DNA of 64,000 nucleotides, taken from positions 2,046,001 to 2,110,000 of the forward strand of contig NZ_AQXW01000004.1 in assembly GCF_000376825.1 (NCBI RefSeq), read 5' to 3'. Below, one piece after another: positions 1 through 64,000 of the stretch. The first letter of the stretch is position 1. Every line of letters starts with the position of its first letter. Below the pieces are notes generated by a model that was not told the DNA's origin, searched no databases, and saw only the letters and a list, made by a program, of their open reading frames with translations. Made by a program: the position numbers and the translations under genes. The DNA is from Demetria terragena DSM 11295 (lineage in GTDB: Bacteria > Actinomycetota > Actinomycetes > Actinomycetales > Dermatophilaceae).

Positions 1-1
1 G

Positions 2-253
2 CTCTACGACGCCATCCGCCGCGCGAGTCGCAAAACCTATCCGGACGCTGTCTTCGCGCCAGCGTTGTTCGAGGCGGGCACGAGCCTAGGACCGTGGCGG
101 GAGAAGGGAATTCCCGGATATGGCGTGTATCCCTACGTCATCGACAACGACCAACTGATCGGCATGCACGGAAACGATGAGCGGATCTTCGTGGAGTCTC
201 TCGCCAAGGGAACGGACTTCATGTATCGGGTCTTTGACGGCTTCCGCGCCTGA
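2..253 (+). CDS. M20-family metallopeptidase, C-terminal fragment
   Basis: The gene enters from the left edge, so only its last 83 or so residues are present and no start codon can be assigned. The fragment reads through to a TGA at 251-253. It carries the HGNDER signature near the C-terminus (preceded by GVYPYVIDNDQLIGM), typical of M20/M25/M40 zinc peptidases, where this His lies in the active site and the last helix (ESLAKGTDFMYRVF) closes the catalytic domain. These enzymes hydrolyse C-terminal or dipeptide amide bonds in the cytosol. The substrate cannot be told from the fragment. It converges on pntB, 13 bases away. Confidence 0.75.
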   Translation, partial: LYDAIRRASRKTYPDAVFAPALFEAGTSLGPWREKGIPGYGVYPYVIDNDQLIGMHGNDERIFVESLAKGTDFMYRVFDGFRA

Positions 254-266
254 CCAGTCAGGTCGA

Positions 267-1685
267 TCACAGGGTGCGCAGGATGTCGCTCACCCGCTCC
301 TTGGCGTCGCCAAAGAGCATGGCTGAGTTCTCGCGGAAGAAGAGTGGGTTCTGGACGCCGGCGTAGCCGGAGGCCATCGACCGTTTGAACACCACGACGT
401 GCTTGGCTTCCCACACGCTCAACACCGGCATACCGGCGATCGGGCTCGACGGGTCCTCTGCCGCAGCCGGATTCACCGTGTCGTTGGCACCAATCACGAG
501 AACGACATCGGTGCTAGCAAAGTCGTCGTTGATCTCGTCGAGCTCGAGCACGATGTCGTAGGGCACCTTGGCTTCGGCCAGCAAGACATTCATGTGGCCG
601 GGCAGGCGTCCGGCGACGGGATGAATGCCGAAACGAACCTCCACCCCTCGATCGCGCAAGGTCCGGGTGAGGTCAGCCACCGCACCCTGGGCCTGGGCCA
701 CAGCCATGCCGTATCCGGGGGTGATGATGACCGACGAGGCGGAGCCAAGCTGCTCGGCCACCTCCTGCGCCGTGGTCTCCCGGTGCTCGCCGTAGTCGGT
801 GTCACTCGCCGGGCCGGCTTCGATACCAAAGCCGCCCGCGATCACCGAGATGAACGAACGGTTCATCGCCTTGCACATGATGTAGGACAAGTAGGCACCT
901 GAACTGCCGACCAGCGCGCCGGTCACGATGAGCAGGTCGTTCTCCAATAGGAAGCCAGCCGCGGCGGCCGCCCATCCGGAGTAGCTGTTGAGCATGGAGA
1001 TCACGACGGGCATATCGCCGCCGCCGATCGACACGACGAGATGCCAACCCAACAGCAGCGCGAGCACCGTCACCACCACGAGCAGCCACAGCGCCGGGGA
1101 GACGACAAACCAGATGGTGAACCCGACAAAGGCCACCAGCGCACCGAGATTGAGGAGGTTCTTGCCCGGCAAGGTCAACGGCGCCGACGAGATCTTCGCG
1201 GACAGTTTGAGGTACGCCGCGACCGACCCAGTGAACGTCACCGCTCCGATGAAGACACCGATGAACACTTCGGCGTGGTGAATCCCTAATGTTTCCAACG
1301 CTCGTAGCCGCTGCGCCTCCTCACCATCCAGGTGCGCCTCGACGTGCAGATAGCCGTTCCAGCCCACCAGCACCGCGCCCAGGCCGACGAAACTATGCAA
1401 GAGCGCGATGAGTTCGGGCATCCCGGTCATCTCGACGACCCGCGCGCGATGGAGACCGATCAATGCGCCAATGACCATGGCAGCGGCCAGGATTCCGAAG
1501 GCGCTGGCCGAGAGACCTTGATCGAACGCCAACGCGATGGTGGCGACGAGCGCGACGACCATGCCGGTCATCGCGTACGCGTTTCCCGCCTTGGCTGTGT
1601 CGTGCTTAGACAAGCCCGCCAGGGCGAGGATAAACAAGAGCGCGGCAACGAGGTAGGCAGCCTGGGACGCTGTTGTGACAGTCAT
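267..1685 (-). CDS. pntB: NAD(P) transhydrogenase subunit beta
   Basis: This is the membrane and NADP(H)-binding subunit of proton-translocating transhydrogenase, which uses the proton gradient to drive NADPH formation from NADH. The 472-residue length matches PntB. The first 270 or so residues form about nine hydrophobic helices. The C-terminal domain III carries [10 protein letters not shown] (NADP-binding fold), GANDTVNP and [17 protein letters not shown], all diagnostic of the family. The ATG at 1685 is preferred over an upstream in-frame start because the extra 40 residues are low-complexity and overlap pntA. It lies 7 bases after the pntA stop and is certainly co-transcribed. Nothing unusual is seen. 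Confidence 0.95.
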
Positions 1686-1692
1686 ATCCGCC

Positions 1693-3219
1693 TCACGCCT
1701 TCGCAAACATCGACAGCATGCGGCGAGTGACGGCGAAACCACCGAAGATGTTGATGCTGGCCAGCAGGATCGCGACCGCAGCGAGCACGGTGATGGCTGC
1801 CCCACCGCCGATCTGCAGGAGCGCGCCGACCACGATGATCCCGGAGATCGCGTTGGTGACGGACATCAACGGGGTGTGGAGCGCGTGATGCACATTGCCG
1901 ATGACGTAGAACCCGATCACGATCGCGAGCGCGAAAACGGTCAGGTGGACCCGCAGTGCTTCCGGTGAGAATCCGGCGACGAGGAAGAGCGCGGCGGCTC
2001 CCACGCCGATGAACGCCACTCGACGGTGTGGTGATGGTGGTTTCTCGGGTGGTGAATCTGTCGGAGACGCAACCGGTTTCGTGGCCGCTGGTGCCGCCGA
2101 GACCTCGACCGGAGGCGGGGGCCACATGCTCTCGCCGTTCTTGACGACGGTGATCGACCGCTGTACGACGTCGTCCAGATCGAGCACCAGTCGCCCGTCC
2201 TTCTCCGGCGTCATGAGGGTCAGGAGATTGACCAGATTGGTGCCGTAGAGCTGGGATGCCTGGGTGGGGAGCCGCCCGGCCAGGTCGGTATAGCCCAGGA
2301 TCGTGACGCCGTTCTCGGTTACGACTTTCTCGCCCGCCACTGCGCCCTCAACATTGCCACCATTGGCCGCGGCCATGTCGACGATGACGCTTCCGGGCCG
2401 CATCGCCGCGACCATCTCGGCAGTGATCAGGCGAGGCGCGGGGCGACCGGGGATGAGCGCAGTCGTGATGATGATGTCGGACTGCGCAGCATTCTCGGCG
2501 TACAACTGGGCCTCAAGCGCTTGGTAGTCGGCGCCCATCTCCTTGGCGTAGCCAGTGTTGGGCTCATCGGAGTCATCCGACGCCTCGACCGCGAGATACT
2601 CGCCGCCGAGGGAGCGCACCTGATCGGCGACCTCGGGGCGAGGATCAGTGGCGCGTACGACCGCGCCAAGGCTTCCGGCGGCGCCGATCGCAGCCAGGCC
2701 GGCGACACCGGCCCCGGCGACCAGGACATGTGCCGGCGGCACCTTGCCCGCCGCTGTGACCTGACCGGTGAAGAACCGGCCGAACTCGTGGGCGGCCTCC
2801 ACGACCGCGCGGTAGCCCGCGATATTTGCCATCGAGGACAACACGTCCATGGACTGCGCTCGCGAGATGCGCGGGATGGCATCCATCGACAGGGCCGTGA
2901 TCGGGTAGGTCGCCAGATCGGCCACGGCCTGCTCGTCGAAGCGCGGGTTGAACAGCGCAATGACCGTGGCACCTTCAGCCAAGGAACCGAGTTGCTCGCG
3001 CGATGGTGCATTGACGCCCAGCACGATGTCAGCTCCGGTAGCAGGCCCCACAGTCGCGCCCGCCTCGACGTAGGCCTGATCGGCAAAACTGGATGACGCA
3101 CCCGCTCCGGGATCCACCACCACGTCATAGCCGAGGGTGCGGAGTCGTTCTACCGTCGCAGGTGTCGCCGAGACCCGGGTTTCACCGCTCGCGGCCTCGT
3201 TGAGAACTCCGATCTGCAC
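1693..3219 (-). CDS. pntA: NAD(P) transhydrogenase subunit alpha (fused form)
   Basis: This subunit binds NAD(H) and supplies the first helices of the membrane proton channel. The 508-residue length equals the single-chain E. coli-type PntA; many actinobacteria split it into PntA1 and PntA2. The N-terminal alanine-dehydrogenase/PNT domain runs to about residue 375 and includes the dinucleotide-binding segment [17 protein letters not shown] Pro/Ala/Ser-rich linker follows, then three to four hydrophobic helices over the last 110 residues. The start is the GTG at 3219, which has GAGGAG eight bases upstream and gives the usual beginning (M)[12 protein letters not shown]. It is followed directly by pntB. 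Confidence 0.95.
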
Positions 3220-3293
3220 GCATGTCTCCTCATCGACGGGGCTCCGCCCCCAGCATGCCGGACGATGGACCCTGGCGGGGCGAACGTCCAAGA

Positions 3294-3323
3294 TCGTCCG
3301 CGAGGCGACGACCTCGCGGACGA
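3294..3323 (-). terminator. Hairpin downstream of the molybdenum hydroxylase operon
   Basis: Perfect 12-bp arms TCGTCCGCGAGG / CCTCGCGGACGA flank a 6-base loop, beginning 13 bases after the stop of the molybdopterin subunit gene and ending 75 bases before pntA. There is no real U-run, so it is either a weak intrinsic terminator or a 3'-end stabilising hairpin separating the two operons. Confidence 0.6.
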
Positions 3324-3336
3324 GTGCAGAACGGCG

Positions 3337-5592
3337 TTAGGGCAGGCCGGGGAGGACGCGATCCAGGGTGATGGGTAGGTCGCGGACCCGCTGGCCGGTC
3401 GCGTGATAGACCGCATTGGCCACCGCCGCGCCGACGCCCGTGATGCCGACTTCGCCCGCGCCGACCACGCCAAGCGGCATCGTAGGATCGGGATCGTCGT
3501 GCATGTGGATGTCGATCGCAGGCACGTCCGCGTGCACCGGAATGTGGTATTCGGTGAGGCTCGGATTGACGATGCGCCCGGTGCGCGGGTCATACAAGGT
3601 CTGCTCCATCAGGGCCAGGCCCAGTCCCATGATGATGCCGCCTCGCAACTGGCTGCTCGCCAACTTGTGGTTGATGACCCGGCCGATGTCGAAGACCCCC
3701 AGCCAGCGCGTCACCCGCGTCTCGCCGGTATCGGCATCGATCCGAACCTCGCAGAACTGGGCGCCCGAGGCCGCCTTGGACCACCGTCGCATCGCGTCGA
3801 AGGCGCCCTTGCCGAGCTGAAGGTTGCTGCGCACCGCCCCCAGGCCAGAGTTTCCGCCCACCACGGCTTCGAGGTGTTCTGCGCCAGAACTCTGGATGGC
3901 GTCGGCCATGGATCCTGCGCCGTGGGAGCCGAGCCCAAGCGCCTCGAGCTGGCGTTGCAGATCCTCAATGCCCACGATCAGGCTTTGCGCGATGCTTGCG
4001 GACTGCATCGAACCGCCCGCCATGGGGCCGTACGGCACATCGGTCGTGCCGTACTCGATGTCGACCTCGTCCGGGTCGATGCCCAGCAGGTGCGCCGCCA
4101 TCTGAGCCGTCGCGGTAGCGGTGCCCATGCCCATGTCGTGGAATCCGCACCGGACCAACAACCGGCCGTTGGGGTGCAGCCGAAGGGTGAGGCTGGCCTT
4201 GAAGGTCATCGCTGGGTGCACCGCGGACGCCACGCCGTAGCCCACCAGGTGGTTGCCATCACGCATCGAGCCAGCGGGGCCCCGGTCGGACCAGCCAAAG
4301 AGTTCGGCGCCGAGCCGAAGCGACTCACCCACGGTGTGATGGCTATATCTGTTGCCCGTCAGCGGGTGATGCTCGGGCTGGTTGCGTAGCCGTAGCTCCA
4401 CGGGGTCGAGTTGCAGAGACTCGGCGAGCTCGTCGACCGCGGATTCAAGGGCGAACGTCCCAACCGACTCACCTGGGGCGCGCATGAAGGTCTGGGGAAG
4501 GCGATTGAGTGGAGTGATGCGCTGCTCGAGCAAGATGTTCTCGCTCGCGTAGAGGTCGGCAGAGGCGCTGACCACTTGTTCACCCATCCCGCCGACAGTG
4601 CTATTGCGCAGGTCGACTTCGTGAATGATCGAGGTGATCTGACCGTCCTGAGTGGCGCCCAGAGCGACGCGCTGCAAGGTCTGCGGGCGACCGCCGACGG
4701 TTCGATAGACACCTTCCCGGCTCAACGCCAGACGGACTGGGCGGTCCACCTCGCGCGCCGCCATCGCGGCGATCACCTGATGGGCCCAAATGCCACCTTT
4801 ACCGCCGAATCCACCACCGACAAAGGGGGACACGATGCGTACCTGTCCGACGCCGATGCGGAAGCGCGCCGCTAAGAACTTGCGGGCAAACTCCAGACCC
4901 TGGGTGCCATCCCACAGGGTGAGGTGGTCGCCATCCCAGCGCGCGGTGCACCCGTGCAGTTCCATCGCATTGTGGTTTTGCTCTGGCGTACTGAACTGCA
5001 GGTCCACCGAGACGGGTGCCTGAGCCAGTGCAGCCTTCGCGTCACCCTTCTTTCCACCGGTGCGCGGGTAGGGCATGGCAGGCATCTTCTTGGCGGCGTG
5101 CCGTTCGGTCGCGAGGTCGATCCTGGCGCTCAGGGGCTCGAGGTCGACGGTCACGAGTTCTGCTGCCTCTGCGGCGATCTCGGCTGTCTCTGCCACAACG
5201 ACGGCTATCGCTTGGCCGTCATAGTGCACCTCGTCGGTGTTGAGGTAGTCGACTTTGGTGCCACGAGCCAGAAGGTCGCCCATGTTGGGCTTGCGGAGGC
5301 CACTCACGGACGCAAGGCGCGGGGCGTTGAGGTGGGTCACGACGGTGAGCACGCCCGTTAATGCCAGCGCCTCAGAGGTGTCGATCGACCGAATTCGGCC
5401 ATGGGCGCCGACCGCGTGGACGATGGCGCCATAGCTCAGGTTGTCGTGCGGGTAGTCGTTGGCATAGGGCGCTTCGCCGTGGGCCTTGGCTGGTCCGTCT
5501 CGACGGCTGCGCGGTGCACCAAGCACGGCGACGTCGGAGACGTTCTGGTCTGTCGTTTCGCGCGATTCAGTGGGCGCGGTGGTCTGGGTCAT
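3337..5592 (-). CDS. Xanthine dehydrogenase-family aldehyde oxidoreductase, molybdopterin-binding large subunit (PaoC/YagR-like)
   Basis: This is the catalytic subunit of a molybdenum hydroxylase, which oxidises aldehydes or N-heterocycles using water as oxygen donor. At 751 residues it has the family length. FVGGGFGGKGG (cofactor-binding loop) and RAPGESVGTFALESAVDELA are visible. The catalytic Glu is in VVGAGEVGITG, about residue 714. The ATG at 5592 has GGAGGTG upstream and overlaps the FAD-subunit stop by 4 bases. The order iron-sulphur, FAD, Mo subunit and the cysteine pattern of the FAD subunit match E. coli PaoABC more closely than true xanthine dehydrogenase, so aromatic aldehydes are the likeliest substrates. 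That is inference by family. Confidence 0.9.
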   Translation of the reverse strand: MTQTTAPTESRETTDQNVSDVAVLGAPRSRRDGPAKAHGEAPYANDYPHDNLSYGAIVHAVGAHGRIRSIDTSEALALTGVLTVVTHLNAPRLASVSGLRKPNMGDLLARGTKVDYLNTDEVHYDGQAIAVVVAETAEIAAEAAELVTVDLEPLSARIDLATERHAAKKMPAMPYPRTGGKKGDAKAALAQAPVSVDLQFSTPEQNHNAMELHGCTARWDGDHLTLWDGTQGLEFARKFLAARFRIGVGQVRIVSPFVGGGFGGKGGIWAHQVIAAMAAREVDRPVRLALSREGVYRTVGGRPQTLQRVALGATQDGQITSIIHEVDLRNSTVGGMGEQVVSASADLYASENILLEQRITPLNRLPQTFMRAPGESVGTFALESAVDELAESLQLDPVELRLRNQPEHHPLTGNRYSHHTVGESLRLGAELFGWSDRGPAGSMRDGNHLVGYGVASAVHPAMTFKASLTLRLHPNGRLLVRCGFHDMGMGTATATAQMAAHLLGIDPDEVDIEYGTTDVPYGPMAGGSMQSASIAQSLIVGIEDLQRQLEALGLGSHGAGSMADAIQSSGAEHLEAVVGGNSGLGAVRSNLQLGKGAFDAMRRWSKAASGAQFCEVRIDADTGETRVTRWLGVFDIGRVINHKLASSQLRGGIIMGLGLALMEQTLYDPRTGRIVNPSLTEYHIPVHADVPAIDIHMHDDPDPTMPLGVVGAGEVGITGVGAAVANAVYHATGQRVRDLPITLDRVLPGLP

Positions 5593-6575
5593 GCGGACAC
5601 CTCCACGAGGTCGCGCAAGGTCGCGGTGACCGTACGCCGGGCTAGTGCGACTTTGAATTCCAGGTCGGGCGTCGGCTGGGCGGCGGCGAGTTCGGCGTCG
5701 GCGGCTGCCGTGAACTCCGTCGCGGTCGCCGGGCGGCCACGCAGGTATTCCTCTGCTGCCGTCGCACGCCACGGCTTGGTGCCGACGCCACCCAACGCGA
5801 GGCGCACATCAGTCACGACCCCGTCCTCGACGCGCAGTGCAGCAGCGACCGAGACGAGGGCGAAGGCGTACGAGGCGCGGTCGCGTACTTTGCGATAGGA
5901 CGAGCGGAATCCGCTTGGCAGATAGGGAATCTCGATGCTGGTGATCAACTCACCGGGCTCGAGAGCTGTCTCGATGTCGGGACGATCACCGGGGAGGCGA
6001 TGGAAGTCGGTCAACGCAATCTCGCGCTCGCCGTCGCGGGAGCGAACCTGCACGGTCGCGTCCGCCGCGGCCAGTGCGACGCATAGGTCAGAAGGATGCG
6101 CAGACAGGCAAGCATCGCTGGTGCCGAGCACGGCACCCAACCGATGGAAGCCCGCACGTGCGTCACAGCCACTGCCGAGCTGACGCTTGTTACAGGCGGC
6201 GTGAGGGTCGTAGAAATAGGAGCAACGGCTGCGCTGCATCAGGTTGCCACCCACCGTCGCCATATTGCGCAACTGCGCCGACGCGCCACTCACCAAGGCA
6301 GCCGATACCAGGGGGAGGCGCTCGCGGAGCAGGGCGTCGTTGGCCAGGTCGGAGTTGCGTACGCCAGCCTCGACGCGTACTCGGTCGTCGAGGTGGGTGA
6401 TGTTGGTGAGCCCCAACGCCGTGACATCGATGAGCTGCTCGGGCTGCTCGATATTTACCCGCATGAGGTCGACCAGGTTGGTGCCGCCGCCCAGCGGGCG
6501 ACTGCCCGGTGTGTCGGCGAGCAGTTGGACAGCGTCTTCGACACTCGAAGGGCGTTGGTAGTCAAAGGGCTTCAT
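5589..6575 (-). CDS. Molybdenum hydroxylase FAD-binding subunit (PaoB/YagS-like)
   Basis: This is the middle, electron-transferring subunit (328 residues) of the three-part hydroxylase. The FAD pyrophosphate loop PLGGGTNLVDLMR lies near residues 27-39, and NMATVGGNLMQR near 104-115. Four cysteines at about 118, 128, 137 and 156, in the segments CSYFYDP, CNKRQLGSGCDARAG and GTSDACLSAHPSDLC, match the insertion that in E. coli PaoB carries an extra 4Fe-4S cluster. Standard xanthine dehydrogenases lack it. Start and stop codons overlap the flanking genes as ATGA, so translation is coupled. Confidence 0.9.
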   Translation of the reverse strand: MKPFDYQRPSSVEDAVQLLADTPGSRPLGGGTNLVDLMRVNIEQPEQLIDVTALGLTNITHLDDRVRVEAGVRNSDLANDALLRERLPLVSAALVSGASAQLRNMATVGGNLMQRSRCSYFYDPHAACNKRQLGSGCDARAGFHRLGAVLGTSDACLSAHPSDLCVALAAADATVQVRSRDGEREIALTDFHRLPGDRPDIETALEPGELITSIEIPYLPSGFRSSYRKVRDRASYAFALVSVAAALRVEDGVVTDVRLALGGVGTKPWRATAAEEYLRGRPATATEFTAAADAELAAAQPTPDLEFKVALARRTVTATLRDLVEVSA

Positions 6576-7087
6576 GATGCCGCCGCCTCTGACTTTGCAT
6601 CGCTAGCGACAGCTTCGATGGCCTCGACGATGCCGTTGTGGGCGCCACACCGACAGAGGTTGCCGCTCATTCGCTCGCGGATCTCTTGTCGATCCAACGG
6701 GGGATGACTGGCGACATCGGCGGTGACATGGCTGGGGGCGCCCGCGCGGTGCTCGGCGAGCATACCCAGCGCAGAACACACCTGACCGGGAGTGCAGTAG
6801 CCGCATTGGAGCCCGTCGGCTTCGACGATCGCATCCTGCAGCGGATGCGCGACACCCTCAATGGTGGTGACCGGTCGACCGTCCGCCTGGACGGCAAGTG
6901 TCAGGCAAGAGAGGACGCGACGGTCGTCCAGCAGCACTGTGCACGCACCGCATCCGCCCTGATCGCAGCCCTTCTTGGTGCCGGTGAGATCGAGTCGCTC
7001 ACGGAGCGCGTCGAGCAAACTGGTTCGGGGGTCAATCTGCACGGAATGGGCCTGGCCATTGACCAGGAGAGTGATGGAGGCAGCCAT
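6572..7087 (-). CDS. Molybdenum hydroxylase 2Fe-2S subunit (PaoA/YagT-like)
   Basis: This 171-residue small subunit passes electrons through two 2Fe-2S clusters. The plant-type cluster uses C41, C46, C49 and C61 (CDQGGCGACTVLL then LSC). The second cluster uses CGYCTPGQ and CRCG. An in-frame stop lies two codons upstream of the ATG at 7087, so translation cannot start earlier. E. coli PaoA has a long Tat signal; this protein has none, so the complex should be cytoplasmic. No good Shine-Dalgarno sequence is visible, and the start codon sits inside a near-perfect 20-bp hairpin (7074-7116), which may govern initiation. First gene of the three-gene operon. Confidence 0.9.
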   Translation of the reverse strand: MAASITLLVNGQAHSVQIDPRTSLLDALRERLDLTGTKKGCDQGGCGACTVLLDDRRVLSCLTLAVQADGRPVTTIEGVAHPLQDAIVEADGLQCGYCTPGQVCSALGMLAEHRAGAPSHVTADVASHPPLDRQEIRERMSGNLCRCGAHNGIVEAIEAVASDAKSEAAAS

Positions 7088-7116
7088 GGCTCAGTGTGAG
7101 CCACGGCTGCCTCCAT
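7074..7116 (-). promoter_or_regulatory. 20-bp hairpin enclosing the start codon of the 2Fe-2S subunit gene
   Basis: On the minus strand, arms of 20 bases (one beginning ATGGAGGCAGCC, the other ending GGCTGCCTCCAT) pair around a 3-base CAC loop, with a single G-U wobble. The distal arm contains the ATG at 7087 and the first four codons. In mRNA this would hide the start codon. Whether it is a regulatory structure or a chance inverted duplication is not known. Confidence 0.55.
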
Positions 7117-7174
7117 TTCCAGGAAGGAGGACCTCATCGGCGGATGGGATCCCGCCAGGATTAGTGCCTACCGA

Positions 7175-8725
7175 TCAGTGCATCACGACCGGTGGTGCCG
7201 CTTCGCCCTGGTCCACCAGCTTGGACTCGTCCTTCTTGCGCGGAAGGAAGTACGCCGGGATCAGCGTGAGTGTCACCAGGATCGCCGCGACCATGAAGGC
7301 TCCCGCGAAGGCGTCAGCCGCTTGCGAAAGCCCCTGCTGGACGACGGCCTCGCCACCCAATTTGTCGACCAACGCTGGGTCCTTCCACGTTGCGGTCGCC
7401 GGGCCGGCAAGCGCGGAGTCCTTGAGGTTGTTGGTCAACACAACGGCCATGATCGCGACCCCGACCGAGCTGGCGATCTGCTGGACGATGTTGAGCAGGG
7501 TCGAACCCCGTGCCACCTCATGGTGCTTCAGTGTCTTCAGCGCCGAAGTCATGATCGGCATCATCGTGCCGCCCATGCCCAGACCGAGGACGAACAACAC
7601 CGCGATGAGGTAGGTGTAGGAGGTGTCGGCATCGATCTGGGTCATCGCAAACATGCCCGCGATGATGGTGACCAAGCCGAACGGGACGATCCGTCCGACC
7701 GGGAACTTGTCGGCCAATGCGCCAGCGATGGGCATGGTCAACATGGCACCAAGACCCTGCGGGGCCACCAGCAGGCCGGCATCCAACGTCGACTCGCCGC
7801 GTACCTGTTGGAAGTAGGTCGGCACGAGAAGCAGTCCACCGAAGAAGGCGGCCGCGAACAAGAACATCGTCAGGGTCGACGCGGTCAGGTTGCGGTTCTT
7901 GAACAGTCGCAGGTCCAGCAACGGGTGCTCGGGACGGAAGGAGTGCCGCACGAAAGCGGCAATCAAGGCGACACCAGCGAGCATCGTCAAGAGCACCTCG
8001 GCGTCCAGAATGGTGCCCGCCTCCGGGATCGTGGACACGCCATAGAGGAAGAGCGCCAGCCCTGGTGACATCAACGCAATTCCGACGAGGTCGAGCGACT
8101 CCGATGGTGCGGCCGAGTCGTTCGGCAGCGCCCAGAAGGCGTACGCGATCGCGCCGATACCGATCGGAACGTTGATCAAGAAGATCCAGTGCCAGCTCTG
8201 GTTTTCGATGAGCCAACCGCCCAGGATCGGGCCCAGGATGGGGCCGAGCAGCATCGGGATACCGAGGATGGCCATCAGTCGACCCATGCGGTCGGGGCCG
8301 GCTGCCTTGGTCATGATCGTCATGCCGAGCGGCATGAGCATTCCGCCGCCGAGACCCTGAATGATGCGGAAGAAGATCAGCATCTCGATTGAGCCCGCGG
8401 CCGCGCACAGCGCGGAACCTGCGGTGAACAACGCGACCGCAAGCAGGTAAAGCCGCTTGGTGCCGAATCGGTCGGCGGCCCAGCCGGTCAGCGGAATGAC
8501 CGTGGCGAGCGCCAGCGTGTACGCCGTGACCGTCCAGGCGACAGTCGAGTACGCCACGGGCTCGTCTGGGCTCGTCGCGAACTCGGTCTGGAAGACCGGA
8601 AGGGCGACGTTGACGACGGTGATGTCGAGAATCGACATGATCGCGCCGAGGACGACGACGCCAGCGATCTTGAGGACCGCCCCGTCAATCTTGTCCGGAT
8701 ACTCCGGAGCAGTGGGGGTAGACAT
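7175..8725 (-). CDS. MFS transporter, DHA2 (EmrB/QacA) drug-resistance family
   Basis: This 516-residue inner-membrane protein has about 14 hydrophobic helices, the DHA2 hallmark. Such proteins export drugs or toxic hydrophobic compounds using the proton gradient. Visible motifs are LDITVVNVALP in helix 1 (the DHA2 motif D1), GWAADRFGTKRL (motif A, loop 2-3) and GPILGGWLIENQSWHWIFLINVPIG (motif C and the following helix). The ATG at 8725 has GGGAGG a few bases upstream. A perfect inverted repeat 28-53 bases upstream suggests repression, but no regulator gene is adjacent. The substrate is unknown. Confidence 0.88.
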   Translation of the reverse strand: MSTPTAPEYPDKIDGAVLKIAGVVVLGAIMSILDITVVNVALPVFQTEFATSPDEPVAYSTVAWTVTAYTLALATVIPLTGWAADRFGTKRLYLLAVALFTAGSALCAAAGSIEMLIFFRIIQGLGGGMLMPLGMTIMTKAAGPDRMGRLMAILGIPMLLGPILGPILGGWLIENQSWHWIFLINVPIGIGAIAYAFWALPNDSAAPSESLDLVGIALMSPGLALFLYGVSTIPEAGTILDAEVLLTMLAGVALIAAFVRHSFRPEHPLLDLRLFKNRNLTASTLTMFLFAAAFFGGLLLVPTYFQQVRGESTLDAGLLVAPQGLGAMLTMPIAGALADKFPVGRIVPFGLVTIIAGMFAMTQIDADTSYTYLIAVLFVLGLGMGGTMMPIMTSALKTLKHHEVARGSTLLNIVQQIASSVGVAIMAVVLTNNLKDSALAGPATATWKDPALVDKLGGEAVVQQGLSQAADAFAGAFMVAAILVTLTLIPAYFLPRKKDESKLVDQGEAAPPVVMH

Positions 8726-8752
8726 GACCCTCCCAGGGTGTGTCGAAGAACG

Positions 8753-8778
8753 GATATCGCCAGGGTGCTGGCGATATC
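8753..8778 (-). promoter_or_regulatory. Palindromic operator candidate for the MFS exporter
   Basis: GATATCGCCAG and CTGGCGATATC form perfect 11-bp arms around a 4-base spacer (GGTG), 28 bases before the exporter start. Size and position suit a TetR- or MarR-type repressor site. The rest of the gene-free stretch 8726-9131 holds no credible coding region; it contains this site and the promoter of the downstream hydrolase. Confidence 0.6.
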
Positions 8779-9088
8779 GGACAGGTACGGTCCGGTTTTC
8801 CGGAGGGTGCCTGGTATTGGTCGGCTTGGCCGCCCACTGTCCTTGGGCGAATCGTGTCGTCGATCAACGCCATTCAGCGTACGCCCTGTGGTATGGCGCC
8901 CGTCTACCAATTTTGCACTTCAGGGACGTGGGGTGCATCACACCGTTGGAGCACCGCGCCCGCTCGCAGTCGACTCAGCCGCCCGATTGGGTCAGCGGCC
9001 AGTCTGTGGCCGCTCTGCGCCATTGCAGGAACCTGCCAGGTGCTCTATCTGTGCTGGCGGGCTGGGGGTCCTGTACTAGGGGCCTGGT

Positions 9089-9102
9089 CTGACTGCAGTC
9101 AG
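9089..9102 (+). promoter_or_regulatory. Perfect 14-bp palindrome upstream of the secreted hydrolase gene
   Basis: CTGACTGCAGTCAG is fully self-complementary. It lies 30 bases before the hydrolase start and just downstream of a possible -10 element (TACTAG, 9074-9079). It could be an operator over the transcription start; no other support. Confidence 0.3.
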
Positions 9103-9131
9103 CGGTCGACGAACCTCGGTGGAGGAACAAC

Positions 9132-10940
9132 ATGTCGTCACGTCGTGGAATGGGAATTTTCGTCGCGCTAGCGCTGGCGGCCTCGAGCGCCGCCACGTTC
9201 ACAGGGTCCGCGCCGGCGGATGCCGCTGCGCCGGCAACGCCGAATGTGGGCAAGCTGGCAGGCTCGCTGGCGAAGCAGAAACTGGCGTGGACGCCGTGTG
9301 TCAAAGAACTTCAGAATGAGGCTAAGGAGGTGATGTGTGCGACGGTGAAAGTGCCAAAGGACTGGCACAACGTAGACGTGAAAGACACCTGGGATGTCGA
9401 GATTAGCCATCTGAAAAACCGGGACCCGAGCCATTCGCGTTATCAGGGAACCATCTTCATGAATCCCGGCGGCCCGGGAGGTAGTGGCCTGCATTATCCG
9501 GGGAAGGTGGACGAGGCGATGCCGGACCTCATGCCGTACTACAACATTCTTGGTTTTGAGCCTCGCGGCATTAAGGGTCTTGGGAGCAGCGATGCCGGAT
9601 GTACTTATTCTTACGCCGAAGGCGCTTCTGAGTGGGAGCAGATGGAGGCGTTCGGGAAGACGTGTAGTCAGAATAAAGATATTAAAACTTTGAACACGGA
9701 GCAGGTGGCCTATGACATGGACTTCATTCGGCACCTGTTGAAACTGCCCAAGGTGGACTACATCGGATATTCGTATGGCACCTGGCTGGGCGCGTGGTAT
9801 TCGAAGGTGTTCGGCGCCAAGTACGGTGGTCGTTTTGTGCTGGATTCGGCCCTGGACGTGAACCAGCCCTGGCTGGGCCACGCCTGGGTGTGGAACCAGG
9901 TCATCGCTCGAGAGCGTCAGCAGACGATGCACTTCGATCTGTGGGAAAAGCGTAAACCGAAGGATCCTGGAGAGCCGAAGGGCAGCGCTCGGGCCGGGTC
10001 GGACAAACAGGCCAGGGCCACATTGACCAAAGCAGGAGCGGGGTCGTTCGACTTTGCCTCGCGTGCGGCGGTGTCAAAGGAGTTGGTGGGCCGAAAGCCC
10101 GCGGGGCCTGCGGACGTGCGGTCGATGCTGACCACTGAGGAGATCGGCTCGGCCAAAGGTTTGCACAGGTCGGTGCTGAAGGACCAGTTGCGGATGCTGG
10201 ACAAGCTCAGCGCCTTGGACAAGGCACCGCAGAAGAAGGCGCCGCGCCGGACTAGTGGCTCGGCGAAAATGGTGGAGGTCACGGACAGCAGTTACGTCTA
10301 CCAGATCGCCTGTAACGATGGGCAGTGGCGGCAGGGCAAGGATTGGTACGAGCAGGGTTTTGCCAAACCCACCAAGGCCCAGCAAGAGGAGGCCGGCAAT
10401 TCGGCTGTCGCACCGTGCGCCTACTGGCGGACGGACACCGTGATGCCGGATATCCCGGACCCGAAAACCTACCCAGAAACCATCGTGGTGCAGTCCGAAC
10501 TCGATGGGGCAACGGCATGGGAACTTGGGCGTGCCAGTGGGCTGACGTTGCCCAACACGAGTTTCATCGCGGTTGACAACGAGAGTGCGCACGGGATCTT
10601 CCCTTACGGCACAGAAGAGGTCGACGGCCCGATCCTCGACTTCTTCCTGACCGGCAAGCGCCCGCCGAATGTCACCATCACGCAGGCCAAGCCTTTCCCG
10701 AAAGAGGAAGTCACCTACGAGTACTGGACTCCGCTATTCAAGGGCGCTAAGCACCACGGCTCACCGAACACCGACCCATGGCGAGTGGCCGGTGGCGGGG
10801 TCGCGACCCCTCGTCCAGTCGAGGTCACCGGAGCTGACCTCACCGCTGCTCCGCAGGCGGCGACTTCCTTCACTCGCTGGGTTGCCCAGACCTACGGACC
10901 GCAGGGCATGGACGTGCTAGCGAAAGAGGCGAAGAAGTAA
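9132..10940 (+). CDS. Secreted alpha/beta hydrolase, tripeptidyl aminopeptidase-like (S33/TAP family)
   Basis: This 602-residue protein begins with a signal peptide (SSRR, a hydrophobic run, then an Ala-rich cleavage region near residues 30-33) and should be exported. The fold is shown by the oxyanion loop NPGGPGGSG (about residues 111-119), the nucleophile elbow GYSYGTWLG (Ser214), a late Asp in QSELDGATAW and the His in ESAHGIF. Family members in Streptomyces remove N-terminal tripeptides from secreted proteins. GGAGG lies eight bases before the ATG. Around 9590-9720 the coding sequence is visibly richer in A/T (for example AATAAAGATATTAAAAC) than its neighbours, so recent acquisition is possible. 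Confidence 0.85.
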   Translation: MSSRRGMGIFVALALAASSAATFTGSAPADAAAPATPNVGKLAGSLAKQKLAWTPCVKELQNEAKEVMCATVKVPKDWHNVDVKDTWDVEISHLKNRDPSHSRYQGTIFMNPGGPGGSGLHYPGKVDEAMPDLMPYYNILGFEPRGIKGLGSSDAGCTYSYAEGASEWEQMEAFGKTCSQNKDIKTLNTEQVAYDMDFIRHLLKLPKVDYIGYSYGTWLGAWYSKVFGAKYGGRFVLDSALDVNQPWLGHAWVWNQVIARERQQTMHFDLWEKRKPKDPGEPKGSARAGSDKQARATLTKAGAGSFDFASRAAVSKELVGRKPAGPADVRSMLTTEEIGSAKGLHRSVLKDQLRMLDKLSALDKAPQKKAPRRTSGSAKMVEVTDSSYVYQIACNDGQWRQGKDWYEQGFAKPTKAQQEEAGNSAVAPCAYWRTDTVMPDIPDPKTYPETIVVQSELDGATAWELGRASGLTLPNTSFIAVDNESAHGIFPYGTEEVDGPILDFFLTGKRPPNVTITQAKPFPKEEVTYEYWTPLFKGAKHHGSPNTDPWRVAGGGVATPRPVEVTGADLTAAPQAATSFTRWVAQTYGPQGMDVLAKEAKK

Positions 10941-10948
10941 CCACGTCG

Positions 10949-10977
10949 CCGGTGGAGCCCCTAGAGGGTTCCACCGG
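10949..10977. terminator. Bidirectional hairpin between convergent genes
   Basis: CCGGTGGA and TCCACCGG arms, continued after one mismatch by CCC/GGG, enclose a CTAGA loop. It starts 9 bases after the hydrolase stop and contains the stop codon of the convergent SRPBCC gene. Confidence 0.6.
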
Positions 10978-11455
10978 TGATGAGTTCGTCGAGCTTGGCA
11001 TAGCCATCATTGATACCGGACTCCATGCCGGAGGCGAGCATCCCGTCGCGTGCTTCGGGTGACTCCAGGAGCGAGACGGAGTGCATGCGGGTCCAGCCGT
11101 CCCCGAGGTCTTCGAAGGTCATGGTGTCCAGCGAGACGCCATCGGGCATTTCCTCCCAGGTGAAGGTCTGGACGAGGCGGTCGGGACGAATGGTGTGGAA
11201 GCAGCCGCGAAAAGCCCACGCCTCCTCGCCCCGGCGGCTGAGGTAGCGGTAGGACCCGCCGGTGCGGGCGTCCCACTCGACGACCTCCGTATCGATGCTC
11301 TTCGGACCGACCCACTGAGTGAAGATCTCTGGGTCGGTGTGAGCGCGGATCAGTTGTTCGCCACTGGCGTGGAAGTCCCGAGTGATGTGAATGATCGGGA
11401 GATTCTCGTCGGCCTCGATGCGCGCCGTGCTGATCCGGTCGGTGGTGGGGGTCAT
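10961..11455 (-). CDS. SRPBCC (AHSA1-like) domain protein
   Basis: This 164-residue cytosolic protein has the START/AHSA1 helix-grip fold. Typical features are ITRDFHASGEQLIRAHTDPEIFTQWVGP near the N-terminus, GGSYRYLS in the central sheet and a C-terminal amphipathic helix (ESGINDGYAKLDELI). The family forms a hydrophobic cavity; bacterial members are usually of unknown ligand. It overlaps the upstream ArsR gene by 4 bases (ATGA). ArsR/SRPBCC pairs are common in actinobacteria and suggest a ligand or stress response controlled by the regulator. No catalytic function can be inferred. Confidence 0.8.
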   Translation of the reverse strand: MTPTTDRISTARIEADENLPIIHITRDFHASGEQLIRAHTDPEIFTQWVGPKSIDTEVVEWDARTGGSYRYLSRRGEEAWAFRGCFHTIRPDRLVQTFTWEEMPDGVSLDTMTFEDLGDGWTRMHSVSLLESPEARDGMLASGMESGINDGYAKLDELITGGTL

Positions 11456-11814
11456 GATGCCTGTCCTTTGCCCTGGTTGGTGTGGTCCTGGTTCGTGCCG
11501 TTCATCTGGTCGAGCACGTCATCAAGGCGCTGGTAGCGCTCCTCGGCTTCCCGTTGATATTTCTCGATCCACTTGGTCATGAGGTCGAAGACCTGCGCCT
11601 CGAGGTGGACGGGGCGACGTTGCGCCTCCTTGGTGCGGGAGACCAGGCCGGCGCCCTCCAGCACCTTGAGGTGCTTGGACACCGCTTGGACGCTCACGTC
11701 GTAGGGCTCGGCGAGCTCATTGACGGTCGCGTCGGCGCGAGCCAGGCGCGCCACCATGTCGCGGCGCGTGGGGTCGGCGAGTGCGGCAAACACTTGCGAG
11801 AGCGGATCAACCAT
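11452..11814 (-). CDS. ArsR-family winged-helix repressor
   Basis: This 120-residue protein opens with FAALADPTRRDMVARLARADATVNELAEPYDVSVQAVSKHLKVLEGAGLVSR, a textbook ArsR HTH. No metal-binding Cys motif is seen, as in the ArsR subgroup paired with SRPBCC proteins. The ATG at 11814 has GAGGAG about 7-12 bases upstream, which favours it over a longer frame that begins within the neighbouring regulatory region. Two palindromic motifs just upstream (11828-11843 and 11878-11887) are candidate autoregulatory sites. Translationally coupled to the following SRPBCC gene. Confidence 0.88.
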   Translation of the reverse strand: MVDPLSQVFAALADPTRRDMVARLARADATVNELAEPYDVSVQAVSKHLKVLEGAGLVSRTKEAQRRPVHLEAQVFDLMTKWIEKYQREAEERYQRLDDVLDQMNGTNQDHTNQGKGQAS

Positions 11815-11827
11815 CAGGAAACTCTCC

Positions 11828-11843
11828 TCAACTAATCGGTTGA
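11828..11843 (-). promoter_or_regulatory. Candidate ArsR operator 1
   Basis: TCAACTAATCGGTTGA has perfect 5-bp arms (TCAAC/GTTGA) and lies next to the ArsR ribosome-binding site. The related palindrome at 11878-11887 supports a repeated operator. Inferred from position and symmetry only. Confidence 0.4.
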
Positions 11844-11877
11844 ATATGAAGAGCGTACGCCGAGTCGCCGGTTTAAA

Positions 11878-11887
11878 CAACCAGTTG
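11878..11887 (-). promoter_or_regulatory. Candidate ArsR operator 2
   Basis: CAACCAGTTG shares the CAAC/GTTG arms of the site 35 bases closer to the gene. It also lies 58 bases before the divergent SIS gene, so one regulator might touch both promoters. Confidence 0.35.
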
Positions 11888-11944
11888 ATTGAATAAAGAG
11901 CTGGCGCGAGAACGGTGACGAAACATGAGCAGGTAGGCCACAAT

Positions 11945-12859
11945 ATGATCATGAAGTTTCAAGCGCCCCCTCCGATGACCCATCTCGAGCGCGAGATCGC
12001 GACCCAGCCGACCGACTGGCGTCGGGTGGCGGACCGGCCGGACGAGTTCGCTGACCGATTGCCGGTGGCTGGAGAGCGGGTGGCTGTCGTCGGGTGCGGG
12101 ACCTCGTGGTTCATGGCCATGGCATATGCCGCGAAGCGTGAGGCGCTCGGGCAGGGCGTGACCGACGCTTTTGCTGGCTCGGAGCATCAGCTGGGTCGTG
12201 GCTATGACCGGGTCGTGTGGCTGAGCCGGTCAGGCACCACTACCGAGGTGGTGGATGCGATGGCCGCAGTCGACCCGGCCACTCCAACGACGGCTATCGT
12301 CGCCGTGGCGGACACTCCGATCGCGCGGCGCGCCCAGCAGGTCATCGTGCTCGATGACGTTGATGAGCAGTCGGTGGTGCAGACGCGGTTCGCCACGACG
12401 GCGTTGGCGATGCTGCGGTCCTCGCTTGGCGATGACCTGACGGCTGCGGTGTCAGACGCACAGGCCGTGCTTGATGAGCAGGTCGACCCCGAACTCCGGG
12501 ACGCCGAACAGATGACCTTTGTCGGCCGCGGCTGGACGATCGGTTTGGCACACGAGGCCGCCTTGAAGTTGCGCGAATCGTGCCAGGCCTGGGCAGAGGC
12601 CTACCCCGCCATGGACTATCGGCACGGCCCCATCGCCATCGCGCAGCCGGGCCGGGTCGTCTGGGCGCTCGGTGAGGTGCCCGAAGGCCTGGAGCGAGAC
12701 GTACGCGCCACGGGGGCCCGCTTCGAACATCGCCCGATCGATCCGCTCGCGGACCTGGTCCGGGTGCACCGCATGTGCTTGGCCAGGGCCTTGGAGCTGG
12801 GCGTGAACCCGGATCAGCCGCGGGGACTCACCCGCAGCGTGGTGCTGGCGGAGTCCTGA
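11945..12859 (+). CDS. SIS-domain sugar isomerase (GlmS-C/AgaS-like)
   Basis: This protein of about 304 residues has two SIS (phosphosugar isomerase) halves: VVGCGTSWFMAMAYAAKRE and SRSGTTTEVVDAMAAVD in the first, FVGRGWTIGLAHEAALKLRESCQAWAEAY plus DYRHGPIAI in the second. The pattern matches actinobacterial SIS proteins that isomerise or deaminate aminosugar phosphates; the exact sugar is unknown. The chosen ATG at 11945 has AGGTAGG nearby upstream. An ATG at 11951 and one at 11975 (MTHLEREIATQP, where family similarity begins) are also possible. It is transcribed divergently from the ArsR/SRPBCC pair and alone in its operon. Confidence 0.8.
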   Translation: MIMKFQAPPPMTHLEREIATQPTDWRRVADRPDEFADRLPVAGERVAVVGCGTSWFMAMAYAAKREALGQGVTDAFAGSEHQLGRGYDRVVWLSRSGTTTEVVDAMAAVDPATPTTAIVAVADTPIARRAQQVIVLDDVDEQSVVQTRFATTALAMLRSSLGDDLTAAVSDAQAVLDEQVDPELRDAEQMTFVGRGWTIGLAHEAALKLRESCQAWAEAYPAMDYRHGPIAIAQPGRVVWALGEVPEGLERDVRATGARFEHRPIDPLADLVRVHRMCLARALELGVNPDQPRGLTRSVVLAES

Positions 12860-12882
12860 CCAGCTCCTGAGGCAAGGCGCGC

Positions 12883-12920
12883 CAATGGCCCCCGGCGACT
12901 GACGTCGCCGGGGGCCATTG
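12883..12920. terminator. Strong 17-bp hairpin between convergent genes
   Basis: CAATGGCCCCCGGCGAC and its exact complement form a 17-bp stem with a 4-base loop, 24 bases after the SIS stop and 20 bases after the convergent symporter stop. No U-tract follows on either strand, but strength and placement indicate a shared bidirectional terminator. Confidence 0.8.
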
Positions 12921-12939
12921 TGGAGGTGTTGCGGTGGAA

Positions 12940-14361
12940 CTACTTCACTGGCTGGATCTCGCCGCTCTTGATGCGACCGAGGTAGCCGGTGTATTCCTTC
13001 TTCATCACGCGGGCCAGGATGTAGAGGCCGATGACATTCGGGACGGCCATGGCGAAGACCATCGCGTCGCCGAAGTCCAGCACTGCCTTGAGGGTCAGCA
13101 CCGAGCCGATGACCGTGAAGATGCAGAACACGACCTTGAAGGCGTTCTCCGCGATCACGTTGTCGCCAAAGAGATAGCCGATGCCTTTCATGCCGTAGTA
13201 CGACCAGGAAATCATCGTCGAGAAAGCGAAGAGCGTCACCGCGATGGCCAGCACCGACGGGAACCAGGGAATGACCGACTCAAAGGCGTCCGAGGTCAGG
13301 GCGACACCATCGCTGGCGTCCTCCTGGGTGTAGACACCGGTGATGATGATCGTCAGCGCGGTCATCGAGCAGATCACGATCGTGTCGATGAATGGCTCGA
13401 GGATCGCCACGAAGCCCTCCGTCGCCGGCTCATTCGTCTTCACCGCAGAGTGGGCGATCGAGGCTGACCCGACGCCGGCTTCATTGGAGAAGGCCGCCCG
13501 CTGGAACCCGACCATCAACGCGCCGATGACGCCGCCTGCGGCTCCGGCCCCGGTGAAGGCGCCATCGAAAACCTTCCCGATGGCATCCGGGATGGATCCG
13601 ATGTTGCCGAGGATCACGATGAGGCACGCCGTGATGTAGAGAACGGCCATGAACGGCACGATCTTCTCGGTTACCTTCGCGATGCTCTTGATGCCACCGA
13701 TAATGACGACTCCAACGAGTATCGCGAACGCGATGCCGATCCACAGCTCCTGGCCAGCCAACGGGCTGTCTTGCTTGCCGCCGGTGGCTTTGATGAGCTG
13801 AACGGTGGCCTGGTTGGACTGCACCATGTTGCCGCCGCCAAGTGCGCCACCGACGCAGAAGATTGCGAACGCGGCAGCCAGGACCTTGCCGAGCACCGGC
13901 ATCTTGGTGACCTGGGCAACGCCGTCACGCAGGTAGTACATGGGTCCACCAGATACCGAGCCGTCGGCGTGTTGGCGCCGGTACATCACGCCGAGCATGC
14001 ACTCCACGAACTTGGTGGTCATGCCGAGGAAGCCGGCCATGATCATCCAGAACATCGCCCCCGGGCCACCCAGCGTGATCGCGACCGCGACACCGGAGAT
14101 GTTGCCGAGACCGACGGTTCCGGACACGGCGGTGGCGAGCGCCTGGAAGTGGGAGACCTCGCCTGCGTCGTTGGGGTCGGAGTACTTCCCGCGGACCAAG
14201 TCGATGCCCTGCTTGAAGCCTCGGATGTTGATGAAGCCGGTGTAAGCAGTGAAGATCACGCCCGCGCAGATCAGCCAGAAGACGACCAAGGGCACATCGG
14301 TGCCGTTGACGGTCACCGCGAAGAACACGATCTCGGAAATTTTGTTCAGAACGTCTTCCAT
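12940..14361 (-). CDS. AGCS-family sodium:alanine/amino-acid symporter
   Basis: This 473-residue membrane protein has about 10-11 hydrophobic helices and the AGCS signature region FQALATAVSGTVGLGNISGVAVAI near residues 72-95. Further family blocks are GPGAMFWMIMAGFLGMTTKFVECMLG and FQRAAFSNEAGVGSASIAHSAV. Members import alanine or glycine with sodium. The start ATG overlaps the stop of the upstream universal stress protein gene by one base (TAATG), so the two are translationally coupled, an uncommon pairing. It ends at a strong hairpin shared with the SIS gene. Confidence 0.92.
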   Translation of the reverse strand: MEDVLNKISEIVFFAVTVNGTDVPLVVFWLICAGVIFTAYTGFINIRGFKQGIDLVRGKYSDPNDAGEVSHFQALATAVSGTVGLGNISGVAVAITLGGPGAMFWMIMAGFLGMTTKFVECMLGVMYRRQHADGSVSGGPMYYLRDGVAQVTKMPVLGKVLAAAFAIFCVGGALGGGNMVQSNQATVQLIKATGGKQDSPLAGQELWIGIAFAILVGVVIIGGIKSIAKVTEKIVPFMAVLYITACLIVILGNIGSIPDAIGKVFDGAFTGAGAAGGVIGALMVGFQRAAFSNEAGVGSASIAHSAVKTNEPATEGFVAILEPFIDTIVICSMTALTIIITGVYTQEDASDGVALTSDAFESVIPWFPSVLAIAVTLFAFSTMISWSYYGMKGIGYLFGDNVIAENAFKVVFCIFTVIGSVLTLKAVLDFGDAMVFAMAVPNVIGLYILARVMKKEYTGYLGRIKSGEIQPVK

Positions 14362-14792
14362 TACGGAACCACCGTTACTGGGACGGGAGCGACCTGGACC
14401 AGATGGCTCGGGATGCTGCCAAAGAGAGCCTGACGAACGCGGCTGTCACCGGTGCGCCCGACGACGAGGCCAGTGGCTTCGCGCTCGCGAATGAGGTCAA
14501 TGAGCAGGTCGATCGGGTCGCCATGCTTGACGAATCCCTCAGCGGTCACGCCCTCCTCGCGAGCCAGGCTCACCATGGGTTCAACCACCTGCTCGGTCGC
14601 AGCCTTAAGTTCCTTGGAGCGTTGGGTGGATCGGAACTCGTTTTCTCCAGGGGTACTGAACGAGTAGGGCGACCACGGGATGACGTGGGCGATGAGCAAC
14701 TCGAAGTCGAGTTTGTGCGCGCGGAAGCAGGCGTACTCGACAGCATGTCGACTCGCCGCACTCCCATCGACGCCAACTAGAACGACGGCCAT
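14361..14792 (-). CDS. Universal stress protein (UspA family)
   Basis: This 143-residue single Usp domain begins MAVVLVGVDGSAASRHAVEYA and ends with the ATP-binding loop VVGRTGDSRVRQALFGSIPSHLVQVAPVPVTVVP (G-2x-G-9x-G-S pattern). Such proteins bind ATP and modulate stress survival. The ATG at 14792 has GGAGG eight bases upstream; a GTG three codons earlier would overlap that ribosome-binding site. It leads a two-gene operon with the AGCS symporter. Its promoter lies back to back with the iron-regulated siderophore promoter. Confidence 0.9.
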   Translation of the reverse strand: MAVVLVGVDGSAASRHAVEYACFRAHKLDFELLIAHVIPWSPYSFSTPGENEFRSTQRSKELKAATEQVVEPMVSLAREEGVTAEGFVKHGDPIDLLIDLIREREATGLVVGRTGDSRVRQALFGSIPSHLVQVAPVPVTVVP

Positions 14793-14902
14793 GTGGGGCA
14801 CCTCCAGAATCTGTGCAGGTCGCGGACCAACGTATCCGCGATAGAGGTGATTTGGGGCGAGTTCGCGAGATCGTGATGCGCCGGAGGAATCTCGCCCGGA
14901 AT

Positions 14903-14921
14903 ATAGGTTAGGCTTACCGAA
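14903..14921 (+). promoter_or_regulatory. Iron box (IdeR/DmdR-type) of the siderophore biosynthesis operon
   Basis: ATAGGTTAGGCTTACCGAA agrees at 16 of 19 positions with the actinobacterial iron box TTAGGTTAGGCTAACCTAA. It lies 43 bases before mbtH, where an iron-loaded DtxR-family repressor would block transcription of the four biosynthesis genes when iron is plentiful. Confidence 0.88.
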
Positions 14922-14963
14922 GTAACATGGTTCGGTACGTCACACCCGGTCGAAAGTTTGAGG

Positions 14964-15212
14964 ATGAACCCGTTCGATGATGACAGCGGTCGATTCTGGG
15001 CCCTGGTGAACCAGGAGCAGCAGTACTCGTTGTGGCCCACCTTTCAGACAGTCCCGGGCGGTTGGGCCATCGCCTTCGGGGGCGCTGAAGGCGCAAGCCG
15101 CCAAGAGGTCCTCGAGTGGATCGAGCAGACCTGGACTGATCTGCGCCCACAGTCCTTGCGCGATCACATTGCTCAGCACCGCGCTGAGAACGCTGGCGTC
15201 ATCACCGGTTGA
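14964..15212 (+). CDS. MbtH-family NRPS accessory protein
   Basis: This 82-residue protein is an MbtH-like chaperone that binds NRPS adenylation domains and is needed for their folding or activity. It begins MNPFDDDSGRFWALVNQEQQYSLWP, continues VPGGWAIAFG and ends WTDLRPQSL, containing the family's conserved Asn, Ser-Leu-Trp-Pro and Trp residues. The ATG at 14964 is favoured over a TTG two codons upstream because MNPF is the usual beginning. It is the first gene after the iron box and likely serves the three adenylation domains of the NRPS downstream. Confidence 0.95.
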   Translation: MNPFDDDSGRFWALVNQEQQYSLWPTFQTVPGGWAIAFGGAEGASRQEVLEWIEQTWTDLRPQSLRDHIAQHRAENAGVITG

Positions 15213-15259
15213 CCGCAGCCTTTTTGCGCCCACCCATTCGACTGCTCCTGGAGATCGCT

Positions 15260-16927
15260 ATGCCTCGAACCGTCACCCATGCCGTCCGTTCGACGGACAC
15301 CACCGTGGAGCCTCTACACCTGGAGGGCGTGGTGCCCTACCCGGCCGACCTCGCCCAGGAGTACCGCCGCCACGGCTGGTGGCAAGACCAGACCTTCTCC
15401 GAAATGCTGTTCGACACCATCCAGCGAACGCCAGATCGGACCGCCCTCATCGCGGGCGAAAGCGCTCTGACCTACGCAGAGTTGGGAGAACGGGTCCTGC
15501 GTATCGCCGCCGGATTCCAGGCCATGGGGATCACGCGTGGCGACCGCGTCGTCGTGCAACTGCCCAACCTGCGCGAATACATCCCCCTGCTGTTCGGGTT
15601 GTATGAAATCGGTGCCATTCCGGTGCTGGCGCTGGCTGCTCATCAGCGCCACGAGATCAGCCACTTCGTCGAGTTGGCAGGCGCCTGTGCCTATCTCACA
15701 GTCGAGTCCTACGACGGAGTCGACCTGGGATCCCTCGCCAAAGAACTCACCGAGTCGGTGGATTCGCTCGATCACGCGGTCGTCCTGACAGCAGACGGTC
15801 AGGGCCAGGCCCTTCGCGACCTACTCGCGCACGAGCCGCTGACCCACGAACGCCGGTCGCTGCCCGAAGACGTGGCCTTCTTGCAGCTGTCGGGCGGAAC
15901 AACCGGCACCTCGAAGCTGATACCCCACACGCACGAGGCATACCTCGGCTCCATGCGCGGGGCCGTTCGCGTCGGCGGCACGACCGAGGCCTCCGTTCAG
16001 TTGGTCGTCCTGCCGATGCCCCATGCGCTCGCCATGCGTTCGCCAGGTTTCTTGGGGGCCCTGTCGGTGGGCGCGACCGTGGTGTTGGCGCCCGATGCCA
16101 GCCCCGATTCAGCCTTCCCCTTGGTGGAGGAGCATCGCGTCACGGAACTCGCGCTCGTCCCGCCGCTCGCGCTGGCCTGGTTGAACTCATCGCTACGGAC
16201 GGGTTACGACCTGAGCAGTATGCAGATTTTGCGGGTGGGAGGTGCGGCGTTCGGTCCCGGCCCCGCGGCTCGAGTACGCCCCGAACTCGGCGCCACGCTG
16301 CAGCAGAGCTATGGCATGGCCGAGGGTCTGCACACCTTCACCGCGTTGGACGAAGACGACGCCATCATCACCACCCGGCAGGGCCGGCCGCCCTCAGCGG
16401 CGGACGAGATTCGCATCGTGGATGAGCATGAGTGCCCCGTGCCTGCGGGGCAACCGGGTCAGTTGTTGACGCGCGGGCCATACACGGTGCGTGGCTACTA
16501 CCGTGCGCCGCAACACAATGCCCAGGCGTTCACGGCAGATGGCTTCTATCGCGTGGGTGACCTCGTCACTCAGGACGACAACGGCTACCTGTCCGTCGTC
16601 GGGCGGGTCAAGGATCAGATCAATCGAGGGGGCGAAAAGGTCGCGCCGCTGGAGGTCGAGAACCTCCTGGTCGACCATCCGGATGTGCACGACGCGTCGG
16701 TGATCGGGGTTCCAGACGAGCGTCTCGGCGAGCACGTCAAGGCCTTCCTGGTGCCGCGGCGCGGGGTGGAGCCGTCGACGTTGACGGTGGCCGTCATGCG
16801 CGCCTACCTCCGCGAGCGCGGGCTGGCGCCCTACAAACTGCCCGACCAAGTGGAGGTCGTCACCCATTTCCCGCGGACGGTCGCGGGAAAGGTCAGCAAA
16901 CGAGATCAACGAACTCAGAAAGCATGA
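15260..16927 (+). CDS. Aryl-acid AMP ligase (EntE/DhbE family), predicted 3,4-dihydroxybenzoate-activating
   Basis: This stand-alone adenylation enzyme (555 residues) activates an aromatic acid with ATP and loads it on an aryl carrier protein. Motifs: [18 protein letters not shown] (A3), [10 protein letters not shown] (A5), FYRVGDL and [12 protein letters not shown] (A7-A8), and GKVSKRDQR with the catalytic Lys (A10). In DhbE the 2-hydroxyl of 2,3-DHB is bound by Asn235 in HNYPLSSPG; here the matching segment is HALAMRSPG (H255, Ala256). Ser261, which favours DHB over salicylate, is kept. Loss of that Asn fits a substrate without a 2-hydroxyl, such as 3,4-DHB (inference). GGAG precedes the ATG. 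The partner carrier is probably the fusion protein at 29030. Confidence 0.88.
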
Positions 16928-16928
16928 C

Positions 16929-19900
16929 GTGACCGCACCACACTTTCTGCCGCTCTCGACGGCGCAGCGCGGCGTCTGGTCGGCTCAACAGATCTTTCCG
17001 ACCTCGCCCGTCTATCGAGTTGGTCAGGTCATCTGGCTCGACGGCGAGATTGACCCGGCGCGATTCGTCGCGGCCATCGACGCCGCCGTCCTCGAAACCG
17101 AAGCGCTACGAGTGGAGTTCGACGACACCGACGGATCTCCAGTGCAGGCCGTGCGCGAGGGGCGGAAGGTCGACACTCAGGTCGAACCAGACGTCCTGAC
17201 CGACGCGGAGATCGTTGAACGCGCGCGGGTCGACTACAGGTCCGAGGTCTCAGGCGCGGACCTGTACGAGCCTGCCTCGCTGCTGGCCCGACGGTCAGAA
17301 GGCGGGTGGGCGTGGGCGTTCACTCACCATCACTTGGTGCTGGACGCCTACGGTGTCTCGCTGTTCGTGCGGCGGGTTTCCGAGCACTACACGGCAGCAG
17401 TCGCCCCCGTACCGGTCGCGGAGAAGTGGTTCGGCAATCTGTCGGAGGTCGTTGAGGGTCCGCAGTCGAGCCAGACAGCCGACGCCGAGCGCGACGCTCG
17501 GGCTTATTGGCAGGACCTGGTATCGGAGGCTGAGGGCCGCCAGGTGAGTGAGGTGCCGCTGGATGAGGCGTTCTCCTTCCGCCCCGCACTGGCCAGCGTG
17601 CCGTTGCCTGACGACATTCGAGACCAGCTCAACGGCTGGGCCCGAGCAGCGAGGTTGTTCTGGCCCGACGTCCTCGTGGGGCTGTGGGGGATGTACGTCG
17701 CTCGCACCCAGCACCAGGATCACCTTGCAGTGCGGATGCCTTTCATGCTGCGCGATGGAGCCGCTGCACTGCGTACACCCTCGATGGCTTCACGGATCTT
17801 CCCGGTTGTCGTCGGCTTGCGGCCAGATGATTCCCTCACGCAGGTCTTGCGGACGATCTCGACTCAAGTGCGCGCGGTGCCGAAGCAGGACGCGATTGAA
17901 GACGCGCAGATAGCTCGTTTGTGGCCAGGTGGGGAGGCGGACTTCTTTGCGCTACCGGTCATCAACCTCAAGCTCTTGGACTACTCCGCCGACTTTGCAG
18001 GCGTCGCCGGCCTTGAGGAAACCGTCAACGCCGGACCTGTCGCTCCGCTGGATCTGTCTGTCTATAACGACCCGGTGCACGGATTCCTCATCGACGTGCG
18101 CGGGCGCTCCGCAACCGTCGCGGGCCTGTCCTTGCAGGAGCACGCGACGGCATTCGGTCAGTTCATGCGTTCTGCGTTGGCGCAATCAGCACAGGTAACG
18201 CTGGCTGAGCTCGATCGACTTCTCCCGCGTGCCAATGTCGCACTGCCGCAGGGTATTCAGCCCGAAGTCGAGGTATCGACCGTCGATGAGATGGTTCGAG
18301 CCCGAGCGTTGACGTCTGCCGACCGGGTGGCCGTGCTCGACGATCAAAGCGGGACCGCATGGACCTTCGGCGAGTTCGACGCGCGGGTCAATGCGCTGGC
18401 GGCGCTGCTGATCGAGCAAGGCGTCGAGACCGGTGACCGGGTGGGAGTGCTCCTTCCTCGCTCGCCGGAGCTCGTCTTGGCGATGGCGGCGATCCTGCGC
18501 GCCGGTGCTGCCTATCTCCCCATTGATCCGCGGCTTCCTCGCGAGCGCATCGACATGATTGTCGAGGACGGCATCCCGCGCGTGGTGTTGACCGACCAAC
18601 TGCGCTCTGACCTGACCTCTGCGAAGTCAGTGCACCTGGACGACTTGTCCGTGGTGGATGCCCTCGACCGGGGTCGTACGACGGCCCCGACGATGTCGCG
18701 CCCCCTCCTAACGAATGACCCGGTCTACGTCATCTTCACGTCGGGAACGACCGGTCGGCCCAAGGGCGTCGAAGTACCTCATCGGGCGCTGGTCAATCGA
18801 TTGGTCTGGGGACGCGAGTGCTATCCACTGCCCGACGGCACGAGCGTGCTCATGAAAACCCCTGTCTCGTTTGATGTTTCGGCTCCTGAGGTGTTCGCGT
18901 CGCTGGCCGAAGGCGCCAGGCTGGTCGTGGCGGCCGACGGTATGCATGGTGACCCCGTCTACTTGCACGACGTCATCCAGCGTCACCGGATCACCCGCAC
19001 CAACTTTGTGCCGTCCATGGCACAAGAGTTCCTTGCCGCCGCCCCGGGCCCGTACACCTGGCCCCACGTGACGATGGTCGCCGGCGAGGCCTTTCCGAGC
19101 GATCTCGGTGCGGCATTGTCCGAGCTGACAGGCGGCACCGTGCTCAACGTCTACGGGCCGACCGAGACCGGTGAGATCACGCACCACGAGTATTCACCCG
19201 CCGACTCAAGTGGTGTCGTCCCGATCGGTAAACCGATGGCGCACACGCTTGTTCGCGTATTAGACCCATGGTTGGGTCAGGTTCCCCCGGGAACACCCGG
19301 CGAGCTGTATCTGGGCGGCGCCCAGCTCGCGAGCGGTTACGTCGGTCGCACCAGGCTGACCGCTGAACGCTTCGTCGCCGACCCGGCCGGATCGCACGGT
19401 GAGCGGCTCTATCGCACCGGTGATCTGGTGCTCATCAACACCGATGGCGTCTTGGAATACCTCGGACGCGCCGACGACCAGATCAAGGTCCGTGGCCACC
19501 GGGTCGAGCCCAGCGAAGTGGCCAGTGTCCTTGAACTCCACCCCCATATCGATCGCGCAGTGGTCGTGCCCTTCGTGCATGAAGTGGCAGGGACTCAACT
19601 TTCTGCGTATTTCACCAGTGCAGAAGCAGATTCGGCGGACCTGGTGGAGGAGGCCCGGTCCCACCTGGTGGCCCGCCTGCCGGACTACATGGTCCCGTCG
19701 AGCATTCAACGCATTGCGCACGTACCCCTCACGACCAATGGCAAGATCGATCGCCGCGAGTTGCCCGAACCGCACCTTACGAACGCCCGGACAACAGGCG
19801 CGCTGCCGCAGACGGACGATGAGATTGTGCTCGCCGCGTCGATGCGGAAGGTTCTGTCGCTGCCTACCGAGACCCCTATCGGAGTCGACGATGACTTCTT

Positions 19901-22900
19901 CAGGCTGGGCGGACACTCGCTCCTGGCGACCCGACTCGTCGCCCGGATCAATGCGGCGTGCGGGGTTCGGGCGACCCTGAGGGATGTGTTCGATCATCCG
20001 ACGGTCTCCGGACTGGCTGACCTTGTCGATGGCCTCCGTGATGCTGCTCCGGACGAGTCCGATCAGGCCCTGAGTTCGGTTCGCCCCGAGCAGATCCCCG
20101 CCTCGTCTGGCCAGAGATCGTTGTGGTTCGCCGAGCAACTGGGCGGGCCCGGGGGGCGCTATGTCATACCGACCGTGGCGCGGCTGTCCGGCCCGCTCAA
20201 TGTCGCGGCGCTGGACTACGCGGTACGAGATGTGGTGGAGCGCCACGAGCCGTTGCGGACCCGACTGCGCTCGGTGGGGGACAGCCTCGTCCAGGACATC
20301 GCCTCTGTGGATGCCGTGGGCGATGCAGTGAGCGTGGCGGTTGAGGACTATCGGGAGGTCGGCCAGGCTGCGATTGATCGGCGAATCGGCGAGATCATCG
20401 GTGCGGGATTCGATCTCGCGGAGGATCTCCCCCTGCGGGCGGTGCTGCTGCGCGAGGATGAGGAGCACGCCCGGCTGGTGCTTGCCATCCATCACCACGC
20501 GCTAGACGAGTGGTCGTTGCCGGCACTGTTGAGCGATCTGTCACTGGCCTACGACGCTCGAGTGGCGGGCCGCGAGCCGTCGTGGCAACCCCTCGCGGTG
20601 CAGTACGCCGATCACACGCTGCGTCAGGCCGCCCTACTCGGCGACCCGCAACAGCACACCTCGCCGCTGGCTCGACACTTGGTGTACTGGCGTGAGGCGC
20701 TTCAAGGCGCGCCCGAAGAATCGACGATAACGCTCGACCGGGCCCGCCCGGCCGAGCCCACGCATCGTGGCTTCGACATCCCGTTCGCCCTGGATTCCGA
20801 GGTGGTCCAGGGACTGCACCGCGTCAGCGAACAGCTCGGTGCGACGCCGTTCATGGTGATGTCCGCGGCCACCGCGCTTGCGGTCTCAGCGCTTGGCGGC
20901 GGGGACGATGTGGTGGTCGGATCACCGGTCGGTGGACGTACGGCTGAGGGTGTTGCTGATGCGGTCGGATACTTCGCCAACGTTCTACCCATTCGGCATC
21001 AGCTGAGCGGGGCGGACACCTTGGCAGAGGTCGTCCTGCGTTCGCGCGAAAGGGTTTTGGACGCCTTCGCGCACCAGGAGGCGCCCTTCGATCAGATCCT
21101 CAGCGCGCTCGGTGTCGAACGCGACGCGAGCCGCAATCCGATCTATCAGGTCATGCTTACCCATCAACAGCACACGGGGGAGGCATTCCCGCTGGCGCTG
21201 TCCGGTGTCGAGGTCCAACCCAGTGAGGTCGGCATCGGCGCGGTCAAGGCCGATCTAGACATCTATGTCACGGACAGTCCGCAGGCGCTGAGTGGATTTG
21301 TCAGCGCGGCCCACGATCTCTTCGATCAGGAAACCGTCGAACGGCTCGTCGACGTGCTCCTCCGCATCTTGACCGAAATCGCTGCTGCGCCTGGCCGACG
21401 ACTTGCCACCGTGGACGTGTGTCCTGCCGAGCAAGCCAAGACACTGGCTCGCTGGTCGGCCGGAGAAGCTACGACCGACGAGGCGAGCACCGCTGACGAT
21501 CTTCTTCGCGCACAAGCGAATTCCTCGCCTGACCGGATTGCGCTAATTGACCACCCGACTGGCGCACGATGGTCGTACGCCGACCTAGCACGCGAGCAGA
21601 ACGCTGTCGCGAGGGTGCTCGTGGACCTCGGCGTCAAGGTCGGAGACCGCGTGTGCGTGGTGCTGCCTCGCGGACCAGAACTCGTCTTCACCTTGGCCGG
21701 GATATGGCGCGCGGGGGCAGCCTATGTACCCGTCGACCCGACCCATCCGACCGACTACGTCCTTGACGTGGTGGCGCGATCGTCCGCGTCAGCGGTGGTC
21801 AGCGACCGCGCGACAGCGGCGGGGCACGTATTGCGCGAGAGCACTTCGAATCTAGTGCTCATCGATGACCTTGTGCGTGATCGGGCGGCCGGCCAGAGCG
21901 TACTCGTGGAGGCGCCTGTGCTGGATCGGCCACTGCACCGTGATGATCCAGCATTCGCCATCTTCACCTCTGGTACGACGGGCCGGGCTAAGGGCGTGCA
22001 GGTGTCTCATGGTGCGCTGGTCAACCGACTTCGCTGGGGCAGTAAGTTGCTCGGCCTGGACGACGCTGGAGTGTGTCTTACCAAGAGTGGCGTCGGATTC
22101 GTGGATGCCGCCACCGAAGTGTTCGGACCGTTAGTGGCGGGGGCGACCACCGTGGTGGTGGACGATGAGACAGCGCGGGATCCGTCCGCACTGGGGGCGG
22201 TCGTACGCGAGCACGCCGTCAGCCATCTACTCACGGTGCCTAGCTTGGCGGAAATCCTCAGCGAGATCAGTGCTGAGGACAGCTTGACGTCGCTGCGCTC
22301 CTGGAGTTCGTCAGGCGAACCACTCCCGGCCGGCACCCTGAACGCGATGCGCACGGCTGCCCCCGGTGCCCAGATCTTCAACTTCTACGGCTCGACTGAA
22401 GTTACCGGGGACGCAACAGTTGGGAGTCTGCCATCCGCCGAGGCAGCGGTGCGTGAGGTGGCGATCGGGCGACCTCAGCCCGGCGTCTCTACGTGGATTC
22501 TGGATCCGTGGCTGCGCCCCGTCCCTATCGGCGTGGTGGGCGAGCTGTATGTCGGAGGAGCCCAGCTCGCCGACGGTTACCTTGGCCAGCCGCAGTTGTC
22601 GGCCGAACGCTTCGTCGCTGACCCGTTTAGTCAGGTAGGCGGGCGACTGTTCCGTACCGGCGACCTGGCGTGCTGGAACCCGTTGGGAGAGATCGACTTC
22701 CACGGGCGAGCCGACGACCAGGTCAAGATTCGTGGACACCGCGTCGAGCCCGAACATGTGAGTCAGATCGTGCGCGACCATCCGTTGGTCAGCGGCGCCT
22801 ACGTCGCGGCGCACGACACAGGAGGGATGACCCAACTGGTCGCGTACTTCACCACAGTGCAGGACGCTGACGACCTCAACGAGTCTGTTCGTGAGCACTG

Positions 22901-25900
22901 CGCCGCGCGCCTACCCGACTACCTTGTTCCGGCGCAGTTTGTGTCGCTTGAGACATTTCCGTTGACGCCTAACGGCAAGATCGACCGCCGCGGCTTGCCG
23001 CTGCCGGATCCTGACCTGTCGAGCGCGGGTCCACTGCCCCAGACCGGCACAGAGGCCAGCGTTGCCGCCGTGATGGGCAGCGTGCTGGGCATCGAGCAGG
23101 ACCATCCGCTCGGCCTCCAGGACCACTTCTTCCGGCGAGGCGGCGACTCGTTGCTCGCGGCGCGGATGGTCACGCAGCTCAACACCGCCTTGACGGCGTC
23201 GCTGCGCATCCGCGATGTCTTCACCCACCCCACGGTGGGCGGTCTGGCCGCATTGTTGGAGGCGCCCGCTGTCGGGGCTCAGGCACCAGCGCCACTCCCA
23301 TCGATCAGAGACGTCGTTCGTCCCGATCCAGTCCCTGCTTCGCTAGGCCAAGAGGCGCTGTGGGTCCTGGACGAAATGGGGGACGGTGCTGCCTACCAGG
23401 TGGCACTTGCCCTGCGCGTCGAGGGCGGCGCGGATCCGAGGTGCTTAAGCGAGGCGGTCACCCAACTCGCGACCCGACACGAGATCCTGCGGACGGTGTT
23501 CGTACCGGATGATCACGGGAATCTGACTCAGGACATACGGCCCGTTCAGGAGGCGCCGACACTTCGGGTGGAAGCGGTGCAGACGGAAGTCGTCGCCGAG
23601 CGCGTCAACGACTTGCGCTCTCACCGGCTCAACTTGGCTACTGAGGGCGGTGTTGCGTTCACGTTGCTGCAGACCGGAGCCGATGACTACCTGGTGGTTC
23701 ACGGCCATCACATCGTGATCGACGAAGGTTCGATTGCCCCGCTCGTGCGCGACCTGAACGTGTTGTACACGGCGGGCCTCGAGGGCGTCCCGGCGAACCT
23801 GCCGGGCACCTGCGCGCAATCCGCTGAATTTGCCCTATGGCAGCGGGAAGTGGTCGGCGAGCGAACCGACCCCAACGCGCGTTGCTTGGCCGACCTGGCG
23901 TACTGGAAGAGCACCCTTCGTGGACTCCCTACCGAGACGCTGTTGCCCCTTGACCGGCCGCGGTCGCGGACCAGCACGCGAACCATTCGAACAGTGGAAT
24001 CGACTGTGGGACAGGGGGATTCTCGGAGCGTTCGCGACGCGCTCGCAGAGCATGGAGCGACGCCGCTGCAAGCTGTGACCGCTGCCCTCGCAGCCTCGCT
24101 GTGGTGGGAGGGCGCCGGAACAGCCATCCCGATCGGAACGCCAGTCGACCTGCGCGACCAGCCGGAACTTGCTGACGCCATTGGCTATCTCGTCAACACC
24201 GTGGTGGTCCGGGCTGATCTAGAGCCGGACGCTGGCTTTGCCGAGGTTGTCGGGGGTGTCCGCGAGCGGGTGCTCACGGCGGCGGAGCACAAGTTGACCC
24301 CCTTCGACCGTGTCGTGGAGGCGGTGAACCCACCGCGGCTGCCTGGAGTCAGTCCGCTATTCCAAGTGATGACGGCCGCCTTGAATGGGGGACACGACGC
24401 CGCCCAGGGTCCGTTGGTGCCCGACGCCTCCGTGTTGGGCGATCCAATCGAAAGCGCCCAGCGCGCAGCACTGTTCGACCTCGTGTGCGCAATCGCCGCG
24501 GACGAAGATGGTGCGCTTACCTTGCGGTTCAACGCCGCTCGAGAGTTGTTCGACGACACGACCATTCAGCGACTCATCTCCCAGACGGGACAGTTTCTCG
24601 TCCTTGGCCTGCGCTATCCGGAGTTGCCACTGCGCCACCTCGGGCACCTCGTCCGAGCGCACGCTCAAGTTCGGTCGAACTCGCTACCGCAGCCGGGCAC
24701 CCGGCACCGGCTTCCCGTCGCGGGATTCCGCCCCGAAGAAGCACCTCTGTGGCGTGCCGCAGTCGACTACCTGCGAGCTAGCCTCCCCGAGGCGGACTCA
24801 TTGGAACTTGACCATCATGAAGATCAAGCTTTCCTTGCAGGTCGTCTTCAGAGTCGCGAACTTCATTCGCACCTCGTCGATCTCGCATCTGAGCTGGTGC
24901 AGTCGTATGCCTCGCACACCCCACTGGTGATGGAGTCTTCTGCCACCTCGAGACACCCACGGTTGCGTCCGGCCGACCGGATGCGATTGTCGAGTTCTGA
25001 GCTCGCTCAGATACGTGCGGCATACGGCGATGACTGTCGACTGCTGCCGCTGTCTAGCCTGCAGAGCGGGCTTTTTTACCACATGGTCAGGGCCGAGGAG
25101 TCTGGCGAACGGCATGCCTACGTCTCGCAGGCGCTGCGTGAGTTCTCCGGAGTCGTTGACCCGGAACGGCTCCGCACGATCACCGGCCAGGTGGTCGACC
25201 GGTATCCCAACCTGCGGGCGGTTTTTGTGGCCCTGGGCGACACCGAGGTGCAGGTCATCCCGGCTCAGTCGCAGGTGCCATTCACGGTGTTTTCGCTGGA
25301 GGAGTGGCGATCGCAAGACACGCAGTTGGACGACTTCCTGGCCCAGGAGCGCGCGAATCCCTTTGAACCGCATCGGCCCCCGATGCTCCGATTCACACTC
25401 GTGCAGCACCAGGAGGACGCCTGGACCCTGGCCATGACCTTTGAGCACATCCTCATGGATGGCTGGTCGATCAATGCCCTGCTCAACGAGATCATTGACA
25501 CCTATGCGGACCCCAGCCTGCTCACTGCGTCCACGCCCGCGTCGTATGAGGACTATCTCGACTGGCTCGAACGGCAGGATGCCGACGTAGCGTTCCGGGA
25601 CTGGCACGGCTATTTGGCGGACGTCACCGAACCCACCATTCTGTGGCCAGAAGGTGGTGACCTCAGCGGCGGCGCGCATACCGGCGACGTTGCGCGGGAC
25701 CTGTCCGCCGCCGATGCGAACGCCGTGTTCGCCGCGGCCCAACATGCCGGTGTGACGGTTGGAACCCTGCTTCAGACTGCCTGGGCCATCACGCTGGCTC
25801 GGATGACCGGTCGCAGCACCGTGACCTTCGGCAACACCGTCTCTGGTCGTCCTGCTGACTTGGTCGATGCCGACCGAATGATTGGGCTGCTCTTCAACAC

Positions 25901-28900
25901 CGTCCCCATGTGCGTCACGCTCAGCCCTGGGGAATCAGCGGAAGGACTGTTGCATCGGGTCCAGACCGAACAACTTCAGGTCATCGATCATCCCTACGTC
26001 GAGCTCAGTGCTCTGCAGCGGCTTGTGGGGATCGGAACGTTGTTCGACACCCTCTTTGTCGTCCAGAACCTGCCGCTCGGCCCGATGACCGATGCTTCCC
26101 GCCCGGATGGCTTGCAGGTCACGGGCGGGTCGATCAACGATTCGACGCACTATCCGGTGACCTTTGCGGTTAACCCGTGGGAAGAATCAGGACGTGCGTC
26201 AGTACACGTCCGACTGTCGTATCGCACTGATGCTCTTGCGGATTCGGCGGCGGAGCGACTCGTTGAGCGCTACGCCCACGTGTTGGCTTCACTCGTCGCA
26301 GACTTGAGGCAACCCATCGGCCGGTTGCCCGCAGCGATACCAGATGATGCCGCGCTCGAACAGCAGGGGCACCGCCAGGAGATCCCCTGGATAACCGTCG
26401 GCGACCTTCTCGTGGAGGCCGTCGCGCGTTCACCGCACGCGACGGCACTGGTTGCGGGCGAACGCGAGTTGACCTTCGCGGAGTTCTCGGCGCGGGTCCA
26501 TCAGTACGCGCGCGTCCTGATGGATAGCGGCGTGGGCCCAGAGCATCGCGTCGCGCTACTCCTCCCGCGCGATGAGCGAATGATCATCGCGATGTTTGCC
26601 GTCTTTGCCGTCGGCGCAGCGTATGTCCCCATCGATGGTGAGCTGCCCGACGAGCGGATCTCTACGATGGTGGGGATTGCGCGACCAACGGCGACGCTCG
26701 TCACTGACCGCGACGCTGAGCGCCTGGCCGGTCGAGCGACCGGGCACATCCTCAATCTCGATGAGGCGGATGTTCAGACCCGCATCCACCACGCTGACTC
26801 GGGTCCGATCACGGACGAAGAGCGCGGCGTACCGGTCCACCCAGACCACCTCGCGTACATCATCTTTACCTCGGGCTCGACCGGTACGCCAAAGGGTGTG
26901 GCGGTCGGCTACCGGGGCCTGACCAACATGTATGTCAACCATGTTGCCGAGATCTTTGACCGCGTGGTTGCCGAGCAAGGCGGCCGCCGCATGAAGATCG
27001 CGCACACGACATCGTTCTCGTTCGATGCGTCGTGGGAACAACTGTTTTGGCTGCTGCACGGGCACGAGGTACACGTCATCGACGAGGAGATGCGCCGCGA
27101 ACCCGAGCGTCTGCTGGAGCACTATGACCAACGGCGGATCGACGGCTTCGACGTGACGCCGTCCTACGGCCAGGTGCTCGTGGACCAGGGTCTGTTGGAG
27201 CGTCCCCGTCCGCTCGGCGATTCCGTCGACGCGGATGCGCCCGGAGTGGTCTTTGTGTCGCTGGGCGGAGAAGCCGTTCCGGACGCGCTGTGGCGCGCTT
27301 TGCGTGAGGCACCCGGGGTGGAGGCCTACAACCTTTATGGGCCAACGGAATACACGATCAACGCGTTGGGTGCTGACCTATCGGATTCAGAGAGCTCAAG
27401 TGTGGGCCGCCCGATTCTGAATACCCACGCCTACATCCTGGACGACAACCTTCAGCGAGTGCTTCCGGGCGTGCCAGGCGAGCTCTATCTCGCGGGTAGC
27501 GGTACTGCGCGCGGCTACTGGGCTCAGGCGGGGCGCACCGCGGCTCAGTTCGTCGCGTGTCCCTGGCAGCCTGGCGAGCGGATGTACCGCACGGGCGACC
27601 GCGCCCGGTGGAAGCCCGACGGCACCATCGACTATCTCGGTCGAGCAGATGATCAGGTCAAGATCCGCGGCTACCGCATCGAACCCGGCGAGGTGTCAGA
27701 CACCTTGACCACCGACCCCACGGTGGCGCGAGCCACGGTCATCGCCCGTCCGGACGCGCAGGGCGCGCTGCAGTTGTACGGGTACGTCGTGCCGGCGCAG
27801 GGCCAGCCGGCCGATCTCGACCTGGACTCCGTGCGCGCTCGCGCGCGCACCATCCTGCCGGACTACATGATTCCGGCCGGATTGGCTGCCTTGGCCGACC
27901 TGCCGCTCTCAGTGAACGGCAAGATCGACGCCCGAAGCCTGCCCGAAATCGAGATCTCGCAGGCGGAGTATGCCGCGCCAACCACGGATGCCGAGACCGC
28001 CGTGACCAGCGTCGTAGCCGACCTCCTGGGCATCGGGGAAGTCTCCACACACGCGAATTTCTTTGATATTGGGGGGAATTCGCTGCTAGCCATGCGCTTG
28101 GTAGCCCGACTGAACGACCGGCTCAACAGTTCGTTGCTGGTCAAGGACGTCTTCGCCAGCCAAGTGCTGTCGGATCTGGCGGCACTCGCGGACCGAGAAG
28201 ATGGCGCTCCGGCGGATCTCCTCGACGCGGTGACTCTGCCGCTTGCGCGCTCAACAAACGGTCGTCACCTGTTCTGTGCTCACGCACGCTACGGGCACGC
28301 CGCGTTGTACGCGGACCTGGTCAACTACGTGCCGGATGGCCTCGGCGTGGTCGGGTTGCAAGACCCCGCGCATGCCGGGTTGCGGACGGAGTTCGACACG
28401 ATTGAAGACCTCGCCGCTACCTATGCGGATGCCATTCAACAGGTCCAGCCGAGCGGGCCGTACGACCTGCTCGGGTGGTCCTTTGGCGGGCACATCATGT
28501 TTGCCGTGGGACGCGTACTCCACGAGCGTGGGGAGACGGTGGGGTCGCTGACGATCATCGACACGACGCCGTCAGCGAGAGGCCTGTATGAGGCCGGCCA
28601 GGTGGTGCCGCGACCGGGGGTTCCCGTTGCCGACGACGACCTCAGACAGCGCGAGTTCCTCGCCGTCTACGCCCAGGAGTTGCGCGAAGTGCTTGGCGAG
28701 GACGCGAGTCGAGAGGTCTTTGCCGACCGTGACCAACTCGCCTCCTTCGCCATCTCCGGGCTGCGCTGCGAGCGACTCATGGCACCCGACACCGTGGGTT
28801 CCCTGTCGGCTGCGGCGCTGGTCGTCGCGGCAGGTGGCCCTCCGGTGGACACCGATGAGGGCGCAGGCGCATGGCGCCGCCATCTTCCGCAGGCAGAGGT

Positions 28901-29030
28901 GGTGCGCGTCGAGGACGAAGACCACCACTCAATTGTTCGGCCTGAGCGCGGGATCCCGCGCTGGGCGCATCACCTGATGAGGCTGCTCGACCAGGGCAAC
29001 CCCACCAACGTTCTCAAGGAGACCAACTGA
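16929..29030 (+). CDS. Siderophore NRPS, C-A-T-C-A-T-C-(vestigial)-C-A-T-TE
   Basis: This 4033-residue cytosolic synthetase starts at a GTG one base after the AMP-ligase stop. Approximate residues: C1 1-435 (H134-H135, D139); A1 440-945; T1 with Ser997; C2 1050-1490 (H1188-H1189, D1193); A2 1510-2020; T2 with Ser2074; C3 2125-2570 (H2260-H2261, D2265); a 110-residue stretch with no LGGxS; C4 2690-3135 (E2839-H2840, D2844, DG intact); A3 3150-3660; T3 with Ser3718; thioesterase 3765-4030 (GWSFGG, Ser3851; His near 3999). My hand-read ten-residue codes are DVPNMAVEIK (A1, unassigned), VDTLSSFGDK (A2, beta-alanine-like because Val-Asp replaces the usual Asp) and DAEDSGLINK (A3, Lys/Orn-like). 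C1 should accept the aryl group from the carrier encoded at 29030. The C3-C4 tandem without an A domain is odd. Domain calls are firm; substrates are inference. Confidence 0.95.
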
Positions 29031-30118
29031 TGAGCCTTGCTGTGGAAACGATGACTGCCGATGTCGCCGACCTGCTCTATGTGCAGACTCAAGAACTCGA
29101 TTGGGAACTTGACCTGCGCGACCAGGGCATGGATTCGGTACGCATCATGGAATTGGTGGAGCGCTGGCGCCAAGCGGGCGTTGCTGGCATCAGCTTCCGG
29201 CACCTGGCCGAAGACCGCCGTTTTGAGCGGTGGGTGGAGGTCGTGAGTGAGTTGCAAGGCGAGACCGCGGACCCCACCCGACGAAAGACCTGCATGGCGA
29301 CGGTCTCACTCGGCGGGTCCTTGGAGGAGAAGATTGAGGCGATCGCCGGCGCAGGCTTCGACAGCATCGAACTCGTCGACGCTGATCTGCGCGCGTCTTC
29401 AATGTCCCCGGCGGAGACTGCGCGCCGTTGCGCCGACGTGGGACTGGGCATCGACTTTTACCAGCCGTTCCGTCGTGCCGAGGGCGTGAGCGACGCTGAG
29501 TTCTCTCAGGTGGTGAGCCGGTTCCGCATGGAGCTGGCCGTGATGGCATCCGTGGGATGCAGCTCAATCCTGGTGGTCTCGAATACCGACGGAGACGCGG
29601 ATCCGGATCGGGCCCGATCTGTCCACCAACTGGCGACCTTGGCTGACGTGGCCGCCGAGCACGACATCACGGTGACCTTCGAGGCCCTCGCATGGGGCAC
29701 CCACATCGGTCGGTTCGCCGATGCCCTCGATGTCGTACGCCAAGTGGATCACCCGGCACTGTCGGTAACTGTCGACACCTTCCACCTGATCAGTCGGGGT
29801 GACGATGTCGAGGCACTGCGTGAGGTCGAGATCGACCGGATCGGGCTCGTACAGATCGCTGATGCACCGTGGCGCGACCTGGACCTGATGACCTGGAGCC
29901 GAAACCACCGTGGCTTCCCAGGCGAGGGCGACTTCGATCTGCGAACTCCGTTGGCCCACTTGCTTGCGGGCGGGTATCAGGGTCCGCTATCTCTGGAGAT
30001 CTTCAACCCTCGGTTGCGTGAACTTCCGCCGACGGCCGTAGCGGCCCGAGGCGCTCGCGCGCTGCGGGGCTTGATCGAGGACGCCGAACGTCCCGTCACG
30101 GTCACCGCTGCCGGCTAG
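29030..30118 (+). CDS. Aryl carrier protein fused to 3-dehydroshikimate dehydratase
   Basis: This 362-residue fusion has an EntB-like aryl carrier at residues 1-75 (LRDQGMDSVRIMELVERW, phosphopantetheine site Ser36). From residue 86 it has a TIM-barrel of the sugar-phosphate-isomerase superfamily, closest to QuiC-type 3-dehydroshikimate dehydratase (KTCMATVSLGGSLEEKIEAI, TFEALAWGTHIGRF, VDTFHLISRGDD, LSLEIFN). Putative metal ligands are E218, D249, Q275 and E323; their spacing (31, 26, 48) equals what I recall for Pseudomonas QuiC1. The enzyme would make protocatechuate from a shikimate intermediate and the carrier would hold it for NRPS C1. The start overlaps the NRPS stop (TGATG) and has AAGGAG upstream. 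In EntB the carrier follows an isochorismatase instead. Confidence 0.88.
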   Translation: MSLAVETMTADVADLLYVQTQELDWELDLRDQGMDSVRIMELVERWRQAGVAGISFRHLAEDRRFERWVEVVSELQGETADPTRRKTCMATVSLGGSLEEKIEAIAGAGFDSIELVDADLRASSMSPAETARRCADVGLGIDFYQPFRRAEGVSDAEFSQVVSRFRMELAVMASVGCSSILVVSNTDGDADPDRARSVHQLATLADVAAEHDITVTFEALAWGTHIGRFADALDVVRQVDHPALSVTVDTFHLISRGDDVEALREVEIDRIGLVQIADAPWRDLDLMTWSRNHRGFPGEGDFDLRTPLAHLLAGGYQGPLSLEIFNPRLRELPPTAVAARGARALRGLIEDAERPVTVTAAG

Positions 30119-30121
30119 CGG

Positions 30122-30988
30122 TCAGTCGACCGGAGATCTGGGGTCAAGAGGCGCCACTGTTGGCGTTCCGGTGACCGGGTCGGGCACCACGAGCGCTCGC
30201 AGACCAAAGACGTCCTCGATGAGTTCTGCGGTGATCACCTCTGCCGGCGGCCCGGTCGTGACGACCTTGCCGGCATGCATCACGATGAGGTGGTCGGCGT
30301 AGCGCGCTGCCTGATTGAGGTCATGCAGCACCGCCACGATGGTGCGGCCCTGCTCGTGCAGGGTGCGGAACAACTCCATCAGCTCGTACTGATGCGCGAT
30401 GTCGAGGTAGGTCGTCGGCTCGTCCAGCAGCATGATGGGGGTGTCCTGGGCCAAGAGCATCGCGACCCAGACCCGCTGTCGCTGCCCGCCCGACAATTCC
30501 GCGACAGCACGCCCGGACAACTCGGTGAGTTGGGTAGCCTCGAGCGCCGCGCGGACGGCGTCCGCATCGCTGGCCCTCCACTGCTGGATCAGGCTTTGGT
30601 ACGGCGCGCGTCCACGAGCGATCAGGTCGGCCACTCGAATCCCCTCGGGCGCGATCGACGTCTGTGGAAGCAGTCCAAGGATGCGAGCGGCTTCCTTGGG
30701 CGCGTACTTCGTGACGGATTTGCCGTCCAGGAAGATGTCACCGCTCGTGGGGGTGAGCACGCGCGCCAGCGCACGCAGCACCGTCGACTTCCCGCACCCG
30801 TTGGGTCCGATGATGGCGGTGAAAGAACGATCCGGAATCTCCGTCGACAAGTCTTCGGAGACCACCCGATTCGGATAACCGATGGTGGCGTGTTCCGTGA
30901 CGATGCGGGCGTTCCGCTGCGGTGCATCCCGGTCCGCCGGGGCATCGCCCAGTGTTGTCCTCATGTCGTCCTTATCCGAGGTGGTCAT
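30122..30988 (-). CDS. Ferric-siderophore ABC transporter ATPase (FecE/FepC type)
   Basis: This 288-residue ATPase energises siderophore uptake. Walker A is GPNGCGKST, the signature LSGGQRQRVW, Walker B PIMLLDEPT followed by the family-typical TYLDIAHQYE, and the switch His is in VLHDLNQAARYAD. The start at 30988 overlaps the upstream permease stop (ATGA); an ATG nine codons later is also possible. It is the last gene of the importer operon and converges with the carrier/dehydratase gene, only 3 bases apart, with no hairpin between them. Confidence 0.93.
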   Translation of the reverse strand: MTTSDKDDMRTTLGDAPADRDAPQRNARIVTEHATIGYPNRVVSEDLSTEIPDRSFTAIIGPNGCGKSTVLRALARVLTPTSGDIFLDGKSVTKYAPKEAARILGLLPQTSIAPEGIRVADLIARGRAPYQSLIQQWRASDADAVRAALEATQLTELSGRAVAELSGGQRQRVWVAMLLAQDTPIMLLDEPTTYLDIAHQYELMELFRTLHEQGRTIVAVLHDLNQAARYADHLIVMHAGKVVTTGPPAEVITAELIEDVFGLRALVVPDPVTGTPTVAPLDPRSPVD

Positions 30989-32061
30989 GACAGCATGCCG
31001 GACTGCCGACGCGCCTCGCGGGTCAGCAGCCAGATCAAGTAGGTGCCGCCGATGCACACGGTGAGCAGACCGACGGGAATCGGGCGGTACAACTGTCCGA
31101 TCACGAGCGACAGCAGCAGGGCGGTCGACAACAGCGCCGCACCCATCGCTGCAGAGCCTGCCACGCTGACGCCGGGTGACTTGGTCAGTCGTCGTGCTAA
31201 CTGTGGAGCGGCAAGCGCGACGAAGCTGATGGGTCCGGCCGCAGCGGTCACCAAGGCCGTGGTCGCCACGCCAATCACGAGCAGTCCCAGACGAGTCCGG
31301 CCAACCCGGGTGCCCTGGGTGATCGCGGTGTCATCGCCGAGTTCAAGACGACGCAAGGCTGGGCTGAGCGCGCCGACAGCGACCACGATGACGGCGGCGG
31401 CCACGAGCGAGGGCGCCATCGAGGTCCAGGTCACCTTTGAGAGTGAGCCTGCGCTCCACAAGCCGACAACCATCGCGTCCTCAAGTTTCGCGCGGGTGAT
31501 CAAGTAGCCATTGATCGCGGTGAGCATGGCCGAGAGGGCGATACCGACGATGATGAGGCGGAAGCCAGTGATGCCGCCGCGATAGGCGAGCACATAGACG
31601 GCGAAGGCCGTGATGAGGCCACCGCTGAGGGCCGCAATCGCGATGTCCCAGTAGCTGGCGGTGCCAAGGACCAAGACGGTGACGGCGACACCGGTGTAGG
31701 ACCCGGCGTCGAAGCCGATGACATCTGGGGAGCCCAGCGGGTTGCGCGTGAGCGACTGAAAAATGGCTCCACCGATGCCGAGTAGGCCGCCGAAGACGAT
31801 GCCGGACAGGACGATGGGCAGCCGCCATTCGGTCACGATCGGGCTATAGAACTCCGAACCGGTGCCGGTCAAGGACTTCGCGACATCGACGGCGCTAATG
31901 CGGATATCGCCGATCCCGAGCGAAACCACCGAGACGATGAGGGAGACGCAGATGAGGGCAATCGCCACACTGGCGATGCGCAGGTTGACCCGAAGAGACA
32001 ACCACGGCAGGCGTAGCTGCCAACTCGGGTGACCAAAGTCAACGGTCGGTCGAGTCGTCAT
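30985..32061 (-). CDS. Ferric-siderophore ABC permease, second subunit (FepG-like)
   Basis: This 358-residue membrane protein of the FecCD family has about nine to ten helices. It includes RLPIVLSGIVFGGLLGIGGAIFQSLTRNPLGSPDVIGFDAG, the coupling segment that contacts the ATPase, and GPISFVALAAPQLARRLTKSPG. Together with the product of the preceding gene it forms the heterodimeric channel. Both ends overlap the neighbouring genes as ATGA, so the three genes are co-translated. Confidence 0.92.
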   Translation of the reverse strand: MTTRPTVDFGHPSWQLRLPWLSLRVNLRIASVAIALICVSLIVSVVSLGIGDIRISAVDVAKSLTGTGSEFYSPIVTEWRLPIVLSGIVFGGLLGIGGAIFQSLTRNPLGSPDVIGFDAGSYTGVAVTVLVLGTASYWDIAIAALSGGLITAFAVYVLAYRGGITGFRLIIVGIALSAMLTAINGYLITRAKLEDAMVVGLWSAGSLSKVTWTSMAPSLVAAAVIVVAVGALSPALRRLELGDDTAITQGTRVGRTRLGLLVIGVATTALVTAAAGPISFVALAAPQLARRLTKSPGVSVAGSAAMGAALLSTALLLSLVIGQLYRPIPVGLLTVCIGGTYLIWLLTREARRQSGMLS

Positions 32062-33119
32062 AGGGCGCTCACGTCACGTCTGCGGACCAACGCAATGAGG
32101 ACAGGCGCCCCGAGGACGGCGGTGACGATCCAGACCTCGATCTCCCCAGGCCGGGCGATCACCCGGCCGACGACGTCGGCAATCAAAACGAACGCAGGCG
32201 CCGCGAGTAAGGAGTACGCCATGATCCAGCGCTGGTCTGGCCCGACGAACCAGCGAACAACGTGCGGCACCATCAGACCCACGAACGCGATGCCTCCGGT
32301 GAGGGCCGTCGCGCCGCCAGCCAACAGGGTGAGCGCGATGACACCAAAGACTCGGACCCGGCGGACGTTGGTGCCCAAGGACGCTGCGAGGTCGTCGCCG
32401 AGAGCGATCGAATTCAGCGACGTGGCCAGGGCCAGGGCGATAAGTAGACCGACAATGATGAACGGTGCGACCAGGCCAGCGTCCGCAAGGGTTGCTCTGG
32501 CCAGTGATCCAACCGTCCAATTGCGCACTCCGCGAAAGGTCTCCGGGTCGAGCAAAGTAAAGAAGGTTTCGATGCCGGTGAGGACCGCGCCAAGCGCCAC
32601 CCCAGCGAGCACCAACGTGATGGGTGAGGCGGTGCCTCCGCCGCCGACGGACCCGATCGCAAAGACGGCAACAGTTGCCACCGCAGCCCCGAGGAACGCA
32701 ACCCAGATGTATTGGCTGACCGATGTGAGCCCGAAGATGCCGATGCCGATGGTGACGGCAAACCCGGCCCCCGCGTTGACTCCGAGGATTCCAGGATCGG
32801 CGAGGGGGTTGCGGGTGAGGGCCTGAATGAGGGCCCCCGCAACGCCGAGCGCGGCGCCGACCATGATGCCCACCAGCGTCCGTGGCCAGCGTTCGGACCA
32901 CACGATGATGGACTCGGTGCTGTTGTCCCCGCGCGACCACAGGGCCGACCACACGTCGCTATAACTCAGTGGATTTGCACCGTGCGCCAAGCTAAGGATG
33001 AAGGCGACGAACAGCGCTGCGCCAATGACCAACAGGCCAATCGCCCGTCGGCCACCAAAAGACGGCGATTCCACCGAACCCGGAGTGGGCTCGGTGGAAT
33101 CGCGGGTGGTCATTGACAT
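32058..33119 (-). CDS. Ferric-siderophore ABC permease, first subunit (FepD-like)
   Basis: This 353-residue FecCD-family membrane protein includes RWPRTLVGIMVGAALGVAGALIQALTRNPLADPGILGVNAGAG and GGIAFVGLMVPHVVRWFVGPDQRW, the two most conserved family segments, and about nine to ten helices. Two in-frame ATG codons (33119 and 33113) are close together and neither has a strong ribosome-binding site. A perfect 12-bp palindrome (CGGGACGTCCCG, 33142-33153) sits in the 50-base gap after the binding-protein gene and may lower expression of the downstream genes relative to it. Confidence 0.92.
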   Translation of the reverse strand: MSMTTRDSTEPTPGSVESPSFGGRRAIGLLVIGAALFVAFILSLAHGANPLSYSDVWSALWSRGDNSTESIIVWSERWPRTLVGIMVGAALGVAGALIQALTRNPLADPGILGVNAGAGFAVTIGIGIFGLTSVSQYIWVAFLGAAVATVAVFAIGSVGGGGTASPITLVLAGVALGAVLTGIETFFTLLDPETFRGVRNWTVGSLARATLADAGLVAPFIIVGLLIALALATSLNSIALGDDLAASLGTNVRRVRVFGVIALTLLAGGATALTGGIAFVGLMVPHVVRWFVGPDQRWIMAYSLLAAPAFVLIADVVGRVIARPGEIEVWIVTAVLGAPVLIALVRRRDVSAL

Positions 33120-33169
33120 ACGACAGTCAGATCCATTGACGCGGGACGTCCCGGTAGGACTAGCCGACC

Positions 33170-34234
33170 TCAGAGTTTGAGATCGCCGAACCAGTCACCC
33201 ATGGTCTTGGTGGCCCAGGGGAGCGAGGTTGCGCTCGCGCCGCGGCGCAGTACCCAGGTGACCTCAGCGCCAGGCTGCTCGGAGGTGCGCCCGATGTAGT
33301 GCTTCTCCTTGACCGGATCCAGCGCCTTGAAGAGCGGCGTCTTGTCTCGCTTGGCCTTGGCGGCTGGGTCGACGTAGAACATCATCAACACGTCGCCGTC
33401 GAGTTTGCCGACGTTCTCATTGGACACCGTGTCGTCCTTGACGAATTCCTTGGCCAACGGGTTGGGCTTGAAGCCCATGTCCACCATCAGCTCCTCCGTC
33501 GTGCTACCAGCGATCGTGTAGTACTCGATCTGCCCGGTGTATTCGGTGGCGATGGTGATTGTCTTGCCCTTGACCTCCGGGTGTTTCTTAGCGACGTCGG
33601 CAGTGGCCTTGTCGGCCTTGGTGATCGCGGCGTTAGCTGCCTTAGGCAGGTCGACAGCCTTGCCGATCATCCGTTGGGTCTCGCGCCAGTCAATGTCCTC
33701 GCCTGGAACCTGCGTTGGGTTGTCTAGCACCGGCGCGATCGACGCCAGGCGCTTGTATTCATCTGCGCTCTGCAGGGCGTTCGGGGCGATGATCAGGTCA
33801 GGCTTTGCCGCCTTGATGCCCTCGAAGTTGATGGGATCGCGCCGCGTACGAGTGTCGACCGTCTCAATCGACTTCATCCAGGCCTGGTCACGCCACGGGT
33901 ACTTGACCTCTTCGGTGATGGTATAGACCGGCTTGAAGTTCAATGCCTCCAGCGCGTCCAGGTTGGGTGAGAAGCCGAAGACCGCAACCCGTTCGGGACG
34001 CTTCTTCAACTCCGATGAGCCGGCCCAGGTCTTCAGGGTCAACGGGTACGTCGTCGAGCCTTCGCCAGCGGGTACGCCCGACGAGGCGGGCTTAGCCGCG
34101 TCGCCCGATCCACTGCCTGAGGCGCTACTTCCTGGCTCTGGCGTCGAAGAACACGCGGTCAGAACCATCAGCAAGGCGATCAGCAGCGCGGGAAGCGCAA
34201 CGTGCCGATTACGGTGCAGCACAGAGGCTTTCAT
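33170..34234 (-). CDS. Ferric-siderophore substrate-binding lipoprotein
   Basis: This 354-residue FecB/FepB-family protein begins with a lipoprotein signal ending in the lipobox LTAC (Cys28), followed by a Ser/Gly-rich spacer. It should be anchored to the outer face of the membrane and capture the ferric siderophore. ERVAVFGFSPNLDALEALNFKPV and the KPDLIIAPNALQSADEYKRLASIAPVL segment are typical of clusters with an alpha-helical backbone between two lobes. An iron box lies 62 bases upstream. It is the first gene of the importer operon, which faces the biosynthetic genes; the uptake target is presumably the locus' own siderophore. Confidence 0.93.
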   Translation of the reverse strand: MKASVLHRNRHVALPALLIALLMVLTACSSTPEPGSSASGSGSGDAAKPASSGVPAGEGSTTYPLTLKTWAGSSELKKRPERVAVFGFSPNLDALEALNFKPVYTITEEVKYPWRDQAWMKSIETVDTRTRRDPINFEGIKAAKPDLIIAPNALQSADEYKRLASIAPVLDNPTQVPGEDIDWRETQRMIGKAVDLPKAANAAITKADKATADVAKKHPEVKGKTITIATEYTGQIEYYTIAGSTTEELMVDMGFKPNPLAKEFVKDDTVSNENVGKLDGDVLMMFYVDPAAKAKRDKTPLFKALDPVKEKHYIGRTSEQPGAEVTWVLRRGASATSLPWATKTMGDWFGDLKL

Positions 34235-34295
34235 GAAACTCCTTCAACGTAGCGTCCGCTACCGAGCGGGCTTTGATGCCGCGACCCCCTTCGGC

Positions 34296-34314
34296 CAAGG
34301 CAAGGCTACCCTAT
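34296..34314 (-). promoter_or_regulatory. Iron box of the importer operon
   Basis: On the minus strand ATAGGGTAGCCTTGCCTTG matches the degenerate iron box TWAGGTWAGSCTWACCTWA at about 15 of 19 positions. Placed upstream of the binding-protein gene, it would coordinate uptake with the synthesis operon at 14964. Confidence 0.7.
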
Positions 34315-34389
34315 GCTCGGGAGGTCATTGGCGCCACTCAGTAGCCCTATGCGGGACTGGGTGAGTCTCAGGTCAGCGGGCGACTTCGC

Positions 34390-35316
34390 TCAGCGCGTGA
34401 CTTCGCGAAGCTCGACGAGTGGGCTCAGCCGCGCCACATCCGCAGGATCCACCTCGCCAGCCACGGGCTGGAGCACGGCGGCGGCCGAGTAGGCGACGCC
34501 CATCCGTAATGCTTCGGGCCAGTCGGTCGGTGACTGCTGAAGGTGCGCGGCAAGGGCGGCAGTGAGTGCGTCGCCCGCGCCAGTGGCATTGCCCGGCAGG
34601 GGATCCGGGAGGCGAGCACTCCATAGCGCGCCCTCGCGCGTGGCCAGCGTGACGCCCCGCCGCCCGTCCGAGACCGCCGCGTTCTGAGCCCCGGCCTCGA
34701 TGAGGCGCATCGCCAGGTCCGCTGCCGGAGGTGGGTCGAGCGGGTCGAGGCCAAGCGTGGCCGCCGCTTCAGACCGGTTCGGCTTGACGAGGTCTGGCTG
34801 CAGTTCAAGCGCCTGTTGAAGAACCTCGTCACGCAGGTCGAGTACGAGGCCGGCACCACGGGATTGAACCTGCCGAATGATGTCTAAGACGGCTGATTCG
34901 GTGCCGATCGGCACACTCCCACACACGGCGACCACGGTCTGCGCGTGCACGACATCGTCGACATGACCGATGAGTGCGTCGCTTGGCCACCGCGTGCCCG
35001 GCTCGTTGAAAACCGTTGCAGTTCCATCGGGTTCGACTGCTGCGACGCTGCGGCGCACGCGTCCCGGAACAGGAACCAGCAGGTGCTTGATGCCACGGGA
35101 ATCCAAGTCGGTGGCCATGAGGGTCAGGTCCTCTTCGCCGGTCGGGCATAGCGCGACACAGTCAATGTCCATAGCGGTCAGAACCGATGCCGTGTTAACC
35201 CCCTTGCCGCCCGCACGCGACCAGGATTTTTCGACGGCATGCGTCTCGCCGACACGAACACCAGGAACGGTGTAGGTCATATCGATGGCCGGGTTCGGCG
35301 TCAGAGTGATGATCAT
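34390..35316 (-). CDS. PfkB-family sugar kinase (1-phosphofructokinase-like)
   Basis: This 308-residue kinase starts MIITLTPNPAIDMTY, the usual beginning of 1-phosphofructokinase and tagatose-6-phosphate kinase. It contains SRAGGKGVNTASVLTAM (sugar-binding GGKG) and GNATGAGDALTAALAAHL (PfkB signature 2, catalytic Asp). It phosphorylates a sugar phosphate in the cytosol; the sugar is not known. The ATG at 35316 overlaps the stop of the ROK gene (ATGA), which supports it over a GTG two codons upstream. The kinase pair suggests a small carbohydrate-use operon, though no transporter or phosphotransferase gene is adjacent. Confidence 0.87.
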   Translation of the reverse strand: MIITLTPNPAIDMTYTVPGVRVGETHAVEKSWSRAGGKGVNTASVLTAMDIDCVALCPTGEEDLTLMATDLDSRGIKHLLVPVPGRVRRSVAAVEPDGTATVFNEPGTRWPSDALIGHVDDVVHAQTVVAVCGSVPIGTESAVLDIIRQVQSRGAGLVLDLRDEVLQQALELQPDLVKPNRSEAAATLGLDPLDPPPAADLAMRLIEAGAQNAAVSDGRRGVTLATREGALWSARLPDPLPGNATGAGDALTAALAAHLQQSPTDWPEALRMGVAYSAAAVLQPVAGEVDPADVARLSPLVELREVTR

Positions 35317-36212
35317 GCCCACGCCAAGTCCCCCGCGAGAACGGCCGCGCCGAGGGCACCCGCACGGTCGCCGAGTTGGGCGATGACAATCTCCAGCGGA
35401 GCCGCGCCAAGGCGCTCGCGGAGTGCTAATTGGAGCGGTTCTGTGAGGACGTCACCCGCCTGAGATAGGCCACCGCCCATGACGAGGAGGTCAGTGCCGT
35501 TCGCCGCGAGGATGGGGGCGAGTACGTCAGCCAGGGCGGTGATTCCACGCATCCAGATGCCGGCCGCCACGGGGTTGCCCTCGGCGACGAAATGGGCGAT
35601 CGCAGCCGCGCCGCCATCGCTCCCCGTCTCGTGTTTCCAGAGTCGGGCCATGGCAGCGCCCCCGACGAGAGTCTCCAGGCAACCCTGGCGACCGCAGCCA
35701 CAGTCGATGCCATTTGAGTCGACGGTGACGTGGCCAATTTCTCCGGTCCAGGGGTTGCCGCGCACGATCTGACCGCGGCACAGCAGCGCCGCCGCGATTC
35801 CGGTGCCCAGGGGGACGAAGCACACGTTGTCCTGGCCGCGTGCTGCACCAAGGCGGTGCTCGCCGAGCAGGCCCGCGCGTACGTCGTGCCCGATTGTCAC
35901 CGGCGCCGGCAGGTGAGGTGCCAGCGTCGCGGTGAGGTCAAGGTCGCGCCAGCCCAAGTTGGCCGACCAGACCCCGAGGCCTCGCGCCTCGTCGACCAGG
36001 CCGGGAACGGCGACCCCAACATGGGCGACCGGCCCGCCGACCTGGTGGGCAAGAGCGTCGACCTGCGCACCGATCGCCGGCCCGAGTCTCGCGGCGGCAT
36101 CGACGGATTCAGTGGGCCGAGTGTCCTCGGCCAGGATGTCCCCGGTACGCGATAGCGCGACGCCTTTGGTGCGCGTACCCCCGACGTCGATGCCGATCAC
36201 TGCTGAGTCCAC
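35313..36212 (-). CDS. ROK-family sugar kinase
   Basis: This 299-residue protein has the ROK pattern: IGIDVGGTRTKGVAL (ATP phosphate loop), FVPLGTGIAAAL, the catalytic region GNPWTGEIGHVTV and the zinc motif CGCGRQGCLETL. There is no HTH, so it is an enzyme rather than a NagC-type repressor; glucose or N-acetylhexosamine are usual substrates. The start is either GTG 36212 or GTG 36200; the latter has GAGGTG nine bases upstream, so the true protein may be four residues shorter. It is co-transcribed with the PfkB gene. Confidence 0.87.
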   Translation of the reverse strand: MDSAVIGIDVGGTRTKGVALSRTGDILAEDTRPTESVDAAARLGPAIGAQVDALAHQVGGPVAHVGVAVPGLVDEARGLGVWSANLGWRDLDLTATLAPHLPAPVTIGHDVRAGLLGEHRLGAARGQDNVCFVPLGTGIAAALLCRGQIVRGNPWTGEIGHVTVDSNGIDCGCGRQGCLETLVGGAAMARLWKHETGSDGGAAAIAHFVAEGNPVAAGIWMRGITALADVLAPILAANGTDLLVMGGGLSQAGDVLTEPLQLALRERLGAAPLEIVIAQLGDRAGALGAAVLAGDLAWA

Positions 36213-36363
36213 CTCGGCAGTGTGTCAGGTGGCACTCAGCGGAGGTAGACGGTTTGGCCGACATCCGATGATGTTGTGCCGCCCTGGCCGAGACATATCT
36301 TCCCACCCAGGGTAGGTCCGCACGCCGCCACCTGCGGTGTGCTCAAAGGTGCGACCCTTAGGT

Positions 36364-37338
36364 GTGAGCAATGAAGAACGGGAACCGCAGGATCAGGTGT
36401 GCCCGAGCACCCGAACCGCTGATGTGCAGGTTTTTGAGCCGCGCGAGGTGCCTCTTGGCGGACCGCGCGCGATGACCGTGCGCCGTACGCTCCCGCACCG
36501 GGACCGCTCATTCATCGGCGCATGGTGCTTCGTGGATCACTATGGACCCAGTGATGTCGCCGAGACGGGCGGCATGCATGTGCCACCGCATCCACACTCG
36601 GCGCTGCAGACCGTCTCCTGGCTCTTCGAGGGCGAAGTCGAGCACCATGACTCGGGGGGTTGGCACGCCTTCGTTCGTCCGGGTGAGGTGAACCTGATGA
36701 CGGCTGGTGCGGGTATCGCGCATTCGGAGGTGTCGACGTCCGAGACAACGACATTGCACGGTGTGCAGTTGTGGGTGGTGCTCCCTGAAGCCGATCGCGA
36801 TCTGCCGCGTCGCCTACAGCACCATGCGGCCGCAGATGTCGAACTCGCCGACGGCGTGCGCGGTCGCGTCTTCATGGGGGAGTTGGGCGGTCAGACATCG
36901 CCGATCGAGACCGCAACGCCATTGCTGGGCGCGGAGATTCACCTCGCCCCCGGGACGAAGTGGACGATCTCGGCGGACCCGACCTTCGAGCACGGAGTGC
37001 TGCTCGACTCCGGTGATCTGACGGTCGAGGGTCAGGCGGTTGGAGCCGGATCGCTCGCGGTACTCGATTCCGGGCCCGACGAGTTGCATCTCGAATCGCG
37101 TGACGGCGCGCGGCTGATGCTCATCGGCGGCACGCCCTACGACGAAGAGATCGTGATGTGGTGGAACTTCATCGGGCGTGACCACGACGAGATCGCCACC
37201 TTGCGCGAGCAGTGGCAGGCTCAGGCGGAGCGATTCGGAACGGTGAGCGGCTATGACGGCGGCCGGGATTGGCTGCCTGCACCGGGACTACCCGGAGGTC
37301 GACTCCGCCCGCGTGGACGCATGGGAAAGACGGCATAG
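36364..37338 (+). CDS. Pirin-family bicupin protein
   Basis: This 324-residue cytosolic protein has the pirin N-terminal cupin. The iron ligands are seen as HVPPHPHSALQTV (HxH), a His in the GEVEHHDSGG segment and HSE in AGIAHSEVST. The C-terminal cupin is weaker. Bacterial pirins include quercetin dioxygenases and regulators of central metabolism, so the role is open. The GTG at 36364 has AAAGGTG about a dozen bases upstream; an earlier GTG or ATG is possible. It is divergent from the ROK/PfkB operon, with 150 bases between. Confidence 0.85.
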   Translation: MSNEEREPQDQVCPSTRTADVQVFEPREVPLGGPRAMTVRRTLPHRDRSFIGAWCFVDHYGPSDVAETGGMHVPPHPHSALQTVSWLFEGEVEHHDSGGWHAFVRPGEVNLMTAGAGIAHSEVSTSETTTLHGVQLWVVLPEADRDLPRRLQHHAAADVELADGVRGRVFMGELGGQTSPIETATPLLGAEIHLAPGTKWTISADPTFEHGVLLDSGDLTVEGQAVGAGSLAVLDSGPDELHLESRDGARLMLIGGTPYDEEIVMWWNFIGRDHDEIATLREQWQAQAERFGTVSGYDGGRDWLPAPGLPGGRLRPRGRMGKTA

Positions 37339-37349
37339 CCCCAGGCGTT

Positions 37350-38609
37350 TCAGGGGATATCTGGCCAGGAAACCCCCCGGGCGCGCGTGCTGTATGCCTC
37401 CTGCAGGATCGCAACGAAGTCACCTCGCGAGACCCGCCCGCTGTACCCGCTCGCCGGGTGCTTGACCTGGACAGCGTCAGCTGACCGTTCATCGTCACCG
37501 ACGACGGCGATCACCGCATCTCGGCGTTGGCGGCTGCGCCGGATGCGGGCGCCGAGAGAGCCGTCGACCTCGGTGCATGGTCGAAGGCCAGCGGTCAGGA
37601 CATCGTCGTGCAGGCGTCGCGCATACCCGTCGTGATCCTCGTTCACTGGCAGCACGCATACCTGAATTGGCGCTAGCCACAATGGCATTCGGCCTTGGTA
37701 GTGCTCAAGTAGCGATGCGACTACACGTTCCATGGAACCCACGGTGCCGCGGTGAATCATGGCCACTCGGTGGCGTCCGCCGTCGGCGCCGTCATAGGTG
37801 AGGTCGAAGCGTTCCGGCTGGTTGAAGTCCAGTTGTACGGTAGCGATCGTGTCTTCGTGGCCGCGCCCGTCGTGTACCTGCAGGTCGAGTTTGGGGCCAT
37901 AGAACGCGGCTTCGCCGGGGGCGTCGACGAGGTCAAGACCGGTTCCGGGAAGCACTCGCCCGGCTGCTTCGCGTAGCGCAAGCTCCGCATCGGCCCATTG
38001 TCTGGCGTCGCCAAGGTAGCCGGAACCGTTGTCCCGCAGCGACATTCGTACGTAGTCGACCGGAAGTCCTATCACATCCTGGGCGTGAAGAGCTGAGCGA
38101 AGGGCGCGGACGGCTTCGTCGGCGACCTGATCCGGACGGCAGAAGACGTGGGTGTCGTCCAGGTTGATCTGCCGCACCCGGCTCAGGCCGGAGACCACAC
38201 CTGAGCGTTCAGCACGGAACATCGGTGCGAGTTCGTTGAGGCGGATCGGTAACTCGCGATAGGAGTGCCGCGAAGCGGCGTAGACCAACGCGTGGTGCGG
38301 GCAGTTCGCTGGTCGCAAGACGAGGTCGTCGTCGCCAGACTCGGCCCCGAGTTGCATGACGGGGAACATGTCCCCGCTGAACTTGGCCCAGTGCCCAGAA
38401 CGCTCGAACAGTTCGCGCTTGGCGATCAGCGGGGTGTGGACGCCGTGGCAGCCGTCAGCGCGCGCGATGTCCCGTGCGAGTTGTTCGAGTTCGTCGCGGA
38501 TGACGGTCCCGGCCGGCAGCCACAACGGCAGTCCGGCGCCGACCAGCGGGTCGGTGGCAAAGACAGCCAGCTCGCGGTTGATCTCGCGGTGGTCGAGCAC
38601 GTGGTCCAT
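37350..38609 (-). CDS. thrS: Short threonyl-tRNA synthetase lacking TGS and editing domains
   Basis: This class II synthetase of 419 residues corresponds to the catalytic and anticodon-binding parts of bacterial ThrRS (about 640 residues); the N-terminal TGS and serine-editing domains are absent. The three zinc ligands are conserved: C103 (RPANCPHH), H154 (DDTHVF) and H286 (AMIHRGTVGS). Motif 2 is FRAERSGVVSGLSRVRQ; the C-terminal domain starts near PLWLAPIQVCVL. It should therefore charge tRNA-Thr. The ATG at 38609 has AGGAG upstream. Lack of editing suggests a second copy with a special role, such as tolerance to a ThrRS inhibitor or expression on starvation. A threonine-codon attenuator precedes it. 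Confidence 0.88.
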   Translation of the reverse strand: MDHVLDHREINRELAVFATDPLVGAGLPLWLPAGTVIRDELEQLARDIARADGCHGVHTPLIAKRELFERSGHWAKFSGDMFPVMQLGAESGDDDLVLRPANCPHHALVYAASRHSYRELPIRLNELAPMFRAERSGVVSGLSRVRQINLDDTHVFCRPDQVADEAVRALRSALHAQDVIGLPVDYVRMSLRDNGSGYLGDARQWADAELALREAAGRVLPGTGLDLVDAPGEAAFYGPKLDLQVHDGRGHEDTIATVQLDFNQPERFDLTYDGADGGRHRVAMIHRGTVGSMERVVASLLEHYQGRMPLWLAPIQVCVLPVNEDHDGYARRLHDDVLTAGLRPCTEVDGSLGARIRRSRQRRDAVIAVVGDDERSADAVQVKHPASGYSGRVSRGDFVAILQEAYSTRARGVSWPDIP

Positions 38610-38650
38610 GGGTTCTCCTGATCGAGTGGAGTCGCCACGGGGCAAACGAA

Positions 38651-38673
38651 ACCCCGGAGCGTGGCTCCGGGGT
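38651..38673 (-). terminator. Attenuator terminator of the short thrS
   Basis: On the minus strand ACCCCGGAGC pairs perfectly with GCTCCGGGGT around a 3-base loop, followed by TTCGTTTG. It lies between the leader peptide and thrS (42 bases before the start), so a terminator here makes sense only as a conditional one. Confidence 0.8.
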
Positions 38674-38696
38674 GAGTGGTTGTCAGTGCAGCCGCG

Positions 38697-38744
38697 TCAG
38701 CGCCGGAGGTGATCCGGCGTCGTCGTGTGCTGGGCGCGCTGCAT
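38697..38744 (-). CDS. Threonine-rich leader peptide of the thrS attenuator
   Basis: A 15-codon frame encodes MQRAQHTTTPDHLRR, with three successive ACG threonine codons followed by a TGA. It precedes a terminator hairpin and a threonyl-tRNA synthetase gene. No Shine-Dalgarno sequence is visible. TACACT ends seven bases before the ATG, so the transcript may be leaderless, as is common in actinobacteria. The Thr codons overlap the first strand of hairpin 38701-38719. Function is inferred from arrangement. Confidence 0.7.
   Translation of the reverse strand: MQRAQHTTTPDHLRR
38701..38719 (-). promoter_or_regulatory. Attenuator pause/anti-antiterminator hairpin (regions 1:2)
   Basis: On the minus strand CGCCGGA and TCCGGCG form a 7-bp stem with a TCACC loop, starting within the third Thr codon. 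CTCCGG from its second strand can instead pair with CCGGAG in the 5' arm of the terminator at 38651-38673. This gives the mutually exclusive structures expected of ribosome-mediated attenuation. Confidence 0.65.
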
Positions 38745-38760
38745 GGTGGAGAGTGTACGC

Positions 38761-39702
38761 ATGTGCGCCGAGCCGGGACATCGACTTCCTGTCGATGGCC
38801 GCGATGTGGTGGTCGTTCTGAACTATCGCGGCCGGGCCGACACCGAGGATTGTGTCGCGGCGCTGCTCGCGGACCCAGCGCCGCCCGCGGTGATTGTCGT
38901 CGACAACGGGTCAGGAGATGGCGTCCTGGAAGCGGTACGTTCCCGCTGGCCGGACGTGGTGACGCACCAGACTGGCACGAACCTCGGCTTCGCCGGTGGG
39001 ATGAACGCCGGGCTCCGGATGGCACTCGGCGGGGGTGCGCGCACAGTCACGGTTCTCAACAACGACACCGTCGTTCCGGCTGGTGCCGTGAGTGCTTTGG
39101 CGGCGCGTGCGCTCCATGGTGACTTGGTCAGCCCCGTCGTACGCCGGGTCGACAGTTCGGTGTGGTTCGCCGGAGGGGTCGTGAATGCCGAGACAGGGGT
39201 GCCCGAGCACATCTTCGATGAGCGGTTAGCGCGGCTGCCCGTCGACGGCATGGCGCGGCAGAGCGACGTGCTCGCTGGATGCTGCCTGACCGCAACCGCC
39301 GAGACCTGGGGACGGATTGGGCTGTTCGATGAGCGCTACTTCCTCATGTTCGAGGACTCTGATCTGAGTTTGCGCGCGCGGGCAGCCGGGGTCCCTCGGA
39401 CGGTGCTGACCGACGTGCAGATCGAACACAAGGTATCGGCGTCATTCCAAGGAGCGATGGGCCGTTTGGGGGCGTACTACTTCTTGCGCAATGCACTGCT
39501 CTTGACGCGCGAGCACGGCGGTGGATCGCTATCGCAGCGTTGGCGTTTGCTGCGGACGCGTGTGCTACCTAACGTGACGGCTGCTGTGCGACAAAGGGAT
39601 TGGCCCGCTTCCAGACTTCAACTGATCGTCATCGGTGCAGCGCTGGGAGATCACGCACGGCGTAAGTATGGCCGGGCGTCGGAGTGGCTAGAGGCGCGTT
39701 AG
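38761..39702 (+). CDS. Family 2 glycosyltransferase (rhamnosyltransferase-like)
   Basis: This 313-residue GT-A enzyme starts DVVVVLNYRGRADTEDCVAALL, has VIVVDNGSGDG for nucleotide-sugar binding and VTVLNNDTVVPAGAV at the DxD-equivalent position, then GLFDERYFLMFEDSDLSLRARAAG (acceptor/catalytic ED motif). These features match WbbL-like transferases that add sugars to cell-wall polysaccharides at the membrane's inner face. The ATG at 38761 has GGAGAG upstream. Its promoter must overlap the opposite-facing thrS leader, whose ATG is only 17 bases away. Confidence 0.87.
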   Translation: MCAEPGHRLPVDGRDVVVVLNYRGRADTEDCVAALLADPAPPAVIVVDNGSGDGVLEAVRSRWPDVVTHQTGTNLGFAGGMNAGLRMALGGGARTVTVLNNDTVVPAGAVSALAARALHGDLVSPVVRRVDSSVWFAGGVVNAETGVPEHIFDERLARLPVDGMARQSDVLAGCCLTATAETWGRIGLFDERYFLMFEDSDLSLRARAAGVPRTVLTDVQIEHKVSASFQGAMGRLGAYYFLRNALLLTREHGGGSLSQRWRLLRTRVLPNVTAAVRQRDWPASRLQLIVIGAALGDHARRKYGRASEWLEAR

Positions 39703-39732
39703 CAGAGTTCGTAGAAACAGGCTCAGCACCGA

Positions 39733-40503
39733 TTAGAAGACGGTGTAACCGCCGTCGGCGACGAGGATTGACCCAGTCATGAATGACGAGGCGTCGGATG
39801 CGAGGAACACCACCGTCGGAGCGATCTCCTCCGGAGTCGAATACCGCTGCATCGGTGCGTCATCGATCCAATGCTGGCGAAACTGTGGCTCGTCGACGGG
39901 CGCCATCTCGGTCTTGATGTAGCCGGGTGCGACGGCGTTGACCCGGACGCCGTGTGGCGCCCACTCGGCCGCAAGAGATTTGGTGAGTTGGTGAACTGCA
40001 GCCTTTGAGGCGTTGTACGCCGGCTGCCACTGCGGGCGGTTGACGACCAGCCCCGACATGGAGCCAATGTTGATGATGTTGCCGTGTCCCTGGTCGACGA
40101 AGTGCCGACCGACAGCCTGGGTCAATGTCCACAGGCCGTGCACGTTGATGTCAAAGACCTCGCGCCATTCTTGCTCGGGCACCTCAAGCGCCGGGCGATG
40201 AAAGCAGGTGCCGGCGTTGTTGACGAGGATGTCCAAACGCCCAGTGGCTTCGATCGCGGTGTCGACAGCCGTGCGCACCGACGCCAGGTCGGTGACGTCG
40301 AGGCTGGTGCCGATGACGGTCCGTCCGGTTTCGGTGGCCAGGTCCTCGGCGACGGCGGCACACGCGCTGCTGTCGCGGGCTGCGATGACGACATCGGCAC
40401 CCGCTTGGGCGAGTGCTCGAGAGAAGCCCAGGCCGAGGCCGCGATAACCGCCGGTGACTAGCGCCGTGCGCCCCTGCAGTGAGAAGGAATCGAGCACGTT
40501 CAT
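39733..40503 (-). CDS. Classical SDR-family oxidoreductase
   Basis: This 256-residue short-chain dehydrogenase has TGGYRGLGLGFSRAL (cofactor loop), LDVTDLAS (adenine pocket), NNAG, the Ser in IGSMSG and the catalytic YNASK. APGYIKTEMA follows. The Ala-Arg-Asp after strand 2 (VVIAARDSS) favours NADP(H). Overall it resembles gluconate 5-dehydrogenase/2-deoxygluconate 3-dehydrogenase-type sugar-acid enzymes, but the substrate cannot be set. It converges with the glycosyltransferase gene and stands alone. Confidence 0.88.
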   Translation of the reverse strand: MNVLDSFSLQGRTALVTGGYRGLGLGFSRALAQAGADVVIAARDSSACAAVAEDLATETGRTVIGTSLDVTDLASVRTAVDTAIEATGRLDILVNNAGTCFHRPALEVPEQEWREVFDINVHGLWTLTQAVGRHFVDQGHGNIINIGSMSGLVVNRPQWQPAYNASKAAVHQLTKSLAAEWAPHGVRVNAVAPGYIKTEMAPVDEPQFRQHWIDDAPMQRYSTPEEIAPTVVFLASDASSFMTGSILVADGGYTVF

Positions 40504-40678
40504 GGATGCCTCACCCTCACGGCAAACATCACGGCGGTGGGCGAATGCGACCTAGATGCCATGGCTCCACGTTGCCACTCGGCCCGGAGTTTCCGCAACG
40601 GGTTGCGCAACAGGGGGCCACAGCATGTGAAGCGCTCGTGCAGGCACGGTGGTACTCGCTTGATCCGACCGGGCAAAC

Positions 40679-42136
40679 TCAGGCTGCCGCGTTTGGCTGG
40701 CGCATGCTGCGAGGCCGAAGGTCCCAGATGACTGTCGAGGCGGTGGCGGTGGCGGTGTATTCATCGCGGTGCACGATGGTGTGATGTCGCTGGCATAGCA
40801 GTGCTGAGTTGGTGAGGCTGGTGGGTCCGCCGTGAGACCACGGAATGATGTGGTGGACCTGGCACCAACTGGGCGGTCTGTCGCACCCGGGGTAGGTACA
40901 ACATCGGTCCCGTTGGATGACGGCGGCTCGCAGGCCTCGGGTGACCAAGCGTTCGGAACGTCCGACGTCGAGAGGTTGACTGCCTGACCCGAGAACCATG
41001 GGCAGGATCTCAGCGTCGCACGCGATCTCCCGAATCTGACTGGCATTCAACGATGTTCCCGCTTCGGTACGCCCGCATCCGCGCACATTTCCGACAAGAA
41101 CGTCGAGATCGATAGTGACCACAAGACGGGCGGTGCCGCTGGTCGGGGTCGCGCCGTTGTCGATGGCCTCGGCTCCCCGCGTGAGGAGAAGGACAAGTGC
41201 GTCAGCAGCGCGCTTGTCGGCCTGTCGCGGATCGGGCTCGCCGGTCTTCTGGCCGCTGGTGTGGCGATGGAAAACGTCCTCGCAGCAAGAGTTTCCTGGG
41301 GTGGGCGCCGACAGGGCGTTGATGGCGTGGCGCACGTGGGCCGCATGCGTTGGGGCGAGATCGGCGACCAAGCGATGCATGCCGTTCGGCAGCTCCGACC
41401 AGGTCACCGATTCGGCGTGGTCGAGGCGCTCATCGAGGTCGTTCAGGAAGGTCTCGTCGGCGTACGTGGCGATCACGCGCTGGGCGAGCTCTCGGATCGC
41501 CTTGGAACCCGACCCAGCCGGAAGGTTCAGAAAATGCCCGAACACGGCGTCACGATGTGCGCTGGGCAGAACGGGTATGACTTTGTCGACCTCGATCAAC
41601 GCAGTGCGCGCGGCGGCGACGCCGACCGAGTTGGCAGTCACTGCCGCGGCGAGCACTGTATTACGGCGCTGTGTGCATGCTGTGGCGACTTTGGCGATCC
41701 GTGAGGCGATGAGGGGTTCAACGCCCGGAAGCCGCAAGATCTCGCAGGTGTCTGCGTTGCTCTGGTCGGGCGGGTCGTGATGAACGTCTTCATCGGGACA
41801 GTCGACGAGGGGCATGAGTGGACCTGACGTCGGCGTTGCTGCCGGTGGCAGCAGGCGGTCGAGGTCCTCGCCAGTGCTGAGACGCGAGACCCACTGAGCC
41901 GGCCCGGCAGCAGTCGACTCGTGCACCATGCCTCGCTGAATAGCCTCGGCCACGAGGCTCACGGCGGCTGTCTCAGCCACCTGCAGCAGCGCCAATACCT
42001 CGCGGGTCAGCGCGGCTAGGTCACGAGTGCCGCGCTGATGGTTCGATTCGTGCAATCGCGACACCGCATCCACGGTCGTGTGCAATTGCGCGACCGTCTC
42101 GCTGACCTCGCTGTCACTGGTCGTCGTGCCCACCAT
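40679..42136 (-). CDS. DUF222/HNH endonuclease-like protein (13E12 type), SOS-controlled
   Basis: This 485-residue protein belongs to the actinobacterial DUF222 family with a C-terminal HNH nuclease fold: CTYPGCDRPPSWCQVHHIIPWSHGG and ALLCQRHHTIVH, including paired zinc Cys and catalytic His. The N-terminal 300 residues are the helical DUF222 region. The family is multi-copy in actinobacteria; its DNA target is generally unknown. The ATG at 42136 has GGGGAGG eight bases upstream. A perfect LexA box lies between the -35 and -10 elements, so the gene should be induced by DNA damage. Confidence 0.9.
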   Translation of the reverse strand: MVGTTTSDSEVSETVAQLHTTVDAVSRLHESNHQRGTRDLAALTREVLALLQVAETAAVSLVAEAIQRGMVHESTAAGPAQWVSRLSTGEDLDRLLPPAATPTSGPLMPLVDCPDEDVHHDPPDQSNADTCEILRLPGVEPLIASRIAKVATACTQRRNTVLAAAVTANSVGVAAARTALIEVDKVIPVLPSAHRDAVFGHFLNLPAGSGSKAIRELAQRVIATYADETFLNDLDERLDHAESVTWSELPNGMHRLVADLAPTHAAHVRHAINALSAPTPGNSCCEDVFHRHTSGQKTGEPDPRQADKRAADALVLLLTRGAEAIDNGATPTSGTARLVVTIDLDVLVGNVRGCGRTEAGTSLNASQIREIACDAEILPMVLGSGSQPLDVGRSERLVTRGLRAAVIQRDRCCTYPGCDRPPSWCQVHHIIPWSHGGPTSLTNSALLCQRHHTIVHRDEYTATATASTVIWDLRPRSMRQPNAAA

Positions 42137-42177
42137 CCCACTCACCTCCCCCGCTTCGCCGCACCCGGCCTATGACT

Positions 42178-42207
42178 ATTATCGAACACACGTTCGAATG
42201 TTGTCAA
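42178..42207 (-). promoter_or_regulatory. Sigma-70-type promoter of the DUF222/HNH gene
   Basis: On the minus strand TTGACA (42202-42207) is followed by an 18-base spacer and GATAAT (42178-42183), close to consensus. The LexA box fills the spacer. The -10 lies 42 bases before the start codon. Confidence 0.7.
42182..42197 (-). promoter_or_regulatory. LexA (SOS) box
   Basis: TCGAACACACGTTCGA is an exact TCGAAC-N4-GTTCGA actinobacterial SOS box. It overlaps the end of the -10 hexamer of the DUF222/HNH promoter, an ideal repression site. Confidence 0.88.
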
Positions 42208-42243
42208 GGGAGGGAGAGGCGATATTTGGGGCGGAGAAAGCGT

Positions 42244-42618
42244 TCAGGCCACACCCATCGCCTCGATAAGGCGCTGATGTCCGGTCGCCTCTTCGGTGCG
42301 GCCCGCCCGCTGGAGGGCGCGGCTGAGCAGCAGGCGGGCGTACCCGTCGGCGGGGTCGTCCTGCACGATCGCAGTCGCCAGTTCAATGGCTCGGCTCAGT
42401 TGCGCTGAGTGGAAGTAGGCGCGGGCGAGTAGTAGCCGAGCGGAGGCTGTGCCGATCACAGGTCTCTCCGGCGTGGTGGTCACGAGCGGCTCCAGGATCT
42501 TCACGGCCTCGGTGTAACGCCGCTCGTCGAACAGCGTGACTGCGCGCTGCCACGCAGCGAAATCCGAGTTGCCCTGGGTGTCGGTGTGACGGGACAGCAG
42601 GCTCTCGAAGGTGGTCAT
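42244..42618 (-). CDS. Small TPR-repeat protein
   Basis: This 124-residue protein consists largely of tetratricopeptide helices: FAAWQRAVTLFDERRYTEAVKILEPLV, ARLLLARAYFHSAQLSRAIELATAIVQDDP and GYARLLLSRALQRAGRTEEATGHQRLIEAMG. No signal or catalytic motif is seen. Such proteins are protein-binding scaffolds; a partner is not suggested by the neighbours. It lies downstream of the tandem-repeat block and ends just upstream of the DUF222 promoter region. Confidence 0.78.
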   Translation of the reverse strand: MTTFESLLSRHTDTQGNSDFAAWQRAVTLFDERRYTEAVKILEPLVTTTPERPVIGTASARLLLARAYFHSAQLSRAIELATAIVQDDPADGYARLLLSRALQRAGRTEEATGHQRLIEAMGVA

Positions 42619-42660
42619 GTCCAGCAGAACGCCGGACGGTGAGTGGTCATTCCGCTGAGT

Positions 42661-42842
42661 GGTTTCGACGCGGCGGTCGCAGGCTCCCGCCTTGCTCTAC
42701 CGGCGGTGGTGGTGGTTTCGACGCGGCGGTCGCAGGCTCCCGCCTTGCTCTACCGGCGTTGGTGGGGGTGGTTTCGACGCGGTGGTCGCAGGCTCCCGCC
42801 TTGCTCTACCGGCGTTGGTGGGGGTGGTTTCGACGCGGCGTT
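42661..42842. repeat. Tandem 53/56-bp repeats, three copies and a partial fourth
   Basis: Units begin GGTTTCGACGCGG and end TTGCTCTACCGGCGTTGG, at 42661-42713 (53 bp), 42714-42769, 42770-42825 (56 bp each), then 17 bases of a fourth. Copies differ at only a few positions. Each can fold through GGCGG/CCGCC. They fill the gap between the acyl-CoA dehydrogenase stop and the TPR gene, and resemble the extragenic REP-like repeats (GGTTTCGAC...) common in actinobacteria. Confidence 0.9.
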
Positions 42843-42843
42843 G

Positions 42844-44562
42844 TTAGGGGGTCATTTCGTATGCGCCCGACAGTTCCTCGACGCGCTGCCAGACGGCGGC
42901 GTCGCGCGCCTCGTCGACGGCGGGCTTGCGAATCTGTCGGATCGCCCAATCCTGTTGGGCTTCAGTGGAAGCCGCCTTTCCGTGCAAGCGGGTGGCGCGC
43001 TGGGAGAAGTCGCCAACAAGAACCCCGACAATGGCGTCGACCACCTGACGGTCGATGTCCTCGATGGCCGCCTGCTCCAGCATGAGGTGGGCATAGACCA
43101 GCAAGGTGAAGAGCTGGCCGAGCTCGAGGATGAAGTCCAGATCCTTCTGCTGGTCGTCCGTCAGGGGTGCAGTCTTGAGTAACTCGGCGAGCGCGTCGCC
43201 CTGCTCACGCAAGATTGCCACGTTGGGGAGGTCGGCGTACGGCTCGAACGCGGCATGCCAGTCGGCGAAGGTGATCTTGCCCAGACCACGAGCGGGACCC
43301 TGGTGGAACAAGAAATCGTCATTGGCTGGATCGACCCGCGTCGGGATTTCGGGCTGCTCCCGCGGCGACAGGAGATAGGCCGGCATGAACTTGAGGATGA
43401 GCGCGAGGTTCACGTGCACGGTCCCCTCCAGTTTGGCGGGCGCACCGATGTCGCGGCCAGCGTTGGCGAAGTACGTTTCCGCCTCAAAACCCTTGGCAGC
43501 AATGACATCCCACAGTCCGGCGACGACCGTCTCGGCCTCGCTGGTGACCTTCATTTTCGACACCGGGTTGTAGAGGAGGTAGCGGCGGTCATCCGCAGAC
43601 GCGCTGCGCAGATAGTCAATGGCGCGCGAGGAATACAGCTTCATCGCGACGAGTCGAAGGTACGACTCGCTGAGGGTGCGGCGTACGTGCGGAAAGTCCG
43701 TCACCCGGTTGCCATAGAGAATTCTGTTGTGCGCGTGGGTGATTGCTTCGTACGTGCAGTGTTCGGCCATGCCGATCGAGGCAAAGCCGATGTTGAACTT
43801 GCCGACGTTGACCGTGTTGAGCGCCGCGTTGAACGCATCCTGACCGGTGTGCAGGATGTCGTCTGTGTGCACGGGGTAGTCCTCAAGCCGGAACTCGGAG
43901 ACGAACTTCTGCCCGTCAACGGTGTTCTTCACGAGGTGGTATGCCTCGTGCTGGCTGTCCGCGGCGAAGAAGACGTAGCCATCCGGGCCCTCGACGTCGG
44001 ACCGGCGGCCGAAAACCGACACCATGCGGGCGACGTTTCCGTTGCCGATGTAGTACTTACTGCCGGTCGCCGTGTAGCCACCGTCGCCGTCCGGCGTCAG
44101 GATCATGTCGGTCGAGTAGATGTCCGCGCCGTGCGAGCGCTCGGACAAGCCGAAGGCGAAGACTGCCCCGTCATCCAGCCATTGGGCCGCGCGTTTGCGG
44201 GCGGCTTCGTTGTCGCTCTGCCAGATCGGTCCGAGCCCCAAGATGGTGACCTGAAAGGCATACCAGTAGTCCAGGCCATAGAACGCGAGAACTTCACTCA
44301 GCGCTGAGATGCGCGCGGTGTCCCAGCGCTTAGCCGTGCTCCCGGCCGCATCCGTCGACGGCGTCAGCATGGCCGCGAACAAGCCCTCTTTTGCCGCGAA
44401 ATCGAGGAAGTCAGCTGTCCAGGCGCGCTCGTGATAGTCCTGGAGCAACTTGCGCTTGCCGCGTGACTCGAACCAGTCGACGGTCGCCCGCAACAAGCGC
44501 GCGGTCTCGTCGTCGAACGGCTCGCCCTGGTAGGTCGGTGGGTGCAGCAGCGGATTCGGCAC
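42844..44562 (-). CDS. Acyl-CoA dehydrogenase family protein
   Basis: This 572-residue flavoenzyme belongs to the long acyl-CoA dehydrogenase group (standard members have about 390 residues). The middle domain has FAFGLSERSHGADIYSTDMIL and the substrate/FAD region YTATGSKYYIGNGNVARMVSVFGR; the C-terminal helical part contains YNPVSKMKVTSEAETVVAGLWDVIAAKGFE. It oxidises an acyl-CoA in fatty-acid breakdown; the chain is undetermined. The GTG at 44562 has GAGGAG seven bases upstream. It stands alone, divergent from the flavin-pair operon. Confidence 0.85.
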   Translation of the reverse strand: MPNPLLHPPTYQGEPFDDETARLLRATVDWFESRGKRKLLQDYHERAWTADFLDFAAKEGLFAAMLTPSTDAAGSTAKRWDTARISALSEVLAFYGLDYWYAFQVTILGLGPIWQSDNEAARKRAAQWLDDGAVFAFGLSERSHGADIYSTDMILTPDGDGGYTATGSKYYIGNGNVARMVSVFGRRSDVEGPDGYVFFAADSQHEAYHLVKNTVDGQKFVSEFRLEDYPVHTDDILHTGQDAFNAALNTVNVGKFNIGFASIGMAEHCTYEAITHAHNRILYGNRVTDFPHVRRTLSESYLRLVAMKLYSSRAIDYLRSASADDRRYLLYNPVSKMKVTSEAETVVAGLWDVIAAKGFEAETYFANAGRDIGAPAKLEGTVHVNLALILKFMPAYLLSPREQPEIPTRVDPANDDFLFHQGPARGLGKITFADWHAAFEPYADLPNVAILREQGDALAELLKTAPLTDDQQKDLDFILELGQLFTLLVYAHLMLEQAAIEDIDRQVVDAIVGVLVGDFSQRATRLHGKAASTEAQQDWAIRQIRKPAVDEARDAAVWQRVEELSGAYEMTP

Positions 44563-44712
44563 GGTGTCTCCTCGCGGTCGGCGTTGGCCCAAGCCTGCCC
44601 GTCCGAGCCGCACTCGTCACTGTTATCGGGCACAAGAGGGGTGAGGTGATGTGGTGCGCGAGCACACGTGCGGAACCTGGGGAATGAACGAGCGGGGTGC
44701 TGAGTTAAAGTA

Positions 44713-44726
44713 GTTGACATATCAAC
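44713..44726 (+). promoter_or_regulatory. MarR-type operator of the flavin-pair operon
   Basis: GTTGACATATCAAC has GTTGA/TCAAC arms and a 4-base spacer, one base after a possible -10 (TAAAGT, 44706-44711). The same motif, differing at one base, lies over the yceI start at 62556-62569 next to a marR gene. Confidence 0.6.
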
Positions 44727-44750
44727 AACATGTCCGGAAGGATGAGTCTC

Positions 44751-45890
44751 ATGCAGTTCGGCATTTTCTCCGTGGGAGACGTGACCCCCGACCCGACAAC
44801 TGGACGTACCGCCAGCGAGGGCGAGCGCATCGACGCGATGACGCAGATCGCGCTCAAGGCCGAAGAGGTAGGGCTCGACGTCTTCGCGACCGGCGAACAC
44901 CACAACCCGCCGTTCGTGGTGTCGTCTCCGACGACCCACCTGGGGTTCATCGCAGCCCAGACTGAGCGCATCCAGTTGTCGACCTCCACGACGCTCATCA
45001 CCACGAACGACCCGGTGAAGATGGCCGAGGACTACTCCTTCCTGCAGCACCTGTCCAAGGGGCGAGTCGACCTGATGATGGGGCGCGGCAACACCGGTCC
45101 GGTCTACCCCTGGTTCGGTAAAGACATCCGTGACGGTCTTCCACTAGCGGTCGAGAACTACCACCTGCTGCGTCGCCTGTGGCGGGAGAAAGTCGTCAAC
45201 TGGGAGGGCGAGTTCCGCACTCCTCTGCGCGGATTCACCCTCGCGCCCCAGCCGTTGGATGGCGTACCGCCCTTTGTCTGGCACGGCTCGATCCGCTCGA
45301 CGGAGATTGCCGAGCAAGCGGCCTACTACGGCGACGGCTTCTTCCACAACAACATCTTCTGGAACCCAGAGCACACGGCGCAGATGGTGAACCTCTACCG
45401 TCGCCGGTTCGAGCACTATGGCCACGGCGGTGCCGATCAGGCCATCGTCGGTCTGGGTGGGCAAGCTTTCCTTGCCTCCAGTGAGGCGGAAGCGAAGAAG
45501 GCGTTCCGGCCCTACTTTGATGTGGCTCCGGTCTACGGCTACGGCCCGTCGATGGAGGAGTTCACGCGCACCACACCGCTGGTCGTCGGTACGCCGGAGA
45601 TGCTGATCGAGCGCACTCTGCAGATCGGCGAAATGGTCGGTGACTACCAGCGCCAGATGTTCCTTATGGACCACGCGGGCCTGCCTCTCGAGGTCGTGCT
45701 GGAGCAGCTGGAAATCCTCGGTCGGGATGTGGTGCCGGTGTTGCGCAAGGAGTTCGAGAGCCGTCGGCCCTCCCACGTGCCGAGCGACCCGCCCAGCCAC
45801 GCGTCGCTGGTCGCCGAAGGCGTCGAGTCCAAGCACCTGCTGGTGTCCCCGGCAGATGTCGCCACCGAATCACAAGGAGTTTCAGCATGA
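44751..45890 (+). CDS. LLM-class flavin-dependent oxidoreductase (CE1758-type)
   Basis: This 379-residue bacterial-luciferase-like monooxygenase starts MQFGIFSVGDVTPDPTTG and has FATGEHHNPPFVVSSPTTHLG, RVDLMMGRGNTGPVYPWFG and FVWHGSIRST, typical of the CE1758 subfamily that occurs beside a partner reductase. It would use reduced FMN and oxygen on an unknown substrate. GGAAGG nine bases before the ATG at 44751 selects it over ATG codons at 44730 and 44742. It overlaps the next gene by 4 bases. A palindromic operator covers the promoter. Confidence 0.9.
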   Translation: MQFGIFSVGDVTPDPTTGRTASEGERIDAMTQIALKAEEVGLDVFATGEHHNPPFVVSSPTTHLGFIAAQTERIQLSTSTTLITTNDPVKMAEDYSFLQHLSKGRVDLMMGRGNTGPVYPWFGKDIRDGLPLAVENYHLLRRLWREKVVNWEGEFRTPLRGFTLAPQPLDGVPPFVWHGSIRSTEIAEQAAYYGDGFFHNNIFWNPEHTAQMVNLYRRRFEHYGHGGADQAIVGLGGQAFLASSEAEAKKAFRPYFDVAPVYGYGPSMEEFTRTTPLVVGTPEMLIERTLQIGEMVGDYQRQMFLMDHAGLPLEVVLEQLEILGRDVVPVLRKEFESRRPSHVPSDPPSHASLVAEGVESKHLLVSPADVATESQGVSA

Positions 45891-46534
45891 CTCGCCGCAT
45901 CGTCGCCCTGACTGCTGGCCTGTCAACACCATCGAGCACCCGACTGCTGACCGACCAGATCACGGACGCAACTCGCGCGGCGGTGAGCGCCCGTGGAGAG
46001 AATGCCAAGGTCGATGTCATCGAGTTGCGCGAACTCGCGACGGATCTCGCGCAGATGATGACCAGCGGCGGACGGCCATCGGAAGCCCTGGGTCGGGCCC
46101 GTGACCTCGTTGCGACGTCTGACGGAATAGTCGCAGTGACACCGGTATTCGCGGCAAGCTACAGCGGTCTGTTCAAGATGTTCATCGACTCCCTTGATCC
46201 TGAAACGATCGAAGGCAAGCCGGTTCTCATCGCGGCGACTGCCGGAACGCCGCGTCACTCGTTGGTGCTTGAGCACGCGATGCGCCCGCTGTTCAGCTAT
46301 CTGCGCGCACTGGTCGTCCCCACGGCGGTGTTCGCTGCTACCGCGGACTTCGGTTCTGTGGGTAGCGAACTCGGGTCGCGGATCCACCGCGGGGCCGCCG
46401 AGCTCGCGGCGCAGGTGGTCGCTGAACCAACCGGTGTCGAGGGCTTCACCCCCGGTCCGGGCGACCGACGGCCCTCTCAGACCGACCAGGACGTGACGCC
46501 GTTCGCCGAACTCTTGCGCGGGCGTGGGCGTTGA
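45887..46534 (+). CDS. NADPH-dependent FMN reductase (CE1759-type partner)
   Basis: This 215-residue flavodoxin-fold protein, MTRRIVALTAGLSTPSSTRLLTDQI, has VTPVFAASYSGLFKMFIDSLD and AATAGTPRHSLVLEHAMRPLFSYL, matching the CE1759 family that is found almost only next to CE1758-type luciferase-like enzymes. It should supply reduced FMN to the monooxygenase. Translational coupling (ATGA) and shared control by the GTTGA-N4-TCAAC operator tie the pair together. Confidence 0.9.
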   Translation: MTRRIVALTAGLSTPSSTRLLTDQITDATRAAVSARGENAKVDVIELRELATDLAQMMTSGGRPSEALGRARDLVATSDGIVAVTPVFAASYSGLFKMFIDSLDPETIEGKPVLIAATAGTPRHSLVLEHAMRPLFSYLRALVVPTAVFAATADFGSVGSELGSRIHRGAAELAAQVVAEPTGVEGFTPGPGDRRPSQTDQDVTPFAELLRGRGR

Positions 46535-46540
46535 GAGCCG

Positions 46541-46582
46541 CGTCAGAGTGGGTGCGACTTCTTGGTCGTGCTCACTCTGACG
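46541..46582. terminator. Bidirectional hairpin between convergent genes
   Basis: CGTCAGAGTG and CACTCTGACG form a perfect 10-bp base stem, extended with a few mismatches by GGTGCGAC/GTCGTGCT. It begins 6 bases after the FMN-reductase stop and contains the stop of the convergent SIS gene. Confidence 0.7.
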
Positions 46583-47354
46583 ATGCGGACGCCGGCTGGG
46601 TCGTTCGGCGGATCCGTCCGTCGTAGCGGTCTTCCAGTGTGCGGTTGTGCTCATCGCCGCCGGGAACGTTTGCAGACATATAGATCGGCGGCGTCCCATC
46701 CGCCAGCAACCGGCGAACGACCTCGGCGGTAACCATCTGCGCCAGTAGCGCGGCGGTAATGGAGGAGACCGCGCACACGGCGCCGTCACCGGGCAGGTCC
46801 AGGACGGAGTCGCCGAACGGCGCGCCGTTGTCGAGCACTACGTCAGCGAGATCAGTCAAACGTTGACCGGACGGATGGCGTGACACCAGCGACTTAGACC
46901 CCCCCACCGAGGTGATCGCGATCAAGGGGTGGCCGTTCTCCTTAACCGTCTGAGCCATCTCGACGATGGAGCCGTTCACGCCCGAATTCGACGCAATAAC
47001 AAAGGCATCCGCCGCATGGGGTGAGTTGAGCTCATAGATTCGGCGGGCCAGCCCGGACTCACGCTCGAGCGCCCCGTTGGTCAGGATTTCCGCCGGCTCG
47101 CCGCCGCGTAGCACCAAGTCACTCAGCAAGAGCCGGTTCGTGGCGACGAGACCGCCCGCTCGGCCGGACAACTCCATTGACAGCGCCTCCGAGTGACCGG
47201 TACCGAACGCCTGAATGACTCCACCGGCGCGTACGGCATCTGCAAGGAGCTGCGCGGCATCCTGGACCGGGCCTTCGGCCTGAGTCGCGACCTGGTCGAG
47301 CAACGATTTCAGCGTCGCGACGTAGGACACGGCGGATGGAGTTTGCTCGGTCAT
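46572..47354 (-). CDS. SIS-domain protein, UPF0309 family
   Basis: This 260-residue single-SIS protein has AFGTGHSEALSMELSGRAGGL, FVIASNSGVNGSIVEMAQTVKENGHPLIAITS and DNGAPFGDSVL, all typical of UPF0309. Members are thought to act on phosphorylated aminosugars, by likeness to MurQ and GlmS, but the reaction is unproven. Its divergent neighbour is an N-acetylglucosamine-kinase-like gene; the two starts are 40 bases apart, suggesting a shared aminosugar salvage role (inference). Confidence 0.85.
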   Translation of the reverse strand: MTEQTPSAVSYVATLKSLLDQVATQAEGPVQDAAQLLADAVRAGGVIQAFGTGHSEALSMELSGRAGGLVATNRLLLSDLVLRGGEPAEILTNGALERESGLARRIYELNSPHAADAFVIASNSGVNGSIVEMAQTVKENGHPLIAITSVGGSKSLVSRHPSGQRLTDLADVVLDNGAPFGDSVLDLPGDGAVCAVSSITAALLAQMVTAEVVRRLLADGTPPIYMSANVPGGDEHNRTLEDRYDGRIRRTTQPASASSE

Positions 47355-47394
47355 TGGTGATGCCTTTCAGTGGTTTCTGATCAATACTGAGCAC

Positions 47395-48324
47395 GTGACC
47401 TCGTTGAGCGTAGCGCTGGACCTCGTGATTGGCGCCGACCTCGGCGGATCCAACACCCGGGTTGCGGTGGCGGATCGGTCAGGTCAGGTGCTCGGCCGAG
47501 CGCAGGGACCTGGCGGCAATCCGCTCTCCCATGCTGGGAGTGCCGCAACGACCTTCGGCAAGGTGCTGCGTGAGGCGCTCGCCGGATTGGACCCGGCGCG
47601 AGTGCGTCTTGGTGTGATCGGGCTAGCCGGGGGTAGCGCGTTGAGCGATCCGGCAACTCACCATGCCTTTGAAAAGGCTTGGCGCAGTGCCGAATTGGCT
47701 GCGCCGTGGCATACCTGCTCCGACCTAGAGGTCGCCTATAGCGCCGCCTCCACGGAGTCCGACGGAGCAGTACTGGTTGTCGGCACCGGATCAGCCGCGG
47801 CACAGGTGAGCGGACACCAGGTGCGTGTGGCGATCGGAGGGCACGGTTGGCTCATCGGCGACGACGGCTCGGGATTCTGGATCGGTCGACAGGCGGCAAG
47901 GGCGACCGTTCATGCGATGGAGTCCGGCGAGCAGGTCACCGGGCTGGCGGCGGCCGTACGCGATCACGTCGGGGCGAGCGACGACCCGCACGAGTTCATC
48001 CGGATCGTGATGGGCAAGCCACCGGTCGCGCTAGCGGAACTGTCCCGACTGGTGGCACAGGCGCATGCCTCCGGTGACCCAATAGCCCAGCGCATCCATG
48101 TCGAGGCGACCTCGTGCGTACTGGATCTGTGGTCGCGCTTCGTCGATATAGCGCCGCTCACGACTGGCGGCGTCGTGGCGTTCGCCGGGTCGATTACCCG
48201 GCCCGTGCATCCGGTCGGAGCCGCCCTCCGAGCCGCCCTCACCAATGATGGCTGGGTCGTGCGTGACAGCGTCGATCCGGTACTCGGCGCGGTGCGTCGA
48301 GCCATCGCTCTGACGCAGGACTAA
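47395..48324 (+). CDS. N-acetylglucosamine kinase-like ATPase (BadF/BadG/BcrA family)
   Basis: This 309-residue sugar kinase of the ASKHA fold has IGADLGGSNTRVAVAD (phosphate 1), VLVVGTGSAAAQV (phosphate 2) and GGHGWLIGDDGSGFWIGRQAARA, the strongest signature of this family's eukaryote-like GlcNAc kinases. The start is a GTG 40 bases from the divergent SIS gene; no strong ribosome-binding site is evident. It probably phosphorylates N-acetylglucosamine or a related sugar from cell-wall turnover. Confidence 0.85.
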   Translation: MTSLSVALDLVIGADLGGSNTRVAVADRSGQVLGRAQGPGGNPLSHAGSAATTFGKVLREALAGLDPARVRLGVIGLAGGSALSDPATHHAFEKAWRSAELAAPWHTCSDLEVAYSAASTESDGAVLVVGTGSAAAQVSGHQVRVAIGGHGWLIGDDGSGFWIGRQAARATVHAMESGEQVTGLAAAVRDHVGASDDPHEFIRIVMGKPPVALAELSRLVAQAHASGDPIAQRIHVEATSCVLDLWSRFVDIAPLTTGGVVAFAGSITRPVHPVGAALRAALTNDGWVVRDSVDPVLGAVRRAIALTQD

Positions 48325-48328
48325 AGGC

Positions 48329-48970
48329 TCAGGCGGTGGCGAAAACCGCGTGCACGTCAGCGCGTACCTCAACGTCCTCGGGCGCTAAGGCGATACCGTC
48401 GCCGTTGGGCTCGACCGCAGACATCCGCATCATCGTCGCGCCCGCGGCATGATGACCGGGCGCGGGGTCCACGACACGGGTGAAGTGCACCTGACCAAAG
48501 CCGGCGGCTCGGGCAATGGCTTCGGCCCGCATGCGAGCCGAAGCCACGGCCCGTCCGATGACCTCATCCTCCAATTGGCGGCGCGTCTCCGTCGTCAGAG
48601 CCCACTCGACGCCCTGCACGGTGACGCCCGGCTCGCCACCGAAGTTGTCTACGAAACCCGAAAGGGCTTTCCAGTCAACGAACTTCACGAGAACTACGGC
48701 ATTGGCGGAATGCCGTTGAGGCATCACCTCGCCGTTCTGATTAAACGGCCGCCACGACTGGGTCGTGATCGGCTGCACGGCTGACCACGTCGTCGGCGAC
48801 GGTACGCGTCCCTTGAAGTCATCGATGGCCGCTTGCACCCGCCGCACGAGCGTGGTGGTCTCCGTGAGCGCCTTGCCCTTGTCTCCCGTTTCGAAACCCA
48901 GCCGAAGCGTCAAGGTGGCTCGCTCCGGCCGGCGGGCGATTACGCTGCTGCCGTCTACCTCAATTTCCAT
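48329..48970 (-). CDS. SIMPL (DUF541) domain protein
   Basis: This 213-residue protein has the SIMPL pattern: an N-terminal strand ending RPERATLTLRLGFETGDKGKAL, the QPITTQSWRPFNQNG segment, and VIGRAVASARMRAEAIARAAGF, the conserved helix of the domain. No signal peptide is visible, although many SIMPL proteins are periplasmic. Function is poorly known; some relatives interact with kinases or affect oxidative stress. It converges on the GlcNAc-kinase-like gene, 4 bases away, and lies upstream of nothing on its own strand within 300 bases. Confidence 0.8.
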   Translation of the reverse strand: MEIEVDGSSVIARRPERATLTLRLGFETGDKGKALTETTTLVRRVQAAIDDFKGRVPSPTTWSAVQPITTQSWRPFNQNGEVMPQRHSANAVVLVKFVDWKALSGFVDNFGGEPGVTVQGVEWALTTETRRQLEDEVIGRAVASARMRAEAIARAAGFGQVHFTRVVDPAPGHHAAGATMMRMSAVEPNGDGIALAPEDVEVRADVHAVFATA

Positions 48971-49008
48971 GTCTCGCAGTATGTGTCATTCAGACGAGCT
49001 GAGGTCGA

Positions 49009-49707
49009 TTAGGTGAGGTTCGTCGCCAGCCAGGCGCGGGTTCGATCCCATGCCTGCTCGCTCGCCGCCGGGTGGTGCAGCGCGGGAAGGTCGGAGTTGT
49101 CGAAGGCATGGTCCGCGCCGGGGTAGGTGTGGAAGGTCGTGGTGGGTCCACCGACAGCGCGCTCAATCTGAGCGACCGTGTCGGCGTCGATAAAGGAGTC
49201 CGCGAGACCGAAGTGATGCAGGCTCGGCACGGTCACGCGGGGTGCGAGGTCAAGCAAACTAGGAAGCGCCGATCCGTAGTAACTGACGAGTGCATCGACG
49301 GATTCGACTGCCGCGACGTTGAATCCGAGGCCACCACCGAAGCAGAACCCGACGATTCCGACGCCGCCGGAGACATGCTCGTCGGCGCGCAGTGTGCGTA
49401 CGGCGGCGGCTCCGTCGGCGACGGCCTGATCCCAGTCGAGGCGGTGCAGCGTTGCCATTCCGTCCTGGAGCGCGGTCTCGCCCTCGAAGGCGGTGTCGAT
49501 GTCGAGCCCGTCGAGACGCCAGTAGATCGCGGGGGCAAGGACGACGTACCCGTCGGCGGCGAGTTGTTGGGCTCGCCGCTGCACATAGGCGCTGACGCCA
49601 AAGATCTCCTGGAGGAGCACGATGCCCGGCCCACGTCCCGATGGCGGTAGCCAGCGGTACGCCACCATCTCGCCAGAATCAGTCAGGACAGCAACGCGCT
49701 CAGCCAT
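49009..49707 (-). CDS. Dienelactone hydrolase family protein
   Basis: This 232-residue alpha/beta hydrolase has a Cys nucleophile in VGFCFGGGLG, an Asp in FGLADSFID and a His in YPGADHAFDN, the dienelactone hydrolase triad. It also has the family's LQEIFGVSAYVQRRAQQLAADGY near the start. The ATG at 49707 is preferred over an upstream in-frame start that would overlap the recC promoter. It may open lactones from aromatic breakdown, but many homologues have other ester substrates. Divergent from recC. Confidence 0.87.
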   Translation of the reverse strand: MAERVAVLTDSGEMVAYRWLPPSGRGPGIVLLQEIFGVSAYVQRRAQQLAADGYVVLAPAIYWRLDGLDIDTAFEGETALQDGMATLHRLDWDQAVADGAAAVRTLRADEHVSGGVGIVGFCFGGGLGFNVAAVESVDALVSYYGSALPSLLDLAPRVTVPSLHHFGLADSFIDADTVAQIERAVGGPTTTFHTYPGADHAFDNSDLPALHHPAASEQAWDRTRAWLATNLT

Positions 49708-49767
49708 AGACTCAGTATGGACGCCGGTCGAGACGACGTTGTCCGAGCCTGGACATAGAGTCCACCC

Positions 49768-52700
49768 GTGGCCCTTCTTCTCCACCACGCCCCGCGCACC
49801 GACGTGCTCGCTGACGAGCTCGCCGGTCTGCTGGCGCAGCCCGTGGACGACCCATTCACCGAAGAAGTCGTTGTCGTTCCGGCACGTGGTGTGGAGCGCT
49901 GGCTGACGCAGCGCTTGTCACATCGGCTGGGCACCTCCCGCGGGGATGACGGGGTGTGCGCGGGCGTGCGTTTTCTGACCCCGGGTTCCTTGGTCAGCCT
50001 GCTCCTGCGGCGCGATCGCGACGACCCATGGGATCCGGACCGACTGGTGTGGCCGGTTCTGGCGGCGATTGACGCCTCCCTGGGTCAGGACTGGGCCGCG
50101 CCGTTGGCTCATCACCTCGGCCGGGCGGACGCGTCCGAGCAGGAAGTTCCGACGGGTCGCCGCTACTCGCTGGCGCGCCGCCTTGCGGGCCTGTTCGCGA
50201 GTTATGGTGCCCAGCGTCCGCAGGTGCTCACTGACTGGGCGGCGGGCAAGGACAGCGATGGTGCGAGTCAGCCGCTACCCGACGACCTGGCTTGGCAGCC
50301 TCCGCTGTGGCGTGAGGTCATCGCGCGGGTCGATGCCCCGCCGCCGGACCAGCGGCTGGCCGCCACGGTCGGTCGCTTGCGTGCGGGTGACCACACCCTG
50401 GAGCTTCCGGGGCGGCTGTCCCTTTTTGGGCATACCCGCGCGACTGGTCCTGATGTTGAGTTGCTGATTGCGCTGGGCCAACACCGTGACGTGCATTGGT
50501 GGCTGCCGCAGCCGTCCCCTGCATTGTGGGCGGCGCTGGACGAGGTCGCGGCGGAGGGGCCTGTGCGCCGCGTGGACGACCGTAGTGCCGAGCGCGCCGA
50601 GCATCTGTTGTTGTCGTCCTTGGGCCGGGATGCTCGCGAACTGCGGCGCACCCTCGGGCCTACGCCGGTCGAGCGACCTATGCCGGTCGAGCGACCTATG
50701 CCGGTCGAGCGACGTACGCCGGTCGAGCGACGTACGCCGGTCGAGCTTGTCGAGACCAAGCCGCAGGGTCTCGACTCGCCCTCGGCTGGCGCCTCGGGCG
50801 GCTCGACCGGCGTGGGGGTGCAGGGTCTCGACTCGCCCTCGGCCGGCGTGGGGGTGCAGGGTCTCGACTCGCCCTCGACCGGCGTGGGGGTGCAGGGTCT
50901 CGACTCGCCACCGGCTAGGGCATCTCTGCTGCGTCATCTGCAGGACGACATCCGTGCTAATCATGAGCCGACGGACGCTGACCGGGCCGCCCGACCTTGG
51001 GGCGCCGAGGACCGCTCGCTTCAGGTGCACGCCTGTCATGGGCCAACCCGGCAAGTGGAGGTGCTGCGCGAAGTGCTCGTCGGGCTCCTGCAGGACAACC
51101 CGACCTTGGAGCCGCGGGACATCCTGGTGATGTGCCCCGACATTGAGACCTATGCCCCGCTGATCCAGGCGACGTTCGGCCTGCATGACATCGACTTGTC
51201 GGCGCCCGGGCAGGCCCGCCGCGTAGGTCACCCAGGGCACGAGTTGCGCGTACGCCTCGCCGACCGCGCTCTCACCAGCACCAATCCGCTGCTCAGCCTG
51301 ACCACTCGGCTCGTGACCCTTGCCACCAGCCGAGTGACCGCAAGCGAGGTGCTCGACCTGGCCTCACTGCCTGCCGTACGCCGCCGGTTCGGTCTCGATG
51401 TCGATGACCTCGAGACCTTCACCGGCTGGATTGAGCAGGCGGCTGTGCGGTGGGGGCTGGACGAGCAGCACCGGGAGGAGTTTCACCTCGGGTGGCTGCG
51501 CGACAACACCTGGGCGTTCGGACTGGATCGGTTGCTGCTGGGTGTGGCGCGGGCCGACGGCCCCCAACATGACGTTGGCGGGGTGCTCCCGATCGACGAC
51601 GTGGGCTCGACCGCGATCGAGTCGGCGGGTGCGCTCGCGGAATTGGTCGATCGGCTCGCCACCGCCCTCACTCAGATGCGGGAAGCCCAGTCCCCCGGTG
51701 CATGGGCTGACATCCTGACTAACTCAGTGCGTGCCCTGGCGGACGTACCGCCCGACGATGCCTGGCAACTCACCCAACTCGACCGCGAGCTGCGTGCCGT
51801 GGTCGAAGCCGCCGATCCTGACACCGTGCTGCACCTCAGCGATGTGCGGCGCATGCTCGAGCGCAACCTCGGCGGTCGCCCGACACGGTCCAACTTCCGG
51901 ACCGGAATGCTCACCGTGTGCACGATGACGCCGATGCGGTCGGTGCCGCACCGGGTGGTGTGCTTGGTGGGGCTCGATGATGGAGTTTTCCCCCGGATGT
52001 CCGGTGTCGACGGTGACGACGTGCTGCAACGCGACCCGATGACCGGCGAGCGTGACCGACGCAGCGAGGACCGGCAGTTATTGCTGGATGCCGTGTTGGC
52101 AGCCACCGAAACGTTGGTCCTCACGTATTCCGGTGCGGACGAGCACACTGGCGAACCCCGGCCTCCCGCCGTGCCGCTCGGTGAGTTGGTTGATGCAGCG
52201 CGTCGCACGGTCGAGGTCCCGGCTGACCGCGATGTCGTGACCCGGCACCCGCTGCAGTCCCATGACCCGCGAAATCTGATGCCGCGACAGCTTGGCACCG
52301 CGACACCGTTCAGCTTTGATCCGGCTGCGGTCGCCGGTGCGCGTGCTGGCCTCGCACCGAGGCCGGTCAGCCCGACTCTCCTCGACCAGCGACTGGAGTC
52401 CAGGCCTCCGGCGGATGTGAGCCTTGAGGCGCTGATGAGGTTCTTCGACAACCCGGCCCGCGGATTCTTGCGCGATCGTCTCGACGTGACCGTCGTGCGC
52501 GAAGAGGATGAGTTGGACGATGCTGTACCCGTTGAGGTGGAGCGCGGACTAGGGACCTGGGCGGTTGGTGACCGGATGCTGCGCGACGCACTCGCCGGAA
52601 TCCCCCTGCCAGAAGTGCTGACCCGTGAACTCCAACGCGGACTGTTGCCTCCAGCGGCCTTGTCGGCGCAGGCGTTGACCCAGGTGAAGCCTGCCGTCGC

Positions 52701-53346
52701 GTCACTCCTGAGTGCAGCAGACAGCCTTCGCCAGGGCACGCCCCGGTCGATCGACCTGCGCCTGCAGCTGGGAGAGGACCGGGTTCTCACCGGCACGCTC
52801 AGCCCAGTCTTCGCCACCGGTCATGTCGTCGTGACCTATTCCTCGGTACGCGCCAAGCAGCGACTCCGCGGCTGGATCACCGCCCTGGCGCTCGCCGCCG
52901 CGGGCGTGGAGGAGTCGTCTCGAGTCGCCCATGTGATCGGCAAGGACCGGTCCTCGGCGGCCACGTACACCTTTGGGCCGGTCGACACCGAACGCGCCCG
53001 ACGCTGGCTCGGCGAGTTGGTCGACCTCTACGACCGCGGGATGCGCGAGCCGTTGCCCTTTGCGCCCGCGACCTCGCTCGCGGCAGCTGAGGTGCTGGTG
53101 CGCGGTCAGCGCAGCAGCGACAAGGACGCGATTACCCGTGCCCGCGCAGAGTGGGAGGGCCGGGGCGACTTCCCCGGAGAGAACGCCGATGCCGCCGTGA
53201 CTTGGGTTCATGGACCGAGGCGTTCGATCGAGGTGTTCACCGGCGAGACACTGCCCGATGAGGCGTGGAGCAAGTCGACGACCCGCCTCGGGCAGTACGC
53301 CACCCGGGTTTTCGGACCGATGCTCACCCACGGTCGAGAGGGGTGA
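49768..53346 (+). CDS. recC: Exodeoxyribonuclease V gamma subunit
   Basis: This 1192-residue RecC-like subunit of RecBCD splits DNA strands and scans for Chi in double-strand-break repair. Family features are VVVPARGVERWLTQRLSHRLG near the N-terminus, LSLFGHTRATGPDVELLIALGQ, CPDIETYAPLIQATFG, FRTGMLTVCTMTPMRSVPHRVVCLVGLDDGVFPR and the C-terminal nuclease-like part. The start is a GTG; no strong ribosome-binding site is present, and TAGAGT just upstream allows a leaderless transcript. Residues about 298-381 are a repeat-encoded insert (PVER and QGLDSPSAGVGV units) with no counterpart in the family, between conserved blocks. It is followed after 3 bases by recB. Confidence 0.92.
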   Translation: MALLLHHAPRTDVLADELAGLLAQPVDDPFTEEVVVVPARGVERWLTQRLSHRLGTSRGDDGVCAGVRFLTPGSLVSLLLRRDRDDPWDPDRLVWPVLAAIDASLGQDWAAPLAHHLGRADASEQEVPTGRRYSLARRLAGLFASYGAQRPQVLTDWAAGKDSDGASQPLPDDLAWQPPLWREVIARVDAPPPDQRLAATVGRLRAGDHTLELPGRLSLFGHTRATGPDVELLIALGQHRDVHWWLPQPSPALWAALDEVAAEGPVRRVDDRSAERAEHLLLSSLGRDARELRRTLGPTPVERPMPVERPMPVERRTPVERRTPVELVETKPQGLDSPSAGASGGSTGVGVQGLDSPSAGVGVQGLDSPSTGVGVQGLDSPPARASLLRHLQDDIRANHEPTDADRAARPWGAEDRSLQVHACHGPTRQVEVLREVLVGLLQDNPTLEPRDILVMCPDIETYAPLIQATFGLHDIDLSAPGQARRVGHPGHELRVRLADRALTSTNPLLSLTTRLVTLATSRVTASEVLDLASLPAVRRRFGLDVDDLETFTGWIEQAAVRWGLDEQHREEFHLGWLRDNTWAFGLDRLLLGVARADGPQHDVGGVLPIDDVGSTAIESAGALAELVDRLATALTQMREAQSPGAWADILTNSVRALADVPPDDAWQLTQLDRELRAVVEAADPDTVLHLSDVRRMLERNLGGRPTRSNFRTGMLTVCTMTPMRSVPHRVVCLVGLDDGVFPRMSGVDGDDVLQRDPMTGERDRRSEDRQLLLDAVLAATETLVLTYSGADEHTGEPRPPAVPLGELVDAARRTVEVPADRDVVTRHPLQSHDPRNLMPRQLGTATPFSFDPAAVAGARAGLAPRPVSPTLLDQRLESRPPADVSLEALMRFFDNPARGFLRDRLDVTVVREEDELDDAVPVEVERGLGTWAVGDRMLRDALAGIPLPEVLTRELQRGLLPPAALSAQALTQVKPAVASLLSAADSLRQGTPRSIDLRLQLGEDRVLTGTLSPVFATGHVVVTYSSVRAKQRLRGWITALALAAAGVEESSRVAHVIGKDRSSAATYTFGPVDTERARRWLGELVDLYDRGMREPLPFAPATSLAAAEVLVRGQRSSDKDAITRARAEWEGRGDFPGENADAAVTWVHGPRRSIEVFTGETLPDEAWSKSTTRLGQYATRVFGPMLTHGREG
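50659..50910. repeat. In-frame repeat array inside recC
   Basis: Five 18-bp units of the type CCTATGCCGGTCGAGCGA (50659-50748), ending in GTCGAGACC, are followed by units beginning CAGGGTCTCGACTCGCCCTC: one of 57 bp, two of 36 bp and a partial one (50764-50910). All keep the reading frame. The GGTCGAGCTTGTCGAGACC core also occurs in recB. Confidence 0.92.
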
Positions 53347-53349
53347 ACC

Positions 53350-56300
53350 ATGGACATTTTCGACATTCGTGATCCGCTGCCGACCGGTACGCTCATGCTC
53401 GAGGCCAGTGCCGGAACGGGCAAGACCTGGACCATCGGGGCGCTCGTCGCCCGATTCGTCGCAGAGGGCGCGGCCACGTTGGACGAGCTGCTCGTGGTGA
53501 CCTTCAGCAGGGCAGCCACGCAGGAGTTGCGCGATCGCGTCCGCACCCAGTTACTAGCCGCCGAAAATGCCCTGCGAGACCCAACATCCGCTGACCGTTC
53601 TGATGCGCTCCTCGACCATCTCCTCGACGCTGATCCCGACGAGATCGAGCGGCGGCGTTGGCGAATCCGCCGGGCGCTGTCGTCCTTCGATGACGCGACG
53701 ATCGCCACCATCCATCAGTTCTGTCAGCTCGTCCTGCGCGGCCTCGGTGTCGCAGGCGACACTGACGCCGATGCCACGTTGGTCGAGAACCTCGACGAAC
53801 TGGTGGTTGAGGTGGTCGATGACACCTACCTGCGCGGGTTTGGGCGGGTCGATGGGCCGCCGGCATTCGACCGGGAGACCGCGCTGTCCATCGCGCGTCA
53901 TGCGGTGAATGACCCGCAGGCATTGCTGCTTCCTGAAGCCGACCCGGCGACAGTTCCCGGACGACGGTCGGGGTTTGCAAAGGTCGTGCGTCAGGAGGTC
54001 GAACGGCGGAAGCGTCTGCAGGGCGTGCTCAGCTTCGACGATCTACTAGCGCGCGTGGCGGACGCGCTCGAACCTGTGGAATCCCCTGCGCGACACCGAC
54101 TTCGGCGCCGGTGGAGGGTTGTTCTGGTCGATGAGTTCCAAGACACCGACCCGGTGCAGTGGCAAGTTTTCGATCGGGCGTTCTCTGGACACAGCACTCT
54201 GGTGTTGATCGGTGATCCGAAGCAGGCTGTCTATGGCTTCCGCGGCGGCGACGTGGTGACTTATCTCGCCGCGCAGCGCACTGCCGACGACCGGCGTACC
54301 CTCGCCCGAAACTGGCGCGCCGATGCACCTTTGGTGCAAGCACAACAGGCGGTGTTGAGAGGCGTGGCGCTCGGTGACGATGAGATCGTCGTGCGCGACG
54401 TGCAGGCTCAACACCAGGGCAGCCGTCTGACGGGCCTCCCGCCTGGTCGCGAGGCACCGTGGCGAGTACGCGTGGTTCCGCTCGCGGTGGCGGGTCAGAC
54501 CGAGAAGTCGACGATGGTGGTGGGGGTGTCGCGCCCGTACATCGCTCAAGACGTCGCGGCCGACATCGCCGTGCTTCTCAGTTCGGGCGCACACTTTGAC
54601 GGCCGCCCCCTCGACGCGGGCGATATCGCGGTGCTGGCGCGCACCGGCGCGCAGTTGCGAATGGTGCACGAAGCGCTTGCTGGGGTCGGCATTCCGGCAG
54701 TGCTCGCGAGCACCGAGAGCGTGCTCGGGACACCGGCTGGTCGAGATTGGCTCACGGTCCTGGAGGCGATGTCGGCACCGCATCGCACGGGGCTCGTGCG
54801 CGCCGCGGCCTTGACCCCACTCATCGGCTTGGACGTTCCCGCGCTCGACGCCGACCCTGACGCCACCACTGACCAGACCGCAGCGCTCACCCGGCGATGG
54901 GCTGAACTCTTCGCGCTGCGCGGCATTCCCGCCGTGCTGGAGGCAGCGATCACCGGGGGACTATCCGAGCGGGTGCTGGCGCATGTCGGTGGCGAGCGCC
55001 TTCTCACTGACCTGCGCCATGTCGCAGAGGTGCTTCACGAGACGACTCTCGACAAGGGCATGGGCTTGTCCGCGTTGACGGCCTGGTTGCGTCGCCAGGT
55101 GTCCGGTGACGATTTCGGCACCGTGAACCCACGGTCGCGGCGTCTCGATAGCGACGCGCATGCCGTGCAGTTGGCGACCATTCACAAAAGCAAGGGCCTG
55201 CAGTTTCCGGTGGTCTACCTGCCTTTTGTCGCTGACGAATTTGTCTCCCGGGTGCCCAACCCGGCGCGCTTCCATGGCGGGCAGGAGGGCATCACTCGCT
55301 GTCTCGATATCGGTGGCGACCCCGCTCGTGAGCACATTGAGCGGGCCAAGGCTGAAGACGACGGCGAGCGCCTGCGGCTGTTTTATGTCGGCCTCACCCG
55401 TGCCCAATCACAGGTCATCACGCACTGGGCGCCGACCACTAACGCCAACCACGCCCCGCTGCACCGGTTGCTGGTCGGGCGCGAGCCGGGTGAGACCGCG
55501 GTGCCGGGCTCCCCGTCGGTGCCGACCGAGGTGCGCGTCCGCGAACGGCTGCAAGCCTGGACCGAGGCGGGTGGGCCGGTGTGGGAGGAGGCCGATCATC
55601 AGCCGGAGGTTCCAGCATCAGCGCCTGCGGCGACGCCCGACTTGGCGGTACGCCGGTGGACTCGGCATGTCGACCAGGACTGGAAGCGCACGTCCTACAC
55701 CGCGTTGAGCGTGGCGCAGGACGCAGCGCCCGGGGTGTCGAGCGAGCCGGAGAGCCCCGTCAAGGAGGACGAGCCGCCGGTGCCAGAGGTCGCTGAGGTG
55801 CCGGGCACGCTGCCGCTCGGCGGACTCGACGTTCCCTCACCGATGGCGAATCTTCCGGTCGGTGCAACGTTTGGTTCGTTGGTGCACGCGGTGTTGGAGG
55901 AAGCTGACCCACAGGCGCAGGATCTGCGTGCTGAGTTGCTCGGCAAGATCCGCGAGGAGGTCGTGCGCTGGCCGGTGGCTGACCTCGACCAGACTGAGTT
56001 GGCCGATGCGCTTGTGGAGGTATGCCAGACCCCCCTCGGCCCGCTTGCGTCCGACGCCCGACTGGTCGATATCGGACGACGAGATCGCCTGTGCGAGATG
56101 GATTTTGAACTTCCCCTCGCGGGAGGCGACCAACGGCCCTCGCCGGCCGGGAAATCTTCGCCGTCCGGGTTCTCTTCGCCGGTCGGGTTCTCTTCGCCGG
56201 TCGAGCTTGTCGAGACCCAGCTCGTCCTGGGCGACATCGCCCCGCTGCTGCGTGCTCACCTGCCCAAGGGCGACCCGCTCCTGGCCTATGCGGCTGCGTT

Positions 56301-56739
56301 GGACTCGCCCGAGTTGGGAGAGCAGCCGTTGCGCGGTTACCTCACGGGGTCGGTCGATGTGGTCCTGCGGGTGGGGGAGCGCTATCTCGTGGTCGACTAC
56401 AAAACCAATTGGCTTGGCCCACCGGACGTTCCGCTGACGGCGGCCGCGTACTCGCCCGACCAACTCGCCGCCGCGATGGGGCACTCCACCTACCCGCTAC
56501 AGGCGCTGCTGTATGCCGTAGTTCTGCACCGCTTCCTGCGGTGGCGACTCGCGACCTATGACCCAGAGCAGCATCTTGGCGGTGTGCTCTATCTCTACCT
56601 TCGCGGTATGTGTGGCCCGGACACCCCGCGGGTCGACGGGCACCCCACCGGCGTCTTTTCTTGGCACCCACCCGTGGCGCTGGTGGAGGAGTTGTCCGAC
56701 CTCCTGGATGGAAGAATCGCTGATGGTGGTGCTTCATGA
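53350..56739 (+). CDS. recB: Exodeoxyribonuclease V beta subunit
   Basis: This 1129-residue SF1 helicase-nuclease has Walker A ASAGTGKTWT (near residue 19), Walker B VVLVDEFQDTDPVQW, RAGQ-type motif GDPKQAVYGFRGGD, and motif V/VI regions TIHKSKGLQFPVVYLPF and FYVGLTRAQSQV. The C-terminal RecB nuclease domain contains GERYLVVDYKTNWLG, where Asp and Lys are catalytic. It unwinds and degrades broken DNA ends. Between the helicase and nuclease active site lies a short repeat-encoded insert (about residues 930-957). It overlaps recD by 4 bases. Confidence 0.95.
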   Translation: MDIFDIRDPLPTGTLMLEASAGTGKTWTIGALVARFVAEGAATLDELLVVTFSRAATQELRDRVRTQLLAAENALRDPTSADRSDALLDHLLDADPDEIERRRWRIRRALSSFDDATIATIHQFCQLVLRGLGVAGDTDADATLVENLDELVVEVVDDTYLRGFGRVDGPPAFDRETALSIARHAVNDPQALLLPEADPATVPGRRSGFAKVVRQEVERRKRLQGVLSFDDLLARVADALEPVESPARHRLRRRWRVVLVDEFQDTDPVQWQVFDRAFSGHSTLVLIGDPKQAVYGFRGGDVVTYLAAQRTADDRRTLARNWRADAPLVQAQQAVLRGVALGDDEIVVRDVQAQHQGSRLTGLPPGREAPWRVRVVPLAVAGQTEKSTMVVGVSRPYIAQDVAADIAVLLSSGAHFDGRPLDAGDIAVLARTGAQLRMVHEALAGVGIPAVLASTESVLGTPAGRDWLTVLEAMSAPHRTGLVRAAALTPLIGLDVPALDADPDATTDQTAALTRRWAELFALRGIPAVLEAAITGGLSERVLAHVGGERLLTDLRHVAEVLHETTLDKGMGLSALTAWLRRQVSGDDFGTVNPRSRRLDSDAHAVQLATIHKSKGLQFPVVYLPFVADEFVSRVPNPARFHGGQEGITRCLDIGGDPAREHIERAKAEDDGERLRLFYVGLTRAQSQVITHWAPTTNANHAPLHRLLVGREPGETAVPGSPSVPTEVRVRERLQAWTEAGGPVWEEADHQPEVPASAPAATPDLAVRRWTRHVDQDWKRTSYTALSVAQDAAPGVSSEPESPVKEDEPPVPEVAEVPGTLPLGGLDVPSPMANLPVGATFGSLVHAVLEEADPQAQDLRAELLGKIREEVVRWPVADLDQTELADALVEVCQTPLGPLASDARLVDIGRRDRLCEMDFELPLAGGDQRPSPAGKSSPSGFSSPVGFSSPVELVETQLVLGDIAPLLRAHLPKGDPLLAYAAALDSPELGEQPLRGYLTGSVDVVLRVGERYLVVDYKTNWLGPPDVPLTAAAYSPDQLAAAMGHSTYPLQALLYAVVLHRFLRWRLATYDPEQHLGGVLYLYLRGMCGPDTPRVDGHPTGVFSWHPPVALVEELSDLLDGRIADGGAS
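56137..56220. repeat. In-frame repeat array inside recB
   Basis: Four 18-bp units (CCCTCGCCGGCCGGGAAA, then TCTTCGCCGGTCGGGTTC-type units) end in GTCGAGACCCAG. The last 23 bases, from CGCCGGTCGAGC to GAGACC, are identical to the end of the 18-bp array in recC. The encoded linker is SSPVGF-like. Confidence 0.9.
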
Positions 56740-58523
56740 CCGACGATCAGAATCCTGAAAGTGTCACGGGGGCAAGGCTTTTCGAGCCGACCTCCGCCCA
56801 CGACCATCGGCTGGCGCTGCGTGCGCGGGGTTCACTGCAGGTCGCCAATGAGCATGGGTTGATCACCGCGGCCGCGGTCCATGTCGCACAGCGCATTAGC
56901 CAGATTGCGGGTGAGGAAGACGACTTGGCCACGCTTGCGCTGGCCCTCACCACCCATGCCGTGACGAGCGGATCCACCTGCCTGGATCTAGCGAGAGTTC
57001 GGGACGATCGCGTGCCGTTGGAGTGGCCAAACCCGGAAGACTATGAGCGCTTGCTTCTGGCGAGCCGGCTCGCCACGACCGGTGTGATTCAGGTTGAGGA
57101 CGGACTGGTCTATCTCGATCGCTATGTCGAGCAGGAGACCCAGGTCGCCCGGGATCTGGTGGCCCGCATGGATGCAGTCGCGGCTGACGAATCCGTGCTC
57201 GAAGCGGGACTAGATCGGCTGTTCGGTGCGAATGACCCGGAGCAGCGCGCCGCATCAACTGCGGCCGTACGCCAACGCACCACCGTGCTCACCGGTGGGC
57301 CAGGCACGGGTAAGACCACCACCGTCGCTCGGCTCCTCGCTCTCCTGGTCGAGCAGGCCGAGAGCCGCCCGGATGGCCGGCGGCCGCGCATCGGGTTGAC
57401 CGCTCCCACGGCTCGTGCCGCCGCGCAGATGCGCGACGCCATTGAGGCGGCCCGGGTTCACCTCCCTGAGGTGGATCGCCCACGGGTCAACAACGTGGAG
57501 GCCCTGACCATTCACCGCCTTCTGGGGTGGAAGCCGGGCACGAACCCGCGTACTGCGAGCAGGTTTCGCCACGACCGAACGAACCATCTGCCGCACGACA
57601 TCGTCGTGGTCGATGAGGCCTCGATGGTGTCGCTGACGATGATGGCGCGTCTGCTCGAGGCCCTGCGCCCGGACGCTCAGCTGGTCGTGGTCGGCGACCC
57701 TGATCAGCTCGCCTCCGTCGACGCTGGCGCGGTCTTGGCAGACTTGGTGGCAGGGCTCGAGGCGCGCCAGGCGGAGACGAGCGTGCTCGCTCGCCTGACG
57801 CATACCTACCGGTTTGGTGGTGGAATCGGCGAGTTGGCCCAGGCGATCCGTGATGGCGATGCAGACCGGGCGATCGCCGTGATCGAGAAGTCGCACGAGC
57901 TCGAGTTGGTGCCCGGCTCCACGGCCCTGCGGGGACGACTGGTGCGTACGGCCCTGGAGTTGCGCAAGCACGCGCTCGAGGGCAACGGCGTGGCGGCATT
58001 GGACGTTCTTGGTGAGCATCGCCTGTTGTGCGCTCATCGATCGGGCCCGTTCGGCGCCGCGCACTGGAACCGTCAGGTCGAGACCTGGGTCGCAGAAGAG
58101 ACCGGCGAAATCCACTGGAGTGCAATGTATCCGGGCCGTCCACTGCTGATCATCAGCAACGACTACGCCAACGCGCTGCACAACGGAGACACCGGAGTCG
58201 TGGTCCGGGATTCCGGCGGCGCCTTGCGTGCGGAACTCGACACCACCGACGGCCGGCGCGTGCTGCCGACCTCGCGGCTCAGCGAGGTCGACACCATGCA
58301 CGCCATGACCGTCCACAAGGCGCAAGGCAGCCAGGCAACCCACGTCACGATGGTGTTGCCCGAGGCTGACTCCCCGTTGCTGACGCGAGAACTGCTCTAC
58401 ACCGGGGTGACTCGCGCACGGCAGTCTGTGACGATCGTGGGATCCCCTGACACCGTGCGCGCAGCGATCGAGCAGCGCAGTCAGCGTGCGAGTGGGCTAG
58501 CCCGTCGCCTCGGCAGTGACTGA
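56736..58523 (+). CDS. recD: Exodeoxyribonuclease V alpha subunit
   Basis: This 595-residue 5'-3' SF1B helicase of RecBCD has Walker A TGGPGTGKTTTVARLL, Walker B VVVDEASMVSLTMMARLL, GDPDQLASVDAGAVLADLV and the C-terminal motif AMTVHKAQGSQATHVTMVLPE with LLYTGVTRARQSVTIVG. Length and order match RecD. The gene overlaps recB by 4 bases and ends 2 bases before a convergent esterase gene. The recC-recB-recD operon should encode a full RecBCD machine, the main end-resection enzyme competing with AdnAB in actinobacteria. Confidence 0.95.
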   Translation: MTDDQNPESVTGARLFEPTSAHDHRLALRARGSLQVANEHGLITAAAVHVAQRISQIAGEEDDLATLALALTTHAVTSGSTCLDLARVRDDRVPLEWPNPEDYERLLLASRLATTGVIQVEDGLVYLDRYVEQETQVARDLVARMDAVAADESVLEAGLDRLFGANDPEQRAASTAAVRQRTTVLTGGPGTGKTTTVARLLALLVEQAESRPDGRRPRIGLTAPTARAAAQMRDAIEAARVHLPEVDRPRVNNVEALTIHRLLGWKPGTNPRTASRFRHDRTNHLPHDIVVVDEASMVSLTMMARLLEALRPDAQLVVVGDPDQLASVDAGAVLADLVAGLEARQAETSVLARLTHTYRFGGGIGELAQAIRDGDADRAIAVIEKSHELELVPGSTALRGRLVRTALELRKHALEGNGVAALDVLGEHRLLCAHRSGPFGAAHWNRQVETWVAEETGEIHWSAMYPGRPLLIISNDYANALHNGDTGVVVRDSGGALRAELDTTDGRRVLPTSRLSEVDTMHAMTVHKAQGSQATHVTMVLPEADSPLLTRELLYTGVTRARQSVTIVGSPDTVRAAIEQRSQRASGLARRLGSD

Positions 58524-58525
58524 GG

Positions 58526-59377
58526 TCAGAGTGCGTGTTGCTTGGCCCAGATTTTCGCTAGAGCAACCCCGCCACGCGCGAACGAGTCGGCGCTGTAGTG
58601 GGTGCCGTCGCCGCGGTGCGCGGGGTTGGGGGACCACAGGTCGTTGATGATGCTTCCCTTGCCGAGCGTTGTCACCTCTTTGTTGAAGAGCGCGGTCTCG
58701 CGCTTGCGCTCCGGGCTGCTCGTGTAGCGCGACCAGGTGGGGTTGAGATGGACGACCGTCGCGTGCATTTTCTTGGCCTCTGGGACCCCGGCGCGCACCA
58801 TGTTGTGCAGACCGCGGAAGCGGCTGCCATAGCGGTAGGCGTCGCCGTCGATGACGTCTTGCTCGCCTTGGATCCAGACCATGTCAAGCACGCGCACGCT
58901 GGACACGGTGGGGTCGGCCAGGAGCTTGGCGATCGCGGCATTCAAGTGCTTGACAGCAGCCTTCATGTGCGTGCTCTTCCACTGGGCCGTGGAGGTGCTT
59001 CCGACGCTGTACTTGAACAGCGCGATGGTCCGCGCCCCGGACGAGTAGGCCGGGCGGGTGGTGTAGAGATGGTGCACAGCGGCTTCGCCGAACCCGATCT
59101 TGGTTGGTTTCAGGGTCGACCAGGTCAGCGCGGCGCTATTGGCCGAGACGAAGCGAACCTGGGGTAGCGGGGTTAAGAACTGCTTGTACGCAGCCGTGAG
59201 CTTGGCAGCGTTGTCACCGCCAGCGTTGCTCTGGCCGAGATTGAGAAAGAGATCGACGGGGCGGGCCGTGGGGGCGGCGCCGCGCGCGGAACCCTGGGTC
59301 GCGCTGGTCAGGAAGGCGGCGGAGGCGAGACCGGCTGTCGACACGAGTGCCGATCGACGAGATATAGGTGAGTGCAT
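58526..59377 (-). CDS. Secreted SGNH/sialate O-acetylesterase-like protein (CE6/SASA fold)
   Basis: This 283-residue protein starts with a Tat-type signal (SRRSALVSTAGLASAAFL) and should be exported folded. The mature part has FLNLGQSNAGGDN (Ser50 nucleophile, block I), MVWIQGEQDVIDGDAY (the WxQGExD block of the sialate O-acetylesterase domain) and RGDGTHYSADS with the Asp-His pair. These indicate a carbohydrate acetyl-esterase; the substrate is unknown. TAATAT just upstream of the ATG may be the -10 of a nearly leaderless transcript. Confidence 0.82.
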   Translation of the reverse strand: MHSPISRRSALVSTAGLASAAFLTSATQGSARGAAPTARPVDLFLNLGQSNAGGDNAAKLTAAYKQFLTPLPQVRFVSANSAALTWSTLKPTKIGFGEAAVHHLYTTRPAYSSGARTIALFKYSVGSTSTAQWKSTHMKAAVKHLNAAIAKLLADPTVSSVRVLDMVWIQGEQDVIDGDAYRYGSRFRGLHNMVRAGVPEAKKMHATVVHLNPTWSRYTSSPERKRETALFNKEVTTLGKGSIINDLWSPNPAHRGDGTHYSADSFARGGVALAKIWAKQHAL

Positions 59378-59484
59378 GCACCTATATTAGAGAACAGCGT
59401 TCACATGTGTCGATAAAGACCGCTTAATGGTCCCAAGCAGACCGCGAAGTATGTCGTCCGGCGCAGCAGACGTACGGTGGATTC

Positions 59485-60537
59485 ATGCCGAAAACCACAG
59501 CAGCACTAGTCATCCCCGCATCAGGCGTTCCGTTCGAGCAGAGCACGATTGAGCGCCGTGACTTGCGCGATGACGACATCAGCATCGACATTCGATACGC
59601 CGGGATCTGTCACAGCGACATCCACACGGCGCGGGAGGAGTGGGGCCCAGCGCGATTCCCACTCGTCCCCGGGCACGAAATCGCCGGTGTGGTGGCAGAG
59701 GTCGGGCCGTCAGTCACCCGCTTCAAGGTCGGCGATCGGGTCGGGGTCGGGTGCATGGTCGACTCCTGTGGCGAGTGTGCGATGTGCAAGGACGGCGAGG
59801 AGCAGTTCTGCGAGCGCGGCGCCGTCATGACCTACGGCTCGATCGGCTATGACGATGAGGTGACGTACGGCGGCTATTCGCAGTCGGTCGTGGTCTCGGA
59901 GCGCTTCACCTGCCGGATCCCTGAGGAACTCGAGTTCGAGCACGCCGCGCCGCTCCTGTGCGCTGGCATCACGACCTATGCGCCGTTGGTGCGCTGGGGC
60001 GCCGGGCCGGGCAAGAAGGTTGCCGTTGTCGGTATGGGCGGGCTCGGTCACGTCGGCGTGAAGATCGCCGCCGCGATGGGCGCCGAGGTGACCGTGCTGT
60101 CGCGCTCACTCGCTAAATCTGAGGACGCTCGGACGTATGGCGCGACGCACCACTATTCGACCGCTGAGGAGTCGACCTTCGAGGAACTCGCCGGTCGCTT
60201 TGACGTGATCCTCAATACGGTCAGCGCCGACCTACCGATGGGTGACTACCTCGGATTGCTTCGCCCGTTTGGTGCGATCGTCAACGTTGGATTGCCCCCA
60301 AGCTCATACGAGTTCGCGCCTGGGGCAGTGGTGGGCCGGAGTCGAGTGCTCGCGGGTTCGATGATCGGCGGCATCGCGGATACGCAAGCCATGCTCGATT
60401 TCTGTGCCAAGCACGGTGTCGGCGCGGAGGTTGAAGTCATCACGGCAGATGAGGTGATGACGGCGTACGACAAGGTCGTTGCGGGTGACGTGCGCTATCG
60501 CTACGTCATTGACACCTCGACGATTCAGCCGAAGTAG
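59485..60537 (+). CDS. Zinc-dependent NADPH alcohol dehydrogenase (YahK/cinnamyl-alcohol-dehydrogenase type)
   Basis: This 350-residue medium-chain dehydrogenase has catalytic zinc residues in AGICHSDIHTAREEWG and GHEIAGVVAEVG, the four structural Cys in DSCGECAMCKDGEEQFC, and the cofactor loop VVGMGGLGHVGVKIAAAMG followed by SRSLAKSEDA, whose Ser-Arg-Ser favours NADP. YahK-like enzymes reduce a broad range of aldehydes. Its last 13 bases overlap the convergent M16-like gene. No clear operator is seen in the 107-base gap to the divergent esterase. Confidence 0.92.
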   Translation: MPKTTAALVIPASGVPFEQSTIERRDLRDDDISIDIRYAGICHSDIHTAREEWGPARFPLVPGHEIAGVVAEVGPSVTRFKVGDRVGVGCMVDSCGECAMCKDGEEQFCERGAVMTYGSIGYDDEVTYGGYSQSVVVSERFTCRIPEELEFEHAAPLLCAGITTYAPLVRWGAGPGKKVAVVGMGGLGHVGVKIAAAMGAEVTVLSRSLAKSEDARTYGATHHYSTAEESTFEELAGRFDVILNTVSADLPMGDYLGLLRPFGAIVNVGLPPSSYEFAPGAVVGRSRVLAGSMIGGIADTQAMLDFCAKHGVGAEVEVITADEVMTAYDKVVAGDVRYRYVIDTSTIQPK

Positions 60538-61991
60538 CCCAGCCACAGGTCGGTGTCGGCGAAGCGAACGTCGGCGGTGCACGCGTCGAGTTGGGCCAGC
60601 ATTTTGTCGCCACGGCGGAAATCACGTCCGCGGAGACCGAAACTGAAGCCATCGGCGAAGACGACCATCCGGGTGTCACCTTCATGTGCGACGCCGACAA
60701 CCTCCGACCATGCCGCTCGACGCATCTCACCTCCATGGCGCATCGCGATCGTGTCACCGGTGAGAGCGACCGCCAGGCGGCGAGGTAACAGCCGAGACCG
60801 TCGACGCAGGAATATCTCACCATCAGTGGGGAATTCGTCGGCGCTTTGGATTCGACGACCGTCGAACGGAAGGTCGTCGAACTGCTCGGCGTCGTCAGCC
60901 TCCCAGACCTCCAACGGCAGGTGCACCAGCATGGTGTCTTGGGCCATCGCGATGGCGCGATTCCACTCCTCGCCCTGCACCTGGGCCATCTCTGCCTCAA
61001 TCCGCGTCGAATGATGCCGTGCGGGGAGGTCTCGCGTCAGACGTCCAGCCTCCTCGACCATGACGTCGAACGCAGCCGTGGAGTCTTCGAGTCGGTGCCT
61101 GAGCTGCGACCTCACGTGGTCGACCTCGGCTTCAGTCGGCGGCTCGGTGACAAGACGTTGCACCTCGCGCCGAAGGGCCCGGGCGACCTCGGGAGCACGC
61201 TCTTCGGCGAAGTCGGCGCCAATGGCCGTCAGCCCGTGCCCATGGAGCGCCATGGTGTGGTCTTCGATCTGATAACTCAAGGCATCTCGCATGCGCAAGG
61301 TGTCGAAAGCGCGCTCGGTCACGAGCATGCCGAGCGCCTCGCTTGACTCCGGAGTGAGGAAGGAGATCGTCACCTCATCTTCTGAATAACCGCGTACGGC
61401 GCCTGGCGTCGTCGAGGAGAGAAAGGGCGCGTCGTCGGCACGGTTGGGGCGTCCGTCTGGCACGGGCACCCGTACGTCATCTGCGGGTTCGCCCGTCAGC
61501 ACGAGGACGCACCCGTCCTTGCGCACTAACCGGCCGGTTAGCTCGGTCACAGCCTGGGCTGAGACCCCGCCTAGGTCCGGCTCCGGGGCAGAGGTGAGGC
61601 CGGCGCCGCGATAACCACACCGAGCACGCAACGCTTCGGCGAGTGCTGGTGGGCCGTAGGTTCCGCTCTCGATCCCAATGACCTTGGCTTCGTGGGCGAT
61701 GCGCGATGTGTCCGGAGCGTGGAGGTGGAGCGCGACATCCTCAATGAACTGCAGCACATCGGCACGGTCACCGGAGGCGACGAAGGATGAATGGTGGATA
61801 TCGACGTTGGCGTTGTAATTGATAGGACGTCGCCCGATCTGAGCCATCACCAAATGCTCGATGAGGTGCGTGATGCCCGAGGTTGTGAAGGTCTCGTCAG
61901 ATGCCCCCATGCCAACGACCAGGCCTGCGCTAAAGGGACCGGGTGCGTCCTCCCAGAGTGTGACGACGCCATCGGCCAGGGTCTGCTGCAT
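60525..61991 (-). CDS. M16-family (insulinase-like) peptidase
   Basis: This 488-residue protein has an N-terminal M16 domain with the inverted zinc motif HLIEH (H42, E45, H46) and the distal Glu region EAKVIGIESGTYG. A second, non-catalytic half contains YQIEDHTMALHGHGLTAIGADF. It is longer than one M16 half (about 430), and the last 110 residues form a beta-rich, PH-like tail (AVALTGDTIAMRHGG, WSEVVGVAHEGDTRMVVFADG). It lacks a signal peptide, so it acts in the cytosol on small peptides or has another role. Confidence 0.8.
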   Translation of the reverse strand: MQQTLADGVVTLWEDAPGPFSAGLVVGMGASDETFTTSGITHLIEHLVMAQIGRRPINYNANVDIHHSSFVASGDRADVLQFIEDVALHLHAPDTSRIAHEAKVIGIESGTYGPPALAEALRARCGYRGAGLTSAPEPDLGGVSAQAVTELTGRLVRKDGCVLVLTGEPADDVRVPVPDGRPNRADDAPFLSSTTPGAVRGYSEDEVTISFLTPESSEALGMLVTERAFDTLRMRDALSYQIEDHTMALHGHGLTAIGADFAEERAPEVARALRREVQRLVTEPPTEAEVDHVRSQLRHRLEDSTAAFDVMVEEAGRLTRDLPARHHSTRIEAEMAQVQGEEWNRAIAMAQDTMLVHLPLEVWEADDAEQFDDLPFDGRRIQSADEFPTDGEIFLRRRSRLLPRRLAVALTGDTIAMRHGGEMRRAAWSEVVGVAHEGDTRMVVFADGFSFGLRGRDFRRGDKMLAQLDACTADVRFADTDLWLGYFG

Positions 61992-62053
61992 GCGCTGACT
62001 CTATGGCTTACGTGGTGAGGCGTCCTGCGAATTTGCCATCACCACAGGGCAGT

Positions 62054-62503
62054 TCAACCCTCTAGCCGTTCAGTCACGCGGGCGGTCACGCCGTCAAGGG
62101 TGGCGAGTTCTTCGTCGGTGAGGCCAGCGAAGAAGGACGCTCGGACACTGTCGACATGATCCGGTGCGGCCTTGTCCATGACGGTTTGACCGGCCGCAGT
62201 GATGCGCAGGTAGGCGCCGCGCTTGTCTTCCGAGCAGTTCTCCCGCTCTACAAGGCCGCGCTGTTCCATGCGCTTGATGTGGTGTGACAGCCGGGATCGA
62301 TCCCACTGCACGATGTGTGCGAGTTCGCTCATGCGCAGGCGTCCATCGGGTGCGTCGGTGAGGCCAACCAGGATCGCGTAGTCGGGGAGGCTGAGGCCGT
62401 GCGGCTGCAGACGGCGGCCTAGTTCGACGGTGAGGAGGGTGTGGGCGCGCAGCCATTGCCGCCAGATGCGTTGCTCGTCGTCGTGCAGCCACTCAGTGTG
62501 CAT
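62054..62503 (-). CDS. MarR-family transcriptional regulator
   Basis: This 149-residue winged-helix regulator has LSLPDYAILVGLTDAPDGRLRMSELAHIVQWDRSRLSHHIKRMEQRGLVERENCSEDKRGAYLRITAAG, the MarR core with recognition helix and DxRG wing. A single Cys (CSEDKRG) in the wing is not the usual redox Cys of OhrR. It is divergent from yceI across 91 bases that contain two GTTGA-type sites, so it probably represses both. The flavin-pair operon at 44751 has the same site. Confidence 0.9.
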   Translation of the reverse strand: MHTEWLHDDEQRIWRQWLRAHTLLTVELGRRLQPHGLSLPDYAILVGLTDAPDGRLRMSELAHIVQWDRSRLSHHIKRMEQRGLVERENCSEDKRGAYLRITAAGQTVMDKAAPDHVDSVRASFFAGLTDEELATLDGVTARVTERLEG

Positions 62504-62522
62504 AGGTTCACTCTACCCGATA

Positions 62523-62536
62523 GTTGACACGTCATG
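62523..62536. promoter_or_regulatory. Degenerate second MarR operator
   Basis: GTTGACACGTCATG retains one full arm and part of the other of the GTTGA-N4-TCAAC site. It overlaps the -35 of yceI (TTGACA, 62524-62529) and lies 20 bases from the marR start, suiting autoregulation. Confidence 0.4.
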
Positions 62537-62545
62537 TAGAGCGAG

Positions 62546-62569
62546 TACTGTTGTAGTTGACAGATCAAC
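62546..62569 (+). promoter_or_regulatory. yceI promoter -10 and MarR operator
   Basis: TACTGT (62546-62551) lies 16 bases after TTGACA and is followed by GTTGACAGATCAAC (62556-62569), a palindrome that would cover the transcription start. Only one base separates it from the operator at 44713-44726. Confidence 0.65.
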
Positions 62570-62594
62570 CACACGCTTCAGGAAGGTCCTCCCC

Positions 62595-63140
62595 ATGACC
62601 GCCACGCTTCAGTCCCTCACCGGCACCTACGTCATCGACCCGTCGCACTCGCAGGTGGGCTTTGTGGCCCGGCACGCCATGGTGACCAAGGTGCGCGGTG
62701 CTTTCGATGAATTCGAAGGCAAGGCAGTGGTCGACGGTGACATCTCCACCCTGCAGACCGAGCTCACCATTCAGACTGCGAGCATCAACACGCGTAACGC
62801 TGACCGCGACGGGCACCTGCGTACCGGCGACTTCCTGGAGGCCGAGGCTTACCCGACCATCACCTTCCGCTCGACCGGCGCGTCGGTCGAAGGTGACACC
62901 TTGAACGTCACGGGTGACCTCACCATCAAGGACGTCACCAAGCAGATCACCGTGCCGTTTGAGTTCGGTGGCGCAGCCCAGGACCCGTTCGGCAACGAGC
63001 GCGTGGGCTTCGAAGGTTCGACCGTCATCGTCCGCAGTGACTTTGGGATCAACTTCAACGCTGCCCTGGAGACTGGTGGCGTGTTGGTCAGCGACAAGAT
63101 CACGCTGGAGTTTGAAATCTCGGCCATCAAGCAGGCCTGA
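62595..63140 (+). CDS. YceI-family lipocalin-like protein
   Basis: This 181-residue protein is a single YceI domain: GTYVIDPSHSQVGFVARHAMVTKVRGAF, TRNADRDGHLRTGDFLEAEAYPTITF and LTIKDVTKQITVPFEFGG. The fold is a beta-barrel that binds isoprenoid-like lipids. No signal peptide is present, as in most actinobacterial copies. The ATG at 62595 has AGGAAGG upstream. Control by the adjacent MarR, shared with a flavin monooxygenase pair, suggests a role in handling hydrophobic or quinone-like compounds (inference). Confidence 0.92.
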   Translation: MTATLQSLTGTYVIDPSHSQVGFVARHAMVTKVRGAFDEFEGKAVVDGDISTLQTELTIQTASINTRNADRDGHLRTGDFLEAEAYPTITFRSTGASVEGDTLNVTGDLTIKDVTKQITVPFEFGGAAQDPFGNERVGFEGSTVIVRSDFGINFNAALETGGVLVSDKITLEFEISAIKQA

Positions 63141-63155
63141 CCCGCGTTCATTAGC

Positions 63156-63219
63156 CATCGACTAGCGGCAAATGCTGGGTGTGTCTGTACGACGACCCGG
63201 TATTTGCCGCTAGTCGATG
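63156..63219. terminator. Long inverted repeat between convergent yceI and arsR
   Basis: Perfect 18-bp arms, CATCGACTAGCGGCAAAT and its complement, flank 28 bases that contain a further GGGT/ACCC pair. The arsR stop codon lies inside the right arm. It can serve as terminator in both directions. The unusually long perfect arms also fit a remnant of a mobile repeat. Confidence 0.65.
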
Positions 63220-63569
63220 TGTCGCATGCCCGCCCGGGTTGCTTCGGCGGCGCGTTTGAGAGCTCCGAGTTGACGCTCCCAGTCATCGGCTCGAGCCAAG
63301 AGCCAGGTGGCGGTGTCGCGCAATGGCTCGGGGCTCACTTCGTACAGCACCTCGCGACCAGCGCGTCGTGAGGTGACGAGTTCTGCATCGGCCAGAACGC
63401 GAAGGTGCTTCATCACTCCTTGTCGGGTGATGTCGAGCTCGGTGGCCACTTCACCCGCATTCATCCCGGCACTTGCGGAGAGCACTTCCAGGATGGTGCG
63501 GCGGGTGGGGTCGGCGAGACACGTCAGGATCTCGGCCTGATCGCCCCCGTTGCGCGCAGACCGGCTCAT
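63210..63569 (-). CDS. ArsR-family winged-helix regulator
   Basis: This 119-residue ArsR-type regulator reads ILTCLADPTRRTILEVLSASAGMNAGEVATELDITRQGVMKHLRVLADAELVTSRRAGREVLYEV. No metal-site cysteines are present. The start overlaps the upstream SRPBCC gene by 4 bases. In this pair the SRPBCC gene comes first, the reverse of the pair at 10961-11814, and the two regulators are not close copies. Confidence 0.88.
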   Translation of the reverse strand: MSRSARNGGDQAEILTCLADPTRRTILEVLSASAGMNAGEVATELDITRQGVMKHLRVLADAELVTSRRAGREVLYEVSPEPLRDTATWLLARADDWERQLGALKRAAEATRAGMRHID

Positions 63570-63994
63570 CCCTCGAGGTGCTGTCGAGCCGCGGCCAGTT
63601 CCTGGTCCCAGCCCTGCGAGTTCTCTGCCTGCGTTTTAGTGCCCTTGGCCGCGTCGGCGTACGCCGCGAAGCCGGACTCAACCACAGTCACCAAAACCCC
63701 AGCATCGGTCTCGGCGAGCGTCATGTCGATGCGCGTACGGTCGCTGGCTGGATTGTCGGATTCGCCCGAACCCCATTCGTACGAAACGCTTTTCGGCTCA
63801 TCGCTGCCCAGCGTGCGGATAGGGAAGTCGGCGCCCTTCCAGTGCAGTGTCGTGACGTCGCCATCTGTGGATGACTCGTGCTCGATGATCTCGCCGTCAT
63901 TGATCCACCAGCCCGGCGTAGAGATCAATTGCCACACGGTGGTGAGTGGCGCGTTGATGGTGATCTCGCGCTTGATGGTGTCGGGGGTGCTCAT
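63566..63994 (-). CDS. SRPBCC (AHSA1-like) domain protein
   Basis: This 142-residue helix-grip protein has IKREITINAPLTTVWQLISTPGWWINDGEIIEH and a C-terminal helix SQGWDQELAAARQHL, the AHSA1 pattern. It is translationally coupled to arsR. The promoter lies beyond the right edge of the window, so operators cannot be judged. Ligand and function are unknown. Confidence 0.82.
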   Translation of the reverse strand: MSTPDTIKREITINAPLTTVWQLISTPGWWINDGEIIEHESSTDGDVTTLHWKGADFPIRTLGSDEPKSVSYEWGSGESDNPASDRTRIDMTLAETDAGVLVTVVESGFAAYADAAKGTKTQAENSQGWDQELAAARQHLEG

Positions 63995-64000
63995 GTGAAC

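Follow-up and report, generated by a model that had tools for sequence, protein, structure and literature searches.

An aryl carrier protein fused to a predicted QuiC-type 3-dehydroshikimate dehydratase in a siderophore gene cluster of Demetria terragena

EntB, DhbB and VibB each unite an isochorismatase and an aryl carrier protein (ArCP) in one polypeptide, so that the enzyme producing a starter acid is joined to its own carrier, while a separate aryl-AMP ligase and a non-ribosomal peptide synthetase (NRPS) complete the system. In petrobactin synthesis, 3,4-dihydroxybenzoate (3,4-DHB) is made by a 3-dehydroshikimate dehydratase (DSD), activated by a ligase and held by a carrier, the three components being AsbF, AsbC and AsbD (PMC6836290). 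A published classification places AsbF in the anabolic class of DSDs and all other classes in catabolism (PMC9324987). For the two-domain dehydratases QuiC1 and QsuB, the active site was described as R64, L97, E134, L136, D165, H168, Q191, S206, R210 and E239, and the N-terminal domain of QsuB alone is an active dehydratase (PMC7442255). A literature search found no described fusion of a 3-dehydroshikimate dehydratase with an aryl carrier protein, and a preliminary description of the DNA considered here had likewise known of none.

The window, meaning the whole stretch of DNA that was analysed, comprises 64,000 nt of Demetria terragena DSM 11295 (NZ_AQXW01000004.1, positions 2,046,001-2,110,000, forward strand). 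Sequence comparisons confirm that one open reading frame (ORF) of this window encodes a single protein in which an ArCP is followed by a predicted DSD barrel. As a fusion of domains it is new, and the chemistry that it implies is known. Judged from its sequence and surroundings, the protein very probably supplies and carries 3,4-DHB (protocatechuate) as the starter of a catechol siderophore that is made by an NRPS under iron regulation.

The fusion gene and its surroundings

The fusion ORF occupies positions 29030-30118 of the plus strand and encodes 362 aa from ATG to TAG. Its ATG overlaps the TGA of a 4033-aa NRPS ORF (16929-29030). Pfam recognizes a PP-binding domain at aa 10-51 (28.9 bits, cut-off 20.8) and an AP_endonuc_2 TIM barrel at aa 103-346 (132.7 bits), while no Pfam match to an HPPD-like or an isochorismatase domain was found in the ORF. 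Together with the NCBIfam result given below, these matches bear out the architecture of a carrier joined to a QuiC/DSD-type barrel that had been proposed for 29030-30118. The protein is divided as follows, the limits of the linker being drawn from relatives in which the ArCP ends at the equivalent of aa 78-79 and homology to the barrel sets in at about aa 85.

29030..29263, plus strand: ArCP domain, approximately aa 1-78, with Ser36 as the phosphopantetheine site; Pfam PP-binding
29264..29284, plus strand: short linker from ArCP to barrel, about aa 79-85
29285..30085, plus strand: predicted DSD barrel, aa 86-352 (start at about 85); matches QuiC NF042435 and 5hmq

An assembly artefact is unlikely, because codon-position GC is even over the junction between ArCP and barrel and the locus lies inside a 2.7-Mb contig.

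The fusion gene stands at the end of a series formed by an iron box, an MbtH-like gene, the aryl-AMP ligase gene and the NRPS gene. A set of Fep-like genes lies tail to tail with this series on the opposite strand. Two genomes of the same order and of another family, designated G288 and G301, encode both halves of the fusion as separate genes, and identities to their proteins are included where available.

14903..14921, plus strand: DtxR/IdeR-type iron box, ATAGGTTAGGCTTACCGAA, upstream of the operon
14958..15212, plus strand: MbtH-like gene (Pfam MbtH, 73.6 bits; likely true start ATG 14965)
15209..16927, plus strand: stand-alone aryl-AMP ligase (DHB_AMP_lig, 581.8 bits, below the 723.6 cut-off)
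16929..29030, plus strand: NRPS of 4033 aa (Pfam: four condensation, three adenylation and three carrier domains, and a thioesterase)
30122..31057, minus strand: FepC-like ferric-siderophore ABC transporter ATPase (75-76% identical in G288 and G301)
30985..32061, minus strand: FepG-like FecCD permease (60% identical in G288)
32058..33119, minus strand: FepD-like FecCD permease (64-68% identical in G288 and G301)
33170..34234, minus strand: FepB-like siderophore-binding protein (Pfam Peripla_BP_2; 47% identical in G301)

The iron box differs from TTAGGTTAGNCTAACCTAA at three positions, and no such site is expected in shuffled sequences. A poor iron-box match (about 13/19), below every threshold used, is also seen at 34299-34317, upstream of the FepB-like gene. 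The MbtH genes of related clusters are 65-68% identical to the MbtH-like gene of the window.

Within the NRPS, aa ~2126-3150 (23300-26400) seemingly contain two tandem condensation-type domains, placed after the second carrier and before the third adenylation domain. When read against a GrsA segment, the adenylation code of the second module suggests a beta-alanine-like specificity (VDTLSSFGD in the window, IDTLTSFGD in G288). This code is of interest because the MbtH and ligase genes of G288 (L095/L099) and of another genome, G375 (L135), have an aspartate 1-decarboxylase (panD-like) gene between them. Elsewhere in the window, positions 49768-58523 hold a three-gene operon of RecC-, RecB- and RecD-like genes (RecBCD).

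The predicted dehydratase barrel and the carrier domain

The preliminary description had assigned the C-terminal half to the QuiC/DSD family, with E218, D249, Q275 and E323 as putative metal ligands, and had raised the doubt that the barrel might fit another isomerase family better. The NCBIfam model QuiC NF042435 matches aa 88-352 with 238.9 bits over the first 268 of its 635 positions, a score that falls short of the 1200-bit full-length cut-off since the protein has no second QuiC domain. When compared with PDB sequences, the barrel scores 213 bits against QuiC1 (5hmq), 43.5 bits against IolI, the next family, and 20 bits against AsbF. The family assignment is thereby upheld, QuiC1 being far ahead of the other isomerase-like families. 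The barrel is 39-51% identical to the two-domain dehydratases of the QuiC1/QsuB type, and the proposed ligands also stood: all four are the same in each of 44 aligned barrels, and their counterparts in QuiC1/QsuB are E134, D165, Q191 and E239. More broadly, the ten published active-site residues of these enzymes are all retained, at a constant offset of 84.

In an AlphaFold2 model of the whole protein, the barrel reaches a pLDDT of about 97. Modelling against both QuiC1 and AsbF had been proposed earlier, and it separates the two: among solved folds QuiC1 (5hmq) comes first, superposing at 1.3-1.4 A over 270 columns with 41% identity, and AsbF ranks 37th, at 3.4 A with 16% identity. Because the match to 5hmq is ungapped, the four putative ligand side chains are predicted to converge. 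By the bit scores and the model distances alike, the barrel is placed in the QuiC line and not in the AsbF line. The ORF stops 279 aa after the start of the barrel region, so that the C-terminal HPPD-like domain is absent; on sequence grounds the barrel is assigned to the QuiC lineage, outside the two-domain class because it lacks the second domain.

The N-terminal half contains the carrier motif LRDQGMDSVRIMELVERWR, which includes Ser36, and has the GxDS phosphopantetheine site found in EntB-type ArCPs. Its closest PDB sequences are the ArCPs of EntB and pyochelin synthetase. This half was modelled apart with its own relatives because a joint alignment of ArCPs and DSDs had placed the ArCP rows wrongly. 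The resulting model (mean pLDDT 88) has four helices, at residues 5-16, 36-48, 56-60 and 65-78, with Ser36 at the start of helix 2, and its top fold matches are carrier proteins, including EntB and the yersiniabactin ArCP. Motif, PDB neighbours and predicted fold thus agree with the EntB-like carrier bearing Ser36 that had been described previously. In EntB, according to Lai, Walsh and colleagues, M249, F264 and A268 reportedly matter for contact with the condensation domain of EntF; M40, F56 and A60 of the fusion, which align with these residues, are offered as a lead only.

Unfused counterparts and the likely origin of the fusion

In G288 and G301, the start of a stand-alone ArCP gene (78-79 aa, 53-55% identical) overlaps the stop codon of the NRPS gene, at the exact position where the fusion begins in the window. 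A single-domain DSD of about 270-285 aa (62-63% identical) adjoins Fep-type orthologues that are 47-76% identical to those of the window. The ligase (57-59% identical) and the C-terminal module of the NRPS (56% identical) are shared as well. In G288, an iron box with two mismatches is located 18 bp before the DSD gene, and the iron-box-like sequence at the same place in G301 is weaker than the search threshold. The ArCP and DSD genes are on different contigs in both genomes. In G288, the DSD and ligase genes share one contig and the end of the NRPS gene and the ArCP gene another, and the four are likely to be linked in one cluster. From these sequence relationships, G288 and G301 look like carriers of the same pathway in unfused form. 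Further stand-alone ArCPs (29-41% identical) are found beside other NRPS clusters of the same family or order (L097, 9806-10024; L098, 9909-10124; L139, 11063-11311).

Judged by length, 92 of the 95 barrels collected belong to two-domain QuiC proteins, continuing for at least 589 aa, and the only barrel-only proteins are those of the window, G288 and G301. The DSDs of these three genomes form one clade with 100/100 support and a long stem, beside two-domain actinobacterial proteins. On the simplest view, a QuiC-type barrel was recruited to siderophore synthesis separately from AsbF and shed its second domain in the process. The siderophore DSD would thus apparently have a second origin, from a catabolic lineage. 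The stand-alone ArCP at the homologous site and the stand-alone ArCPs of other clusters point to fusion rather than fission: an ArCP gene directly following the NRPS gene was likely joined with the pathway's own single-domain DSD gene of QuiC descent.

The fusion itself appears to be rare. Protein searches covered overlapping sets of 188 genomes of the family, 396 of the order, 395 of the class, 13 of family f16 and 397 of the phylum, with thresholds from 1e-3 to 1e-80, and in these approximately 1,400 overlapping genome searches no ArCP-DSD fusion was found outside the window's own genome. The domain architecture, for which a check across actinobacterial genomes had been proposed, therefore combines PP-binding with a QuiC barrel and is confined to this genome among those searched. 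An apparently extended match in L020 (query 28-354) and further open frames upstream were considered as fusions and rejected as open-frame extensions devoid of a carrier motif. A pattern scan of the whole ORF across 84,980 species genomes, which requires near-exact peptide words and perhaps leaves out close kin of the window, revealed no fusion and only QuiC-type barrels, mostly from Rhodobacterales. Plasmid records contained only barrels of less than 60% identity, which are two-domain where annotated.

Proposed pathway, alternatives and comparison with known systems

We infer every chemical step, the identity of the substrates and the product of the following pathway. The metal-dependent C-terminal barrel would convert 3-dehydroshikimate into free 3,4-DHB, which would be adenylated by the separate ligase (15209-16927) and attached to Ser36 through its phosphopantetheine. 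The neighbouring NRPS would then pass the 3,4-DHB to the first amino acid by means of its first condensation domain, and the Fep-like ABC transporter would bring the ferric siderophore back into the cell. The earlier proposal that one polypeptide makes the acid and carries it stands as a reading, except for a direct handover, since the separate aryl-AMP ligase is needed between the two halves.

The identity of the starter is the point at which the ligase matters most directly. A pathway that uses 2,3-DHB or salicylate, with the barrel repurposed, would agree with the overall resemblance of the ligase to DhbE, its closest PDB match, and EntE, as well as with the single isochorismate synthase homologue of the genome (L093), which may serve menaquinone. 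However, the window ligase has Ala, Leu and Ser at the positions of DhbE Asn235, Tyr236 and Val329, which are occupied by Asn, Tyr or Phe, and Val in enzymes for 2,3-DHB and salicylate. In four ligases of genus g90, 53-59% identical to that of the window, these positions hold Ser, Met, and Gly or Ser. In this comparison with 2,3-DHB and salicylate enzymes, the pocket would fit another aryl acid, and its residues are a possible signature of 3,4-DHB ligases. The barrel moreover retains all DSD active-site residues and the genome lacks an EntB-type isochorismatase, its two PF00857 proteins resembling YcaC and nicotinamidase, which makes the use of 2,3-DHB or salicylate very improbable. No second DSD above 27 bits was found in the genome. 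Ligase matches in plasmid records, considered as counterparts of AsbC, were set aside as ordinary 2,3-DHB-type ligases by appearance among the matches listed. In a further genome, G353 (L137), a related ligase (53% identical) and an NRPS occur with no DSD nearby, together with a leucine carboxyl methyltransferase-family gene and an FAD monooxygenase gene; this cluster possibly uses a different aryl starter.

The barrel could also be a catabolic quinate or shikimate enzyme that stands beside an NRPS by chance, as its membership of the catabolic QuiC lineage and the published placement of all classes except AsbF in catabolism (PMC9324987) might suggest. This is hardly credible for a barrel that is fused to an ArCP, whose single-domain form adjoins siderophore uptake genes in two genomes and follows an iron box in G288, and whose genome has no PF00775 intradiol dioxygenase. 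A second, internal translation start would yield free DSD alongside the fusion: an in-frame ATG near codon 88 lies at the start of the barrel (KTC-MATVSL), and G301 has a Met at the same place, its gene starting a few codons earlier. It is unlikely, given that no clear ribosome-binding site precedes this ATG and that an apparent start codon lies upstream of the corresponding Met in both G288 and G301. By contrast, the chances are even that the DSD is active and the fusion mechanistically meaningless, two genes of the pathway having merged while 3,4-DHB diffuses freely to the ligase. Both parts are separate genes in the unfused relatives, and in every cluster seen the intervening ligase is a protein of its own, whereas the short linker and the intactness of both domains would suit selection, without proving it. 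Such free diffusion is compatible with the preferred explanation, in which the fusion supplies and carries the 3,4-DHB starter and which claims no channelling; the fusion may do no more than keep its two parts at a 1:1 ratio.

A broader scenario is marginally favoured, in which an NRPS siderophore pathway of actinobacteria recruited a QuiC-derived dehydratase, which lost the HPPD-like domain and was here fused to the carrier. The EntB solution would then have been built twice, production and capture of 3,4-DHB would be coupled, and the siderophore class would be independent of petrobactin. Such a protein would provide a second, unrelated enzyme for the design principle of EntB, the fusion of a starter enzyme with its own aryl carrier. 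It would also be a siderophore DSD of catabolic QuiC descent, whereas the published classification recognizes only AsbF as serving siderophores (PMC9324987). Together, the fused and unfused pairs constitute a natural experiment on fusion and starter loading, and they suggest a type of 3,4-DHB peptide siderophore that has yet to be described. Rules based on the 2,3-DHB pathway could miss clusters devoid of entA and entB, and the pairs are therefore useful as a sequence handle for genome mining.

Like EntB, DhbB and VibB, the fusion combines a starter enzyme and its ArCP and is accompanied by an NRPS and a free-standing aryl-AMP ligase. In contrast to EntB, its enzyme is a predicted dehydratase barrel unrelated to isochorismatase, its domains come in the reverse order, beginning with the carrier, 3,4-DHB instead of 2,3-DHB is the acid expected, and the predicted dehydratase would act directly on an intermediate of the shikimate pathway. 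The fusion may thus be read as a convergent analogue, working like EntB without belonging to the EntB family. It differs from QuiC1 and QsuB by having an N-terminal ArCP in place of any C-terminal HPPD-like domain, and by a context of siderophore synthesis, not quinate catabolism. The logic of the pathway is that of AsbF, AsbC and AsbD. However, the petrobactin enzyme, ligase and carrier are three separate proteins, as the preliminary description had stated, and belong to an NRPS-independent pathway, whereas here a QuiC-derived DSD and the carrier are fused and serve an NRPS.

Follow-up and report, generated by a model that had tools for sequence, protein, structure and literature searches.

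A conserved candidate threonine attenuator before short threonyl-tRNA synthetase genes of actinobacteria

Introduction

Attenuation of aminoacyl-tRNA synthetase genes is already on record in actinobacteria. Attenuators of trp, trpS and leuS were described in Corynebacterium and Streptomyces by Seliverstov et al. (2005), who found no threonine-gene structure (PMC1262725); like the element considered here, they consist of a leader, an antiterminator and a terminator placed before synthetase or biosynthesis genes. Among tested systems, the nearest is trpRS1 of S. coelicolor, which encodes an auxiliary synthetase of an actinomycete and is under ribosome-mediated transcriptional attenuation (Vecchione and Sello 2010, J Bacteriol 192:3565, cited in PMC4787780). 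Compared through that citing paper only, it differs from our locus in its amino acid (tryptophan, not threonine); its enzyme is indolmycin-resistant.

Second threonyl-tRNA synthetases (ThrRS) with an expression pattern of their own are also known. According to the account in PMC4787780, thrZ of B. subtilis is a second ThrRS gene induced at low charging of tRNA-Thr; it is governed by a T-box, i.e. by direct binding of tRNA, whereas the leader described below is of the translated type. The ThrRS T2 of Anabaena is likewise a second enzyme with poor or absent editing, expressed unlike its housekeeping counterpart, but it is induced by zinc shortage and keeps a degenerate editing domain, while the protein encoded at our locus has none (PMC4787780). 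In S. lividans TK24, a leader named thrL (peptide MKRVRPFLETTPGFVPAR) was listed upstream of thrS (SLIV_19410) in a 2021 reannotation; it was described as leaderless, one hairpin was noted, and termination was called unclear for want of a U-rich stretch (PMC8079986).

Here we document the anatomy and conservation of a comparable element, the covariation of its alternative helices and its link to thrS, starting from a window of 64,000 nucleotides of Demetria terragena DSM 11295 (contig NZ_AQXW01000004.1, positions 2,046,001 to 2,110,000). A preliminary description of this locus had remarked that such leaders were known for amino-acid biosynthesis operons but not for thrS in actinobacteria. The S. 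lividans listing of 2021 (PMC8079986) corrects the latter part.

Results

Anatomy of the D. terragena locus

The following features were located, all on the minus strand of the window and given here in the order in which they would be transcribed.

38757-38752, minus strand: -10 element TACACT (TANNNT), 7 nt 5' of the leader ATG
38744-38697, minus strand: leader peptide ORF MQRAQHTTTPDHLRR followed by a stop, 15 codons, ATG at 38744, stop TGA ending at 38697
38743-38738, minus strand: 5' arm of outer helix P0, TGCAGC, at the start of the leader ORF
38726-38718, minus strand: three consecutive regulatory Thr codons, ACG ACG ACG
38719-38701, minus strand: hairpin 1:2, CGCCGGA/UCCGGCG
38719-38713, minus strand: strand 1, CGCCGGA, overlapping the third Thr codon and the Pro codon
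38708-38701, minus strand: strand 2, CTCCGGCG, partner of strand 1 (protector) or strand 3 (antiterminator)
38692-38687, minus strand: 3' arm of P0, GCTGCA, just past the leader stop
38673-38651, minus strand: intrinsic terminator hairpin 3:4, 10-bp stem, -19.8 kcal/mol
38670-38665, minus strand: strand 3, CCGGAG, partner of strand 2 (antiterminator) or strand 4 (terminator)
38650-38643, minus strand: interrupted U tract TTCGTTTG, tail of the terminator
38619-38615, minus strand: thrS Shine-Dalgarno sequence AGGAG, which CTCC at 38631-38628 could mask (4 bp)
37350-38609, minus strand: short thrS gene, 419 aa, ATG at 38609

The 15-codon frame with three successive ACG codons, hairpin 1:2 and the terminator, as claimed in the preliminary description, are all present on this strand, and its proposal that CTCCGG of strand 2 (CUCCGG in RNA) can pair either with strand 1 or with arm 3 of the terminator is borne out. 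It had not reported the -10 box without a Shine-Dalgarno sequence, the outer helix P0, the nature of the gene as a short paralog or the second, full-length thrS of the genome. Since TACACT lies 7 nt upstream and no Shine-Dalgarno site precedes the leader ATG on the minus strand of the window, MQRAQHTTTPDHLRR is probably leaderless, with transcription starting at or next to the A of the ATG. The leader TGA lies 1 nt past strand 2 (slightly farther downstream in other loci), a placement that would allow a finishing ribosome to mask strand 2.

An intrinsic terminator stands between the leader and thrS, with a tail that is T-rich but interrupted; the U tract is short and broken in the window and likewise in most relatives. 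It is the only terminator-like site in the segment 38500-39000, against 0.1 expected from shuffles, and both its fold (z = -4.9) and that of the 105-nt leader (z = -4.6) are unusually stable. No Rfam family reached its threshold across the window, and when the leader was searched with relaxed cutoffs, the only matches were below threshold and to unrelated families. The T-box model did not match at the gathering score, nor even at E values up to 5, and the covariance model of the Thr leader (enterobacterial thrABC) gave no match; a T-box or another Rfam family was therefore rejected as the identity of the element.

A divergent glycosyltransferase gene begins on the plus strand with an ATG at about 38761, and its ribosome-binding region overlaps the thrS promoter and the start of the leader; approximately 20 bp (window 38742-38763) are common to the 5' ends of this gene and of the thrS leader. 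Elsewhere in the window, positions 40679-42145 hold a reading frame that ends in an HNH-type motif and looks similar to the 13E12-repeat proteins of actinobacteria.

Conservation of the leader in related loci

A scan of GTDB genomes yielded 70 actinobacterial loci (L004-L073), one of them without upstream sequence; the remaining 69 and the window form a first set of 70 testable loci. A comparable Thr-rich leader with hairpins was found in every one of these. Three consecutive codons of the Thr-Thr-Thr-Pro type occur in 67 (66 with TTTP, one with TTAP), and in the other three (L027, L034 and L039) two adjacent Thr codons were read by eye in a similar leader. Because the homologues keep the leader and the hairpins, what had been a plausible reading of one sequence can now be regarded as a predicted regulatory element that is conserved and far from chance.

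Within the 67 loci, the first Thr codon is ACG in 50, ACC in 12, ACT in 4 and ACA in 1, the second is ACG in 62 and ACC in 5, and the third, which lies inside hairpin 1:2, is ACG in 66. Throughout the first set the leader peptides vary nearly everywhere outside the Thr and Pro codons. Codons 1 and 2 are thus kept through synonymous changes while the flanking residues drift, as would be expected of a Thr-rich regulatory leader ORF. Apart from the Thr/Pro codons and the strands of the hairpins, the leader alignment showed no conserved loop.

A TANNNT motif is separated from the start codon by 6-8 nt in all 67 loci, a count that is slightly circular, about six loci having been given an upstream in-frame start by that very rule. 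This spacing fits leaderless transcripts, as for thrL of S. lividans (PMC8079986). Near the thrS start, a helix that could mask the Shine-Dalgarno sequence spans 38631-38615 in the window, and in some relatives (noted at L012, L020, L022, L024 and L029) it reaches 7-9 bp with different sequences.

Covariation of the alternative helices

Pairing statistics were taken from a model-based alignment of 103 rows. In the antiterminator 2:3, 96.6% of cells are paired, compared with 27-74% in slid registers, and 44 cells are changed on both sides; in none of 500 shuffles was either its pairing or its covariation score attained. At the top pair of this helix, one count gives U-A in 50 sequences, C-G in 35 and U-G in 7, with 6 unpaired, and another gives U-A in 51, C-G in 37 and U-G in 5, with 6 mismatches. 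The covariation counts refer to sequences and not to independent events; with a few exceptions, the switch between U-A and C-G follows the division into two clades. When the same base of strand 2 is set against its partner in strand 1, an A-C mismatch results in 31 sequences, and it is therefore strand 3 that strand 2 follows. Hairpin 1:2 and the terminator together contain 8 pairs with double changes, and a G+C-rich 10-bp stem with a T-containing tail, the stem of which covaries, is present in nearly all loci.

The leader thus has a mutually exclusive, covarying antiterminator of the kind found in classical attenuators. The preliminary description had named covariation analysis of homologous upstream regions as a check, and had held that attenuation would be contradicted if relatives failed to conserve the Thr codons or the alternative pairings. 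Here the codons are retained through synonymous changes, strands 2 and 3 change together, and pairs of 2:3, of 1:2 and of the terminator all covary.

The outer helix P0, formed by the first part of the leader ORF and a segment immediately past strand 2, recurs among the loci. Its forms differ by genus with complementarity kept (GACCGCA/TGCGGTC, CAGGTCA/TGACCTG, TGTCAGG/CCTGACA and GTCAGCAGGT/ACCTGCTGAC). It is present in 65 of 67 predicted folds, with a fold energy of -28.9 kcal/mol, compared with -24.3 kcal/mol when the flanks are shuffled.

Association with thrS and distribution

The distribution of the element is patchy and follows that of the short gene. In the window's family (40 genomes), short thrS occurs in 9, each of which has a strong leader match directly upstream, i.e. 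in 9 of 40 genera; none of the other 31 genomes, which lack short thrS, gave a leader match of comparable score. In a class sample of 395 genomes, with short thrS called at an identity of at least 46%, the gene was found in 61, and an adjoining model match in 58 of these. One of the remaining three has an obvious leader below threshold (seen by eye) and two are cut at contig ends, so that a leader precedes all 59 short thrS genes with upstream sequence in the class. All model matches with E < 1e-6 and a visible downstream gene precede a thrS, and a whole-genome search with model R1 gave a single strong site. The predicted attenuator is therefore a conserved element of well over 100 actinobacterial loci.

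Full-length thrS genes with N-terminal domains lie behind the same leader and hairpins in three cases (G242/L098, G355/L183 and G378/L116); two of these genomes, G355 and G378, yielded no short paralog at the cutoff applied. The switch is therefore not confined to the short paralog.

Weak class-level matches away from short thrS (E > 1e-6) were rejected, as those checked had no Thr leader and no sign of thrS. Nor was a second match in L007 taken for a further switch: positions 3040-3200 of that locus hold a decayed partial duplicate of the terminator and the first short-thrS codons, with the intact copy lying about 0.9 kb downstream.

The short ThrRS and its full-length paralog

According to Pfam, the short ThrRS consists of the catalytic (class II core) and anticodon-binding domains only, without a TGS or editing domain, and its alignment to the 565-residue NCBIfam thrS model begins at residue 172. 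The same genome has a second, full-length thrS, a frame of 719 aa whose product is 37% identical to the short ThrRS and contains the editing-associated tRNA_SAD domain that Pfam did not find in the latter. The short protein keeps the segments NCPHH, DDTHVFC and MIHRG, which we take to be the catalytic Cys/His (zinc-ligand) segments of solved ThrRS structures. Since these are kept and the editing domain is absent, it is probably an active, non-editing spare enzyme; this activity we infer from the sequence.

Discussion

The element is very probably a ribosome-mediated transcription attenuator that senses the charging of tRNA-Thr and regulates the gene of an auxiliary ThrRS lacking an editing domain. 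Ribosome-mediated threonine attenuation, already favoured in the preliminary description, appears the best reading in the light of the kept Thr codons and the covarying alternative pairings. The RNA would start at the leader ATG. When Thr-tRNA is plentiful, a ribosome would pass the Thr codons, reach the stop codon and cover strand 2; once it had departed, or if none had loaded, strand 2 would be held by P0 and hairpin 1:2. Whether strand 2 is covered or held, hairpin 3:4 would form and transcription would stop before thrS. When charged tRNA-Thr is scarce, through threonine shortage or because the housekeeping ThrRS is blocked or insufficient, the ribosome would be expected to stall at the first Thr codons. 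Judging by the size of a ribosome's footprint, a ribosome stalled there would cover strand 1 as well as the 5' arm of P0. Strand 2 would thereby be released and, with strand 4 still to be synthesised, could pair with strand 3, allowing transcription of the spare ThrRS gene.

Leader translation might instead act through Rho, or on the translation of thrS by way of the AGGAG masked by CTCC, rather than through the intrinsic terminator. In line with such control, the U tract is broken, the authors of the S. lividans record saw no U-rich stretch (PMC8079986), and the masking helix attains 7-9 bp in loci of the Nocardia/Rhodococcus-like and Nocardioides-like groups (over 62 loci, the combined p is about 4e-8). 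This support is clade-specific, however, since the helix has only 4 bp in the window and is absent in several relatives; the analysis revealed no competing pairing by which stalling would expose the Shine-Dalgarno sequence, and the covarying G+C-rich 10-bp stem has its T-containing tail in nearly all loci. We therefore regard control through Rho or thrS translation as unlikely. It is less likely still that the leader answers general translation stress or antibiotics within a WblC/WhiB7-like programme and not Thr-tRNA specifically. Such a programme is suggested by the presence of thrS2 among the WblC-activated synthetase genes of S. coelicolor (PMC7157823), yet what the leaders chiefly conserve at the coding level is their Thr codons, and the WblC box GAAAWY lies upstream of the -10 element in a single locus of the 67 (expected number 0.45), which is not that of the window. 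A WblC/WhiB7 box near the promoter was thus rejected as being at chance level.

Direct binding of the leader by the product of the short gene or by uncharged tRNA would have parallels in other phyla, where both mechanisms are known for thrS. The operator of E. coli thrS is an example of direct-binding control, and the antitermination of thrS and thrZ in B. subtilis is cited in PMC4787780. Nevertheless, neither a T-box nor any other Rfam family matched at threshold, and the leader, which is short and has the form of a translated sequence, is devoid of a conserved loop beyond the Thr/Pro codons and hairpin strands, all of which makes direct binding highly improbable. CCGG pairings are common at high G+C content, and a GC-rich hairpin pair could in principle have met a random ACG run before thrS by chance; we give this next to no credence, as it is refuted by the retention of the element in well over 100 loci with selection at the level of codons and base pairs. 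A ribosome-mediated attenuator responding to charged tRNA-Thr thus remains our preferred reading.

The peptide MKRVRPFLETTPGFVPAR precedes short thrS in two sampled genomes of one Streptomyces-like genus. Given this identity, thrL of S. lividans can be placed in the same predicted attenuator family, i.e. among leaderless TTP leaders directly before short thrS, the S. lividans gene being matched by the identical peptide only. Its leader has two Thr codons, compared with three in the window, and its record includes neither an antiterminator, nor the short-paralog nature of the gene, nor the phylum-wide spread (PMC8079986). In the literature searched, which covered few subscription journals, no description of the attenuator family was found. 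The kind of mechanism and one member, listed in 2021, are therefore known, whereas the family, its wide spread and its tie to a short ThrRS paralog appear undescribed. The element appears to be the threonine counterpart of the attenuators of actinobacterial Trp and Leu synthetases; its comparative signature is unusually strong, and Rfam has no family for it. Through it, an editing-less ThrRS paralog that is widespread and apparently unstudied becomes linked to a clear signal, scarcity of charged tRNA-Thr, and the purpose of this paralog (starvation backup, inhibitor resistance or tolerated mistranslation) becomes directly testable in Streptomyces. As a compact leaderless attenuator, it also offers a system for studying stalling on leaderless mRNAs.

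The codon choice deserves separate comment. ACC is the commonest Thr codon of the window genes, whereas the regulatory codons in the window and in about 105 related leaders are mostly ACG, whose share at the first two Thr codons is 75% and 93%, compared with 31% in window genes. Simple threonine sensing does not require such a preference. The idea that the terminator tail (UCGUCGU) pairs with the ACG codons was considered and rejected, complementarity within loci being no greater than between permuted loci. As this pairing is unsupported and codons 1 and 2 lie outside hairpin 1:2, sensing of a single isoacceptor is possible. One may speculate further that the ACG leader reads mainly one tRNA-Thr isoacceptor, and that the switch goes beyond replenishing charged tRNA: an editing-less ThrRS would be induced when threonine or ThrRS1 activity is limiting, and the cell would, as a programmed response to starvation, either tolerate Ser-for-Thr mistranslation or retain a drug-insensitive spare; we consider this combined proposal rather doubtful.

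The short ThrRS keeps the equivalent of G463 (FYGPK) and has Q at the position of L489; as a full-length housekeeping ThrRS of an actinobacterium (L183) shares this Q, it is not diagnostic. With the FYGPK glycine intact, these residues give no diagnostic sign of an active-site change conferring resistance to borrelidin or obafluorin. In two genomes (L190 and L191) the short ThrRS carries an N-terminal His/Asp-rich tail (e.g. HDRDHDHDHDH), which is possibly metal-binding.
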